Shown one piece after another: positions 1 through 64,000 of a DNA stretch of 64,000 bases (positions are counted from its first letter, which is position 1; each line of letters opens with the position of its first letter). The position numbers were made by a program, and so were the translations under genes. This stretch comes from Thermothelomyces thermophilus ATCC 42464 (lineage: Eukaryota; Ascomycota; Sordariomycetes; Sordariales; Chaetomiaceae). The stretch lies in contig NC_016472.1 in NCBI RefSeq assembly GCF_000226095.1, positions 1,116,001 to 1,180,000 on the forward strand. The letters are read 5' to 3'. The notes beneath the pieces were generated by a model. It was not told the origin of the DNA. It saw only the letters and a list, made by a program, of their open reading frames with translations, and did not search any database.

Positions 1-32
1 TTCGGGTTAAAAGCCTTGAAGGAGGGGCATCG
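1..32 (+). other. 3' end of a family A element with polypurine tract
   Basis: This is the last piece of a + strand family A element that lies mostly left of the window. The purine-rich stretch at about 20-32 (GGAGGGGCATCG) sits directly against the LTR start TGTCAC at 33. The same tract lies in the same place in A-el2, A-el3 and A-el5, so I read it as the plus-strand priming site. Confidence 0.85.
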
Positions 33-460
33 TGTCACGAAAGTGTATATATAGGATACCACCTAAGCCGCCTCCCTAATAGGCTAATAGGACAATAGGA
101 ATAATAGGCTAATTAGGATAAGATTATACTTAGCAAGAAATGATCCTAGCAAAGGATCACTAGCTTACAATATAAGCTAGGTAAGCTAGTACAGAGGATT
201 ACTACAACTATTAGTGATCCTAGGATTATATATATATATAGATAGTTACTCGTTATAGTAGACCCTAGGAGTTCACTAGTAATAGCAACCTACAATTATA
301 GTACTTATACCAAGCACCGCTAACTACTGTAAGAGATAACTCTAGTATTGTTATAAACCCTTTGGCTTTACCGAATCCCTTAGACGACCTGTATGCTTGT
401 CCCGCTTAATCTACCTTTGTCTGAACCCTTTTAGAAGAAGTCTGAGTTAGGTTCGTCATA
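33..460 (+). repeat. 3' LTR of family A (A2 type)
   Basis: The repeat starts TGTCAC and ends GTTCGTCATA, which is GTCACA with one CA to TA change. It is 428 bp and closely matches the LTRs of A-el1 (427 bp). Its 5' half (U3) is of the A2 type, shared with A-el1 and with 51685-51995. The bases after it (461-465, ATAGC) should be the target-site duplication, but the left end of this element is outside the window, so this cannot be checked. Confidence 0.9.
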
Positions 461-1260
461 ATAGCCTACTTCCTCTATAGGCTCTTTAGCAGCTAGAACT
501 TGACCGTTTCGATTAAGTATAGGCCTATGGCCCCCTTAAAGTCTTATTTGCTAACCCCTTATAGCTCCTCCTTCCGGACTCCTTTAGCTAAGACTATATA
601 GGCCTTACTAACCTCTCTAGCCTCCTCTCCGAAGGCTATAGCCACCTATTACTTGTTAGCCGAATACTAATCCTTAGTAGCCTTGTCCTTAAAGACTACT
701 ACTATATCCCTGCTTAGGAGCTTCCTAGCTATAACGGCTCCCTAGCGGCTAGAAGCCCTGTTAACTACTTAGACTATTTCGGCTAGGGTTTGGGCTTTAA
801 GGTCCTCCTATAGGCTCGCGTTCCATATTATAACCTCCTATAAAGCCTGTAACGGTACTGCCTTAGCCGACGGTAGGCCTCCTTAGGGACCTGTTGCCCC
901 CTATTACGGCCCTGCGGCTACCTACGCCTAGGTAGGGCGGGGGGTGGCCTTAAGGGCTTCTTTAAGCCCCTTTTTGACTTCTTTGGCTACGAGTTCCTAT
1001 AGGTTCGGAACCGGGCCCATAATAGTAGTCATAAGGCCCTATAAGAGCCTGTCGGCGAGGTCCTATGCCTTACCCCGTTTAGGGCTTAGTATAAGGTCGA
1101 CTAGTTACGTGACGAGACCCCTTAGCTCTTTGATATCTAGGGTAAGGTAGGCCTATAGTAAGCCTCCCTTTGATTAGTTCGAAGCCATAGGCCTCCCTAC
1201 TTAGTAGCTTAGCATTAGGCCTTAAATTGACGTTACATTTAGGGGCGCTAGGTGGTCTGT
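461..1260 (-). pseudogene. LINE-like ORF1 (gag-like) fragment, RIP-damaged
   Basis: One - strand frame reads through most of this stretch with only TAG/TAA breaks of the RIP type. It has an Ala/Lys-rich N-terminal part, then motifs such as RDIVVVFKDKATKD, YSANK and VLAKGVRKEEL. These resemble the ORF1 (gag-like) proteins that I remember from fungal Tad-type LINEs and related elements; this match is from memory, not a search. The ORF is cut at 460 by the insertion of a + strand family A element. GC content is higher than in the neighbours. No reverse transcriptase follows in the window. It could instead be the gag of another retroelement. Confidence 0.5.
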
Positions 1261-1500
1261 GCGGTGAAAATGAATAAAATATTATATACTTATCTATAGA
1301 TACTATAAGGCTAGTATATTATATTTTGACTACCTTTTACTAGTAGTAACTCCCTAAGAAAGTTATTAATAATATAGTTATAGTAGACTTAGGAGTATAT
1401 AGGCCCTTAGGCTTAGTAGAATTATAGGAACTTATTTATTCCCTTTAAGTAATAGTAGAATAGTAAAATACTACGATTAATACCCTTTAGATATCTTAAA
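1261..1500. other. AT-rich spacer, no feature seen
   Basis: This stretch lies between the LINE-like fragment and the gag of element D. It is rich in TATA and TAG words with no reading frame that I can support. It may be leader sequence of element D. Confidence 0.4.
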
Positions 1501-1720
1501 TCTAACCTATCCTAACCTCTAAGTTAGCTAGGGTGCCCCTTAAAGCTTAATGGCTATAACGGAAGCATCTCCTAACTAGACAACCTTTTAACAGCAAAAA
1601 GGAACTCTTTATGGTATAAAAGAGCACAATAGAATATATCCTTATAGCTAATAGAGATTTCATTAGCTCTAATTATAATTAATAGGTCTTTATCTAGGGA
1701 AACCTTATATACTAGGTATA
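1500..1720 (+). pseudogene. Element D gag, left part, split by A-el1
   Basis: The + frame reads through short motifs such as IEYILIANRDFISSN up to 1720. A-el1 is inserted here with a 5-bp duplication (GTATA). Removing A-el1 and one TSD copy joins this frame in phase to the gag at 9279 (...YQVQTQVMAYYKS with RIP stops read as Gln). That phase match is strong evidence that the two parts were one ORF. The start codon of this gag was not found with confidence. Confidence 0.65.
1716..1720. repeat. Target-site duplication GTATA, left of A-el1
   Basis: The five bases GTATA directly flank the left LTR and match 9274-9278 exactly. This fixes the LTR end as GTTCGTCATA, so family A LTRs start TGT and end ACA before RIP. 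Confidence 0.9.
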
Positions 1721-2147
1721 TATGACGAACCTAGCTCAGACTTCTTCTAAAAGGGTTCAGACGAAGGTAGATTAAGCAGGACAGGTAGGCAGGTTGTCTA
1801 AGGGATTCGGTGAAGCCAAAGGGTTTACAACAACACTTAGAGTTGTCTTTTACAGTAATTAGCAATACTTGGTATAAGTACTATGATTGTAATTATTACC
1901 ACTAGTGAACTCCTAGAGTCTACTATAACGAGTGACTATCTATATATATATATAATTCTGGGATCACTAGCGGTCGTAGTGATCCTCCGTACTGGCTTAC
2001 CTGGCTTACGTCATGAGCTAGTGATCCTCTACTAGGATCATTTCTTGCTAAGTGTGATCCTGTCCTAATTAGTCTATCATTCTTCGGCTTGATTGGCCCG
2101 TTTATATCAGTGGCCTAGGCGGCAGCTACATGTATATTTCTGTGACA
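1721..2147 (-). repeat. 3' LTR of A-el1
   Basis: This 427-bp LTR reads TGTCACAG... to ...GTTCGTCATA on the - strand. A polypurine tract (GGAGGGAGGGCATTA, - strand) abuts its start, just right of 2147. It matches 8847-9273 with scattered transition differences. Confidence 0.95.
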
Positions 2148-2272
2148 TAATGCCCTCCCTCCGAGGCTTTTAACCTGAAAGCCCTCTTTAGGTCGTTTTA
2201 AATAATACTAACATCCTTTCTACGTATACCTCATAGTTTTCCCCTTTTTCTATACTGCTAGTGGCTAACAAG

Positions 2273-2933
2273 ATGGTAGATCGTATCTCTAAGCGCCGAT
2301 CTTTGAAATCCTAATAGCGCGCCGCGCTTGCTTCTTTCATTAACTCCTCTGGCGTAGACGTCATGCCGTGTTCGTGGTGTTTTAAGCGGAACTTGGCTTG
2401 TCGTATAGTGTTAGGCTCTTCTTGCTATAGCGAGTATATACATTAGGGTCGTTCTTACGATAGTTCTGACGTAGCGTCTGCTTATTTATAGCCTAGTTAT
2501 TGCCTTAATATTTGTAGCTAATCTTTTTATAGTAATAAAGATTATATCTAAACAAAAATATATAGAATAAGAAGAGGCCGATGCTAAAGAGGCCCTTTTC
2601 GTTCTTTAAACTTAACTTTAGACGGCTATCAGTCGATTAGCTCGTCTTTATCGCCAGAAACATTTCTTAAAGGAGCGGGGTTCTAAGCTTTTTCGTCAAG
2701 GCATATAGTCTCTAGAGGAAATAAAGGCAGAAGAACAGAGGTTATAGGATTCCGAGGCACGTATCATTAGTGATGTACGGTCCTAGGGTGCTGGCGTCCC
2801 GTTTGACTAGTCCTCTTTAGGCCTAGATTTGTCGGAGACCGACTTGGCCGTTTTGTCCGAGCTAGTGCCTATAGTCGATCCGGGTTCTAGTAGTAGAACT
2901 GTTCTAGTTTCTTAGGGCAGTTTAAATTCTTAA
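2273..2933 (+). pseudogene. Antisense ORF of A-el1 with doubled Cys motif
   Basis: This reading frame lies antisense to the element, between the 3' LTR and the end of pol. It starts at ATG 2273 (MVDRISKRRSLKS). It has a first Cys group MPCSWCFKRNLAC (C-x2-C-x6-C) and soon after a second group in which three positions read Y, Y and Y where RIP would turn Cys to Tyr. A predicted helical part follows (ARLYRQKHFLKERGSKLF), then an acidic tail ending VSxGS near 2931. The frame moves by one base between about 2500 and 2570, so there is either an indel or a short intron (GT 2514 to AG 2565 would keep phase). It overlaps the pol end at 2767. I recall similar small Cys proteins annotated as hypothetical in many fungi. 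Function unknown. Confidence 0.55.
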
Positions 2934-5900
2934 CTAGTTCCTATAAGTTGTCTTCTAGTCCGAAATCGAGCTACTTGACTAGGTACTATAGTTCCCTATT
3001 GATGATATATAAATCTAGAATTTCTTTGACGTCCTATTCTTCCTCTTTATCCTTTGCTTCGATGTATATAGTAACCTTGGCGTTTTTCGGTACTAGTTTG
3101 AGAAGTGAAATATGAAAAATATCCATCTATAGTCGTATAGATGATGGTAATGATAGTCGATAGTTAGATATTGAAATTTGTTCTTTAATAACGAAGGGTC
3201 CGACCTTCTTAAAGTCTAGCTTTGTACTTAGTCGTTTGGTTTATAAGTTTCGTATAATTAGGTAAACTTTGTCTCCCCTCTCTAAGCAAGGTCCTTCGAG
3301 CCTATATTTGTTGTAGTAGTTCTTTATTCTGGTTTTGACAAACTCGAGTTCCTTTTTGAGCTTCTCGTATAGTGCGTACATTTGTTCCGCTTTAACTGCT
3401 GCTCTTGGCATTATGACCTCTGGTCCTTGCCTAAGGTCTGCTTTATATCTATAGTTCGCGAAGAATGGTATGACTTTAGTCGTTTCCGTTGGCGTTGTAT
3501 TATAAGCGAGTTATACCGTTAGTAATAGTATAACCTAGTTATCTTACTAGTAGTTAACGTAAAAGCGGAGGTACTGCTTAATAACTTGGTTTAGTCGCTC
3601 CGTTTGTCTGTCAGTCTATAGGTGATATGCTATTGACAGTTTGCTATTGACGCCTAATCGTTGCATTAACGCTTGCTAGAACTTTGATACAAACTTGGTG
3701 TCTCTGTCGGTGATCCATTCCTATAGCTAAGCGTGCACTGATATGACTTGCCGATAGATTACGTCTACTAGCTGTTCCGCTATCTAGGACTCCTTATAGG
3801 GAAAGAAATATGCCTACTTAGTTAGGCAATCTACTATAGTAAGAATACTATTATAGATCACTCTTATAGCTATGTCTTTAGATTCTAGTAGCTTTGTAAT
3901 AAAGTCTATTATAACTAAACTCTATAGTTTATTAGCTATTAGCAGTGGCTAAAGTAGCCTATACGGCTTGTATTATACTGTTTTACTTTGATTATGGATA
4001 TTATAGCTCTATACGACTTCCTTAACTCGTGTCGTTAACTATAGAAAGTCGTAGTGTTTCTTAACTTATACGATAATCTTCGTAACTCCTTTATATCCTC
4101 CGAGTTTCGACTTGTAGAGTTCTTAAATCATTCGTAGCTATTGATCTTTATCGTAGATATACGCTTTGCCTCGGTACTAGAGTTTCCTATCTTTTTCTTT
4201 CACTTTATTAGGTACTACTAGTCTAGGTGTTGCTTAATACTATACCTTGTTAATCCTTTCTTCTCGAAAGATTACGTAACATTCTAGGAACGAGTCAAGT
4301 AGGTTATCTTCTATAGGTGTCTACGTTTTGTAATGTAGCGTTCCGTCTATTTGTTCCTTAAATAATGGTAGCGTTGTTTCCGTTTGTCCTTTCGTATAAT
4401 CCGTTCGTCGGCTTAAGGCATCTGCTTGTACATTCTCTTTGCCTTTCTTATAGCGGATCTCAAAGTTAAATTCCGTAAGGAATTCTACCTATTATATTTA
4501 TTATCTATTAAGTTCTTTCGTCGTCGTAAAGTATTATAAGTTCTTATAATCTGTATATACTTATACTAGTTCAATCGTACTACTAAGGTATAGTTACCAT
4601 TCCTTAAAAGCTTCAATAATCGTAAGTAGTTCCTTGTCGTAGATCAGATAATTAAGACATAGTCTATTAAGCTTCCTTGAAAAGAAGGCTATAGGATGTA
4701 GCTTCCCTTGTTCGTCTCGTTATCCTAATTATCCTCTGATAGCGTAGTCTAAAGCGTCTGTTTCTACTTCAAATAGCTTCTTAGGGTCTGGCAGCACTAG
4801 TACTAGATCTTTAATAATGGCGTCGCAAATCTACATAAATGCTTGCTCGTGCTATTCTTCCTATTGAAATTTAGCGTTCTTTTTAGTAAGTTCGTACAAA
4901 GGTCGTATGATCGCTCTAAAGTTCCTAATGAATATCTGGTAGAAGTTTGTAAACCCGATAAAGCTTTGTACTTCCGTAACTAACGTTAGTCGTAGCTAAT
5001 TCTTGATAGCTTTAATCTTTAAAGGTTCTATCCGGATTTGTCCTAGGGATATCTTATATCCTAAAAACACCGTCTTCCTAATATGGAATTTGCTTTTTTC
5101 CTTGTTAACTGATAGCTTATACGCGTATAACGTATCTAGTACTACTCTTATATACTTCCGGTGTTCGTCTATCGTCTTAGAGAAGATAAGTATGTCGTCG
5201 AGATAACATACTATAAATTTGTCGAGAAAGGGTTAGATAGCTTGATTAATTAGGGCTTAGAACGTTGCTAGCGCGTTTGTAAGTCTGAATAGCATGACAA
5301 GGTACTTATAATGGCTATAGGGTATCCTAAAGGCCGTTTTCCACTCGTTGCCTTCTTTGATCTATATATAGTTATAGGCTAATAGCAAGTTAAGACACGT
5401 GAAATATTAGGCTCCTGCTAACTAATCTTAGAGCCGTAAGATCAATAGTAACAGGTATTAGTTTTTTATAGTCTATTTGTTAAGTTACCGATAATCGATA
5501 TATAACCATAGCTTTCCGTCTTTCTTAGGCATAAATAAGATTAGGTAGCCTACCAGCAATGTCGATAGGTAGATATATCCTCTTCAAAGGTTCTCCTCCA
5601 AGTATTGCTTAAGTTCTTCGTTCTATATCTAGCTCGTATAGTAAATCTTAAAGAACTTTAGTTATGCTCCTTCCTTAAGCTTAATCTTGTAATCCTATAG
5701 GCCGTGCTCTAGTAGTCCTTCTAGATGCTTTGGTTCGAATGCTAGATATCCTTCGTATTCCTTTAGTACTTTCCTAGTCTCGTCTCATCTCTCGATTTTC
5801 TAATAGTATACGAACTTGGTTCCGTCTATAGCGATGCTGGCGATTTCTCCTGTCTTAACCTACTACTCTAGTTACAGTGCTCCGCATTTATTAATAGAGA

Positions 5901-6576
5901 GAACAGCTATCGGCGGTTTAGCTCGTTCCTCTTATCGTAACGTCGGTGTCGTTATACCGCTTCTTCTAGAGTCTGTAGTAGTCTGCCTGCTACTATCTGT
6001 CTCTTACGGTAGATCCGTAGGATATGTCTTCCCTTAAGCATCGTCTGCTCGCGATCCTTACGCGCTCCTTATCTCGCTAGTCAAATACGACTCCATTCGG
6101 GGTTATAGGTAGCTACCATTCTTCTAGCTAATATCTAGGTTATAGTCTTTATACTATAGTAACCCTAATATTATATCTTTATTATTACCTATATCCATGA
6201 TGCTAAATACGACTGCTATAGTCTTCCCTACTATAGTAATATCGATCGGTTTAGTCTCCCTATATACCTATTATATCGGAAATAGCCCTTTGACTATACT
6301 ATACTTCTGCTTCATTCTCTAGGGTATCCGTAGCTAATTTACAAGCGTTGGCGAAATCAGGTTTATCTCTGCTCCACTATCTACTAGTACGAGCATTTCG
6401 TGCTGTTTCCATTGTGCTATTATCTATAATCGCTTATCTTGCTGCCGTCGTCTAAAGATTACGGCAATTTCCTATATTTCTGCCAGAAGGTCTCGATATA
6501 GTGGTCTCTTACGCTAGTTCCTCCTATACTACGCTACTACCTGCTGCTATATAGGTGTTAATAGTTTCTAGGCCCC
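2767..6576 (-). pseudogene. A-el1 pol (protease, RT, RNase H, integrase, chromodomain)
   Basis: Pol is read in the -1 frame relative to gag from about 6576 and ends at TAA 2767-2769, a span of 1270 codons with no net indel. In order it holds a retropepsin near 6.4 kb, RT and RNase H at about 4.4-5.7 kb, an H2C2 integrase core at about 3.4-4.4 kb and a chromodomain at about 2.9-3.1 kb (NLNCPKKLEQFY at its end). It is 24 bp shorter than pol of A-el2, A-el3 and A-el5, and its C-terminal tail differs, which marks the A2 subtype. Many TAG/TAA codons from CAG, CAA and TGG make it non-functional. Confidence 0.85.
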
Positions 6577-8819
6577 TTGAAGGGCCCTAACCCGTTTCCT
6601 AGGTTAGTACTAACCTTTTCGGTTGTTTGGCTAATAGCAGCTTCGTCGATCATGCTTATTTCTATAAGCTATTAAGTGCTTACGGCTTCCTACCATTAGG
6701 TCTGTTTTGCTTTCTGTTAAGCGTACTATAGCTTCGTCTAAAGCTCCCAAATTCATAATTTCTTTTTGTCCACGTAATAGAGGCAATCGTTACTCTAGCA
6801 CGAGTCTTATATATCTCGTCCGGTTCTGTAGTGCCTAGGCTAGGCTTGTTTTAGAACTACTGTAATGCCTTCTAGATTACAGGCTTCGATCTTCTAGAGC
6901 AATTCGGCCGCTCTATTTCCTGCATCATAGACCCATTCCATAAGGCGGAGGCTTCCGTCCTTATTTCCTTATCAGGTTAGCTAGTAATTACTTTCGAATT
7001 TGTCACGAAAGTGGTATCGGCATTTGTATGCCATATACTAGAACTAGGGCACTTGTATATATGCCTCGTATCGTAGGTATAGTCACGTAGCGTTGCCTAG
7101 AAGGTATTAGAACTCTTTTCTAAATCCTTCCTACTATATATAGGCTATAGGTACTCTAATGCTAAGGTAGGAGTATTTCTTCTAGTAGTTTTCCTATATA
7201 CGTTCGTCTTTTCCACGATTCGCGCGTATAAACTAGTATTTAGGGTTCTGTACATCACAGCTAAGTTACTAATCGTCAAAATACTTAGTATAGCTATCAG
7301 GCCTATCGTACGTCATAGACTATTCCCCTCTAATGGTTTCTACGATATATTAGAGTTCCTTTATCTCGTCCCTCATCTTATCGCTCTGCTAGGCAAGTCG
7401 AATTAAGCATCTATCCCGCTCACGTAGTTCCGTGTTAAGCCAGAAAACTTCGTTACGATACCATTCGATTCGTTCCTAGAGAAATAGAATATTAGGTCTA
7501 GGTCTTTCGATTCCTTAGGTATCGGTTGTCTACAATCTATCCTACCTCTATATAACTATAAAACCCTACTATCTCAAGGCTAGGAGGATCGAAACTAGCG
7601 GTACATATTCTCCTACTATATCCTATTTGGCAAGACCTATTTCTAGATCCACAGTGACTAGTTCGGAGTACGGTGCTTATTTATCTTCACCATTGTCGTT
7701 ATATCCGAGACTATCCATGTCACTGCTCCTGTCTTCGTAGCTCGTAGCCGCTACTTCAATAACGTCCTTGGTGGTTTCGTCAATAGCCGTAATTTCCTTC
7801 CTAGGGACTAGTTTCTAATCTTTCTTTAGGCTCTGGCATTCTCGCTTGTAGTGCCCTTTCTTTCTATAGTTATAGTAGGTAGCATTAGACTTATCTTTGG
7901 TCGTCTTCTTCCGGTCCCGCTTTTACGTTACGTCTATATCTATAGCTCTAGGGTATATCCTATACAAGGTACTGACGTATACTCGCTTTTTCTTATCGTT
8001 AGCCTTAACTATGGTTCCGTTCATTCGTCCTCGTTTCTACTACTCTTGTATATAGAGTTAATCATCGATTCTAATAGCCTATATAATATATTTGTCTAGG
8101 GTCTTAGGCTAATCGTACTTATATAGCTCGTCTTTAACCTTTTCCTTCAAGCCGTTATAGAATAATTACATTAACGCCTTATCGTTAAGCTAAGACTTAA
8201 ACATATCCTATCTAAACTATATGGCGTAAGAGGCTACTAACTTGGTCTATTAGAGATTGGCAAGTCTTTCTTATATATGAATCTTCTTGTCTTTGTCGCT
8301 AAAAACCTTCCGAAGCTCTTCTTTGAAACGGTTGTAAGATCGGAAGACTACCTGTATAAACGCGTCTCGGTTGTCTTCGTCTTCCTTAATGAGATAGTTA
8401 TTCTATATAGGCTCGAACCATCTAAGTGCCTTGCCCTCTAATCTCATAGCTACGTAGAGAACTTTAGCTTTATCATCCGGAAACTTGTCGTTATTAAGCC
8501 GGAAGTAGGATCGGAGGTTTGTCAAGAATCCTATAAGATCCTCCTTAGTTCCTCTATATTTACCGGGTAGTTCGATCTTAATATGGCTCGCTTTAGTAGT
8601 CTCGAGCACTTCGATTTTGGCATAGGCCTCGTTAACTAGTTTCTATAAGTACTTTTCGCCATTCTCGAGTTCTTTAATTTGGGCTTAAGCAACCTTATCT
8701 CTCTAGTCTAACTCCTAGATCTACTACTAGAGTTAACCAAGCTAGGTAAGCAGCTATTCGGCCGTAATGTTAGTAGCTATATCAATGTCAAGGTCAAGGT
8801 CACCTCCATTCTAAACCAT
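6558..8819 (-). pseudogene. A-el1 gag
   Basis: Gag runs from ATG (8817-8819) to TAA (6558-6560), exactly 2262 bp or 754 codons as in the other four A copies. An open core at 8403-8609 holds the gypsy-type capsid signature LRSYFRLNNDKFPDD and GKALRWFEP. A CCHC zinc knuckle follows at about 7.85 kb with Cys positions altered by RIP. The C-terminal end GPF[E/K]GP lies just before the stop, where pol overlaps in the -1 frame. Gag would form the particle and bind the RNA. Stops from CAG/TGG are present before and after the open core. Confidence 0.85.
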
Positions 8820-8846
8820 AACAGAACAAAGGGAGTGGTAACAACG

Positions 8847-9273
8847 TATGACGAACCTAGCTTAGACTTCTTCTAAAAGGGTTTAGACAAAGGTAGATTG
8901 AGCGGGACAGGTAGGCAGGTCGTCTAAGGGATTTGGTAAAGCTAAAGGGTTTATAATAATACTTAGAGTTGTCTCTTATAGTAATTAGCAATGCTTAGTA
9001 TAAGTATTATAATTATAATTGTTACCACTAGTGAACTCCTAGAGTCCACTATAACGAGTGACTATCTATATGTATATATAATCCTAGGATCACTAGCAGT
9101 CGTGGTGATCCTCCGTACTAGCTTACCTAGCTCACGTTATAAACTAGTGATCTTCTGCTAGGATCATTTCTTGCCAAGTGTGATCCTGTCCTGATTGGTC
9201 TATCATTCTTCGGCTTGATTGGCCCGTTTGTGTCAGTGGCCTAGGCGGCAGCTATATGCATATTTCCGTGACA
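8847..9273 (-). repeat. 5' LTR of A-el1
   Basis: This 427-bp LTR pairs with 1721-2147. The internal sequence next to it on the - strand starts CGTTGTTACCACTCCC. There is no TGG next to the LTR, so a normal tRNA primer site is not evident. Confidence 0.95.
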
Positions 9274-9278
9274 GTATA
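9274..9278. repeat. Target-site duplication GTATA, right of A-el1
   Basis: Exact match to 1716-1720, directly outside the right LTR. Confidence 0.9.
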
Positions 9279-10560
9279 GACCTAAGTTATGGCCTACTAT
9301 AAATCTATAGGCCTGAAAGTTAGGTATAACCTGACTTAGTTCCTTTAATATCTTAAGAGTATCTTCTCTAACCCTTATAAAAAGATAGTAGCCTTATTAG
9401 AACTAGAATTCCTATAATAGAGAGATAACAAACCGTTCGTTACCTTTATTATTTAGTTTAAGGCTAAGCTATCAAAGGTAGGTAGCCTCCTTTAGAGTAA
9501 TAAGTTATACCTAATTAAATTATAATAATGCCTTTCTCTAAAACTTAAATATATAGTAGTTAGATAAGGAATTCCTTAGGATAATTATATAATAGCTATT
9601 AAGAAGTACCATAAGATTACTATAGATCTTAAGGCTTTTTAGCTTAGTAATAAGTATTAGTAAATATAAGGGTAGTAGGTAGTACTTAAACTATAGAAAG
9701 AGAAGGATATAGATAGAGATATACTAATAACCAGAATTAACTTATTATATATTAACTTATAGAAGAAGGGACTTAACAAGGATAAGGTAGGAAAATATAG
9801 GGAAAACGCCCTATAGGTAAAATAGGTTAGTCTAGAAGTATATACGGCCTAATAGGTAGCTAAAGTATATATTTAGTATAGGTAGAAGGGTTACTTTATT
9901 ACTAAATATAACTTTGCCTTTACTTTAAAGCTAATATAGTAAAACTAGTTAAAAACCGATATTAATGCCTTAGAGGCTAAGGATTAGAAGGAAGATAATA
10001 ACCTATCTAATAAAGAAAATAGGGAGTAGGGAAAAGAGTAGCCTCTAAGCAAAGTCTTATAAGGGGGCTAGAAGACTATAACTATCTAAAAGACAAGTTT
10101 ATAAAGATTAGTAAAAGAATAGATAGACCTCCTTTTCTTATTTTAATCTTCCTTAACTCTATTAGCTTTATAAATGCTTAAGTAAATAATAGATATTCTA
10201 GTTATAGTGCTATTAGTAAGAAAATATACTAGGAGCTTAGAATTAAATAGATTAGTTTACCTATTATATATACCTTTAGGACTATAATTAGGCTATAACT
10301 AGACTAAAAGATTACTTAGATAGCCTATATTATAATAGATATTAATAGCTAAAAGAGCTAGGCTACATTCTATATAATCTCTGGACTTATATATAATATT
10401 ATACTAGGCCTCTTATGGATAGAATACTAAGAAGTTATACTAGATATTATAATATACTAGTCTTATAATATCCATAGATAAGCGTATGATATTTTATTTA
10501 ATTACCTTAGAGAGGAAAAAGAGGAAAAATATAAGAGTTATATGAAGGAGTACCTTTTAA
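9279..10560 (+). pseudogene. Element D gag (rest) and protease-like part
   Basis: This continues the gag interrupted by A-el1. Motifs include YLKSIFSNPYKK, KPFVTFII and SNKLYLIKL, which fit the fungal Ty3/gypsy Gag capsid region. At about 10.18-10.5 kb a second part reads like a retropepsin (RLQLDQKI with a RIP Gln, then YNIILGLLWIEY, where the ILG element of clan AA proteases is visible). A change of frame lies between the two parts. TAG/TAA breaks are frequent and of the RIP type. RT and integrase of this copy are absent: the element is truncated near 10560. I name the family D only for this window. Confidence 0.55.
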
Positions 10561-11071
10561 CTAATATATATATATATAACCTAGGTAAGGCCTAGTTAGG
10601 CTCTAGGTTAGGCCTTAACTAGGCCTTGGCTATATATCTACCGGACGAGTTATAAACAAGCAACAAACGCTCTATAGACCTGTAAGGCGTATATAAGTAA
10701 GGCAAGGTAGGTCTATTCCGGTACCTAGGTAAAGCCTAGGCATTGTCTAGCCTAGGTATAGCCTAGACCTATAATATACCCCCCCTCTTCTCTTTTCGCG
10801 GTTGCCGGGCCGACCTATCCTATATCCTACCCCTATATTAGTCCTATAAGCAGATCCTATGCCTTCCTTTCTTTATTGCTATGACAATATAACCTATACG
10901 TATAATGATATATCAAGTACGAATAGGCAGCTATTTAAGTTCAGATAAAAGCTAAGCTCCTTCCCTTTATTATTGGAATAACATGACCTATATATATAGT
11001 AGTAAGTTATATATATAATAAGTAGGTTGCCTAGGTTCTATATACTCCCCTACCGCCCTCCTCCTAATACC
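10561..11071. other. AT-rich spacer with CCTAGG repeats and a hairpin
   Basis: No ORF is supported. A hairpin with about 15-bp arms is seen at 10587-10601 and 10612-10627 (AAGGCCTAGTTAGGC against GCCTTAACTAGGCCTT). It is followed by more imperfect GCCTAGG words to about 10770. The rest is likely upstream sequence of gene Y. It could also be part of an LTR of a non-autonomous element. Confidence 0.4.
10587..10627. repeat. Imperfect hairpin
   Basis: Left arm 10587-10601 and right arm 10612-10627 pair with about one mismatch or bulge, around a loop of about 10 bases. Both arms contain AAGGCCT/AGGCCTT, a RIP-poor palindrome. Function unknown; it could mark an element end. Confidence 0.5.
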
Positions 11072-11165
11072 TATAAATACCCCCTCCTCTTCCTTCCTCC
11101 TTCTAGTTCTCTCTCTTATAACTAACTCTCCTCTTCCTCTATACCCTCTAACTGCCCTTGCCTCT
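11072..11165 (+). promoter_or_regulatory. Putative core promoter of gene Y (TATAAATA plus CT-rich tract)
   Basis: TATAAATA at 11072-11079 is followed by an almost pure pyrimidine tract (CCCCCTCCTCTTCCTTCC and on to about 11165). A TATA box with CT-rich leader is common in fungal promoters and also in fungal LTRs. The distance to the gene Y start is about 295 bp. Confidence 0.45.
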
Positions 11166-11374
11166 TATAACTATACTTATTACCTATACCCCTATTATAT
11201 CCTTAAGTTTTTTTTTTCCTTTAATTAGTATCTATCTAGTATATCGATAGCTATTAGTTTACTTAGTAGTAGTAGTAGTAATTATTACCTTAGTAGTAAT
11301 AAGAATAAAAATTATCATATAAGTATTCCTTTTCCTATACTAATTTTTAGCTATTATATATATATATATAGAGT

Positions 11375-12295
11375 ATGGACTAACTCTTTATTTTATAATA
11401 TAAGAATGCTACTCTTTCCCTTAGTAGGTATACTATCAAGGGTAACTCCTTTAACAAGGAGTTTAAACTATAGCCTAAAAAGTAATAGTACTACCTATTA
11501 TATATTAACCGACTTCTAAGAGGCAATAAGGTCAAGTATATCTAGGATTAAGGTACTTTCTATATAATGTACTATAAGAGCTATAAGAGCTATATTTAGG
11601 ATCTATAGCTCTAGGCTAATAACCCCTACCTATATATAGGTATTAAGAAAATTATAGGTTATTATAATACTAGTACTACCCTTACCTCCCTTACCTACTA
11701 TAAGACCGCTAACTAGGGCGCCCGTCGTACTATCCTAATGCCTAAGTTCTCTATACTAGTATATTCGTTCTCTATACTCTTTAAGGCCGCCTAGTCTAAC
11801 CGCTTGCCTAGATAGGCTACCTTTACCCCTACCTAGGCTATAAGTTCTTGTCATTCTAGTAATAACTTTGCCTTAGTCGCTACCACTACCGCCCTTAATA
11901 TCCTTACTTACTATAGTAATATTATCTAACCTACTACTAGCTCCAACCCTACCTTATAAGCTACTAAGTAGCTTATATACTATACTATAGTATAGAATAA
12001 TAATATACTATACTAAATATGGTATATGAACGAGAATATATTAACTTTAGTCGACATTAATATTACCCTTATTATCCATATCCTAGGCACCCTATTACCT
12101 ACCTCCTATACTTGCTCGAGCGCCTCTATACGCCCCGTACCCATACCAATCAACTTCGGCCATTCCTATACCTGCCACTCTTCCTTGCCTACTAAGCGTA
12201 TAACACGCCTAATCCGCGATTACAATGACCCTACCCTTGCTACCGTAACCATTATTTTAGAGGGGGAGGATAAAGAGGAGGAGGTTATAGAGTAA
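11375..12295 (+). pseudogene. Gene Y: unrecognised ORF of 307 codons, RIP-damaged
   Basis: One + frame runs from ATG 11375 to the TAG at 12293-12295 with about 20 internal TAG/TAA codons, all fitting CAG, CAA or TGG origins. The last 89 codons (12026-12295) are open. The N-terminal half is basic and Tyr/Asn-rich (KGNSFNKEFK, LYINRLLRGNK). The C-terminal part is Thr/Ser/Pro-rich (RPVPIPINFGHSYTCHSS), with the basic LPTKRITRLIRDYND and an acidic end EGEDKEEEVIE. I do not recognise the family. No signal peptide or membrane segment stands out. A TATA/CT-rich leader lies upstream. The 3' third keeps far more CA dinucleotides than the rest, so RIP is uneven. It may be a captured host gene, or the product of a non-autonomous element. 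Confidence 0.5.
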
Positions 12296-12529
12296 GCATA
12301 TCGTATACTAGTTAGTATATTTATTTTCATTTTTATAATTAGACTATCTCTATAGGCATATCTATAATATGGTTATAACGTGTCTGTAATGTAACTATAA
12401 TACGTCCGCTATATATCCGCCCTAAGTTTGCCTACTTATATAAAAATTTTATATCCTTTGCTTTCATACCCTTCCTTACCTCCTATTTATAACTAGTCTA
12501 TTATTATAATATATATCTCCCTATTCTTA
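12296..12529. other. Convergent spacer between gene Y and element E
   Basis: Nothing coding is seen. It holds the 3' flank of gene Y (+) and the 3' flank of element E (-). No LTR ends or polypurine tract were found here, so element E seems to have lost its 3' LTR. Confidence 0.4.
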
Positions 12530-13206
12530 TTTGAACACGTTAAGCGCCTTAGTATTTTCTAGATTCTCTAATAGCTCTTAAGTTAAGGTATTATATCCCT
12601 TCTATTTTACTAGTATATTATATCGATTTCCTCTCCTCTTTATATTCCTAGCTATAAGGATTGCTTCTACTTTATATTCCTCCTATAATAATCCTTCCTA
12701 GGAAAGTTCTAATACTAGGTCTGGTTAGAAATCTAATATATATTATAAAGGTAGTAGGTCGGATATAGTACGTTTAACAAGGTTAATATAAAAGGTAAGG
12801 TAAAGGCTATAGAGAATATTTAAAGTTACTATTAATGGTATTAGTACTATAATTACTTCATACTTAGTATTAACCTAGTTAAGTTTATAGCTAGGGTGGC
12901 TAGTCTTAATATTATATAAGGATAGCTATACTTTATTCTTTACTTTAAATCTCTTAGCTAGGTATTAAGAATAATTAGTATTTTCTTACTAGTACTATTA
13001 TATATATATAATAGCGGCCTAGGTCTATTCTATACCTTCTTTTAGATAATATAAGAAATTAATAGCTCTTCCTTATAAGGTTAAGGTAAGAGTATCTAAT
13101 AGGTCGGTAAACTATATTAGGCTTATATTATAGCTATAGAAGAGGTAGCTTATCCTTGTCCTAATTACTATTAAGTTATAGTTATTAATCGTAAGCTAAT
13201 ATATAG
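12530..13206 (-). pseudogene. Element E integrase C-terminus and chromodomain
   Basis: The - frame reads KVxNKVWLSL (the GKVWLS-type integrase C-terminal motif), NIKTSHPSYKLN, then a chromodomain: EYKVEAILIARNIKRRG, YNILVKxKGY and LLENLENTKAL. The natural stop is near 12530. It is a chromovirus distinct from A and B. The integrase core continues beyond the solo LTR at 13207. RIP-type stops are present. The chromodomain would have guided integration to heterochromatin. Confidence 0.7.
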
Positions 13207-13656
13207 TAAGCTAGTGCCAACCCTCTAGGGTACCACTTAGCACCTCCAGAACCAAACCTCTATCTAGTTAGATAGGGAGGAGCCTCGGCTCAAAATGTCT
13301 AGGGCGTCCGAGTATTCGCGGTCACAGCAGGCAAGTCCGACCATCTGGACGGCAACGACAACAGGGGCGAAGGCGGCGATAGTGATGTCCCTCTAGACAG
13401 ACGTAAAAGAGTCTACTTACGTAGAAAAAGATATCCTTAACTTATAAAAGAAAGAAGAACTATATCCTGTTACTCTAATCTATTAGAGCAAACGAGTGTT
13501 AAAAGCTATCCGTTGTTCTTGTCTCTCCATCTAGTGCCCCTAGATAGGTAACCCTTATTTATACCTATCGTATATAGTAAAGCTCTATGGAACCGGAAAA
13601 ACAAAACTATACCTTATGTCCTTCTAGTCGTATTAAGAACTTCTAGCCCTAGTCTA
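13207..13656 (-). repeat. Solo LTR of family C inside element E
   Basis: This 450-bp unit matches the 3' LTR of element C (44908-45359). It starts TAAGCTAG and ends CCCTAGTCTA on the + strand. A 4-bp ATAG lies on both sides (13203-13206 and 13657-13660). Taking out the LTR and one ATAG joins the element E integrase in frame, giving NWPKYLPIY and LTINNYN, which is the expected integrase order. So this is a solo LTR left by recombination between two LTRs. It keeps many CA dinucleotides and looks less RIP-mutated than its surroundings. Confidence 0.85.
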
Positions 13657-13990
13657 ATAGGTAGGTATTTAGGCTAGTTATATTAAGCAAAAGAAACTAT
13701 AGTCTATAAGATAATCTATACCTCTTAATCTATATATTCCATACCCCTATTTATCTATAGATAATAGGCTATTAATAGTAGCTATTCGATTCTAATAGTC
13801 TTATAAAAGGTAGTCTAAACCTAGCTAAGCTAGTCTGAACTATAATTAGTAATAATTTATATCGGAAATCCATAAAACTACTATTATATATTACTATAAC
13901 TTAGTAGCTATAATTAGTATAGCTTAGAAGGCTATAAAGGTATAATACTATAGCGGTATTTGTACTATAAGCGGCACTCCTAGACCAACT
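13657..13990 (-). pseudogene. Element E integrase core
   Basis: The - frame continues the integrase upstream of the chromodomain. It contains ITNYSSD (from TDRGS-type, second catalytic Asp altered), TTFYKTIRIE, LLLIAYYLQINRGME (from STAYHPQTDGxxE) and a Glu at the third catalytic position (DxEVQ). Homology fades near 13990. The H2C2 domain, RNase H and RT were not found. Confidence 0.65.
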
Positions 13991-14268
13991 ATTATAATCT
14001 ATAGAAGTAGGTAATAAAAGCGTTAATTATTCTAAATGCCAGAGGCACTTAGAAAAGCTATCTAAATATATATTAACCCTAGCTCGTTATCCCTATTAGT
14101 AGGTTAGTCAGATCTGACCTATAGACAGCCAAATACTATAACAGGTACTAGGGTTTGAAAGGAAAAATGACGACCTGTCATAACTTAGTAAATACATTAG
14201 TCTTTATCTATTGTAATAGTCCTTACAATCGTTCCTCTATCCTACGGTCGTATCTATCCGCTTATCCG
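13991..14268. other. Spacer between element E and gene X
   Basis: No reading frame is convincing. It holds the 3' flank of gene X and the broken upstream end of element E. The exact border was not found. Confidence 0.35.
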
Positions 14269-17059
14269 TCAGTCCTTCTTACTACCAGCCGGGCCTAGGT
14301 TGTCTAGGAATACGGATAATGCTAACGGGCGCTCTTGCTATAAGCGCGCGAGAGTCCTAGCCCTAGCCTAAGTGTCCCTAGCTAGGGTACGGTTGCCATA
14401 GAGCACGCTAGTGGCCCTCTTACGCGAGGGGCTCTCCTGTGCTAGTATTTCTGGCTATGGTCGTTTCTAGCTAGTGGTTGTAGGCGGCAGGTGTACGACC
14501 GGGCGGGCGATTAAGCTAGGAGGGGCACTAGCCCTTGTGGTGGCTAGCGGTAGCCGAGCTATAGGTAGCTACGTTCTAGGAGCCCTCTATAGTATAGTAG
14601 CTAATATAGTACGCTTACTAAGTTAGGCGACTATACCTTTAAGCTGCTGTAGCTTCTTATCTATACCCTTCTTCTAGTCGAGGGTAGCTATATAGTTATC
14701 ATTTATAGCTATTAAAGTCTCCTATAGCTGTTTAAGCTCTTTCTTGATCTGGTTAAGGGCCTTAGTAACGCTATTAGTAGCCTTATCCTGCCTTTAAACT
14801 ATAGTCTAAGCCAGCCTAAGAAGGTCGGCCTTAGTAGCTAGTTACTAGCGCTTAGCGAAGTCCTTGTTAGCCTTGTTATCTTTAGCTATACCTTAGGTAG
14901 TAACGACTTATATAGGTATGGGCTATATAACCTAGTGGCCGGGCAGGCTATAATATAGGTAGCTAAGCTTAAATAGGTAGTTATTAACTAGAACGTTACT
15001 ATCTCCCTTAGGTATATAGATATAAGCTATTAATAGTTCCTTAGGCTTAGGTATACTAGTAGGTATTATACTAGTAATATAGTACGTCTTATATATAGTC
15101 TCTAGTTTCTTCTTAAGGCTATATATAGCTAGGTTAGCCTTAAAAGAGTCATTGTTGGCCTTTTTATAGTAGCGGTAGATCTAATAGTAGGTATAGATAA
15201 GTATATCCTTATTACTACAACACTCCTAGCAGGTACAAGCAAGGCAATCCTTGACGGGCCTAATTAATATGCTCGTAGATAGGTATAGTAGGCCGGACTT
15301 GATAACCCTAATACTAATAAAGGGGTTGAACTCTATACCTATAAAGGTATTTTCTACCTCCTTAAGGCTATTAAAGACAATATAGGCATCGTTAAATCTA
15401 GCCTGTGATTCGGCCTCTTTATTATCATCAGGGTCCCTCTTACTCCTATAGATAAACCTACCGGTAGGTGCCTTACGCTAAGCATGCCCAGTTAGCGTGA
15501 CAGGCTAGGGTGTAAGCTTAGGCAGGTAGAGTGTTAGGTCTGGCTATAGCAAGGCCTAAGATGTCAGAGTGGTAGTAATAATGTCCATAGTTTTAGTAAC
15601 GACTAATATACCCTCGTTATTATAGTGCTTGGTGCCTTATTATATGGTTATAGGTAAGCTAGTAGGCATATATAGGTATATAGTTACGTCCTTGGTAGTA
15701 GCGTCGGTAGAGCCGGAGTCTTAGTAGTTCTACTCTAGTTAAGCTATATCTAATTTATAGGATAGGCGGTTAATAGGCTCGAGCGTTAGAATTGCCTAGT
15801 ATATAGTTAGGGGTGTTAGTAGCCTCTTCTTATTTATTATATCCTATACCTTAATAATAGCGAACTTGATTAATAATGATAGGGCTAGCCTATTATCTTA
15901 GTCTACTAGCTTATTAGGGCTATTAGCAGCTAGTTCTTTATATTTATATACCTTATATAGGTTAATTAGTACCTATCTAGTTATACTAACACATTAGCTA
16001 TATATAACTATATAGCTATCTTCTATTTTATATACTATATTGCTATTAATAGCATAAGGCTAGAATCCTCCCTATAAGTTTAAGGTCTTATAGTGCCTAG
16101 CAAAGAATAGCGCCAGTATAATATAGTAGATCTCGGCCTTAGTAGCCTTATATAGGTCAACCGTAACCATAGTGCTAGCGATAATGCTAAAGAGCACGGC
16201 CTTTATCTTGCTATCAACTCTAATAAAGGCAAATCTAGCCTCTAGGCAGGGGATCTTAGTAGTATTGTCCTTATCTATACTATAGAAGGTCTTATAGTTA
16301 GCTATAGTTATTTGCTCTCCCTAGGAATAGTAGCTATTGACAAAGTAATATATAGCTAAGAGGCAAACTACGTCATACTTGCTAACGCTAGTACAGACTA
16401 TATTAACGACATTATCTAGGACTTAGGCTATAATACCTATATTACTATTATAGCACTATTTGACGATAGCGTCGTCCGGCAATTATAGGTATAAGGGGCC
16501 AAAAGTGTTATATATGCCGGTTTAATCGTTAGTAATGGCTAGAGGAGGTATACGCTATAGGTTATTCTAGGACATAGTAAGGTCTTTGCCCTCGGAATTA
16601 AAGTATAAGGTTATATCCTTATAACGCACTTGGACTAGGCTACCTATTACTAGGTCATTCCGAACTTCCTCCTTGTTGCCTATGGCGATAGTAAAGCCTA
16701 TACCGCTCTTAAGGAAGGTATCTATATAGTTAAGGACCTCCTAGATGACCTTGTTATCTAGGCTATTGTTCTTACTTATAGGGCCTAAATATACGCCCTA
16801 TATAGGTATTAGTATAGGCTATACCTGGCTAGTTGCCCTAGTGCTTATAGCCGATAGTGCCCTTTGTAGATTAATAGGTATAAACGTAATAGTAGTAATG
16901 TCAGTTAACTCTACTACTACTGACTACGGTATAGGCATATCTTACTAGCTAGCTATAGGCTTATTTCCCTAGGCTAGGCTTGTAGCCGTAAGGCCTTTAG
17001 CGCTTTTAGCAGCCTATTTGTTACTCTTCCTAGCTCTGCTTCTAGACTTAGCTATTATA
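14269..17059 (-). pseudogene. Gene X: unrecognised ORF of 932 codons, split by A-el2
   Basis: One - frame stays in phase over the whole stretch and ends at TGA 14269-14271. Nearly all internal stops are TAG/TAA of the RIP type. The first codons lie across A-el2 at 24547-24551: the frame begins ACA-ATA-GCT, where ATA is ATG with a RIP-type G to A. The length would be 932 codons including stop. Order: a basic N-terminus (AKSRSRARKSNK); a mid part with hydrophobic and aromatic residues; near residue 607 a Cys cluster CLACTCxECC; at about 758-822 a Lys/Gln/Leu-rich part likely to be a coiled coil (ALNQIKKELK); and a Pro/Arg-rich tail with PSRKRA and the end GPAGSKKD. I recognise no domain. The spread of RIP says that it was repeated in the genome. 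It may be a mobile-element protein or a duplicated host gene. Confidence 0.65.
17055..17059. repeat. Target-site duplication TTATA, left of A-el2
   Basis: Exact match to 24542-24546. The insertion point falls just after the third codon of gene X. Confidence 0.9.
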
Positions 17060-17458
17060 TGTGACGAACCTAACTCAGACTTCTTCTAAAAGGGTTCAGA
17101 CGAAGGTAGATTAAGCGGAGCCAGCAAGCAGGTCGTCTAAGGGATTCGGTAAAGCCAAAGGGTTCACAACAACACTTCAGTTGTCTCCTTACAATGTTAG
17201 GGTACTGTGAGTTGTGATTGCTATCACTGGTAAACTCCCAGAGTTCACCAGAACGAGTGACTATATACAATTTCCTTATCCTTCCCCCTTGAGTCTTAAT
17301 CGTGTAATCGCTGCTGTGATCCTGCGATCGTTACCCAAGTGCTCGTCTTGGTCGAAGTGCGATCACTGCGATCACTTCCTAATTGGTCCTTAGGTCTTGT
17401 AGTTCCTAATTGGTTCTATGCGCCTTGCTGGGTCGCCTTATGCAGCCAAATCGTGACA
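17060..17458 (-). repeat. 3' LTR of A-el2
   Basis: This 399-bp LTR starts TGTGACGAAC on the + strand and ends CGTGACA. The tract CGATGCCCCTCCTTT follows on the + strand, which is the polypurine tract on the element strand. Confidence 0.95.
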
Positions 17459-17590
17459 CGATGCCCCTCCTTTAGGTCTTTTGTCCTTGAAAGACTCCGG
17501 TCCGTTTTAAATAGCGCTAATATCCCCTGTCTGTACGTAATTACGTTTCCCAGTTTCTTCCCTCCTTTGCCTTCCCACGATGTTATCGAG

Positions 17591-18229
17591 ATGGCTAATC
17601 GTATAAGAAAGAAGTCGAAATCTAAACCTGCTACATCGACTCTTTATACTAATTACCTTCTTACGGCAATTCTTTCTTCGGATAGCCTTTTAACGATACG
17701 TCCTTGCTCGCCATATAAGTCTAAAGGCCTCAGTTCATACGAGGTCTCGAAAGCCGATTCTTCTCGATACGCAGAGTACGTCCGCAACAAACGCTCGAAT
17801 TGTAACGTTCTTGGCGTCTCCCCTGCTTAGCTTCGGTCTATCGCGGCTTAGTATCAGAAACTTAAGGATGAACTTATAGCTGCTAAGGAGCAAGTCCTTC
17901 GTCTTTGGAAACAAAAACGCATATGGTTTAAGAAGATGATAAGGGCTATTGCTCGGGGTATTGACAGTGTGGAGGAGTTAGAGCGAGTGGAGCGTGAGGA
18001 GGCTGCGGCGGCGGCGGTAGCAGAGGCTTCTAGGGTTACTACGTCCTCTTCGACCCTATCTTGCCTGTCTGCCGATTTCGGATAGCTTTGGGATACCGTG
18101 TATCCTAAAGTTCCTTTGGATCTATCCTTGCTAGCCAATTTCGGGTTAGTCTCTAGTTCGTCGCTTTCGGTCGATCAGGGTTCCTCTGGTAGAACTGCTG
18201 AAGTTTCTTAGGGCAATTTAGGTTCTTGA
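17591..18229 (+). pseudogene. Antisense ORF of A-el2 (639 bp)
   Basis: This frame is opposite to the element, from ATG 17591 to TGA 18227-18229, 213 codons including stop. The first 80 codons are open; the break at 17828 is TAG from CAG. It starts MANRIRKKSKSKP, then RPCSPYKSKG, SSRYAEYVRNKRSNC, where A-el3 shows Cys at the Tyr positions, so a C-x2-C-x7-C group at residues 60-71 and a further C-x2-C at 39-42 are inferred. A likely helix (KLKDELIAAKEQVLRLWKQK), the motif RGIDSVEELERVE and a Ser-rich tail follow. A-el3 and A-el5 have the same frame at exactly the same length. It overlaps the pol end by 191 bp, tail to tail. A promoter would have to lie in the antisense LTR or leader. Function unknown; a Zn-binding role is inference. 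Confidence 0.7.
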
Positions 18230-21200
18230 TAGGTTCCTATAAGTTATCTTCTGGTCCAAAATCAAGCCATTTGACTAGATATTACAGTTCTCTGTTGACG
18301 ATACGTAAATCTAGAATTTCTTCGACGTCCTATTCTTCCTCTTCGTCCTCTGCTTCGATGTTTATAGCAATCTTAGCGTCCTTTGGCGCTGGTTCTAAGA
18401 GTGAAATATGAAAAACATCTGTCTGTAGTCGTATAGATGACGGTAACGATAGTCGATAGTTAGATGTTAAGATTCGCTCTTTGATAACGAATAGTCCTAA
18501 TTTTTTAAAGTCTAGCTTCTCGTTTAGTCGTTTGGTTCGTAGGTATCATGAGATTAGGTAAACTTTGTCTCCCCTCTCTAGGTAAGGTCCCTTAAGCCTA
18601 TGTTTGTCGTAGTAGTTCTTTATCCTTGTTTTGACGAACTCGAGTTCCTTCTTGAGCTTTTTATACAGTGCGTGCATTTGTTCTACTTTGACTACTGCTC
18701 TCGGCACTATGATCTCTGGTCCTTGTCTAAGGTCTGCTTTATATCTGTAGTTCGCGAAGAATGGTATGACCTTGGTCATTTCCGTTGGCGTCGTGTTATA
18801 AGCGAGTTATACTATTAGTAATAACATGACCTAGTCGTTTTACTAATAGTTAACGTAAGAACGGAGATACTGTTCGATGACTTGGTTTAGTTACTCCGTT
18901 TATCTGTCGGTCTGCAGGTAATATGCTGTTGATAGCTTACTATTAATGCCTAATCGTCGTATTAACGCTTGCTAGAACTTCGATACGAATTTGGTGTCTC
19001 TGTTGGTGATCTATTCTTGGGGCCAAGCATGCACTAATGTAACTTGCCAATAGATTACGTCTGCTAGCTATTTAGCTATCTAGGATTCCTTATAGGGGAA
19101 GAAGTATACCTATTTAGTTAGGCGATCTACTACAATAAGGATGCTATTATAGATCACTCCTATAGCTATATCTTTAGATTCTGGCAGCTTTGTAATAAAG
19201 TCTATTGTGACCGAGCTCTATGGTTTGTCAGGTGTTAGTAGTGGCTAAAGTAACCTATACGGCTTATGTCGTGCCGTTTTGCTTCGGTTGCAGATATCGC
19301 AGTTTCGTATAACTTCTTTAACTCGTGCCGTTAACTGTGGAAAGTCGTAGTGTTTCTTGACTTGTGCGATAGTTTTCGTGACTCCTTTGTATCCTCCGAG
19401 TTTCGATTCGTAGAGCTCTCGAATCATTCGCAGCTATTGATCTTTGTCGTGGATATACGCTTTGCCTCGGTACTAGAGTTTCCTATCTTTTTCTTCCACT
19501 CCGTCAGGTACTACTAGTCCAGGTGCTACTTGATACTATGTCTCGTTGATCCTTTCTTCTCGAAGGATTATATAACATTCTAGGAATGAGTCGAGTGGAT
19601 CATCTTCTACGGGTGTCTACGTTTCGTGATGTAGCGTTCCGTCTGTCCGTTCCTTGAATAACGGTGGTATTGTTTCTGTCCGTTCTTCTGTATGACCCGT
19701 TTGTCGGCTTAAGATGTCCGCTCGTACGTTTTCTTTGCCCTTCTTATAGCGGATCTCGAAGTTAAATTCCGCGAGGAATTCTACCTATCGTATTTGTCGT
19801 CCATTAAGCTCCTTCGTTATTATAAAGTATCGCAGGTTCTTATAATCTGTATATACTTATACTAGTTCAATTATACCGCTAAGGTATAGTTGCCATTCTT
19901 TAAAAGCTTTAACAATCGCAAGTAGTTCCTTATCATAGATCAGATAATTAAGACATGGTCTATCGAGCTTCTTTAAAAAGAAGGCTATAGGATGTAGCTT
20001 CCCTTGTTTGTCTCGTTATCCTAATTGTCCTCTAATAGCGTAGTCTAAAGCGTCCGTTTCCACCTCAAATGGCTTCTTGGGGTTTGGCAGCACTAGTACT
20101 AGATCTTTAGTAATGGCGTCGCGGATCTATGTAAATGCTTGCTCGTATTACTCTTCCTATTGGAATTTAGTGTTCTTCTTGGTAAGTTCGTATAAAGGTC
20201 GTACAATCGCTCTAAAGTTCCTAATAAACATCTAGTAGAAGTTCGTAAATCTAATGAAGCTTTGTACTTCCGTGACTATCATTAGTCGTAGCTAATTCTT
20301 GATGGCTTCAACCTTTGAAGGTTCTATCTGAATTTATCCTAGGGATATTTTGTACCCTAAAAACACCGTTTTCCTAACGTGGAATTCGCTCTTTTCCTTG
20401 TTAATTAATAGCTTGTACGCGTGTAGCGTGTCTAGCACTACTCTTACGTGCTTCTGGTGTTTGTCTATCATCTTAGAGAAGATGAGTATATCGTCAAGAT
20501 AATATACCGTAAATTTGTCGAGAAAGGGTCAGATAGCTTGATCAATCAGGGCTTGGAACGTTGCCGACGCGTTTGTAAGTCCGAATGGTATGACGAGGTA
20601 CTTGTAATAGCCATAGGGTGTCCTAAAGGCCGTTTTCCACTTGTCGCCTTCTTTGATCTATATATAGTTGTAGGCCGATAGTAAGTCAAGACGTGTAAAA
20701 TATTAGGCTCCTACTAACTAATCTCGGAGCCGTAAGATTAGCGGTAATAGGTATCGGTTTTTCATAGTCTGTTCGTTAAGTTACCGATAGTCGACGTATA
20801 ACCATAGCTTTCTATCTTTCTTAGGCACAAATAAGATTAGGTAGCTTGCTAGTAATGTCGACAGGTAGATATATCCTCTTCGAAGGTTCTCCTCCAAATA
20901 TCACTTAAGTTCTTCGTTCTATATCTAGCTCGTATAGTAAATCTTAAAGAACTTTAGTCATGCTCCTTCCTTAAGCTTGATCTCGTGATCCTATAGGCCG
21001 TGTTCTGGTAATTCTTCTAGATATTTCGGTTCGAATGCTAGGTGTCCTTTGTATTCCTTTAGTACTTCCCTAGTCTTGTCTTGTCTCTCGGTTTTCTGAT
21101 AGTATGCAAACTTGGTTCTGTCTATAGCGATACTGGCGATTTCTCCTGTCTTGACCTACTACTCTAATTATAGTGCTCTACATTCGTTAACAGAGAGAAT

Positions 21201-21872
21201 AGCTATCGACGGTTTAGCTCGTTCCTCCTATTATATCGTCGTTATCGTTTTACCGCTTCTTCTAGAGTCTATAGTGGTCTGTCTACCACTGTCTGTCTCT
21301 TGCGGTAGATCCGTAGGACATGCCTTCCCTTAAGCATCGTCCTCTCGCGATCCTTGCGCGCTTCCTATCTCGCTAGTCGAATACGACTCTATTTAGGGTC
21401 ATAGGTAGCTACCATTCTTCTAGCTAATGTCTAGGTCGTAATCTTCATACTATGGTAACCCTAATATCATGTCTTTGTCATCGCCTATATCTATAATACT
21501 AAATACAATTACTATAGTCTTCCCTACTATAGTAATGTCGATCGGTTTGGTCTCTCTACGTACTTATTATGTCGGAAATAGTCCTTTAACTATGCCATGC
21601 TTCCGCTTTATTCTCCAGGGTATCTGTAGCTAATTTATAAGCGTTAGCAAAATTAGGTTCATCTCTGCTCTACTGTCTACTAGTGTGAGCATTTCGTGCT
21701 GTTTCTATTATGCTGTTATCTATAGTCGCTTGTCCTACCGTCGTCGTCCAAAGATTGCGGCGACTTCCTATGTTTCTGCTAGGAGGTCTCGATATAGTAG
21801 TCTCTTACGGTAGTTCCTCCTGTACTACGCTACCACTCGCCGCTGTGCGGGCGTTAATGGTTTTCAGGCCCC
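18039..21872 (-). pseudogene. A-el2 pol
   Basis: Pol in the -1 frame relative to gag covers 1278 codons and ends TAG at 18039-18041 (TAGTAA). Protease is near 21.7 kb, RT/RNase H at about 19.7-20.9 kb and integrase at about 18.6-19.5 kb. The H2C2 part is open at 19245-19427 (GGYKGVTKTIAQVKKHYDF, then CDICNRSKTA). The integrase C-terminal part is open at 18546-18779 (GDKVYLIS). The chromodomain at about 18.2-18.4 kb ends KKLQQFYQRNP. The span is the same as in A-el3 and A-el5 to the base. Broken by RIP stops. Confidence 0.87.
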
Positions 21873-24115
21873 TCGAAGGGCCCTAACCTGTTTCCCAGGT
21901 TAGTGTTAACCTCTTTAGTCGTTTAGCTAATAGCGGCTTTGTCTATCGTGCTCATTTCTGTAAGCTATTGAGTACTTATAGCTTCCTACTATTAGGTCCG
22001 TTCTGCTTTCTATTGTACGTGCCATAGCTTCATCCGAAGCTCCCGAATTCGTAACTTCTTTTTGTCTATGTGGTAGAGGTAATCGTTACTTTAGCATAAG
22101 TCCTATATGTTTCGTCCTGTTCCGCAGTGCCTAGGCTAGGCTCGTTTTGGAACTATCGTAATGCTTTCTAGACTCCGGTCTTCAATCTTCTAGAGCAATT
22201 CGGCCGCTCTATTTCCTATATTATAGACCTATTCCACCAGGCGTAAGCTTCTGTCCTCATTTTCTTGTCGGGTTGGCCAGTGGTTGTTCTCGAATTTGTC
22301 ACGGAAGTGATATCGGCATTTGTATACCACATATTAGAACCAGGGCACTTGTGTATATGCCTCATGTCGAAGGTATAATCGTGTAGTGTCGCCTGGGAGG
22401 TATTGGAATTCTCTCCCAAATCCTTCCCACTGTACGTAGACTGTAGGTACTCTAATGCTAAGGTAGGGGTGTTTCTTCTAGTAGCTTTCCTATATACGCT
22501 CGTCTTTTCCGTGGTTCGCGCGCATAAACTAATATTCTAGGTTCCGTATATCGTTACTAAGTTGCTAATCGTCAAAGTACTCGGTATAGCTATCGGGTCT
22601 ATCATATACCATAAGCTGTTCTCCTTTGATAGTTTCTACGATACGTCGGAGTTCCCTCGTCTCGTCCCTCATCTCATTGCTCTACTAGGCAAGTTAAGTC
22701 AAACGTTTATCCTATTTACGTAGTTCCGTGTTAAGCCGGAAAACTTCGTTACGGTACTCTTCGATTTGTTCCTATAGGAATAGAACATTAGGTCTGGGTC
22801 TTTCGGTTCCTTAGGTGTTGGTCGTCTACGATCTATCCTGCCTCTATATAACTGTAAAACCCTACTACCCTAAGGCTAGGAGAATCGAAATTAGCAGTAC
22901 GTACTCTCCGGTTGTATCCCATTTAGCAGGACCTATCTCTAGGTTTATAGTAACCAGTTCGGAATACAGTACTTGTTCGTCTTTACCGTTGCCGTCGTGT
23001 CCAAAACTGTCCGTGTTACTGCCCTTGTCTTTATAGCTCGTAGCTACTACTTCGGTAACATTCTTAGTGGTTTCGTCGATATCCGTGATTTCTTTTCCAG
23101 GGACTAGCTTCCACTCTTTCTTCGGGCTTCGACATTCTCGCTTATAGTGCCCTTTCTTTCCGTAGTTATAGTAGGTAACATTAGACTTGTCTTTGGTCAT
23201 CTTCTTCCGGTCCTACTTCTACGCTACGTCTATATCTATAGCTCTAGGGTATATCCCATACGAAGTACTAACATACGTTTGCTTTTTCTTATTGTTAGCT
23301 TTGACTATGGTTCTATTTGTTTGACCTCGTTTCTACTACTCTTGTACGTAGAGCCGATTATCGATTCTAATGGCCTGTACGATATATTTGTCCAAAGTCT
23401 TAGGTCGATCGTACTTATATAGCTTGTCTTTAACCTTTTCCTTTAGGCCGTTATAGAATAATTGCATTAATGCCTTGTCGTTAAGCTAAGACTTAAACAT
23501 GTCCTGTCTAAACTATATAGCGTAGGAGGCTACTAACTTGGTCTATCAGAGATTAGCAAGTCTTTCTTACGTATGGATTTTCTCGTCTTTGTCGCTAAAA
23601 ACCTTCCGAAGCTCTTCTTTGAAACGATCGTAAGATCGGAAGACTACCTATATAAATACATCTCGGTCGTCTTCATCTTCCTCGGTGAGGTAGTCGTTCC
23701 ACGTAGGCTCAAACTATCTAAGTGCCTTGCCCTCTAGTCTCATGGCTACATAAAGGACTTTGGCTTTTTTGTCTAGAAACTTGTCGTTATTAAGCTAGAA
23801 GTAAGATCAGAGGTTTGTCAGGAATCCTATAAGATCCTCCTTAGTTCCTCTATATTTACTAGGTAGTTTGATCTTGATGCGGCTCGCTTTGACGGTCTCG
23901 AGTGTCTCGATTTTGGTATAAGCCTTGTTAATCAATTTCTGCAAGTACTTTTCGCCGTTCTCAAGTTCCTTGATTCGAGCTTGAGCAGCCTTGTCTCTCT
24001 GGTCTAACTCCTAGATCCGCTGCTAGAGTTGACTAAGCTAGGCAAGCAGTTGTTCGGCCGTGACGTCGGTAGCTATGTCGGTGTCAAGGTCGAAGTCACC
24101 TCTGTTCTAAACTAT
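21854..24115 (-). pseudogene. A-el2 gag, start codon lost
   Basis: The 2262-bp gag frame is in place, but its first codon is ATA (24113-24115) where A-el1 and A-el3 have ATG, a TpG to TpA change. The CCHC knuckle is in the open part 22865-23200 (YYNYGKKGHYKREC), with the first two Cys read as Tyr. It ends GPFEGPENH before TAA 21854-21856. The pol overlap is as in the other copies. Confidence 0.87.
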
Positions 24116-24142
24116 GATAGAACAAAGGGAGTAATAGCAACG

Positions 24143-24541
24143 TGTGACAAACCTAACTTAGACTTCTTCTAAAAGGGTTTAGACGAAGGTAGATTGAGCG
24201 GAGCTAGTAAGCAGGTTGTCTAAGGGATTCGGTGAAGCTAAAGGGTTTATAACAACACTTTAGTTGTCTCCTTACAATGTTAGGGTACTGTAAGTTGTGA
24301 TTGCTATCACTGGTAAACTCCTAGAGTTTACTAGAACGAGTGACTATATACAATTTCCTTGTCCTTCCCCCTTGAGTCTTGATCGTGCGATTGCTACTAC
24401 GATCCTGTGATCGTTACCTAAGTGCTCGTCTTAGTCGAAGTGCGATCACTACGATCACTTCCTGATTAGTCCTTAGGTCTTGTGGTTCCTGATTGGTTCT
24501 GTGCGCCTTACTGGGTCGCCTTATGCAGCCAAATCGTGACA
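24143..24541 (-). repeat. 5' LTR of A-el2
   Basis: This 399-bp LTR is equal in length to 17060-17458. The TSD TTATA follows at 24542. Confidence 0.95.
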
Positions 24542-24546
24542 TTATA
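24542..24546. repeat. Target-site duplication TTATA, right of A-el2
   Basis: Exact match to 17055-17059. Confidence 0.9.
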
Positions 24547-24551
24547 GCTAT
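24547..24551 (-). pseudogene. Gene X start region (ATA in place of ATG)
   Basis: On the - strand the frame reads ACA ATA GCT, then continues on the far side of A-el2 as ATA ATA GCT AAG. ACAATGGCT would be a good fungal start context, with A at -3. The ATA at 24549-24551 fits ATG changed by RIP. This is inference: no earlier in-frame ATG was looked for beyond about 150 bases upstream. Confidence 0.5.
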
Positions 24552-25149
24552 TGTTAGGTGGTTCTAGATTAACAAAACTTAGCCAAAATCGCTAAAACTT
24601 GGTAGTTTCTTATATATATAATAGAATAAGCAAAAGGGAGTAGGAAAACAAACTCTAAAGCCTCCTTTTAATGGAAATGGTGATATATAGGCTATGGGAG
24701 ATAGCTATATAATGGTAGGTTAATAGAAAGGGCTAGGTTAAAGGGTCTAGTAGTTAGAAAAGAAGGTAGTTATTAAAGAAGTTATAGAAGAAGTAGAAGA
24801 GGTTTAAAGAGGTAAAAAATAGTAGGAAAACTAGGGTTCTTATAATTTAGGGTAGGGCTTTAAAGATAGGATGAAAAGTGCCTAAATAAGAGGGGTGTTA
24901 GGCCCTATTAACCGGAATGGGTAGGCTATTTAGCCCTATTAATTAAATAAGTAGCTATTTAATAGGTTAGCCAAGCTAGGTATATAGTTTAAAGTAATGG
25001 TTAAAGCTTTATCTATAACGAGTAGTGGAATTAAAGCAAATATAGTAGGTAAAGGATAGGTTTAAGGGGAGTAGTAATAGGCTTTCTAGTGTTAAACCAG
25101 ATTCTAGGGTATCCTATTAAAGGTATACGCCCCTAGGCACTATTTAGCC
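24552..25149 (-). other. Upstream region of gene X / 3' flank of B-minus
   Basis: No ORF is seen. On the - strand the stretch is pyrimidine-rich at about 24.76-24.82 kb and has a TATATATA run at 24612-24621, about 65 bp before the gene X start, so it looks like a promoter region. The 3' LTR of B-minus would be expected here, but I could not define its ends. TGTTAGG at 24552 could be an LTR end, but no partner copy exists in the window. Confidence 0.35.
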
Positions 25150-28100
25150 TCTTCCTAGCTAGAAATGACGCCTTAGGCCTTCTATTTAGGTGGCCTGCCT
25201 TGCTTTTTTCTAGGTAGCAGTTAAATCTAGTAGCGATTCTCGTATTCCTAAATTAATTTGCTAGTAGTAGCTTCGAGTTTGCTTTTCGGAAGCTACTAGT
25301 CGTCCTTTGCGTTAAATCTAAGCTAACGGACAAGGTATTCTACCTTCGGGCGCTTCTTTCTACGTACTCGATAGTCGACGATCTTCTTAATCTTCTAGTA
25401 TTCCTTGCTATTAACTAGAATTGGCTATAGTAGAGGAGCGGTTCTTTTAAATAGATTAGGACCTTGTTTAATGTGGTAAAGCTAGGCAATAGATACGACT
25501 AGGTGGACTTTCTAGGATTTGGGAAAAGCTAACTTATATACTAGTTTTCCTACCCTCTGTTTGATCTTAAATGGTCTTGCCCTTTGGGCTAACCACTTCC
25601 TATTAGGTTTGCCAGGTAGGTAGTAGCCTTTGTATAGATATAGCTAGACGGTGTCTCTAACCTTGAATTTAGTAGGTATATATCTCTAGTTATACTATAA
25701 CTTAGCTATAGCTATGGCTTGGTTGATCATTTTACTAGCTTTGGCCTAGTAGTACTTATATAGGATTTCTAAAGCTTCCTATCTACTAGAGTTAGCGGTC
25801 CTCTTGCTAAGGATATCTAGGACTAAGTATAGCTTAAACCTATATACTAGCTCATTCGGTAACCTTCTAATACTAGTGACTAGGGTATTATTAAGGTAGT
25901 GCTATAGAGTAGGGAGGATCTTAACCTATAAGCGATCAGAATTGGCTATAAAGTTTATTCTAAGTACGATTTCCATAGTCTAGTTTGTCTGTTCGAACTA
26001 GCCGTCGGTCTATAGGTAGTAGGCTATAAAAAACAATAGCTTAGTTCCTAGTAGTAAGAATATTTCCTTCTATAGGTTAAATATAAACTTAGGGTTACGA
26101 TCGCTGATAATCTAGGTAGGTATACCCTAGTCAATGAATATCTAGGTCCTTAGAAGAACAGTTACCTATTCCTTGGCTATATATATCCGGCAGCCTGCTA
26201 TAAGTAGCTTCTTCTTACTAAACTTATATATTACGGTATAGAGTATATCTGCTAGTATATAGCCTTCGAGTGATTAGAGGGTCCTAACGGTTGGTACCGG
26301 CGGCAAGTCGGTAATAAAGTCTATAGCTACTATATAGTATAGTGTCGACTAGGTCCGAATTAGCTAGAGTTCCCCTGGTAGTAGGTTCCGGTTGGTCGAG
26401 TTTGCCTAGTATACCTTATAATACCATACGAACTTTGAGACTTTCTAAGCCTTCTTATAAAAATAGATAGCTATAAGCTCGTTTATCATCTTGTTTTTAC
26501 CGAAATAGTATATATCATTATAAATAATCTAAAGGATTAGGTTAATATAGCTTTCCGGTAGGTAGAGTCTCCTAGTACTATCAAAGTCGATATGGAAAAG
26601 TGGCCTATTTGTTAATTTGAACGGTCTTATAGGCAGTTTTGGCTATCTACATTTCCTAACCCCGTTCTAGTCATTTCTAACCAGGTCCTTCTCGCTTTTA
26701 TAGAGTATATAATGGATAGGTCTATACTTACGGTCCTTAGGATAGCTAGTAATGATCCTAGCCCTAAAGTTATCACTAAGCACTGGTTCTATAATAGTTA
26801 TATCTATTATAAAGATATCCTTATCCTAGTGCTTAATCTAGATATCTCTAAGTTTGTTAACCGGATTATCCTTAACCTTTAGATCCTCTTATTCCTATAT
26901 AGGTAGTCTTGATAATGTATTAGGTACGACATTTAAGGTTCCTAAGATATGGAAGATATTAAGGTTAAATCCGGATAGGTAATTAGTAGTATTAGCTAGC
27001 TTAAGGTTAGCCTTAGCTAGATCTATTGTAATTAGGGACGTATACTTTATAATCCCTTTTATAGGAGTATAGTTAATAAGGACATTGATTAGATGCCTAT
27101 TCGATTAGACTATCTTTCTAAGCTTTCTAATTACCTAGACAAGTATAGTGATCTCTACCTTAATAAATCTATAGCATTTTTTAATATTAGTAGTCGCTTA
27201 TAATATAAATAGGATAGGCTATACCTTACTTATAGGAATATCCTTACTAGGAATTTTCTCTCCATCCTAGTCACCCTTAAGTTAGAAGGTAATAACGTTA
27301 TAGCCGTTACGGTAGGCATCTAACTTTAGGAATAGTAGCTTTTCTAAGCGGTAGTAATAGAGGAACTCCTAGTTATATAGGTACTCCCATAATAGTCGGA
27401 ATAACTTAAGTTCTTTCCTAGTTAGAGTAAATTTAACAGTAGATATAACCGCTTTCTAGGTATATTTAGCTTTCCTAAGGTTTAATTTTCCTTCCTTCTA
27501 GGCTGCTACCATTAGTGCTGTCTTCCGGGCTTAGAGTGGCCTTGCTTTGGTATTAAACTATAGAATGTCTTTCCTAAGCTATCTAGCCATCCTAAGGTAG
27601 TGCTCTAAGCTATCGAGAGTATCTAGGAACTTTAGCTTCTTAAAGGTAGCGATACGGTCGTTAGTTTTAGTAATGCCTTTACTATTTATAATATACCTAA
27701 GGAGTCTCATAGCTAGGTATCCTATGAAGGATTTAGTGATACTAATATGGATATAGGCCTTATTAAGGATTTCGTAAATGGTATATAGGTATTCTAGGTA
27801 TTCCTCTTCTACTTTGCTAAAGATAATAATATTGTCGATATATACCCTGATAAAATAGTAGTGTTTAAGGAAAAGTCTATCTATATAGTATTATATAAAT
27901 ATAGGTACGTTTTTAAAACCTATAAGTACTATATTAGATTTCTCTAGGCTATAGTAGCTTATAACTACTATATAGTTACTATATTCCTTAGTAACTAGTA
28001 ACTAGTGAAAGAATCCTAAAGTATCTAGGGCTATAAAGAACTTATTACTAACTATAGTAGCTATAATGTCGTCCTAGTCAGGTAAGGGGTAAACATCTAG

Positions 28101-29027
28101 AACTATAATTACGTTTAATAGTTATAGGTCGATTATACTTTAGCTCTTCTTAACTTCTACTCCTAGCTTCTTAGTAATCTTCCTCTATATAATAAATACT
28201 AGGTATATAATAGGGGTTAGTTTATCTATAAAAGTGAATCTGCCGGATGCCTAGAGCTAGTTATAATACTTATCTAGAGCCTTATAGTCTTTAAGCCCTA
28301 TTAGGTATAGTCTAACTATATAGACTTGCTTTTACTAACCATTAACCAGGTTAATCTATATCTTCTAGTTTTCTAGCATTAGTACGATTCCCCTATCATA
28401 GTAAAGGTTATATCTATCTAGAAGTTCCTTTACCTCAAGCGTAAACTCGGGATTTACGTTAGCAATGCTAACACTATTCTTGCTTTTAATAGCTAGTATA
28501 TCGTTAGGTTTCTTAATGCCGTAAGATAGGATATAAAAGTTAACTCTGTTCAGTAGCTAAAGATCCTAGCTATTGTCGCTAGTATCTTCTTAGTAATATG
28601 CTTACTAGGTCCCTTCTAGCTTTTCCTTTAGCTCCTATTTAGTAATTCCTTCCTAGACCTTGGTCTATATATCCTCTATATCGCTTGCCTTAACCTAGGC
28701 AGTAGTGTCCTCCCTATAGTATTCTAAGAGGTAGCTAATCTTATCTCCTTTCCAGATAACTATAGGGACATTGGTATTATTTCTAACGATAGCTACTAGG
28801 GGTATACGCCGATTAACTATAGTATCCTAGACTCCGTCTTGGCTAGTAGTAAAGTAAAAGCACTTACCCTCTAGGACATTGTTAGGTAATAGTATAAAGT
28901 AAGTCTCAACTATCTAGGTAGAGTATATAAGAATAATAATATATTAGATAGTAGTAACCTTCTAAGAGATAGGTTTAGGGTTCTTCTTTATAACGTCCCT
29001 ATAGACCTTTATATTTGCTAGCAATCT
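25150..29027 (-). pseudogene. B-minus: pol with chromodomain (chromovirus family B)
   Basis: From right to left on the - strand: the start of protease, RT at about 27.6-28.5 kb (VYIDNIIIF in the YxDD position), RNase H at about 26.9-27.3 kb, integrase at about 25.4-26.6 kb (GIPTxIISDR), then a chromodomain at about 25.2-25.43 kb (IVDYRVRRKK, VEYLVR, LPKSKLEATTSKLI). The tail LLPRKKxGRPPK is an AT-hook-like motif. A-el3 cuts the frame at 29027, in the protease end. The sequence matches B-plus in the opposite direction, and the chromodomain is present only here. RIP stops are throughout. Confidence 0.75.
29023..29027. repeat. Target-site duplication AATCT, left of A-el3
   Basis: It pairs with GATCT at 36555-36559; the single G/A difference is a transition. 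The B-plus copy shows the uninterrupted target. Confidence 0.8.
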
Positions 29028-29449
29028 TGTCACGATTTAGCTACATAAGGCGACCCGGCAAGGCGCATAGGACCAATCAGGAACCACAAGACCTAAGGAC
29101 TAATCAGGAAGTAATCACAGTGATCGCACTTCGATCAAGATGAGCACTTGGGTAACGATCGCAGGATCGTAGCAGCGATCGCACGATCAAGACTTAAGGA
29201 GGAAGGACAGGGAATTGTATATAGTCACTCGTTCCACCAGACTCTGGCAAACTCTAGGAGTTTACCAATGGTAACAATCATAATCACAGTACTCATACTA
29301 AGCATTGCTAATTACTATAAGAGATAACTCTAAGTGTTGTTATAAACCCTTTAGCTTTACCGAATCCCTTAGACGACCTGCCTACCTGTCTTGCTTAATC
29401 TACCTTTGTCTAAACCCTTTTAGAAGAAGTCTAAGCTAGGTTCATTACA
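29028..29449 (+). repeat. 5' LTR of A-el3
   Basis: It starts TGTCACGATTTAG and ends GTTCATTACA, 422 bp. The internal part begins CGTTATTACTACTCCC, again with no TGG at the border. Confidence 0.95.
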
Positions 29450-29476
29450 CGTTATTACTACTCCCTTTGTTTTATT

Positions 29477-31738
29477 ATGGTTTGGAATAGAGGTGACCTT
29501 GACCTTGATATCGACATGGCTATTAACGTTACAGCCGAATAGCTGCTTACCTAGATCGGTTAACTCTAGTAGCGAATTTAAGAGTTAGACTAGAGAGATA
29601 AGGTTACTTAAGCCTAAATTAAGGAACTCGAGAACGGCGAAAAGTATTTGTAGAAACTAGTTAACGAGGCCTATGCCAAAATCGAAGTACTCGAGACTAC
29701 TAAAGCGAGCCGCATCAAGATCAAACTACCTAGCAAATACAGAGGAACCAAGGAAGATCTCGTAGGATTCCTAACAAACCTCCGATCCTACTTCCGGCTT
29801 AATAACAATAAGTTTCCAGATAACAAAGCCAAAGTTCTCTATATAGCCACGAGATTAGAGGGCAAGGCACTTAGATAGTTTAAGCCTACGTAGAACGACT
29901 ATCTTACTAAGGAAGACGAAGATGACCAAGACGCGTTTATACAGGTAGTCTTCTAATCTTACGACCGTTTCGAAGAAGAGCTTCGGAAGGTTTTTAGTGA
30001 CAAAGACGAGAAGATTTATACGCAAGAAAGACTTGCCAATCTCCAACAGACCAAGTCAGTAGCCTCCTATACTATATAGTTTAGACAGGACATATTCAAG
30101 TCTTAGCTTAATAACGAGGCGTTGATATAACTATTCTATAATAGCTTGAAGGAAAAGGTCAAAGACAAGCTATATAAGTATGATCGGCCTAAGACCCTAG
30201 ACGAATACATTATATAGGCTATTAGAATCGATAATCGACTCTATATACAAGAGTAGCAGAAACGAGGACAAATGAATGGAACCATAGTTAAGGCTAACGA
30301 CAAGAAAAAGCGAGTGTACGTCAGTACCTCGTACAGGACGTACCCCAGAGCTATAGATGTAGACGTAGCATAGAAGCAGGATAAGAAGAAGACGGCCAAA
30401 GACAAGTCTAACGTTACCTACTATAATTATAGAAAGAAAGGACACTACAAACGAGAATATCGAAGCCTAAAGAAAGACTAGAAACTAGTCCCTAGAAAAG
30501 AAATTGCAGATATCGACGAAACCACTAAGAACGTCACCGAAGTAGCAGCCACGAGCTACAAAGATAAGGATAGTAATATAGATAGTTTCGGACATAACGG
30601 CAATAGAGAAGATAGACAAGTACTATACTCCGAACTAGTTACTATAAACCTAGAGACAGGTCTCGCTGAATAGGACACGGTAGGAGAGTACGTACTACTA
30701 ATTTCGACTCTCCTAGCCTTAAGATAGTAGGGTTTTACGATCACGTAGAGGCAGGATAGATCGTAGACAACCGACACCTAAGGAACCAAAAGACCCGGAC
30801 CTAATGTTCTATTCCTCTAGGAACGAATCGAAGGGTACCGTAACGAAGTTTTCTAGCTTAATACGGAATTGTACGAACGGGATGAACGTTTGACTTAACT
30901 TGCCTAGTAAAGCGATAAGATAAGGGACGAAACGAGGGAACTCTAACGTATTATAGAAACTATTAAAGGAAAATAGCTTATAGTATATAATAGACCCGAT
31001 AGCTACACCGAGTACCTTGACAATTAGCAACTTAGTAACGACGTATAGAACCTAGAATACTAGTTTATGCGTGCAAACCGCGGAAAAGACAAGCATACGT
31101 AGGAAAGCTATTAGAAGAAACACTCCTACCTTAGCATTAGAGTACCTATAGTCTATATATAGTGGGAAGGATTTGGGAGAGAATTCCAATACCTCCTAGG
31201 CAACGCTATGCAACTGCACCCTCGATATAAAGCATATGCATAAGTACCCTAGTTCTAGTGTATGGCATACGAATGCTAATATTACTTCTACGACAAATTC
31301 AAAAACAATCACTAGCCAACCTGACAAGGAAATGAGGACGGGAGCTTATACCTTGTAGAGTAGGTCTACGATGTAGGAAGCAGAGCAGCCGAATTGCTCT
31401 GGAAGATTGAAGACCGGAGTCTAGAAGGCATCACAATAGTTCCAAAACGGGCCTAGCCTAGGTACTATGGAATAAAACAAGACATATAAGACTTATGCTA
31501 GAGCAATAATTGCCTCTACCACGTGGACGAAAAGAAGTTATAAATTCGGGAGCTTTAGATAAAGCTATAGCACGTACGACGGAAAGCAGAACGGACCTAA
31601 TGGTAGGAAGCTATAAGCACCTAATAGCTTATAGAAATAAGCACGATAGACAAAGCCGCTATTAGCCGAACGACTAAAGAGGTTAGCACTAACCTAGGAA
31701 ACGGGTCAGGGCCCTTCGAGGGGCCCAAAAACCATTAA
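29477..31738 (+). pseudogene. A-el3 gag
   Basis: ATG 29477 to TAA 31736-31738, 754 codons, frame fully in phase. The capsid part has LRSYFRLNNNKFPDNKAK; the knuckle at about 30.41-30.47 kb reads YYNYRKKGHYKREY, with Cys changed to Tyr; the C-terminus is GPFEGPKNH. The start codon is kept here. The 18 bases before the stop overlap pol in the -1 frame. Confidence 0.87.
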
Positions 31739-34700
31739 CGACCGCATAGCGACGAGTAGTAGCATAATATAGGAGGAACTACCGCAAGAGACCACTATAT
31801 CGAGACCTCCTAGCAGAAATATAGGAAATCGCCGCAATCTTTAGATGACGACGGCATAACAAGCGACTATAGATAACAGCACAATGGGAACAGCACAAAA
31901 TGCTTACACTAGTAGATAGTAGAGCAGAGATGAACCTGATTTTACCGACGCTTGTAAACTAGCTACAGATACCCTAGAGAATGAAGTAGAAGCATGGCAT
32001 AGTCAAAGGACTATTTCTAACGTAATAGGTATATAAGGAGACCGAACCGATCGATATCACTATAGTAGGGAAGACTATAGTAGTTATATTTAGTATCGTG
32101 GATATAGGCGACGACAAAGACATAATACTAGGGTTACCATGGTATAAAGATTATAACTTAGATATTAGCTAGAAGAATGATAGCTACCTACGACCCTAAA
32201 CGGAGTCATATTCGACTAGTAAGATAGGGAGCGTACAAGGATCACGAGAGGACGATGCTCGAGGAAAGGCATATCCTACGGATTTACTACAAGAGACAAA
32301 CAATAGTAGGCAGACCATTACGGACTCTAGAAGAAGCGGTATAACGACACTAACGTTATAATAGGAGGAACGAGCTAAACCGCCGATAGCTATTCTCTCT
32401 ATTGACAAATGTAGAGCACTGTAACTAGAGTAGTAGGTCGAGATAGGAGAAATCGCTAGCATCGCCATAGACAGAACCAAGTTCGCATACTATTAGAAAG
32501 CCGAGAGACAAGATAAGACTAGGGAAGTACTAAAGGAATACGAAGGACACCTAGCATTCGAACCGAAGTATCTAGAAGGATTACTAGAACACGGCCTATA
32601 GGATCACGAGATCAAGCTTAAGGAAGGAGTATGACTAAAGTTCTTTAAGATTTACTATATAAGCCAGACGTAGAACGAAGAACTTAAGCGATATTTAGAG
32701 GAAAACCTTCGAAGAGGATATATCTGCCTGTCGATATCGCTAGCAGGCTACCTAATCCTATTTATGCCAAAGAAAGATGGAAAGCTACGGTTATATGTCG
32801 ACTATTGGCAACTTAACGAATAGACCGTGAAAAACCGATACCTATTACCGCTAATCTCACGGCTCTAAGATTAGTTAGCAAGAGCCCAATATTTTACGCG
32901 TCTTGACTTGCTATCGGCCTATAACTATATATAGATCAAAGAAGGCAACAAGTGGAAAACGGCCTTTAGGACACCTTATAGCCACTATAAGTACCTCGTT
33001 ATGCCATTTAGACTTATAAATATGCTAGCAACGTTCTAAGCCCTAATTGATTAAGCTATCTAACCCTTTCTCGACAAATTTACGGTATATTATCTCGACG
33101 ATATACTTATCTTCTCTAAGACGATAGACAAACACTAGAAACACGTAAGAGAAGTACTAGACGCACTATATGCGTATAAGCTATCAGTTAATAAGGAAAA
33201 GAGCGAATTCCATGTTAGGAAAACGGTGTTTTTAGGGTATAAAATATCCCTAGGACAAATCCGGATAGAACCTTCAAAGGTTAAAGCTATCAAGAATTGG
33301 CCACAACCAACGATAGTCACGGAAGTACGAAGCTTTATTGGATTTGCAAACTTCTACCGAATATTTATCAGGAACTTTAGAGCGATCGTACGACCTTTGT
33401 ACGAACTTACTAAGAAGAATACTAAATTCCAATAGGAAGGACAACATAAGCAAGCATTTATATAGATCTGCGACACCATTACTAAAGACCTAGTACTGGT
33501 ACTACCAGACCCTAAGAGGCCATTCGAGGTAGAAACGGACGCTTCAGACTACGCCATCGGAGGACAATTAAGACAACGAGACGGACAAGGAAAGCTATAT
33601 CCTATAGCCCTCTTTTTAAAGAAGCTCGACAGACCATATCTTAATTATCCGATCCACGACAAGGAACTACTTACAATTGTCGAAGCTTTCAAGGAATAGC
33701 AACTATACCTTAGTAGCACGATTAAACTAGTGTAAGTATATACGGATTACAAGAATTTACGATACTTTATAATAACAAAGGAACTTAATAGATGACAAAT
33801 ACAATAGGTAGAATTCCTTGCAGAATTTAACTTCGAGATCTGCTATAAGAAGGGCAAAGAAAACGTACAAGCAGATATCTTAAGCCGACAAACAGATCAT
33901 ACAAAAGGACGAACGGAAACAACACTACCATTATTCAAGGAACGAGCAGACGGAACGCTACATTACGAAACGTAGACACCTATAAAAGATGATCTACTCG
34001 ACTTATTCCTAGAATGTTACGCAATCTTTCGAGAAGAAAGGATTAACAAGATATAGTATCAAGTAACACCCGGACCACCGGTACCTGACAAAGTGGAAGA
34101 AAAAGATGGGAAACTCTAGTACCAAGGCAAAGTATATATCCACGACAAAGACCAATAGCTACAAATGATTCGAAAGCTCCACGAGTCAAAGCTCGGAGGA
34201 CACAAAGGAGTTACAAAGACTGTCGTACAAGTCAAGAAACACTACGACTTTCTATAGCTAACGATACAAGTCAAGGAAGTCGTATAGAACTACGACATCT
34301 GCAATCGAAGCAAAACGGCACGATATAAGCCGTATAGACTACTTTAGGCACTACTAATAGCTAACAAACTATAGAGTTTAGTTATAATAGACTTCATTAT
34401 AAAGCTACTAGAATCTAAGGACACGGCTATAGGGGTAATCTACAATAGTATTCTCACTATAGTAGACCGCCTAACTAAATAGGCATACTTCTTTCCCTAT
34501 AAGGAGTCCTAGATAGCAGAACAGTTAGCAGACGTAATCTATTGGCAAGTTACATTAGTGCACGCTTGGCCGCGAGAATGGATCACCGATAGAGACACCA
34601 AATTCACATCGAAATTCTAGCAAGCATTAATGCAACGATTAGGCGTTAATAGCAAACTGTCAACGGCATATTACCTACAGACCGACGGATAAATGGAGCG

Positions 34701-35553
34701 ACTAAACCAAATCGTCAAATAGTATCTCCGTTCTTACGTTAACTACTAACAAGATGACTAGGTCATACTATTGCCAATAGTATAGCTCGCTTATAACACG
34801 ACGCTAACAGAAACGACCAAGGTTATACCATTCTTCGCGAACTATAGATATAAAGCAGACCTTAGATAAGGGCCAGAGATCATAGTGCCGAGAGCAGTAG
34901 TCAAAGTAGAACAAATATATATACTATATGAAAAGCTTAAAAAGGAACTCGAGTTTGTCAAAACGAGGATGAAGAACTACTACGATAAACATAGGCTCGA
35001 GGGACCTTGCCTAGAGAGGGGAGACAAAGTTTACCTAATCTTACGACACCTATAAACCAAACGACCAAGCAAGAAGCTAGATTTCAAAAAATTAGGACCA
35101 TTTATTATTAAAGAGCGAATCTCGACATCTAACTATCAACTATCGTTACTATTATCTATATGACTACAGACAGACGTTTTTTATATTTTACTCTTAGAGC
35201 TAGCGCCGAAGAACGCTAAAGTCGTCACAAATATCGAAGCAGAAGACGAAGAGGAAGAATAGGACGTCGAAGAAATCTTGGATTCACGAGTTATTAACGG
35301 AGAACTACAATATCTAGTTAAATAGCTTAATTTTAGACTAGAAGATAACTCATAGGAGCCTATTAAAAACCTAAATTACCCTAAGAAACTTTAGCAGTTC
35401 TACTAAAGGAACCCTAATTAACTAAAAGCAATAGACTAGAAACCAACCCGAAATCGGCCAGCAAGAATAGATCTAAAGGAACTTCAAGATACATAGTATC
35501 CCAAAGCTGCCCAAAATCGGCAGACAAACAAGATAGGGTCGAAGAAGACGTAG
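31720..35553 (+). pseudogene. A-el3 pol
   Basis: 1278 codons in the -1 frame. The retropepsin site reads LVDSRAEMNLI at about 31.91 kb (DSG with Gly to Arg). RT holds [12 protein letters not shown] and YYLDDILIFSKT at about 33.09 kb. The RT connection is open at 33226-33435. RNase H has ETDASDYAIGGQL at about 33.53 kb. The integrase H2C2 part is at about 34.14-34.33 kb (CNRSKTA), with catalytic parts at 34.39, 34.58 (ITDRDTKF) and 34.7 kb. The chromodomain is at about 35.25-35.41 kb (DVEEILDSRV, LQYLVK). It ends TAGTAA at 35551. The YLDD motif is intact, but stops are many. Confidence 0.88.
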
Positions 35554-36001
35554 TAACCCTAGAAGTTTCTACTGCCGCTGCTGCCTTAGCCTCCTCACGC
35601 TCCACTCGTTCTAACTCCTCTACACTGTCAATACCCCGAGCAATAGCCCTTATTATCTTCTTAAACCATATCCGCTTTTGTTTCTAAAGACGAAGGACTC
35701 GCTCCTCAGCAGCTATAAGTTTATCCTTAAGTTTCTAATGCTAAGCCGCGATAGAACAAAGCTAAGCAGGGGAAACACCAAGAACGTCACAATTTGAGCG
35801 TTTGTTATAGACGCACTCTATGCATCGAGAAGAGTCGGCTTTCGAGACCTTATATGAACTGAGGCCTTTAGACTTATACGGCGAACAAGGATATATCGTT
35901 AAAAGGCTATCTAAAGAAAGAATCGCTATAAGAAGGTAATTAGCACGAAGAGTCGATATAGCAGGTTTAGATTTTGACTTCTTTCTTATATAATTAGCTA
36001 T
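35363..36001 (-). pseudogene. Antisense ORF of A-el3, Cys motif kept
   Basis: Opposite to the element, 639 bp as in A-el2 and A-el5. The start codon is ATA (35999-36001) in place of ATG. This copy keeps SSRCIECVYNKRSNCD, that is C-x2-C-x7-C, which shows that the Tyr residues at these sites in A-el2 and A-el5 come from Cys. The C-terminal part 35414-35605 is open (RVTTSSSTLSCLSADFG). It overlaps the pol end by 191 bp. It may be a Zn-binding protein, but no partner or target can be read. Confidence 0.7.
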
Positions 36002-36132
36002 CTTGACAATATCGTAGAAGGTAAAGGAAAGAAGAAACTAGGAAACGTAATTATATATAGACAGGGGATATTAGCGCTATTTAAAATAGACCAGAGTCTT
36101 TCGAAGACGAAAGACCTAAAAGAGGGGCATCG

Positions 36133-36554
36133 TATCACGATTTGGCTATATAAGGCGACCCGGCAAGGCACATAGGACCAATCAGGAACCACAAGACCTA
36201 AGGACTAATTAGGAAGTAATCGCAGTGATCGTACTTCGATCAAGATAAGCACTTAGGTAACGATCGCAGGATCATAGTAACGATCGCACGATCAAGACTC
36301 AAGGAAGAAGGACAGGGAATTGTATATAGTCACTCGTTCCACCAGACTCTAGCGAACTCTAGGAGTTCACTAGTGGTAACAATCACAATCACAGTACTTA
36401 TACCAAGTATTGCTAATTACTATAAGAGACAACTCTAAGTGTTGTTGTAAACCCTTTAGCTTTATCGAATCCCTTAGACGACCTGCCTGCCTGTCCCGCT
36501 TAATCTACCTTCGTCTGAACCCTTTTAGAAGAAGTCTAAGCTGGGTTCGTTATA
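36133..36554 (+). repeat. 3' LTR of A-el3
   Basis: 422 bp, starting TATCACGATTTGG (TGTCAC with one RIP change) and ending GTTCGTTATA. The polypurine tract AGAGGGGCATCG lies at 36121-36132. Confidence 0.95.
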
Positions 36555-36559
36555 GATCT
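36555..36559. repeat. Target-site duplication GATCT, right of A-el3
   Basis: Pairs with AATCT at 29023-29027; it differs by one transition. Confidence 0.8.
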
Positions 36560-38580
36560 AAAGGTATAAATGCCCTTGATAAAGTTAATCTTAACATTAT
36601 AAGCTGTTATAAAGTCGGTACCTAGGAGTATTTTTAGAGTAAGTTTGTTAATTATATCGGCTATAACGTAGATATATCTGTTAATTAGCATGTTCCTAGC
36701 CTCCCCTAGGATATAGAAGTCAAATTTAACCTATTTACTAATCCTAGTCTTTGAATTAACTCCCTTAAGGGTATAAGGTTTACCCTTAATCTATTAGGGA
36801 TTTCTTACCTATTAGGTAATCTATATCTAGTTAACTAGGTTGGTTAAACTGCCTATATCGAAACAAATGTCTATAGTTTGATCTCCTAGGTTAGCTTAAA
36901 CCGGAATACGTAGGTAAGACGTTTTCCTTAGCTAATAGAAGGGTATTTCTATATTTAGGTTGGCTTCTACCACTTGGCTAGGTTCGAAAAAAAGGAGTAT
37001 AGTTTCCTATTCCTATTCCTTAGGTAGTTCTAATAGTATAGTCGCTCCTTTTACAAAGTCCTATTTTACTTAGGGAAGGTCTTCCTTCTTTAGTAGTTCT
37101 AGTAGTTATAGTTTCTTCCTATAATTCTGGTACAAGTAATAGTATAGCGCTCCTTAGCTTATAAATAACTATCTATAGAGCCTAAAGATATTGCTATCTT
37201 CCTAAATATAGTCTTCCTTAATAGTACTAAAGAAGTATACCTCTCTATTACTACTATCTCTATTAGTCTTAGATTTATAGTTACTAATTAGGAGATAGCT
37301 AATAGCTTTAAGCTCTTTATATTTGACTTTAGCTTTCTTATTCTTACTAAATACTATTATAGTATTATAGTAATAGTAGGTACTATCCTTGTTAATACGC
37401 TTCTAACTATAATAATAGAATCGTTAGAAGTAGGGATTCCGTTCGCTATATCTGCCCTTCTCTTAGGGTCTAATGCCCTAGGGACGGTTACCCCTACTTT
37501 AGTTATCATAGTCTTTTAGGCAAGGCTCCTAGTCACGGCTTTAGTATCGCTCTCCTTATAGAAGATACCTATGTTTCTATTCCTCTCTCTACCTATAGCG
37601 GTCGGACTAGTACTATTAGCCTTAATTACCCTATCTTGGCTTGGTACGTGACTAGTTAGCTTGATCTTTAGAAGCACTATTACTATTATTACTACTACTG
37701 CTTGGTCTATTAGAGGTATCCTCGACATTAAATGTAGCGGCTTTCTATACCCTTCTTTTAGCCTTAAGCTCCTTAGAGAGTACCTCCTGTTTTTTAGTGA
37801 CCTAAAGGAGGTATTAGTCAAGTGTATCTATTTCCTATAGCTTAGGATAGAGCTTATAGAGTGTTAGGGTTATTGCTAACTAAAGTCTAATCAAAAGCTA
37901 GTAGTTCGTCTTATCTCCCTAGACTTAAGTATAATAGAAAAGGTCTATTGCGAATTCTTAGATAGATTTACTTATAATAAGGTTATCCTTAGTATAACTA
38001 TTCTAAACTAGCTATTAGCCTACCTAATTAAACTAGATGCTAAACCATTCCTTAATCCTTTGAAGCTATATCTCTATACTTAAGTAAAGAGTCTCCTTCT
38101 TAATAGGCAATAGTTACTATTCGTACTACTATAGAGCTAACCTATAGAATAATACCTATAGGTCGTTCTATAAGAAGAGTTCCTTAGAGACGTTTCCTCT
38201 AACTATATCGTGGATATACTTGATCTAAAGGTTAACATCTATATAGTAATGGATCTTCTTATAGTAGAAGATTAGCTAGCTATTAGTAATCTTTCGGTCG
38301 GTGTCTAGCCAGAGCAAGCCAATATTAGTAATCTTCTATACCTAGTTAGTAACTAGTTATAGTAGTATATATACTAGCTAGAGCTAAGGGGAATTAATGT
38401 CTATTAGTTCGATTATAGCGTTCTATAGGAGTCTAACTATAGCCTGTTAGAGTAGTCTTATAATCGTCTCCTTAGTTAAGTCTAATAGTAAGAGGGGTAT
38501 ATACCCCCTAGTTAGGGTATCTCCTACTAGTATTAACATTGCTATTAGTGATTCTTCTATTAGATAGGCTATTAGCTAGT
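36560..38580 (-). pseudogene. B-minus: protease and gag part
   Basis: This is the B-minus frame right of A-el3. It is the reverse complement of B-plus from about 41.4 down to 39.35 kb, including the aspartyl protease part (about 36.6 kb), the basic Gag C-terminus and the Gag mid part. An open stretch at 37516-37821 on this strand is in a different frame from the B-plus gag and is probably a shadow. Homology to B-plus stops near 38580, within Gag, so the 5' end and 5' LTR of this copy are missing. Confidence 0.7.
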
Positions 38581-38824
38581 TTAAATCTATAATCTCGTTA
38601 CTAATTACAAGCATTTGAATACCATAGGAGACCATTTACCTAGGCAAGCGACTATATCCCTTTGCTTAAGCAGACATTTAAACAGTCAGATACAATAGTA
38701 ATAGTAACTTTATCAAGACCTAATGAACAAGCCTAAACTATGATAAGCGCGTTAGACTTACCGCTTCGTCATTAGAAATGCCTACCAGCATTAGGTTTAG
38801 AGGCTTACTCTAACAGAACTTTAA
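38581..38824. other. Junction between the two B copies
   Basis: Here B-minus (reading left) and B-plus (reading right) meet head to head. No LTR, TSD or polypurine tract is seen. The 240 bases match neither B copy elsewhere in the window, and may be 5' leader of B-plus. Confidence 0.45.
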
Positions 38825-40700
38825 ATCCTCGAGCTAGCAGCATCCTTTAAAGAGGCTAACCAGTACTTAGCTTATATATAAGACTTTAACGACCACCTAA
38901 TCGACAAAGATTACCTAGAGTCGTGGAATCTTAATAAGTATACGCTAAAGGGACTTGCTAACCGCTTTATTAAGCACCTTCCCTAGCTTTTAGACTAGGC
39001 GCTTATTTTACTATTACTATTAGAAGCAAGAACTACGTTAGAAGTATAAGTTTAGGAGGAATCCTAACTTAGGGGACCTTTAGAGACCTTAAAAACGCTG
39101 AGTCCTAATGGCCTAGTTTAATAATTTATTATACTATTAGAAATAGCCCTATAAAGGATAACTCTACCTATTAGCCTACTAGAGCTACTAGAGACACTAA
39201 GGCCTAAGCTAAACCTAGTAGGTCTAAGTTAATGAGGTAATTAGGCACTAAGTAGACCTATTAGAATTGCCTAAACTATAATTATAACCGACGTGCCGAA
39301 GGAGCTTCTAGAAAGAGAAGAACCTTAATAGGGGTCTTCTCAAACCCTTTAGCCGATAGCCTATCTGATAGAAGAATCGTTAATAGCAACGCTAACACTG
39401 GTAGGAGATACCCTAACTAGGGGGTATATACCTTTCTTACTATTAGACTTAACTAAGGAGACAATTATAAGACTACTTTAATAGGCTATAGTCAGACTTC
39501 TATAGAATGCTATAATTAAACTGACAGACATTAGTTCTCCTTAGCTATGGCTAGTACGTATATCGCTATAACTAGCTACTAACTAGGTATAGAAGATTAC
39601 TAATATTAGCTTACTCTAGCCAGATATTAATTAAAAGATTACTAATAGCTAGCTAATCTTCTACTATAAGAAGATCTATTATTATATGGATACTAACCTC
39701 TAGATCGAGTATATTTATAATATAGTTAGAGGAAACGTCTCTAAGGAACTCCTTTTATAGAATAACCTATAGGTATTATTCTATAGGTTAGCTTTATAGT
39801 AATATAAATAGTAACTATTACCTATTAAGAAAGAGACTCTTTACTTAAGTATAGAGATATAGCTCTAAAGGATTAAAAAATGGTTTAGCATCTAGTTTAA
39901 TTAGGTAGGCTAATAGCTAGTTTAGAATAGTTATACTAAGGATAACCTTATTATAGGTAAATCTATCTATAAATTTATAATAGACCTTTTCTATTATACC
40001 TAAGTCTAGGGAGATAAGACAAACCACTAGCTTTTGACTAGACTTTGGTTAGCAATAACCCTAGTACTCTATAAGCTCTATCCTAAGCTATAGGAAATAG
40101 ATATACTTAACCAATACCTCCTTTAGGTCACTGAAAAATAGGAGATACTCTCTAAGGAGCTTAAGGCTAAAAGAAGGGTATAGAAAGCTACTATGTTCAA
40201 TATCGAGGACACCTCTAATAGACTAAGCGGTAGCGGTAATAATAGTAATAGCACTTCTAAAGATCAAGCTAACTAGTTATATACTAAGCTAAGATAAGGT
40301 AATTAAGGCTAATGGTACTAGTCTGACTACTATAGGCAGAGAGAGGAATAGAAACGTAGATATCTTCTATAAGGAGAGCGATACTAAAGCCGTAACTAGG
40401 AGCCTTACCTAAAAGACTATAATAACTAAGGTAGGGGTAACTATCCTTAGGGTACTAGACCCTAGAAGAAGGGTAGATATAGCAAACGGAATCCCTATTT
40501 CTAATAATTCTATTATTATAGCTAGAAATATATTAATAAGGATAGTACCTACTACTACTATAATACTATAGTAATATCTAATAAGGATAAGAAAGCTAAA
40601 GCCGAATATAAGGAGCTTAAAGCTACTAGCTATCTTCTAATTAGTAACTATAAATCCGAGACTAATAGAAATAATGGTAATAGAGAGGTATACTTCCTTA
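38825..40700 (+). pseudogene. B-plus gag
   Basis: One + frame, the same frame as pol, from at least 38825. It includes LELAASFKEANQYL, YLESWNLNKYTLKGLANRF and TTLEV early. It later has a basic Arg/Lys-rich part at about 40.3-40.5 kb, then a Tyr-rich stretch at about 40.5 kb that may be a knuckle with its Cys lost to RIP. The true start was not found. No stop of a non-RIP type separates it from pol, so B seems to use a single Gag-Pol frame, unlike A. Confidence 0.6.
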
Positions 40701-43700
40701 GTACCATTAAGGAAGATTATATCTGGGAAGATAGCAATGTTTATAGGCTCTATAGATAGTTATTTATAAGCCGAGGAGCGCTATACCATTACTTACGCTA
40801 GAATTATAGGAAGAAACTATAACTATTAGAACTACTAAAGAAGGAAGACCTTCCCTAGGTAGAATAAGACTTTATGGAAGGAGCAACTATACCGTTAGAA
40901 CTACCTAAAGAACAGAAATAGGAAACTATACTCCTTTCCTTTGAACCTAGCCAAGTAATGAAAGCTAACCTAAGTATAGAAATACCCTTCTACTAGCTAA
41001 GGAAAACGTCTTACCTACGTATTCCAGTTTAAGCTAACCTAGGAAATTAAACTATAGATATCTGTTTCGATATAGGCAGTTTAACTAATCTAGTTAACCG
41101 GATATAGATTACCTAATAGGTAAAGAATCCCTAATAGATTAAGGGCAAACCCTATACCTTTAAAGGAGTTAATTCAAAGACTAGGATTAGCGAATAGGTC
41201 AAATTTAACTTCTATATCCTAGGGGAGGCTAGGAACATGCTAATTAATAGACATATCTATTTTATAGCCGATGTAATTGACAAACTTGCTCTAAAAATAC
41301 TCCTAGGCACCGACTTTATAATAGTTTATAGTATTAAGATTAACTTTATCAAGGGTATCTATACCTTTAGATTACTAGCAAATATAAAGGTCTATAGGGA
41401 CGTCGTAAAGAAGAACCCTAAGCTTATCTCTTAGAAGGTTACTACTATCTAGTATATTATTATTCCTATATACTTTACCTAGATAGTCGAGACTTACTTT
41501 ATACTACTACCTAATAACGTTCTGGAGGGTAAGTACTTCTACTTTACTACTAGCTAAGATAGAGTCTAGGATGCTATAGTTAATTAGTATATACCCTTAG
41601 TAGCTATTATTGGAAATAATACTAATATCTCTATAGTTATCTAGAAAAGAGACAAGATTAGCTACCTCTCGGAATATTATAGGGAGGACACTGCCGCCTA
41701 GGTCAATATAAGCGATATAAAGAATATATAGACTAAGGTCTAGGAAGGAATTACCAAATAGGAGCTAAAGGAAAAGCTAGAAGAGGTCTAGTAAGTATAT
41801 TATTAAGAAGATACTAGTAACAATGGCTAGGATCTTTAGCTGCCGAACGGAGTCAACTTTTATACCTTATCTTATAGTATTAAGAAACCTGACGACATCC
41901 CGGCCATTAAAAGCAAAGATAGCGTTAGTATTGCTAACGTAAATCCCGAGTTCGCGTTTAAGGTAAAGGAACTTCTAGATAGATATAACCTTTACCGCAA
42001 TAGGGGAATCGTACTAATGCTAGAAAACCAGAAGATATAGATTAACCTAGTTAATAGTTAGCAAAGGCAAGTCTATATAGTCAGACTATACCTAATAGGG
42101 CTTAAAGACCGTAAGGCTCTAGATAAGCATTATAATTAGCTCTAAGTATCTAGTAGATTTACTTTTATAGATAAACTAACTCTTATTACGTACCTAGTAT
42201 TTATTGTATGGAGGAAGGTTACTAAGAAGCTAGGAGTAGAAGTTAAGAAGAGCCGAAGTATAATCGACCTATAACTATTAAACGTAATTATAGTTCTAGA
42301 TGTTTACCCCTTACCTGACTAGGACGACATTATAGCTACTATAGTTAGTAATAAGTTCTTTATAGCTCTAGATACCTTAGGATTCTTCTACTAGTTACTA
42401 GTTACTAAGGAGTATAATAACTATATAGTAGTTATAAGCTATTATAGCCTAGAGAAATCTAATATGGTATTTATAGGTTTTAAAAATATACCTACATTTA
42501 TATAACACTATATAGATAGACTTTTCCTTAAATACCGCTATTTCGTTAAGGTATACATTGACAATATTATTATCTTTAGGAAAACAAAGGAGGAATACCT
42601 AGAATACCTATACACCGTTTACGAAATCCTTAACAAGGCTTATATTCATATTAACGCTACTAAATCTCTTATAGGATACCTGGCTATAAGACTCCTTAGG
42701 TATATTATAAATAGCAAAAACATTGCTAAAACCGACGACTATATTACTACCTTTAAGAAGCTAAAGTTCCTAGACACTCTCGATAGCTTAGAGCATTACC
42801 TTAGGATAGCTAGATAGCTTAGGAAAGGCATTCTATAGTTTGATACCAAAGTAAGGCTACTCTAAGCCTGGAAGACGGTACTAATAGTAGCAGCCCGAAA
42901 GGAAGGAAAATTAAACCCTAGGAAAGCTAAACGTACCCGGAAAGCAGTTATATCTACCGTTAAATTCACTCTAACTAAGGAAGAACTTAAGTCATTCTGA
43001 CTACTATAAGAGTACCTATATAACTAGGAGTTCCTCTATTACTATTACCTAGAAAAGCTACTATTCCTAAAGTTAGATGCCTACTATGATAGCTATAGCG
43101 TTATTACCTTCTAACTTAAGGGTAACTAAGATAAAGAGAAAATTCCTAGTAAGGATATTCCTATAAGTAAGGTATAGCCTATCCTATTTATATTATAAGT
43201 AACTATTAATATAGAAAAATACTATAGATCCACTAAGGTAGAGATTACTATACTTATCTAGGTAATTAGGAAGCTTAGAAAGATAGTCTAATCGAATAGG
43301 TATCTAGTTAATATCCTTACTAACTATACTCTTATAAAAGGGATTATAAAGTATATATCTCTAATTATAATAGATCTAGCTAAGGCTAACCTTAAGTTAG
43401 CTAATGCTACTAATTACCTGTCCGGATTTAACTTTAATATCTTCTATATCCTAGGAACCTTAAATGTTATACCTAACGTACTATCAAGACTACCTATATA
43501 GGAATAGGAGGATCTAAAGGTTAAGGATAGTCTGGCTAACGAACTTAGCGATATCTAGAGCAAGCACTAGGACAAGGATATCTTTATAGTAAATATAACT
43601 ATCATAGAACTAGTGCTTAGTGATAAGTTTAGGGCTAGAATCATCGCTAGCTATCCTAAGGATTATAAGTATAGACCTATCTACTATATACTCTACGAAA

Positions 43701-44907
43701 GCGAGAAGGACCTAGTTAGAAATAACTAGAATAGGGTTAGGAAACGTAGACGGCTAAAACTACCTATAGGACCGTTCGAATCAACAAATAGGCTACTTTT
43801 CTATATCGACTTCAATGGTACTAGGAGACTCTGCCTACCGAAAAGCTATATTAACCTAATCCTTTAGATCATTTATAATAATATACACCATTTCGGTAAA
43901 AACAAGATAATAAATAAGCTTATAGCTATCCATTTCTATAAGAAGGCTTAGAAAGTCTTAAAGTTCGTATAGTATTATAAGGTATACTAGGTAAACTTGA
44001 CTAACTAGAACCTATTACTAGGGGAACTCTAGCTAATTCGGACCTAGCTAATACTATATTATATAGTAGCTATAGACTTTATTACTGACTTGCCATTAGT
44101 ACTAACCGTCAGGACCCTCTAGTCACTTGAAGGCTATATACTAGTAGATATACTCCATATTGTAATATATAAGTTTAGTAAGAAGAAGCTACTTATAGTA
44201 GGCTACCAGATATATATAGCCAAGGAATAGGTAACCGTTCTTCTAAGGACCTAGATATTTACTAACTAGGGTATACCTACCTAGATCATTAGCGATCGTG
44301 ACCCTAAGTTTACATCCGACCTATAGAAGGAAATATTCCTACTACTAGGAACCAAGCTATTGTTTTCTATAGCCTACTACCTATAGACCAACGGCTGGTC
44401 CGAACGGACGAACTAGACTATAGAAATCGCACTTAGAATGAACTTTGCGGCCAATTCTGACTGCTTATAGGTCAAGATCCTCCCTACTCTATAGTACTAC
44501 CTTAATAATACCCTAGTTACTAGTATTAGAAGGTTACCAAATAAGCTAGTATATAGATTTAAGCTACACTTAGTCCTAGATATCCTTAGCAAGAGGACCG
44601 CCAAATCTAGTAGACGGGAAGCTTTGGAAATCCTATATAAGTAATATTAGGCCAAAGCTAGCAAAATGATCGACCAAGCCATAGCTATAGCCAAGTTATA
44701 ATATAACTAGAGATATATACCTACTAAATTCAAGGTTAGAGACACTGTCTAGCTACGTCTATATAAAGGCTACTACCTACCTGGCAAACCTAATAGGAAG
44801 TAGTTAGCCTAGAGGGCAGGACCATTCAAAATCAAACAGAAGGTAGGAAAACTAATATATAAGTTAGATTTTCCTAAATCCTAGAAAGTCTACCTAGTCA
44901 TATCTAT
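40701..44907 (+). pseudogene. B-plus pol, cut by element C before the chromodomain
   Basis: Same frame as gag. Protease is in the open part 41237-41434 (KILLGTDFI). RT at about 41.9-42.6 kb has FFIALDTLGF and VYIDNIIIF. RNase H at about 43.0-43.5 kb ends ILGTLNVIPNVLSRLP. The integrase has HHFGKNKIINKL, VAIDFITDLP, IISDRDPKFTSDL, TNGxSERTNxTIEIALR and GKPNRK. It stops at ...KVYLVISI at 44907, where the family C LTR starts. The chromodomain seen in B-minus must lie beyond the right edge. The YxDD second Asp reads Asn in both B copies. RIP stops are frequent. Confidence 0.8.
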
Positions 44908-45359
44908 TAAGCTAGTACCAACCCTCTAGGGCACTACTTAGCACCTCTGGAACTAAACCTCCGTCTGGTCAGATAAGGAGGAGCTTTGGTTTAAAATGTC
45001 TAGGGCATCCGAGTATTCGCGGTCATAGCAGGCAAGTCCGACCATCCGGACGGCAACGACGATAGAGGCAAAGGTAGCGACAGTGGTATCCCTCTAGATA
45101 GATGTAAAAGAGTCTACCTATATAGAAAAGATATCCTTAGCTTATAAAAGAAAGAAGAATTATACCCTATCACTTAGATCTATTAGAGTAAATAAGTGTT
45201 AAAAGCTATCTATTATCTTTATCTATCTATCTAGTGCCCCCCCTAGATAGGTAACCTCTATTTATACCTATTATATATAATGACGCTTAACAGAACTAGA
45301 AAAACAAAACTATACCCTATATCCCCCTAGTCATATTAAGAACTTCTAGCCCTAGTCTA
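44908..45359 (-). repeat. 3' LTR of element C
   Basis: 452 bp. On the + strand it runs TAAGCTAG... to ...CCCTAGTCTA. It matches the solo LTR at 13207-13656. On the - strand the purine tract GAAGGGGAAGTA abuts the LTR start, as expected for plus-strand priming. No partner 5' LTR lies in the window. Confidence 0.8.
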
Positions 45360-45360
45360 T

Positions 45361-47334
45361 ACTTCCCCTTCGAATTCGCCCTAAGGCTCCTACCGGCAAA
45401 TTCGGACCTAAAACCTTACTCGCGTTCCTTACGACGCCTAGTCCGCTTGGCTTTACTATTACCTTCGGGCAAGGGCCGTTTCTTAGATACCTGACGCCTT
45501 TGCTAGGCTTTTACTTTGGTATCTAGCGTATCCTAGCCTATAAACTATAACAGGTACTTAAGAACCAGCTTAAGATCTTCAGGCTCTAAACGTTTGGATA
45601 GTAGGGGCCGAGTCTATTCGGTAGGATCATCGTTAGGACGATGCCGACAAGCCCGTCTTTTCTTAGCAGCTCGGGTTAAGCGTATCTCCTATATCTATAC
45701 TAGCTTACTCGGCTTCGTCTTGGCCTAACTAGGCGGCTATCGTAGTACTAGAGGCACCTACTTAACTAGTTACTACTACTATAACTCTAAAGGTTTTCTT
45801 TAGCCTTCTATAGCTATAACTTGCTCCTTTACCTATTCTACTATGTACTAGTAAATAGCTATCCTTAGTTTATAAGGATACTTAAGCGCCTATTAAAGTA
45901 GCTAAGGTAGCCTAAGTCTTTTAGGTACCTTGCTAAGGAACCGCTAGATAGTATTGTCTAAGGGAACCTAACGATCCTTCTTTATAACTAGTTACTCCTT
46001 TATTAACAGTAGGTTATCTTCTCCTTCCTCTATGAGACAGAGATAACTAATTTAGCCTATCCTAGCTATAGCTATAGCTATAGAACTAGCAGCCTATGAA
46101 GTGGCTTATCTATAGGCTATCTAGGCAGTTAATAGAGACGGCTATCCCCCTAAGGGTTCTTTAGCTTCTCTAGCTAGAGGGAGCTATTAGGCAGATAGCC
46201 TAGAGCTATCCGGATTATTCTAAGCTAGAGCGTTAATATCTTGTTTTTAGCTTCTATTACTTTTAGCCCTATATATAGATAGCCCTTCTACTAGGGGAGC
46301 TTAAGCCGTGCCTTATCTCCCTATTATATCTCTTAAAAGTAGAAGCGATAGAACTTAGCGACCTAGACGCTATATTCCCACTGGCCCTTTTGCTTTAATA
46401 TTACCTATATTATTAGCTAGTATATATAACCTCTAAGTAGTAGAAAAAGAAAGCTAGGGAGAATGACCTTATCCTATAGAGTTTTGAATGGATCTTTTTA
46501 GCTCTACTTATTAAAAGGATAGGAATCTATATAATGGAGATAGGACTCTATCTAGTTATATATAGCTATAGCCTAATATAATTATCGTAAATAGCAGAGG
46601 ATTACCTAGAATCGTTTTCTAGCTATATCTTTTCATTTTTGTAGGGGTAGTGCTAACCATTTAGACTTTAGGTTGCTAATGGCTTCTAGAAAGATATAAA
46701 TATATAGCTTATAAGACACTAATATATACTAAAGTAGGTTTAAAAGGTCATAGCCGTTTAGGTACTCCTTTCTTAATATAAGCCCTTTAATATTATATAG
46801 GTTTATAGCGATATTATACTAATACTAGCTAAAGTATATCTTCCCTTAGCTATATAGCCTAGTATATAAGGGAAATAGGTAGCTAACGATTCGCTCGTTA
46901 GTCTTAAGACTAAGGCTTATAAGCCATTCTAGCCTTTTAGCTACCACTTCCCTAGGGTAGGGAATAGGCCTAGTATACGGCTTATTAAAGAGCTTCTAGG
47001 TATTATCGCTCCCTAGGTAGTTAGCGATTTCTTCCCCTAGGACCTAAGTTATAAGGAGGTACCGAAGAAAGAGCCTTAGGGTTTCCGGATCTTCTCTTAG
47101 AAGGAGTAAAGGTAGTCCTATACTTGGTTAGCTCGGCCCTTTAGTTAGAGGGAGAAGAACCGATCCTTCTCTTCTTCTTCGATCTAACTCTCTAACGTTA
47201 TCCCTATACGTGTTTGCCATCAGAAGACTTATATAGAGTCGCTTAAAACCTAGACTACTAATATTTAGAAATGAATCGCTTGGTAAAATACTTGCCTAAT
47301 GGTGCCTAGCTATCTAACTAGGTAGAGAAGACAT
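45361..47334 (-). pseudogene. Gene Z: unrecognised ORF in the 3' part of element C
   Basis: The ORF seems to start at ATG 47332-47334 in the context AACAAAATGTCTTC, with a CT-rich leader upstream. From there one - frame reads well to about 46.2 kb: MANTYRDNVRELDRRRREG (an inner Met), REDPETLRLFLRYLL, PYPREVVAKRLEWL. From about 46.2 kb to 45.36 kb the neighbouring frame reads better: EDNLLLIKE, RLEPEDLKLVLKYLL, then the strongly basic KKRPLPEGNSKAKRTRRRKE. A frameshift or a short intron near 46.2 kb would explain this. I recognise no domain. It lies between integrase and LTR, where env-like ORFs sit in some LTR elements, but no signal peptide or membrane segment is evident. Confidence 0.4.
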
Positions 47335-47433
47335 TTTGTTTAGTATTTTTATAAGTTAGCGATTTGTAGTTTATAGTTATAGAAAAGAGAGAGAGGAGGA
47401 GGGCTAAGTTAGGGATATTTATGGACCTTCTAG
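47335..47433 (-). promoter_or_regulatory. CT-rich leader upstream of gene Z
   Basis: On the - strand a run CCTCCTCCTCTCTCTCTTTT is followed by CTATAACTATAAAC and then ACAAAATG. This is like fungal 5' leader sequence. It is the reason why gene Z is treated as separate from the frame just upstream. Confidence 0.35.
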
Positions 47434-48840
47434 TTCTTCCTAGATACCTTCCTTATCTAGCAGTTCTAGGCTATATTTATTAGTTCTAGTGCTATCTAAT
47501 AGATAACTATATTAGCCTTTATATAACTAGGTCATTCTTCATTATAACTCTAAGGAATGACCTTAACTTATATTTCATCTAGTAATAATGAAGGAATATA
47601 ACCCATTATATAATAGGTCATTTTAGCCTAGGTATACCTTCTTTAAATAGAAGTCTAGTAGTTCTAGTGCCTTAACTATTAAATCATTTAAAGGATAAGT
47701 ATCCTCTATTTCTCCTTAAACTTCTTCTTACTTTTCTACCCTCCTAACTAACTCTTGTTTGCAATCGTCTTCCTCCATTTAGACGGCTAATACTGCTTCT
47801 TCCTATATTACTTCCCCTTTGAACTTGTTATAAGCTCCTATAAGCAAGTTTGACCACTATATCTACCAAAAGAGTTAAGCACTAGAGATACAAATCCTCT
47901 GTCTAGGAAGACATAGAAATCGACAAGGATACTAAGCCTATACTTCCCTTGATAACTAACCGGCCGGTAGATTTGACGACTATCTAGGATAATCGGTTCC
48001 TAGCGCCTCCTAAGTTTATATAGGTAGTGAGAGTAGCTTACCTAGAAGATCCCCTAATGCCTTTAGATTATCTAGAGGTAGCCTTAATATAGTACTAGTA
48101 TAAACTGTTCCTTTTATACTATAGATTCTTCTTTATTAAATACCCTAAGATATAGGTAATCCTATATATTCATTAGGAGTTAAACCTTAATCCTAATATC
48201 TTAGAGTAAATGTTTGGAATCCTAAGACTTGCTCCTACCTATATAGAATTCTTCTATACCTATAAGAGAGCTTTAGTAAAGCGGTTATACCTAGTTTTCG
48301 CGGAAATCAATAACGGTAGTCCGTTTGGTCGGTAGATTTACACTATAGTTACCTGCTAGGCCTAAGTTCTCGGTTTGTTCATCTAGGTATTTAGGGATAT
48401 ATAAGAATAACTTCCTCCCCCTAGTTAGAGGAAGAGCTAATTAGGGATATAGGAATCTGACACCGTGCTAGGCCTATAAATAGTCCTACTAAAGGTCGAT
48501 AACCAAGGTTATCCCTCCGAGAAACAAGAAGCTTGTTACTATCTACGCTATATAGCTATTCTATAGCTACATTTTAATAGGTCCTGTCCTAGACAGATAG
48601 TACGGAAACTGCTACTAGAGTGATAAGAAGTGCTTGTAGGAAGATATAGTTAATAATAGCTCCTAAGATTTTAACCTTTGACTTATAGGTTAGGCTAAAT
48701 TTAACCTTAATAGCTAGCTAAAGAATATCTAGCTAATAATATAGAAAAAGAGCTCTCTAATTTCAATAGATTTAGACGGTATAGTTAGAGATTAATAGAT
48801 AGCTTATAAATAGGGTAGATAGCGCTTATAGGTAAGGAAT
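47434..48840 (-). pseudogene. Gene W: ORF-like stretch downstream of element C integrase
   Basis: One - frame carries few stops that are not RIP-type. Best part 47.43-47.9 kb: an acidic stretch (EEAVLAV, MEEDDCKQELVRRVEK) and LNDLIVKALELLDFYLKK, ending near a TAA at 47431-47433. Further up it reads LRLPLDNLKALGDLLGKLL and TPNEYIGLPIS; near 48.6 kb a hydrophobic run (IFLQALLITLVAVSV) might be a membrane segment. The start is unclear; a pyrimidine-rich stretch at about 48.85 kb may be its leader. At 47.93-48.4 kb a + frame also reads fairly well, so strand is less sure there. No family recognised. Confidence 0.35.
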
Positions 48841-48959
48841 TAAGGATTTAGGGGAAAGGGGTAAAGGCGATATAGAAAAGGGGTAATTAGGGGTTTAGGT
48901 AGTAAAGAGTAAATAGAAGTAAAATTAAATAGGGTTAACTTATATTTTTATTAATCGCT

Positions 48960-51684
48960 TAAAGGTTAAAATCTAGGTAGTTTCCCTCTGGTTAGTTTAA
49001 CTATAAGCTCCTACTATTACTATCGTTACTCTTAGGCTTTAGATCTAGTAAGTCGGTCGCTTAGTCATAATTACCTAGTTCGTCTAGGAGCTTCCTCTTT
49101 TACTATTACTTCTTTAAGCGCTTCTGGTAGTAAAGAATCTACTTCCTAGTTCTAGGGGTTCTACTTGCCTAGAAAACTATTAGATCTATTAGCTTTAAGC
49201 TAAACTCTATCCTGCTTAAAAAACTTCTTAATATAGTTCGTAGAATATAGTATTTATATAGTTATACTATCAAGAGTCTCTAGGTAGTAGGTATTTCTAT
49301 TCCTAACTTCCTAGACCTAGTATAGACTATGCCACCGGTATTAGAGTTTTTAAAATAAACTTATATCGATCTGCTAAATATTATCGTATACTAGAATAAG
49401 ATCGCCTGCCTTGATTTAAGCATTCTTGGCTTTGAATTTATAGCAATAGGCCTCGTTTTAGCGTTTAGCCATTTTTTGTCTAGCTTTGGCAACTTTTTTA
49501 GTAGTAACTTCTAGATTAAATTCCGTATTAAGCAATACCTTAGTATAGAGTTCTAATAATTATAGACGGGCTTCTACTTAATTTTCCCTGTCTAGTCGGA
49601 TGGCTATAGAGTCCTAGTAAAGAATTCGCTAGGTAGGGATATCGTTTTCGATCAGGCTAATAGGATTATAGTTATAGATAAGGTTAAAAGGTAAGTAGCT
49701 ATAGCTATTTTAAATGGTAGTACGGTTAGTATATAGGATATAGGGAAGAAGTTATCACTAGTTCTTTCTAGTCCCTATAGTTATCTTTGCTAGGGAAGCT
49801 ATAATAGGTATATACCTAGCCTTATTAATACCGTTAGCCCTAGAGTTATAGAGAGAGATAATAATACATTTTACCCCTAGTTCCTCTAGGATAGCTTTCG
49901 CTTCCCCTTTAAATTTAGATCCCTTATTAATGACTATAACTTCTAGGAGCCCCTAACGAAGGAGAATGTTATAGTTAATAAAGTTCTTTACCGCTCTAGC
50001 TGATTTGTTAGGTAGGACTTCGGCTTCTACAAATCCTATAAGATTGTTATATACCTTAAGGAGGAAATAAGGCTTCCTCTTCTAATTAGAGGGTATAAAC
50101 TAGATATCTAAGTATCATTTTGTAAATAGGATTAGAGAAGGTTCCGAATACAAATATACCTCCTTAAATCTTTTAGCATTCTATACCTAATATTCTACGT
50201 AGATACGAATCTATTCTACTATATTAGTATATATTCCCTTCTAGTAATAGTAGTTAGTGACCCTCTAGTAGGTAGCTTCTCTACCCTTATAGCCTATCTT
50301 ATTATAGTAAGCCTAGAAGATTTGTTACCTTTCTTCTAAGGTATCTACTATATATTAAGGATTCTAGGTATTATTTGCTAGCCAAAGGAACAGATAGCCC
50401 TTATCTACTAAATATTTAAGCGCTTCCTTCTTAAATAAACGTCGCTACTAGTATAGTTAGATAGCTATAGGTTCTTCTAGAGTAGCCAAGTACCGTATGA
50501 TAGCTCTAGAGTATTTAGAATATCCTTCCTTAAGGTTTAGGTCTATAGGTTCAGGAGGATCGCTAACGCGGTTAGTATAGATTTATATGTCAACCTAATC
50601 GTCAATATCCTCTTCGTTTGCTTTCTCTATCTAATTAGATAGACTAGGAGGCTTCCGTAAAAGCCTATTAGCAATAGCGTTTTTAGAACCTGGAATATGC
50701 TTAACCTCAAAGTCGAATAGCTAAATCTATACGATCTACCGTATTATTAAGGCTCTAGGTACATTACTAGCTATACCGTTTAGCTAGTAAACTAGGACAA
50801 GAGCATCTATCTCCATAATAAAGTAAATACCAAAGAGGTACTATCAGAAACGTTTTAATAGGAAAAGTAGTCTATAGAGCTCCTATTTGGTAAGGTCGTA
50901 CCGTTTCTCTGCCTTAGACTATATCCTACTCTTAAACCGGTATAGGTGCCTCTTCTTATTGGGGCTAACTTGTTTAATGACTCCTCCCTAACCGAAAAGA
51001 CTTGTATTGGTCATTAGGTATATCTAACTATACCTAGGGTTATTAAAAACAAGTAGTATAAGGACCAGGGCAATGGTTATTCAAGTTTAGAGTTTCTTTA
51101 TAGCTTGCTATTAAGTAAGGCCTTATTCCTAATAGGCATTCTTCTTTATTAGGTTATATAGCGGCCAAGCAATTATAGCGAAGTGCTCTATCTAGATCTA
51201 GTAATAGCTAACGATCCCTAGGCAGGTATAAAGATCCTTTAAATCTAAATAGGAAGTCTACTTAAGGATTTTCGTAACTTTCGCATTATTAGGTAGTTAC
51301 CTTTTAGATATATAGAGATAGCTAAGTAATACCACTTATAAGCGATACTACTAGGATTTCCTAGCTATAATGGTAGCTCTGGCAAGTTTAGCATTTAGGA
51401 AAACTATATTAATGTTCTAGAGGTATTTGACTATAAACTTCTATAACCTAGGGGTAACCTCTTCCCTATTATAGTCAGACTATAGCCCTTTTATATAGAT
51501 ATTATCTAGGTAAATATAATAGATATCTAGAATTAGGTTCTAGAAGATCTAGGTCATTGCTCGTTAAAACTAGGCAATAGAGTTCGTTCTACCTATAAGG
51601 AAGGTATATATCTAGAAGAGGCCAATAAGCGTTTAAAAGGTTATAAGGTCCTAGCTCCGTTCGTCAAGGCTAACTTAGTCATAC
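48960..51684 (-). pseudogene. Element C pol (RT part, RNase H, integrase)
   Basis: The - frame starts in RT at 51684 (IYLDNIYIK in the YxDD place), then gives SKGxLPNNAKVTKIL of the RT connection. RNase H has TNTSLFGxGGVIK, SKAEKRYDLTK and FDFEVKHIPGSKNAIA at about 50.7-51.0 kb. The integrase core has GSKFKGEAKAILEELGVK and YNSRANG at about 49.85 kb. The frame ends in basic and acidic tails near 48.96 kb. No chromodomain was seen. The N-terminal RT fingers are lost at the break at 51684. RIP stops are many. Confidence 0.7.
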
Positions 51685-51995
51685 TGTCACGAAAATATAT
51701 ATGCAGGACGCCGTCTAAGCCGCCTCCCTAATAGGCCAATAGGACAGCAGGAATGATAGGCTAATTAGGATAGGATCACACTTAGCAAGAAATGATCCTA
51801 GCAGAGGATTACTAGCTCACGATATAAGCTAGGTAAGCCAGTATAGAGGATCACCACGACTATTAATAATCCTAAGATTATATATATATATATAGATAGT
51901 CACTCGTTATAGTAGACTCTAGGAGTTTACTAGTAATAGTAACCTATAATTATAGTACTTATACCAAGTATTACTAACTACTATAAGAAATAACT
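51685..51995 (+). repeat. Family A LTR (A2 type), first 311 bp only
   Basis: It starts TGTCACGAAAATATATATG and aligns with 33-460 and with the A-el1 LTR. It breaks off in the R/U5 part at 51995, where the A-el4 LTR begins, so its last about 115 bp should lie beyond the window. Upstream CATAC (51680-51684) would be its TSD. It may be the 5' LTR of another + element or a solo LTR. Confidence 0.85.
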
Positions 51996-52454
51996 TGTCA
52001 CGAGCCAACTATATACCGCGACCTGGTAGGGCATAGAAGGCTAAATGAGCCACCAATCAAGAAGGGCACGAAGCAAGGCTGACATGGGATCGCTAGGGAG
52101 CGCGGGCTACCATAGGCAAACGATTGCCAAAAAGGGAAAGATAGCAGAGGATAGCTAGCTACCAAAGGCGATCCAAGGGCAGGATAGAAAGGGATTATAA
52201 GCGATCAGCAAAAGTATATATACATGTAAATAGTCACTCGTTATAGTGGACTCTAGGAGTTCACTAGTGATAGCAACCTAACCTACAATCACCAGTATTT
52301 ATACCAAGCATCACTAACCATTATAGGAGACAACTCTAGTATTATTATGAACCTTTTAGCTTTACCAAATCCCTTAGACGACCTATACGCTTGTCCCGCT
52401 TAATTTACCTCCGTCTAAACCCTTTCAGAAGAAGTCTGAGCTAGGTTCGTCATA
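51996..52454 (+). repeat. 5' LTR of A-el4 (A3 type)
   Basis: 459 bp from TGTCACGAGCC to GTTCGTCATA. From about 52230 (TAGTCACTCGTT) it matches the other A LTRs; the first about 235 bp do not. The U3 keeps many CA dinucleotides and is GC-richer, so it may be less affected by RIP because this U3 has fewer copies. Confidence 0.9.
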
Positions 52455-52481
52455 CATTGCTATCACTCCCTTTGTTCTATC

Positions 52482-54743
52482 ATAGCTCAGAACAGAGGTA
52501 ATTTCGACCTTGACATCGACATGGCTACCAACGTCACGGCCGAATAGCTGCTTGCTTAGCTCGGTCAACTCTAGTAGCGGATTCAGGAGTTGGACTAGAG
52601 AGACAAGGTTGCTTAAGCTTGGATCAAGGAGCTCGAAAATGGTGAAAAGCACTTGTAGAAGCTAGTTAACGAGGCCTACGTTAAAATTAAAGCACTTAAG
52701 GGCGCTAAAGCGAGCCGTATTAAGATCGAACTACCTGGCAAATACGGAGGAACTAAGGAGGATCTTGTAGGATTCTTAACAAACCTCTGATCCTACTTCC
52801 GGCTTAATGACGACAAGTTTCCAGACGATAAAGCCAAAGTCCTCTATGTAGCTACGAGACTAGAGGGTAAGGCACTTAGATAGTTTAAGCCTATATAGAA
52901 TAACTATCTTACTAAGGAAGATAAAGACGACCGAGACGCATTTATATAGGTAGTCTTTCGATCCTACGACCGGTTTGAAGAAGAGCTTCGGAAGGTTTTT
53001 AGTGACAAAGATAAGAAGATTTATACGTAAGAAAGACTTGCTAATCTCCGATAGACTAAGTTAATAGCCTCCTATACTATATAGTTTAGATAGAATATGC
53101 TTAAGTCTTAGCTTAACGATAAGGCATTAATATAACTATTCTATAACGGCTTAAAGGAAAAGGTTAAAGACAAACTATATAAGTACGACCGGCCTAAGAC
53201 TTTAGACGAATATATTATATAGGCTATTAGAATTAATGATTAACTCTATATATAAGAGTAGTAGAAACGAGGTTAGATAAACAGAACCACGGTCAAGGCT
53301 AATAATAAGAAAAAACAAGCATACGTTAGTACCTCGTATAGGATGTATCCTAGAGCTATAGATATAGATATAGCATAGAAGCAGGACAAGAAGAAAACGA
53401 CCAAAGACAAGTCTAACGTTACCTACTATAACTATAGAAAGAAAGGACACTACAGACAAGAATATCGAAGCCCGAAGAAAGATTAGAAACTAGTCCCTAG
53501 AAAGGAAATTACGGCTATTAACGAAACCGCTAAGGATGTTATCGAAGTAGCGGCTACAAGCTACAAAGACAGGGATAGCGATACGGATAGTCTCGGACAC
53601 AACGGCGATAGTGAAGACAAACAAGCACTGTACTCCGAACTGGTCACGGTGGACCTAGAGACAGGTCTTGCTAAATAGGACATAGTAGGAGAGTATATAC
53701 CACCAATTTCGATTCTCTTAGCCTTGAGGCAGTAGGGTTTTATAGTTACCTAGAGGTAGGATAGATCATAGACGACCGACACCTAAGGAATTGAAAGACC
53801 CGGACCTAATATTCTATTCCTCTAGGAACAAATCGAATAGTACTATAACAAAGTTTTCCGGCTTAACACGGAACTACGCGAATAGGATAAATACTTGATT
53901 TAACTTACCTAGTAGAGCGATAGAATAAGGGACAAGATAAGGGAACTCCGACGTATCGTGGAAACCATCAAAGGGGAATAGCCTGTAATATACGATAGGC
54001 CCGACAGCTATGCCAAGTATTCTGACGATTAGCAACTTAGCTATAACATATAGAACCCTAAGTACTAGTTTATATATGTGAACCGTGGAAAAGATAAGCG
54101 TATATGGGAAAGCTATTAGAAGAAACACTCCTACCTTAGCATTAGAGTATCTATAGTCTACATATAGTAGGAAGGATTTGGAAAAGAATTCTAATACCTT
54201 CTAGGCGACGCCACGCGACTACACCTGCGACACGAGGCATATATACAAGTGCCCTGGTTCTAGTATGTGGTACACGAATGCCGATACTACTTTCGCGACA
54301 AATTCGAAAACAATCACTGGCCGACCTAACAAGGGAATGAGGACGGAAGCCTCTGCCCTATAGAATAGGTCTATAATGTAGGAAATAGAGCGGCCGAATT
54401 ACTTTAGAAGATCAAAGCCTACAATCTAGAAGGCATTATAGTAATACTAAAACGAGCCTAGCCTAGGCACTATAGAATAGGACGAGACATATAGGACTCG
54501 TGCTAGAGTAACGACTACCTCTACTACGTGGACAAAAAGAAATCGCAGATCTAGGAGCTTTAGATAAAGCTATAGCATGTACGACAAAAAGCAGAACAGA
54601 CCTAATAGTAAGAAGCTATAAGTACTTAATGGCTTACGGAAATGAGTACGATCGACGAAGCCGCTATTAGCCGAATAACCGAAAAGGTTAGCACTAACCT
54701 AGGAAACAGGTTAGGGCCCTCTAAGGGGCCCAAAAACCATTAA
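52482..54743 (+). pseudogene. A-el4 gag, start codon lost
   Basis: 2262 bp in phase, from ATA 52482 (ATG in A-el1 and A-el3) to TAA 54741-54743. The capsid part is at about 52.76-52.9 kb and the zinc knuckle at about 53.43-53.47 kb (Tyr for Cys). The C-terminus again has GPxxGPKNH. Many RIP stops. Confidence 0.85.
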
Positions 54744-56774
54744 CGCCTATATAATAGCAAGTAGTAGCGTAGTACAGGAGGAACTAGCGTAAAAGACTAC
54801 TATATCGGGACCTCCTAGCAGAAATATAGGAAATCGCTATAATCTTTGGACGATGGCGGTAAGATAAGCAATTATAGATAACAGTACAATGGAAATAGTA
54901 TAAAATGCTTGTACTAGTAGATAGTAGAGCAGAGATAAACCTGATTTTACTGACGCTTGTAAATCAGCTACAGATACCCTAGAGAATGAAGCGGAAGTAT
55001 AGCATAGTCAAAGGGCTATTTCCGACGTAATAGATATATAGGGAGACCAAACCAATCGATATCACTATAGCAGGGAAAACTATAGTAGTTATATTTAGCA
55101 TTATAGATATAGGTAACGATAAAGATATAATATTAGGGTTACTATAGTGTAAAGATTACGACCTAGACATTAGCTAGAGGAATGATAGCTATCTACGACC
55201 CCAAATAGAGTCATATTTAACTAGTAAGATAGGGAGCGCGCAAGGATCGTAAGCGGACAATGCCTAGGGGAAGGCATATCCTACGGATCCACCGTAAAAG
55301 ACAGATAGTGGCAGGCAGACCACTATAGACTCTAGAAGAAGCGGTATAACGACATCGACGCTACGACAGGAGGAACGAGCTGAACCGCCGATAGCTATTC
55401 TCTCCGTTGACGAATACGGAGCACTGTAACTAGAGCAGTAGGTTGAGACAGGAGAAATCGCTAGTATCGCTATAGATGGAACTAAGTTCGTATACTATTA
55501 GAAAATCAAGAAACAAGACAAGACTAGGAAAGTATCAAAGGAATACGAAGGATACCTAGCATTCGAACTGAAGCATCTAGAAGGATTACTAGAATACGGC
55601 CTATAGGATCATAAGATTAAGCTTAAAGAAAGAGTACGACTAAAGTTCTTTAAGATTTACTATACGAGCTAGATATAGAATGAAGAACTTAAGCAATATT
55701 TAGAGGAGAACCTTCGAAGAGGATATATCTGCCTATTAATATCGCTAGTAGGCTACCTAATCCTGTTTGTACCTAAGAAAGATAGAAAGCTATAGTTATA
55801 CGTTGACTATCGGTAACTTAACGAATAGACTGTGAAAAACCGATACCTATTACTACTAATCTTACAGCTCTAAGATTAGTTAGTAGGAGCCTAATATTTT
55901 ACGTGTCTTGACTTGCTATCGGCCTATAATTATATATAGATTAAAGAAGGCGATAAGTGGAAAACGGCCTTTAGGATACCCTATAGCTACTATAAGTACC
56001 TCGTCATGCTATTTAGACTTATAAACGCGCTAGCAACGTTCTAAGCCCTAATTAATCAAGCTATCCGACCCTTTCTTGACAAATTTACGGTATATTATCT
56101 CGATGATATACTTATCTTCTCTAAGATGATAGACGAACACTAGAAGCACGTAAAAGCAGTACTAGACGCGCTACACGCGTACAAGCTATTAGTTAACAAG
56201 GAAAAGAGCAAATTCTATATCAGGAAGATAGTCTTTTTAGAATACAAGATATCCCTAGGACAAATCCGGATAGAACCTTCAAAAGTCAAAGCTATTAAGG
56301 ATTGGCTACGACCGACGTTAGTCACGGAAGTACGAAGTTTCATCAGGTTTGCGAACTTCTACTAGATATTTATTAGGAACTTTGGAGCGATTGTATAACC
56401 TTTGTATAAACTTACCAAGAAGAATGCTAAATTCTAATAGGAAGAACAGTATAAGCAAGCATTTACGTAGATCCGTAACGCCATTACTAAAGATCTAGTA
56501 CTGGTGCTACCAAACCCTAAGAAGCCATTTGAGGTAGAAACGGACGCTTTAGATTACGCTATCGGAGGACAATTAGGATAACAAGACGAACAAAGGAAGC
56601 TATATCCTATAGCCTTCTTTTTAAAGAAGCTTAATAGACTACGTCTCAATTATCCGATCTATGACAAGGAACTACTTACGATTGTTAAAGCTTTTAAGGA
56701 ATAGTAACTATACCTTAGCAACACGATTAAACCAGTACAAATATATATAGATCATAAGAATTTACGATACTTTA
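54725..56774 (+). pseudogene. A-el4 pol, truncated by A-el5
   Basis: The -1 frame pol holds protease at about 54.91 kb (LVDSRAEINLI), RT with YYLDDILIFSK at about 56.1 kb and the first part of RNase H. It ends at KNLRYF before 56774. The rest is displaced by A-el5. Confidence 0.85.
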
Positions 56775-57196
56775 TATAACAAACCCAGCTTAGACTTCTT
56801 CTAAAAGGGTTCAGACGAAGGTAGATTGAGCGGGACAGGTAGGCAGGTCGTCTAAGGGATTCGGTGAAGCCAAAGGGTTTATAACAACACTTAGAGTTGT
56901 CTCTTACAGTAATTAGCAATACTTGGTATGAGTACTGTGATTGTAATTGTTACTACTGGTGAACTCCTAGAGTTCGCTAGAGTCCGGTGGAACGAGTGAC
57001 TATATACAATTCCCTGTCCTTCTTCCTTGAGTCTTGATCGTGCGATCACTGCTACGATCCTACGATCGTTACCTAAGTGCTCATCTTGATCGAAGTACGA
57101 TCACTACGATCACTTCCTAATTGGTCCTTAGGTCTTATGGTTCCTAATTGGTCCTATATACCTTGCTAGGTTGCCTTATATAGCCAAATCGTGACA
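56775..57196 (-). repeat. 3' LTR of A-el5
   Basis: 422 bp, starting TATAACAAAC on the + strand (TGTGACGAAC with three RIP changes) and ending CGTGACA. The polypurine tract (+ strand CGATGCCCCTCC) follows. Confidence 0.93.
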
Positions 57197-57327
57197 CGAT
57201 GCCCCTCCTTTAGGTCTTTTGTCCTCGAAAGACTCTGGTCTGTTTCAAATAGCACTAATATCCCCTATCTATATGTAATTACGTTTCCTAGTTTCTTCTT
57301 TCCTTTGCCTTCTATGATGTTATCGAG

Positions 57328-57966
57328 ATGGCTAATTGTATAAGAAAGAAGTCGAAATCTAAACCTGCTATATCGACTCTTCGTACTAATTACCTTCTTA
57401 TAGCGATTCTTTCTTCGGATAGCCTTTTAACAATACGTCCTTGTTCGCCATGTAAGTCTAAAGGCCTTAGTTTATATAAGGTCTTAAAAGCCGACTCTTC
57501 TCGATATATAGAGTACGTCCGTAACAAACGCTCGAATTATGACGTTCTTAGCGTTTCCCCTGCTTAGCTTCGTTCTATCGCGGCTTAGCATTAGAAACTT
57601 GAGGATAAACTTATAGCTGCTAAGGAGCAAGTCCTTTGTCTTTAGAAATAAAAGCGGATGTGGTTTAAGAAGATAATGAGGGCTATTACTCGGGGTATTG
57701 ATAGTGTGGAGGAGTTAGAACGAGTGGAGTGTGAGGAGGCTGAGGCAGCGGCGGCAGCGGAAACTTCTAGGGTTACTACGTCTTCTTCGACCTTATCTCG
57801 TTTGTCTGCCGATTTCGGGTAGCTTTAGGATACTATATATCCTAAAGTTCCTTTAGATCTATCCTTGCTAGCCGATTTCGGGTTAGTTTCTGGTCTATCG
57901 CTTTCGGTCGATTAGGGTTCCTCTGGTGGAACTGCTAAAGTTTCTTAGGGCAATTTAGGTTCTTGA
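57328..57966 (+). pseudogene. Antisense ORF of A-el5 (639 bp)
   Basis: ATG 57328 to TGA 57964-57966, the same length as in A-el2 and A-el3. The first 80 codons are open. It keeps RPCSPCKSKG (C-x2-C at residues 39-42), but the second group reads SSRYIEYVRNKRSNYD, with all three Cys changed to Tyr. The later part is broken by RIP stops. It overlaps the pol end by 191 bp. Confidence 0.7.
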
Positions 57967-60900
57967 CGGGTTCCTATAAGTTATCTTCTAGTCCAAAATC
58001 AAGCTATTTAACCAGATATTGCAGTTCTCTATTAATAACTCGTAAATCTAAGATTTCTTCGACGTCCTATTCTTCTTCTTTGTCTTCTGCTTCGATATTT
58101 ATAATAACTTTAGCGTTCTTCGGCGCTAGCTCTAAGAGTGAAATATGAAAAACGTCTGTCTATAGTTATATAGATAATGGTAACGATAGTCGATAGTTAG
58201 ATATTAAGATTCGCTCTTTAATAACAAATGGTCCCAATTTTTTGAAATCTAGCTTCTTGCTTGGTCGTTTGGTTCGTAGGTGTCGTAAGATTAGGTAAAC
58301 TTTGTCTTCCCTCTCTAGGCAAGGTCCCTTAAGCCTATGTTTGTCGTAGTAGTTCTTTATCCTCGTTTTGACAAACTCGAGTTCCTTTTTAAGCTTTTCA
58401 TGTAATACGTACATTTGTTCTACTTTGACTGCTGCTCTCGGCACTATAATCTCTAGCCCTTATCTAAGGTCTACTTTATATCTATAGTTCGCGAAGAATG
58501 GTGTGACCTTGGTCGTTTCCGTTAGTATTGTGTTATAAGCGAGCTATACTATTGGCAATAGCATGACCTAGTCGTCTTATTAGTAGTTAACGTAAGAATG
58601 GAGATACTGTTCGACGATTTAGTTTAGTTGCTCCGTTTGTCCGTCGGTCTATAGGTGATATGCCGTTAACAGTTTGCTGTTAACGCCTAATCGTTGTATT
58701 AACGCTTGCTAGAATTTCGATGCGAATTTGGTGTCTCTGTCGGTGATCCATTCTCGCGGCTAAGTGTGTACTGATATAACTTGCCGATAGATTACGTCTG
58801 CCAACTGTTCTACTGTCTAGGACTCCTTATAGGGAAAGAAGTATACCTATTTAGTTAGGCAGTCTACTATAGTGAGAATACTATCGTAGATTACCCCTAT
58901 AGCTATATCCTTAGATTCTAGCAGCTTTGTAATAAAGTCTATCGTAACTAAACTCCATAGTTTATCGGCTATTAGTAGTGGCTAAAGTAGTCTATACAGC
59001 TTATGTCGTGCCGTTTTGCTTTAATTACAGATGTCGCAGTTCTGTACAACTTCCTTGACTTGTGTCATTAGCTATAGAAAGTCGTAGTGTTTCTTAACTT
59101 GTACGACAGTCTTCGTAACTCCTTTATGTCCTCCGAGCTTCGACTTGTAGAGCTTTCGAATCATTCGTAGCTATTGGTCTTTATCGTAGATATATACTTT
59201 GCCTCGGTACTAGAGTTTCCCATCTTTTTCTTCTACTTTGTCAGGTACCGGTAGTCCGGGTGTTACTTGATACTATGTCTTGTTAATCCTTTCTTCTCGA
59301 AAGATTACGTAATATTCTAGGAATGAGTCGAGTAGATCATCTTTTACAGGTATCTATGTTTTGTAATATAGCGTTCTATCTGCTTGTTCCTTAAACAATG
59401 GTAGTGTTATTTCCGTTCGTCCTTTTGTATGATCCGTTCGTCAGCTTAAGATGTCTGCTTGTACGTTTTCTTTGCCCTTCTTATAGCAGATCTCGAAGTT
59501 GAATTCCGCGAGGAATTCTACCTATCGTATTTGTCGTCTGTTAAGTTCTTTCGTCATCGTAAAGTATTATAAATTCTTGTGATCCGTATATACTTGTACT
59601 AGTTTAATTATACCGCTAAGGTATAGTTACCATTCCTTAAAAGCTTCGACAATCGCAAGTAGTTCCTTGTCATAGATCGGATAATTAAGACGTAGTCCGT
59701 CGAGCTTCTTTAAAAAGAAGGCTATAGGATATAGCTTTCCTTGTCCGTCTCGTTGTCCTAATTGTCCTCCAATAGCGTAGTCTGAAGCGTCCGTTTCTAC
59801 CTCGAATGGCCTCTTAGGGTCCAGCAGTACCAGTACTAGGTCTTTAGTAATAGTATCGCGGATCTGTATAAATGCTTGCTTATATTGTCCTTCCCATTAG
59901 AATTTAGTATTCTTCTTAGTAAGTTTGTACAAAGGTCGTACGATCGCTCTAAAGTTCCTAATGAACATTCGGTAGAAGTTCGTAAATCCGATGAAGCTTT
60001 GTACTTCTGTGACTATCGTTAGTTATAGCCAATTTTTAATAGCTTTAACCTTTAAAGGTTCTATCTGGATTTGTCCTAGGGATATTTCGTACCCTAAAAA
60101 CACCGTTTTTCTAACATGGAATTCGCTCTTTTCCTTGTTAACTGATAGCTTGTACGTATATAGTACGTCTAGTACTACTCTCACATGTTTCCGGTGTTTA
60201 TCTATTGTCTTAGAGAAGATAAGTATATCGTTAAGATAATATACCGCAAATTTATCGAGAAAGGGTCAGATAGCTTGATTAATTAGGGCTTAGAACGTTA
60301 CTAGCGCGTTCGTAAGTCTAAATGGCATGACGAGGTACTTATAGTGGCTATAAGGTATCCTAAAGGCCGTTTTCCACTCGTCGCCTTCTTTAATCTGTAT
60401 ATAGTTATAGGCCGATAGCAAGTCAAGACGTGTAAAATATTAGGCTCCTGCTAACTGATCTCGGAGCCGTAAGATTAGCGGTAACAGGTATCGGTTTTTC
60501 ACGGTCTATTCGTTAAGTTGCCGATAGTCGACATATAACTATAGCTTTCTATCTTTCTTTGGCACAAACAGGATTAGGTAGCCTACTAGCGATGTCAATA
60601 AACAGATATATCCTCTTTAAAGGTTCTCCTCCAAATATCGCTTAAGTTCTTCGTTCTACATCTAGCTCATATAATAAATCTTAAAGAACTTTAGTTATAC
60701 TCCTTCCTTAAGCTTGATCTCGTGATCCTATAGGCTGTATTCTCGTAATCCTTCTAGATACTTCGGTTCGAATGCTAGGTGTCTTTCGTATTCCTTCGGT
60801 ACTTCCCTAGTCTTGTCTTGTCTCTCGGCTTTCTAATAGTATATAAACTTGGTTCCGTCTATAGCGATACTAGCGATTTCTCCTGTCTCGACCTACTACT

Positions 60901-61609
60901 CTAGTTACAGTGCTCTACATTCGTCAACGGAGAGAACAGTTATCGGCGGTTTAGCTCGTTCCTCCTGTCGTAATGTCGGTATTGTTATACTACTTCTTCT
61001 AGAGTCTGTAGTAGTCTGCCTACCACTGTTCGTCTCTTGCGGTAGATCTATAGGACATGCCTTTCCTCGAGCATCGTCCTCTTGCGATCCTTGTGTGCTC
61101 CCTATCTCGCTAGTCGAATATGACTCCGTTTAGGGTTATAGGTAGCCACCATTCTTCTAGCTAATGTCCGGGTCGTAATCTTTATACTATAGTAACCCTA
61201 GTATTATGTCTTTATTGTCGCCTATATCTACGATATTAAATATAACTACTATAGTCTTCCCTACTATAGTGATGTCGATTGGTTTGGTCTCCCTACGTAC
61301 CTATTATATCGGAAATAGTCCTTTGACTATACTATGCTTCTGCTTTATTCTCTAGGGTATCTGTAGCTAGTTTACAAGCGTCGGCGAAATCAGGTTTATC
61401 TCTGCTCCACTATCTACTAGTACAAGCATTTCGTGCTATTCCCATTGTGCTATTATCCATAGTCGCTTGTCGTGCTGTCGTCGTCTAAAGATTACGGCGA
61501 TTTCCTATATTTCTACTAGGAGGTCTTGATATAGTGGTCTCTTGCAGTAGCTCCTCCTATACTACGCTATTACTCGTCGCTATACGGTCATTAATGGTTT
61601 TCGGGCCCC
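57776..61609 (-). pseudogene. A-el5 pol
   Basis: 3834 bp in the -1 frame, the same length as in A-el2 and A-el3, ending TAG at 57776-57778. An open part at 58166-58444 covers the integrase C-terminus (MPRAAVKVEQM, KKLDFKKLGPFVIKER). The chromodomain is at about 57.93-58.1 kb; RT and RNase H at about 59.4-60.6 kb; protease near 61.4 kb. Broken by many RIP stops. Confidence 0.87.
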
Positions 61610-63852
61610 TCGAAGGGCCCTGACCCGTTTCCTAGGTCAGTACTAACCTCTTTAGTCGTTCGGCTAATAGCAGCTTTGTCTATTGTACTTATTTCCGTAA
61701 GCCATTAGGTGCTTATAGCTTCCTACTATTAGGTCCGTTCTGCTTTCTATCGTACGTGCCATAGCTTTATCTAAAGCTCCCGAATTTGTAACTTCTTTTT
61801 GTCCGCGTAGTAAAGGCAATCGTTACTCTAGCATAAGTCTTATATGTCTTGTCCTATTCTATAGTGCCTAGGCTAGGCCCGTTTTGGAACTATCGTAATG
61901 CCTTCTAGACTCTGGTCTTTAATCTTCTAGAGCAATTCGGCCGCTCTGCTTCCTACATCGTAGACCTACTCCACAGGGCGTAAGCTCCTATCCTCATTTC
62001 CTTGTCAGGTTGGCCAGTGATTATTTTCGAATTTATCACGGAAGTGATATCGGCATTCGTATGCCACACACTAGAACTAGGGCACTTGCGTATATGCTTC
62101 GTGTCGAGGGTGTAGTTATATAGCGTTGCCTAGGAGGTATTAGAATTCTCTCCCAAATCCTTCCCACTGTATATAGACTGTAGGTACTCTAATGCTAAGG
62201 TAGGAGTGTTTCTTCCAGTAGCTTTCCTATATACGCTTATCTTTTCCGTGGTTCGCGTGTATAAACTAGTATTCTAGGTTCCGTACATCGTTATTAAGTT
62301 GCTAATTATCAAGGTACTTGGTATAGCTATTAGGTCTATCATATACTACAAGCTGTTCTCCTTTAATGGCTTCCACGATACGTCAGAGTTCCCTCGTTTC
62401 GTCCCTTATCTTATCGCTTTACTAGGCAAGTTAAGTCAAACGTTTATCCCGTTCGCGTAATTTCATATTAAGCCGGAAAACTTCGTTATAGTACCCTTCG
62501 ATTCGTTCCTAGAGGAATAGAACATTAGGTCTAGGTCTTTCGGTTCCTTAGGTATCGGTCGTCTACGATCCATCCCGCCTCTACGTGATCGTGAAACCCT
62601 ACTGTCTTAAGGCTAAGAGAGTCGAAATTAGTGGTATATACTCTCCTACCGTATCCTATTTAGCGAGACCTATCTCTAGGTTCACAATGACTAGTTCAGA
62701 GTATAGTACTTGTCCGTCTTCTCTATTACCGTCGTGTCCGAAACTGTCTATGTCGCTATCCTTGTCTTTATAGCTTGTGGCTACTACTTTGGTAACGTTC
62801 TTAGTAGTTTCGTCGATATCTACGATTTCTTTTCTAGGGACTAGTTTCTAGTCTTTCTTCGGGCTTTGACATTCTCGTTTATAGTGTCCTTTCTTTCTAT
62901 AGTTATAGTAGGTAACGTTAGACTTGTCTTTAGCCGTCTTCTTCTTGTCCTGCTTCTGTGCTACGTCTATATCCATGGCTCCGGGGTACGTCCCGTACAA
63001 GGTACTGACGTATACTTGCTTTTTCTTGTCGTTAGGCTTAACCGTGGTTTCGTTTATTTGTCCTCGTTTCTACTACTCTCGTACGTAGAGTCGATTATCG
63101 ATTCTAATAGCCTGTACGATATATTCGTCTAAGGTCTTAGGCTAATTGTACTTATATAGCTTGTCTTTGACCTTTTCCTTTAAGCCGTTATAGAATAGTT
63201 ATATTAATGCCTTGTCGTTAAGCTAAGACTTAAACATGTCCTATCTAAACTATATGGCGTAGGAGGCTACTAACTTAGTCTGTCGGAGATTAGCAAGTCT
63301 TTCTTATATATAAATCTTCTCGTCTTTATCGCTAAAAACCTTCTAAAGCTCTTCTTCGAAACGGTTATAAGATCGGAAGACTGCCTATATAAACGCGTCT
63401 TGGTCGTCTTCGTCTTCCTTAGTGAGATAGTCGTTCCACGTAGGCTCGAACCATCTAAGTACCTTGCCCTCTAATCTCGTAGCTACGTAGAGAACTTTAG
63501 CTTTGTCATCCGGAAACTTGTTATTATTAAGCTAGAAGTAGGATCAGAGGTTTGTTAGGAATCCTACAAGATCCTCCTTAGTTCCTCCGTATTTGCCAGG
63601 TAGTTTAATCTTAATGCGGCTCGCTTTAGTAGTCTCGAGCGCTTCGATTTTAGCATAGGCCTTGTTAACTAGTTTCTACAAGTACTTTTTGCCATTCTTA
63701 AGTTCCTTAATTCGGGCTTAAGTAACCTTATCTCTCTAGTCTAACTCCTAAATCCGCTACTAGAGTTAACCAATCTAGGCAAGCAGCTATTCGGCCGTAA
63801 CGTTAATAGCTATATCGATATCAAGGTCAAGGTCACCTCTGTTCTAAACTAT
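61591..63852 (-). pseudogene. A-el5 gag, start codon lost
   Basis: 2262 bp in phase from ATA (63850-63852) to TAA (61591-61593). The capsid part is at about 63.4-63.6 kb and the knuckle at about 62.87-62.93 kb. The C-terminus is GPFEGPENH. Start codon and many Gln/Trp codons are lost by RIP-type changes. Confidence 0.87.
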
Positions 63853-63879
63853 AATAGAACAAGGGGAGTAGTAACAATA

Positions 63880-64000
63880 TATAACAAACCTAGCTTAGAC
63901 TTCTTCTAAAAGGGTTTAGACAAAGGTAGATTGAGCAGGACAGGTAGGCAGGTCGTCTAAGGGATTCGGTAAAGCCAAAGGGTTTATAACAACACTTAGA
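63880..64000 (-). repeat. 5' LTR of A-el5, cut by the window end
   Basis: The first 121 bp on the + strand (TATAACAAACC...) match 56775-56895. The LTR should run to about 64301. Confidence 0.93.

Follow-up and report, generated by a model that had tools for sequence, protein, structure and literature searches.

A RIP-mutated gene of Thermothelomyces thermophilus is probably the accessory ORF3 of a multi-copy Ty3/gypsy chromodomain LTR retrotransposon

Gene X is located on the minus strand of a 64,000-nucleotide stretch of the Thermothelomyces thermophilus ATCC 42464 genome (contig NC_016472.1, positions 1,116,001 to 1,180,000), which is called the window in the following. We consider gene X to be the accessory ORF3 of a multi-copy Ty3/gypsy chromodomain LTR retrotransposon, with a probability of roughly 0.85. 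As judged by sequence comparison, residues ~431-928 of its product belong to a previously undescribed protein family, which is new to the libraries searched.

The reading frame of gene X

The gene X frame is real. On the minus strand of the window it runs from 17058 to a last codon at 14269, comprising 929 codons with 50 internal stops (35 TAG and 15 TAA, no other type). The start is the second codon of this frame (17055-17053), which reads ATA in the window and Met in four of ten copies and in locus L012, so that the gene X protein has 928 aa. An earlier note on this DNA, made from the sequence alone, had described a single minus-strand frame of 931 residues with RIP-type stops; the frame and its stop types stand, while the length had to be corrected.

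For frame comparison, ten full-length copies were picked as indel-free. The gene X frame has the lowest stop count of the six frames in all ten of them, by a narrow margin in two. In the window, there are 51 stops (terminal stop included) compared to 60-155 in the other frames. The equivalent values are 49 compared to 50-141 for L010 and 50 compared to 53-149 for E19, a complete element copy. Dinucleotide shuffles that are equally poor in stops were never obtained for the N-terminal half (0 of 500 in each of three copies) and in 0, 1 and 4 of 500 cases for the C-terminal half. Within the N-terminal half taken by itself, one of the reverse frames has an equal or almost equal number of stops (24 vs 22 in the window, 18 vs 18 in L010, 21 vs 19 in L016).

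Frame phase, a comparison that the earlier note had proposed, is retained between copies: when 20 fetched loci and the window were analysed, 15 loci match gene X in a single frame over at least 817 codons, and the phase is also kept against the intact relatives of the C-terminal half. Two loci (L012 and L028), both outside the ten indel-free copies, have a frame shift, and L023-L027 are gene X pieces or copies split by insertions. Transversions within the N-terminal half of the ten copies are distributed over codon positions 1/2/3 as 11/7/18. This excess at the third position (18 of 36) is a weak hint of coding and suggestive only. Together with frame continuity and stop depletion (with one reverse frame as open), it suggests that the N-terminal half may be coding.

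Mutation by RIP

The RIP indices of gene X are past the cut-offs given in PMC7882544 (TpA/ApT >1.15, (CpA+TpG)/(ApC+GpT) <=0.75) in all ten copies, with TpA/ApT at 2.0-2.2 and (CpA+TpG)/(ApC+GpT) at 0.33-0.52. This bears out the claim that gene X has been silenced by RIP. The same source counts T. thermophilus among the high-RIP fungi. The ten copies differ in 1,127 of 2,787 columns, 1,066 of which show transitions alone and 61 some transversion. If each transition column is taken as a C-to-T change on one strand or the other, 509 of them precede A, and merely four fixed C's are found before A.

Half of the window's 50 internal stops (25) are represented by CAA, CAG, TGG or CGA in other copies, 22 are stops in all ten copies, and three correspond to other sense codons. 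For 23 of 28 stops in the C-terminal half, one or more of the intact relatives have Q, W or R at the position. When compared to the un-RIPped relative L031 alone, Q, W or R occurs at 16 of 21 aligned stops vs 11% of 397 other columns. Among the matches listed, 47 of 49 gene X pieces contain at least four stops, the other two being parts of the C-terminal half with one stop each.

RIP has also altered the apparent character of the protein. Net charge is +33 to +45 in the RIPped copies but -3 to +10 in the intact relatives as whole proteins. The latter are thus near neutral, and the basic nature ascribed to gene X in the earlier note applies to the RIPped copies and is partly an effect of RIP. 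A CxxCxC..CC cluster that had been listed as a feature proved to be a RIP artefact. RIP converts Arg codons to Cys, and three of the five Cys in the C-terminal half of the window copy are Arg in L031, so that the cluster is not ancestral. Two of the five Cys of L031 are kept in the window copy, and relatives read DCLARARWECRGN at the site of the cluster. A zinc-finger or zinc-cluster protein was rejected as a candidate, as there is no conserved Cys cluster. Others should be aware that a cysteine cluster in RIP-mutated DNA can be false, having originated from Arg-to-Cys changes.

Copies in the genome and the carrier element

We searched the genome (38,744,216 bases on seven contigs) and found DNA-level matches to gene X at a minimum of 40 places, with 81-88% identity (the best 40 of 45 candidates). 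At the protein level, at least 49 pieces (the best 49 of 57 candidates) could be grouped into 31 loci, and gene X is multi-copy, as the earlier note had deduced. A single-copy host gene was rejected: among the matches listed, no intact, unrepeated full-length copy was found in the genome.

It is highly probable that gene X is carried by a Ty3/gypsy chromodomain LTR retrotransposon, in which it represents the third gene (ORF3). Carriage by a mobile element had been suggested before and is supported by LTRs and target duplications, although the type of carrier had been missed. Two complete element copies of 10.7 kb, E19 and E15, were read (Table 1), and terminal repeats, which had been proposed as something to look for, flank both. 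Elements are arranged in the order 5' LTR, gag-like/protease-like frame, RT-RNase H-chromodomain frame, spacer, gene X, and 3' LTR. The pol frame is thus upstream of gene X, on the same strand. Among the pol-frame domains, the chromodomain is the only one to pass its curated Pfam cut-off (PF00385, E 7.2e-8, 32.7 bits vs a cut-off of 25.1; residues 880-932, downstream of RT and RNase H). In the one RIP-damaged copy analysed, RVT_1 (E 2.9e-6) and RT_RNaseH_2 (E 4.3e-5) are under their curated cut-offs, and SH3_Tf2-1 was detected in the pol frame at E 0.01. Integrase core, protease and gag families gave no Pfam match in the RIP-damaged frames of the element. By eye, a gag-like frame and a stretch resembling a protease were recognized farther upstream of pol.

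In eight loci, 576-606 bp are found between the aligned pol end and the gene X start. In the window, the gene X end is 125 bp away from the 3' LTR. Loci were paired with a pol list that contained the best 40 of 576 candidates, 34 of them being family members. A same-strand family pol was found within 25 kb upstream of 23 of the 31 gene X loci, at 15 and 23 kb in two cases. The remaining eight loci, which include both un-RIPped relatives, have no listed pol upstream. Six of the 40 pol matches are from other RIPped pol families (G000 C1:5030697-5033450 and five alike, with 35-36% protein identity).

The inner ends of the LTRs were inspected in E19 and E15 (L029, L030, L019, L015), L010, L014, and L022. 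A stretch beginning with TGG follows the 5' LTR, to which no primer tRNA was matched, and no purine run was seen directly before the 3' LTR. Directly adjoining the inner end of the 5' LTR of E15 there is a stretch resembling a primer site (TGGTGCC...GGTTCGAATC). In L010, the opposite strand has a comparable stretch (TTCGAACCCCGGCACC) directly ahead of the 3' LTR, at the usual place of the purine tract.

Arrangement in the window

The element copy with gene X is on the minus strand and is distributed over three pieces (36555-38576, 24542-29027, and 13892-17059). Gene X is separated from its own pol by A-el2, which is flanked by the target duplication TTATA at 17055-17059 and 24542-24546. The duplication and the start codon overlap by a single base, the last of the former and the first of the latter, which places A-el2 4 bp 5' of gene X and leaves the ORF whole. 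Gene X is thus not split by a retrotransposon, and A-el2 is not positioned just after codon 3, both of which had been claimed. Two copies of the gene X element meet head to head at ~38577, neither having a 5' LTR there.

Table 1. Features of the window and of two complete element copies. Positions refer to the window except for E19 and E15, which have their own numbering.
Feature	Position	Strand	Remarks
Gene X (ORF3)	14269..17055	-	928 codons + stop, RIP-mutated; start-codon equivalent 17055-17053 = ATA
C-terminal half of gene X, ~residues 431-928	14269..15765	-	homologous to P0001-P0004, L031
N-terminal half of gene X, ~residues 1-430	15766..17055	-	no relative found outside element family
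3' LTR of the gene X element	13892..14143	-	250 aligned bases, 214 identical to E19 3' LTR
A-el2, nested LTR element	17060..24541		398 aligned terminal bases, 364 identical
Pol part, same copy as gene X	24542..29027	-	= E19 9009-13488
Second nested element, ~7.5 kb	29028..36554		duplication AATCT/GATCT
Upstream part, same copy as gene X	36555..38576	-	= E19 7007-9013
Second copy of gene X element family	38579..44909	+	E19 6234-12544; without 3' part with gene X
E19 (L029+L019)	5965-16648		LTRs ~250 bp, 92.4% alike; target duplication GTAGA
E15 (L030+L015)	LTRs ~6134-6389 and 16540-16795		LTRs ~250 bp, 86.7% alike; target duplication AATCC

Relatives of the C-terminal half

Two un-RIPped relatives of gene X occur in the T. 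thermophilus genome and both are broken or truncated. L031 (C3:3164413-3165909, ~62% GC, one stop) corresponds to ~residues 431-928. The gene X sequence in L031 begins at codon ~432 immediately next to a piece of the 5' LTR and is followed by a piece of the 3' LTR; these two pieces agree at 145 of 155 positions (93.5%). With LTR pieces at both sides, L031 represents a shortened element. A Dynamin_N frame (E 2.9e-11), at L031 1775-3070, adjoins this un-RIPped remnant. The other relative, L032 (C3:2991911-2992621), is a truncated counterpart of the annotated protein P0003 (88% over 249 residues).

A search with L031 retrieved four intact annotated proteins (P0001-P0004) among 7,990 candidates. 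These are hypothetical proteins from T. hinnuleus (VTG60DRAFT_1026, VTG60DRAFT_4661) and T. myriococcoides (VTH82DRAFT_3049, VTH82DRAFT_3808). The earlier note had suggested searching for intact paralogues. Intact relatives exist in sister species for the C-terminal half, but no intact full-length copy was found among the matches listed for the genome itself. A profile search, with a profile that contained three wrongly framed rows, added P0005, a more distant metagenome protein of 246 aa. Except for this protein, no relative of the C-terminal half was found beyond the genus Thermothelomyces. The N-terminal half had no relative outside the element family.

It is possible, though less probable than an accessory gene of the element, that gene X is a host gene which has been captured (transduced) by the retrotransposon, its source being the low-copy Thermothelomyces family. 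Capture would fit the location of the L032/P0003-type relatives, where no convincing LTR match was seen in 8 kb (best local LTR scores of 28 and 39 in the L032 surroundings compared to 192 and 233 for L031, obtained without shuffle control), the presence of P0001-P0004 on one contig each, and the existence of a more distant relative, P0005. Capture of ORF3s by retroelements has been described in bdelloids (PMC5408684). However, L031, which is closest to P0001 (78%), is LTR-flanked and thus element-derived, both un-RIPped relatives in T. thermophilus are damaged, and only a single metagenome protein was found as a relative beyond the genus.

Transversions between L031 and element copies fall on codon positions 1/2/3 in 13/16/42 (E19) and 13/16/43 (L010) cases. 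This bias (chi-square ~21.5, 2 df) is what selection at the protein level would produce and implies that the C-terminal half was selected as a protein in the past. Domestication, with element-derived copies serving the host in T. hinnuleus and T. myriococcoides, might be read from the sequences on account of this bias and of four intact proteins (390-463 aa, without the N-terminal half) in two species. We consider it rather unlikely, as both non-repeated relatives in T. thermophilus are damaged and the selection signal may stem from the time inside the element.

Tentatively, the family as a whole may lead a double life, being carried as the extra gene in a fungal chromovirus and occurring in sister species as intact, free-standing genes of low copy number. 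It would then be either a RIP-escaped accessory gene being adopted by hosts, or a stolen host family that was extended by the 430-residue N-terminal half.

Predicted architecture and possible role

In the intact relatives, a shared core is accompanied by a coiled coil and by a tail rich in Pro. The AlphaFold2 model of P0003 has helices at 124-203 (pLDDT 76-87) and a helix at 211-225 (63-67), which are followed by two long helices. The prediction for the C-terminal half is a helical core plus coiled coil, with a tail that is Pro-rich and for the most part basic. The tails of P0001-P0004 contain more K+R than D+E (19/7, 18/10, 18/14, and 28/9). Both the coiled coil and the Pro/Arg-rich tail noticed earlier thus have their equivalents in intact proteins.

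The view that gene X is none of the usual gag or pol types holds, as it matches no known transposon family in Pfam. When 15 RIPped copies were searched at E<=1, the exception was DUF5344 (0.17 in one copy), and all Pfam matches of P0001-P0005 are below cut-off. PHROGs, which has no curated cut-offs, gave a best E of 0.005, over the coiled coil, when three of the five relatives were scanned. Solved structures gave no match at E<=0.001 for the relatives of the C-terminal half, the helical core being searched as part of larger models.

An envelope role is improbable. In retrovirus-like elements, env is located between pol and the 3' LTR, which is also the position of gene X, and hydropathy windows in the N-terminal half of ten RIPped copies reach 1.47-2.01. 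However, RIP raises hydrophobicity (e.g. Ala to Val, Thr to Ile), and these RIP-altered values are unreliable. P0001-P0005 have maxima of 0.53-0.98 over 19 residues, none strongly hydrophobic, and hydropathy revealed no signal peptide or transmembrane segment in the intact relatives of the C-terminal half, the N-terminal half being too RIP-changed for this analysis. We consider it very unlikely that gene X is envelope-like.

As an accessory ORF3, gene X would be expressed apart from gag-pol in an active element, which is suggested by the spacer and its own ATG. The product may be a soluble protein that oligomerises through the coiled coil, and its tail might contact nucleic acid. Nucleic-acid binding is a putative function and rather doubtful; with intact relatives near neutral overall, it is the tail that argues for it. 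Rather than being an envelope, ORF3 may support the life cycle of the element by helping with packaging, with regulation or with escape from silencing. The repeated copies were later damaged by RIP, and the copy in the window received A-el2 and the second element as insertions.

Comparison with known systems

Extra ORFs after pol are an already known kind in several retroelement groups. Fungal chromoviruses as described in PMC2864245 have LTRs and a pol with RT, RNase H and chromodomain, as does the gene X element. Some of the fungal Gypsy elements covered there have additional ORFs of unknown function, marked as 'add. ORF' in a figure legend. By description, these resemble gene X, and kinship is possible.

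Bdelloid LTR retrotransposons also have a third, family-specific ORF beside gag and pol, which is env-like or codes for a GDSL esterase or DEDDy exonuclease (PMC5408684). Gene X and its relatives have no Pfam match to these ORF3 families as named in that source. The plant element Retand has a long coding region after pol for a protein of unknown function, which has been argued to bind DNA (PMC11963269). This is similar to gene X, but Retand does not belong to the chromoviruses and its ORFs, between pol and the 3' LTR, run antisense, whereas gene X is in sense orientation.

The hypothetical proteins from T. hinnuleus and T. myriococcoides are homologous to gene X over much of ~431-928. Unlike gene X, they are intact and lack the N-terminal half. 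Extra post-pol genes appear in the fungal survey (PMC2864245) merely as additional ORFs of unknown function. For gene X, a gene of this sort, kinship with a family that has intact members makes it possible to study fold and activity without the dead copies.
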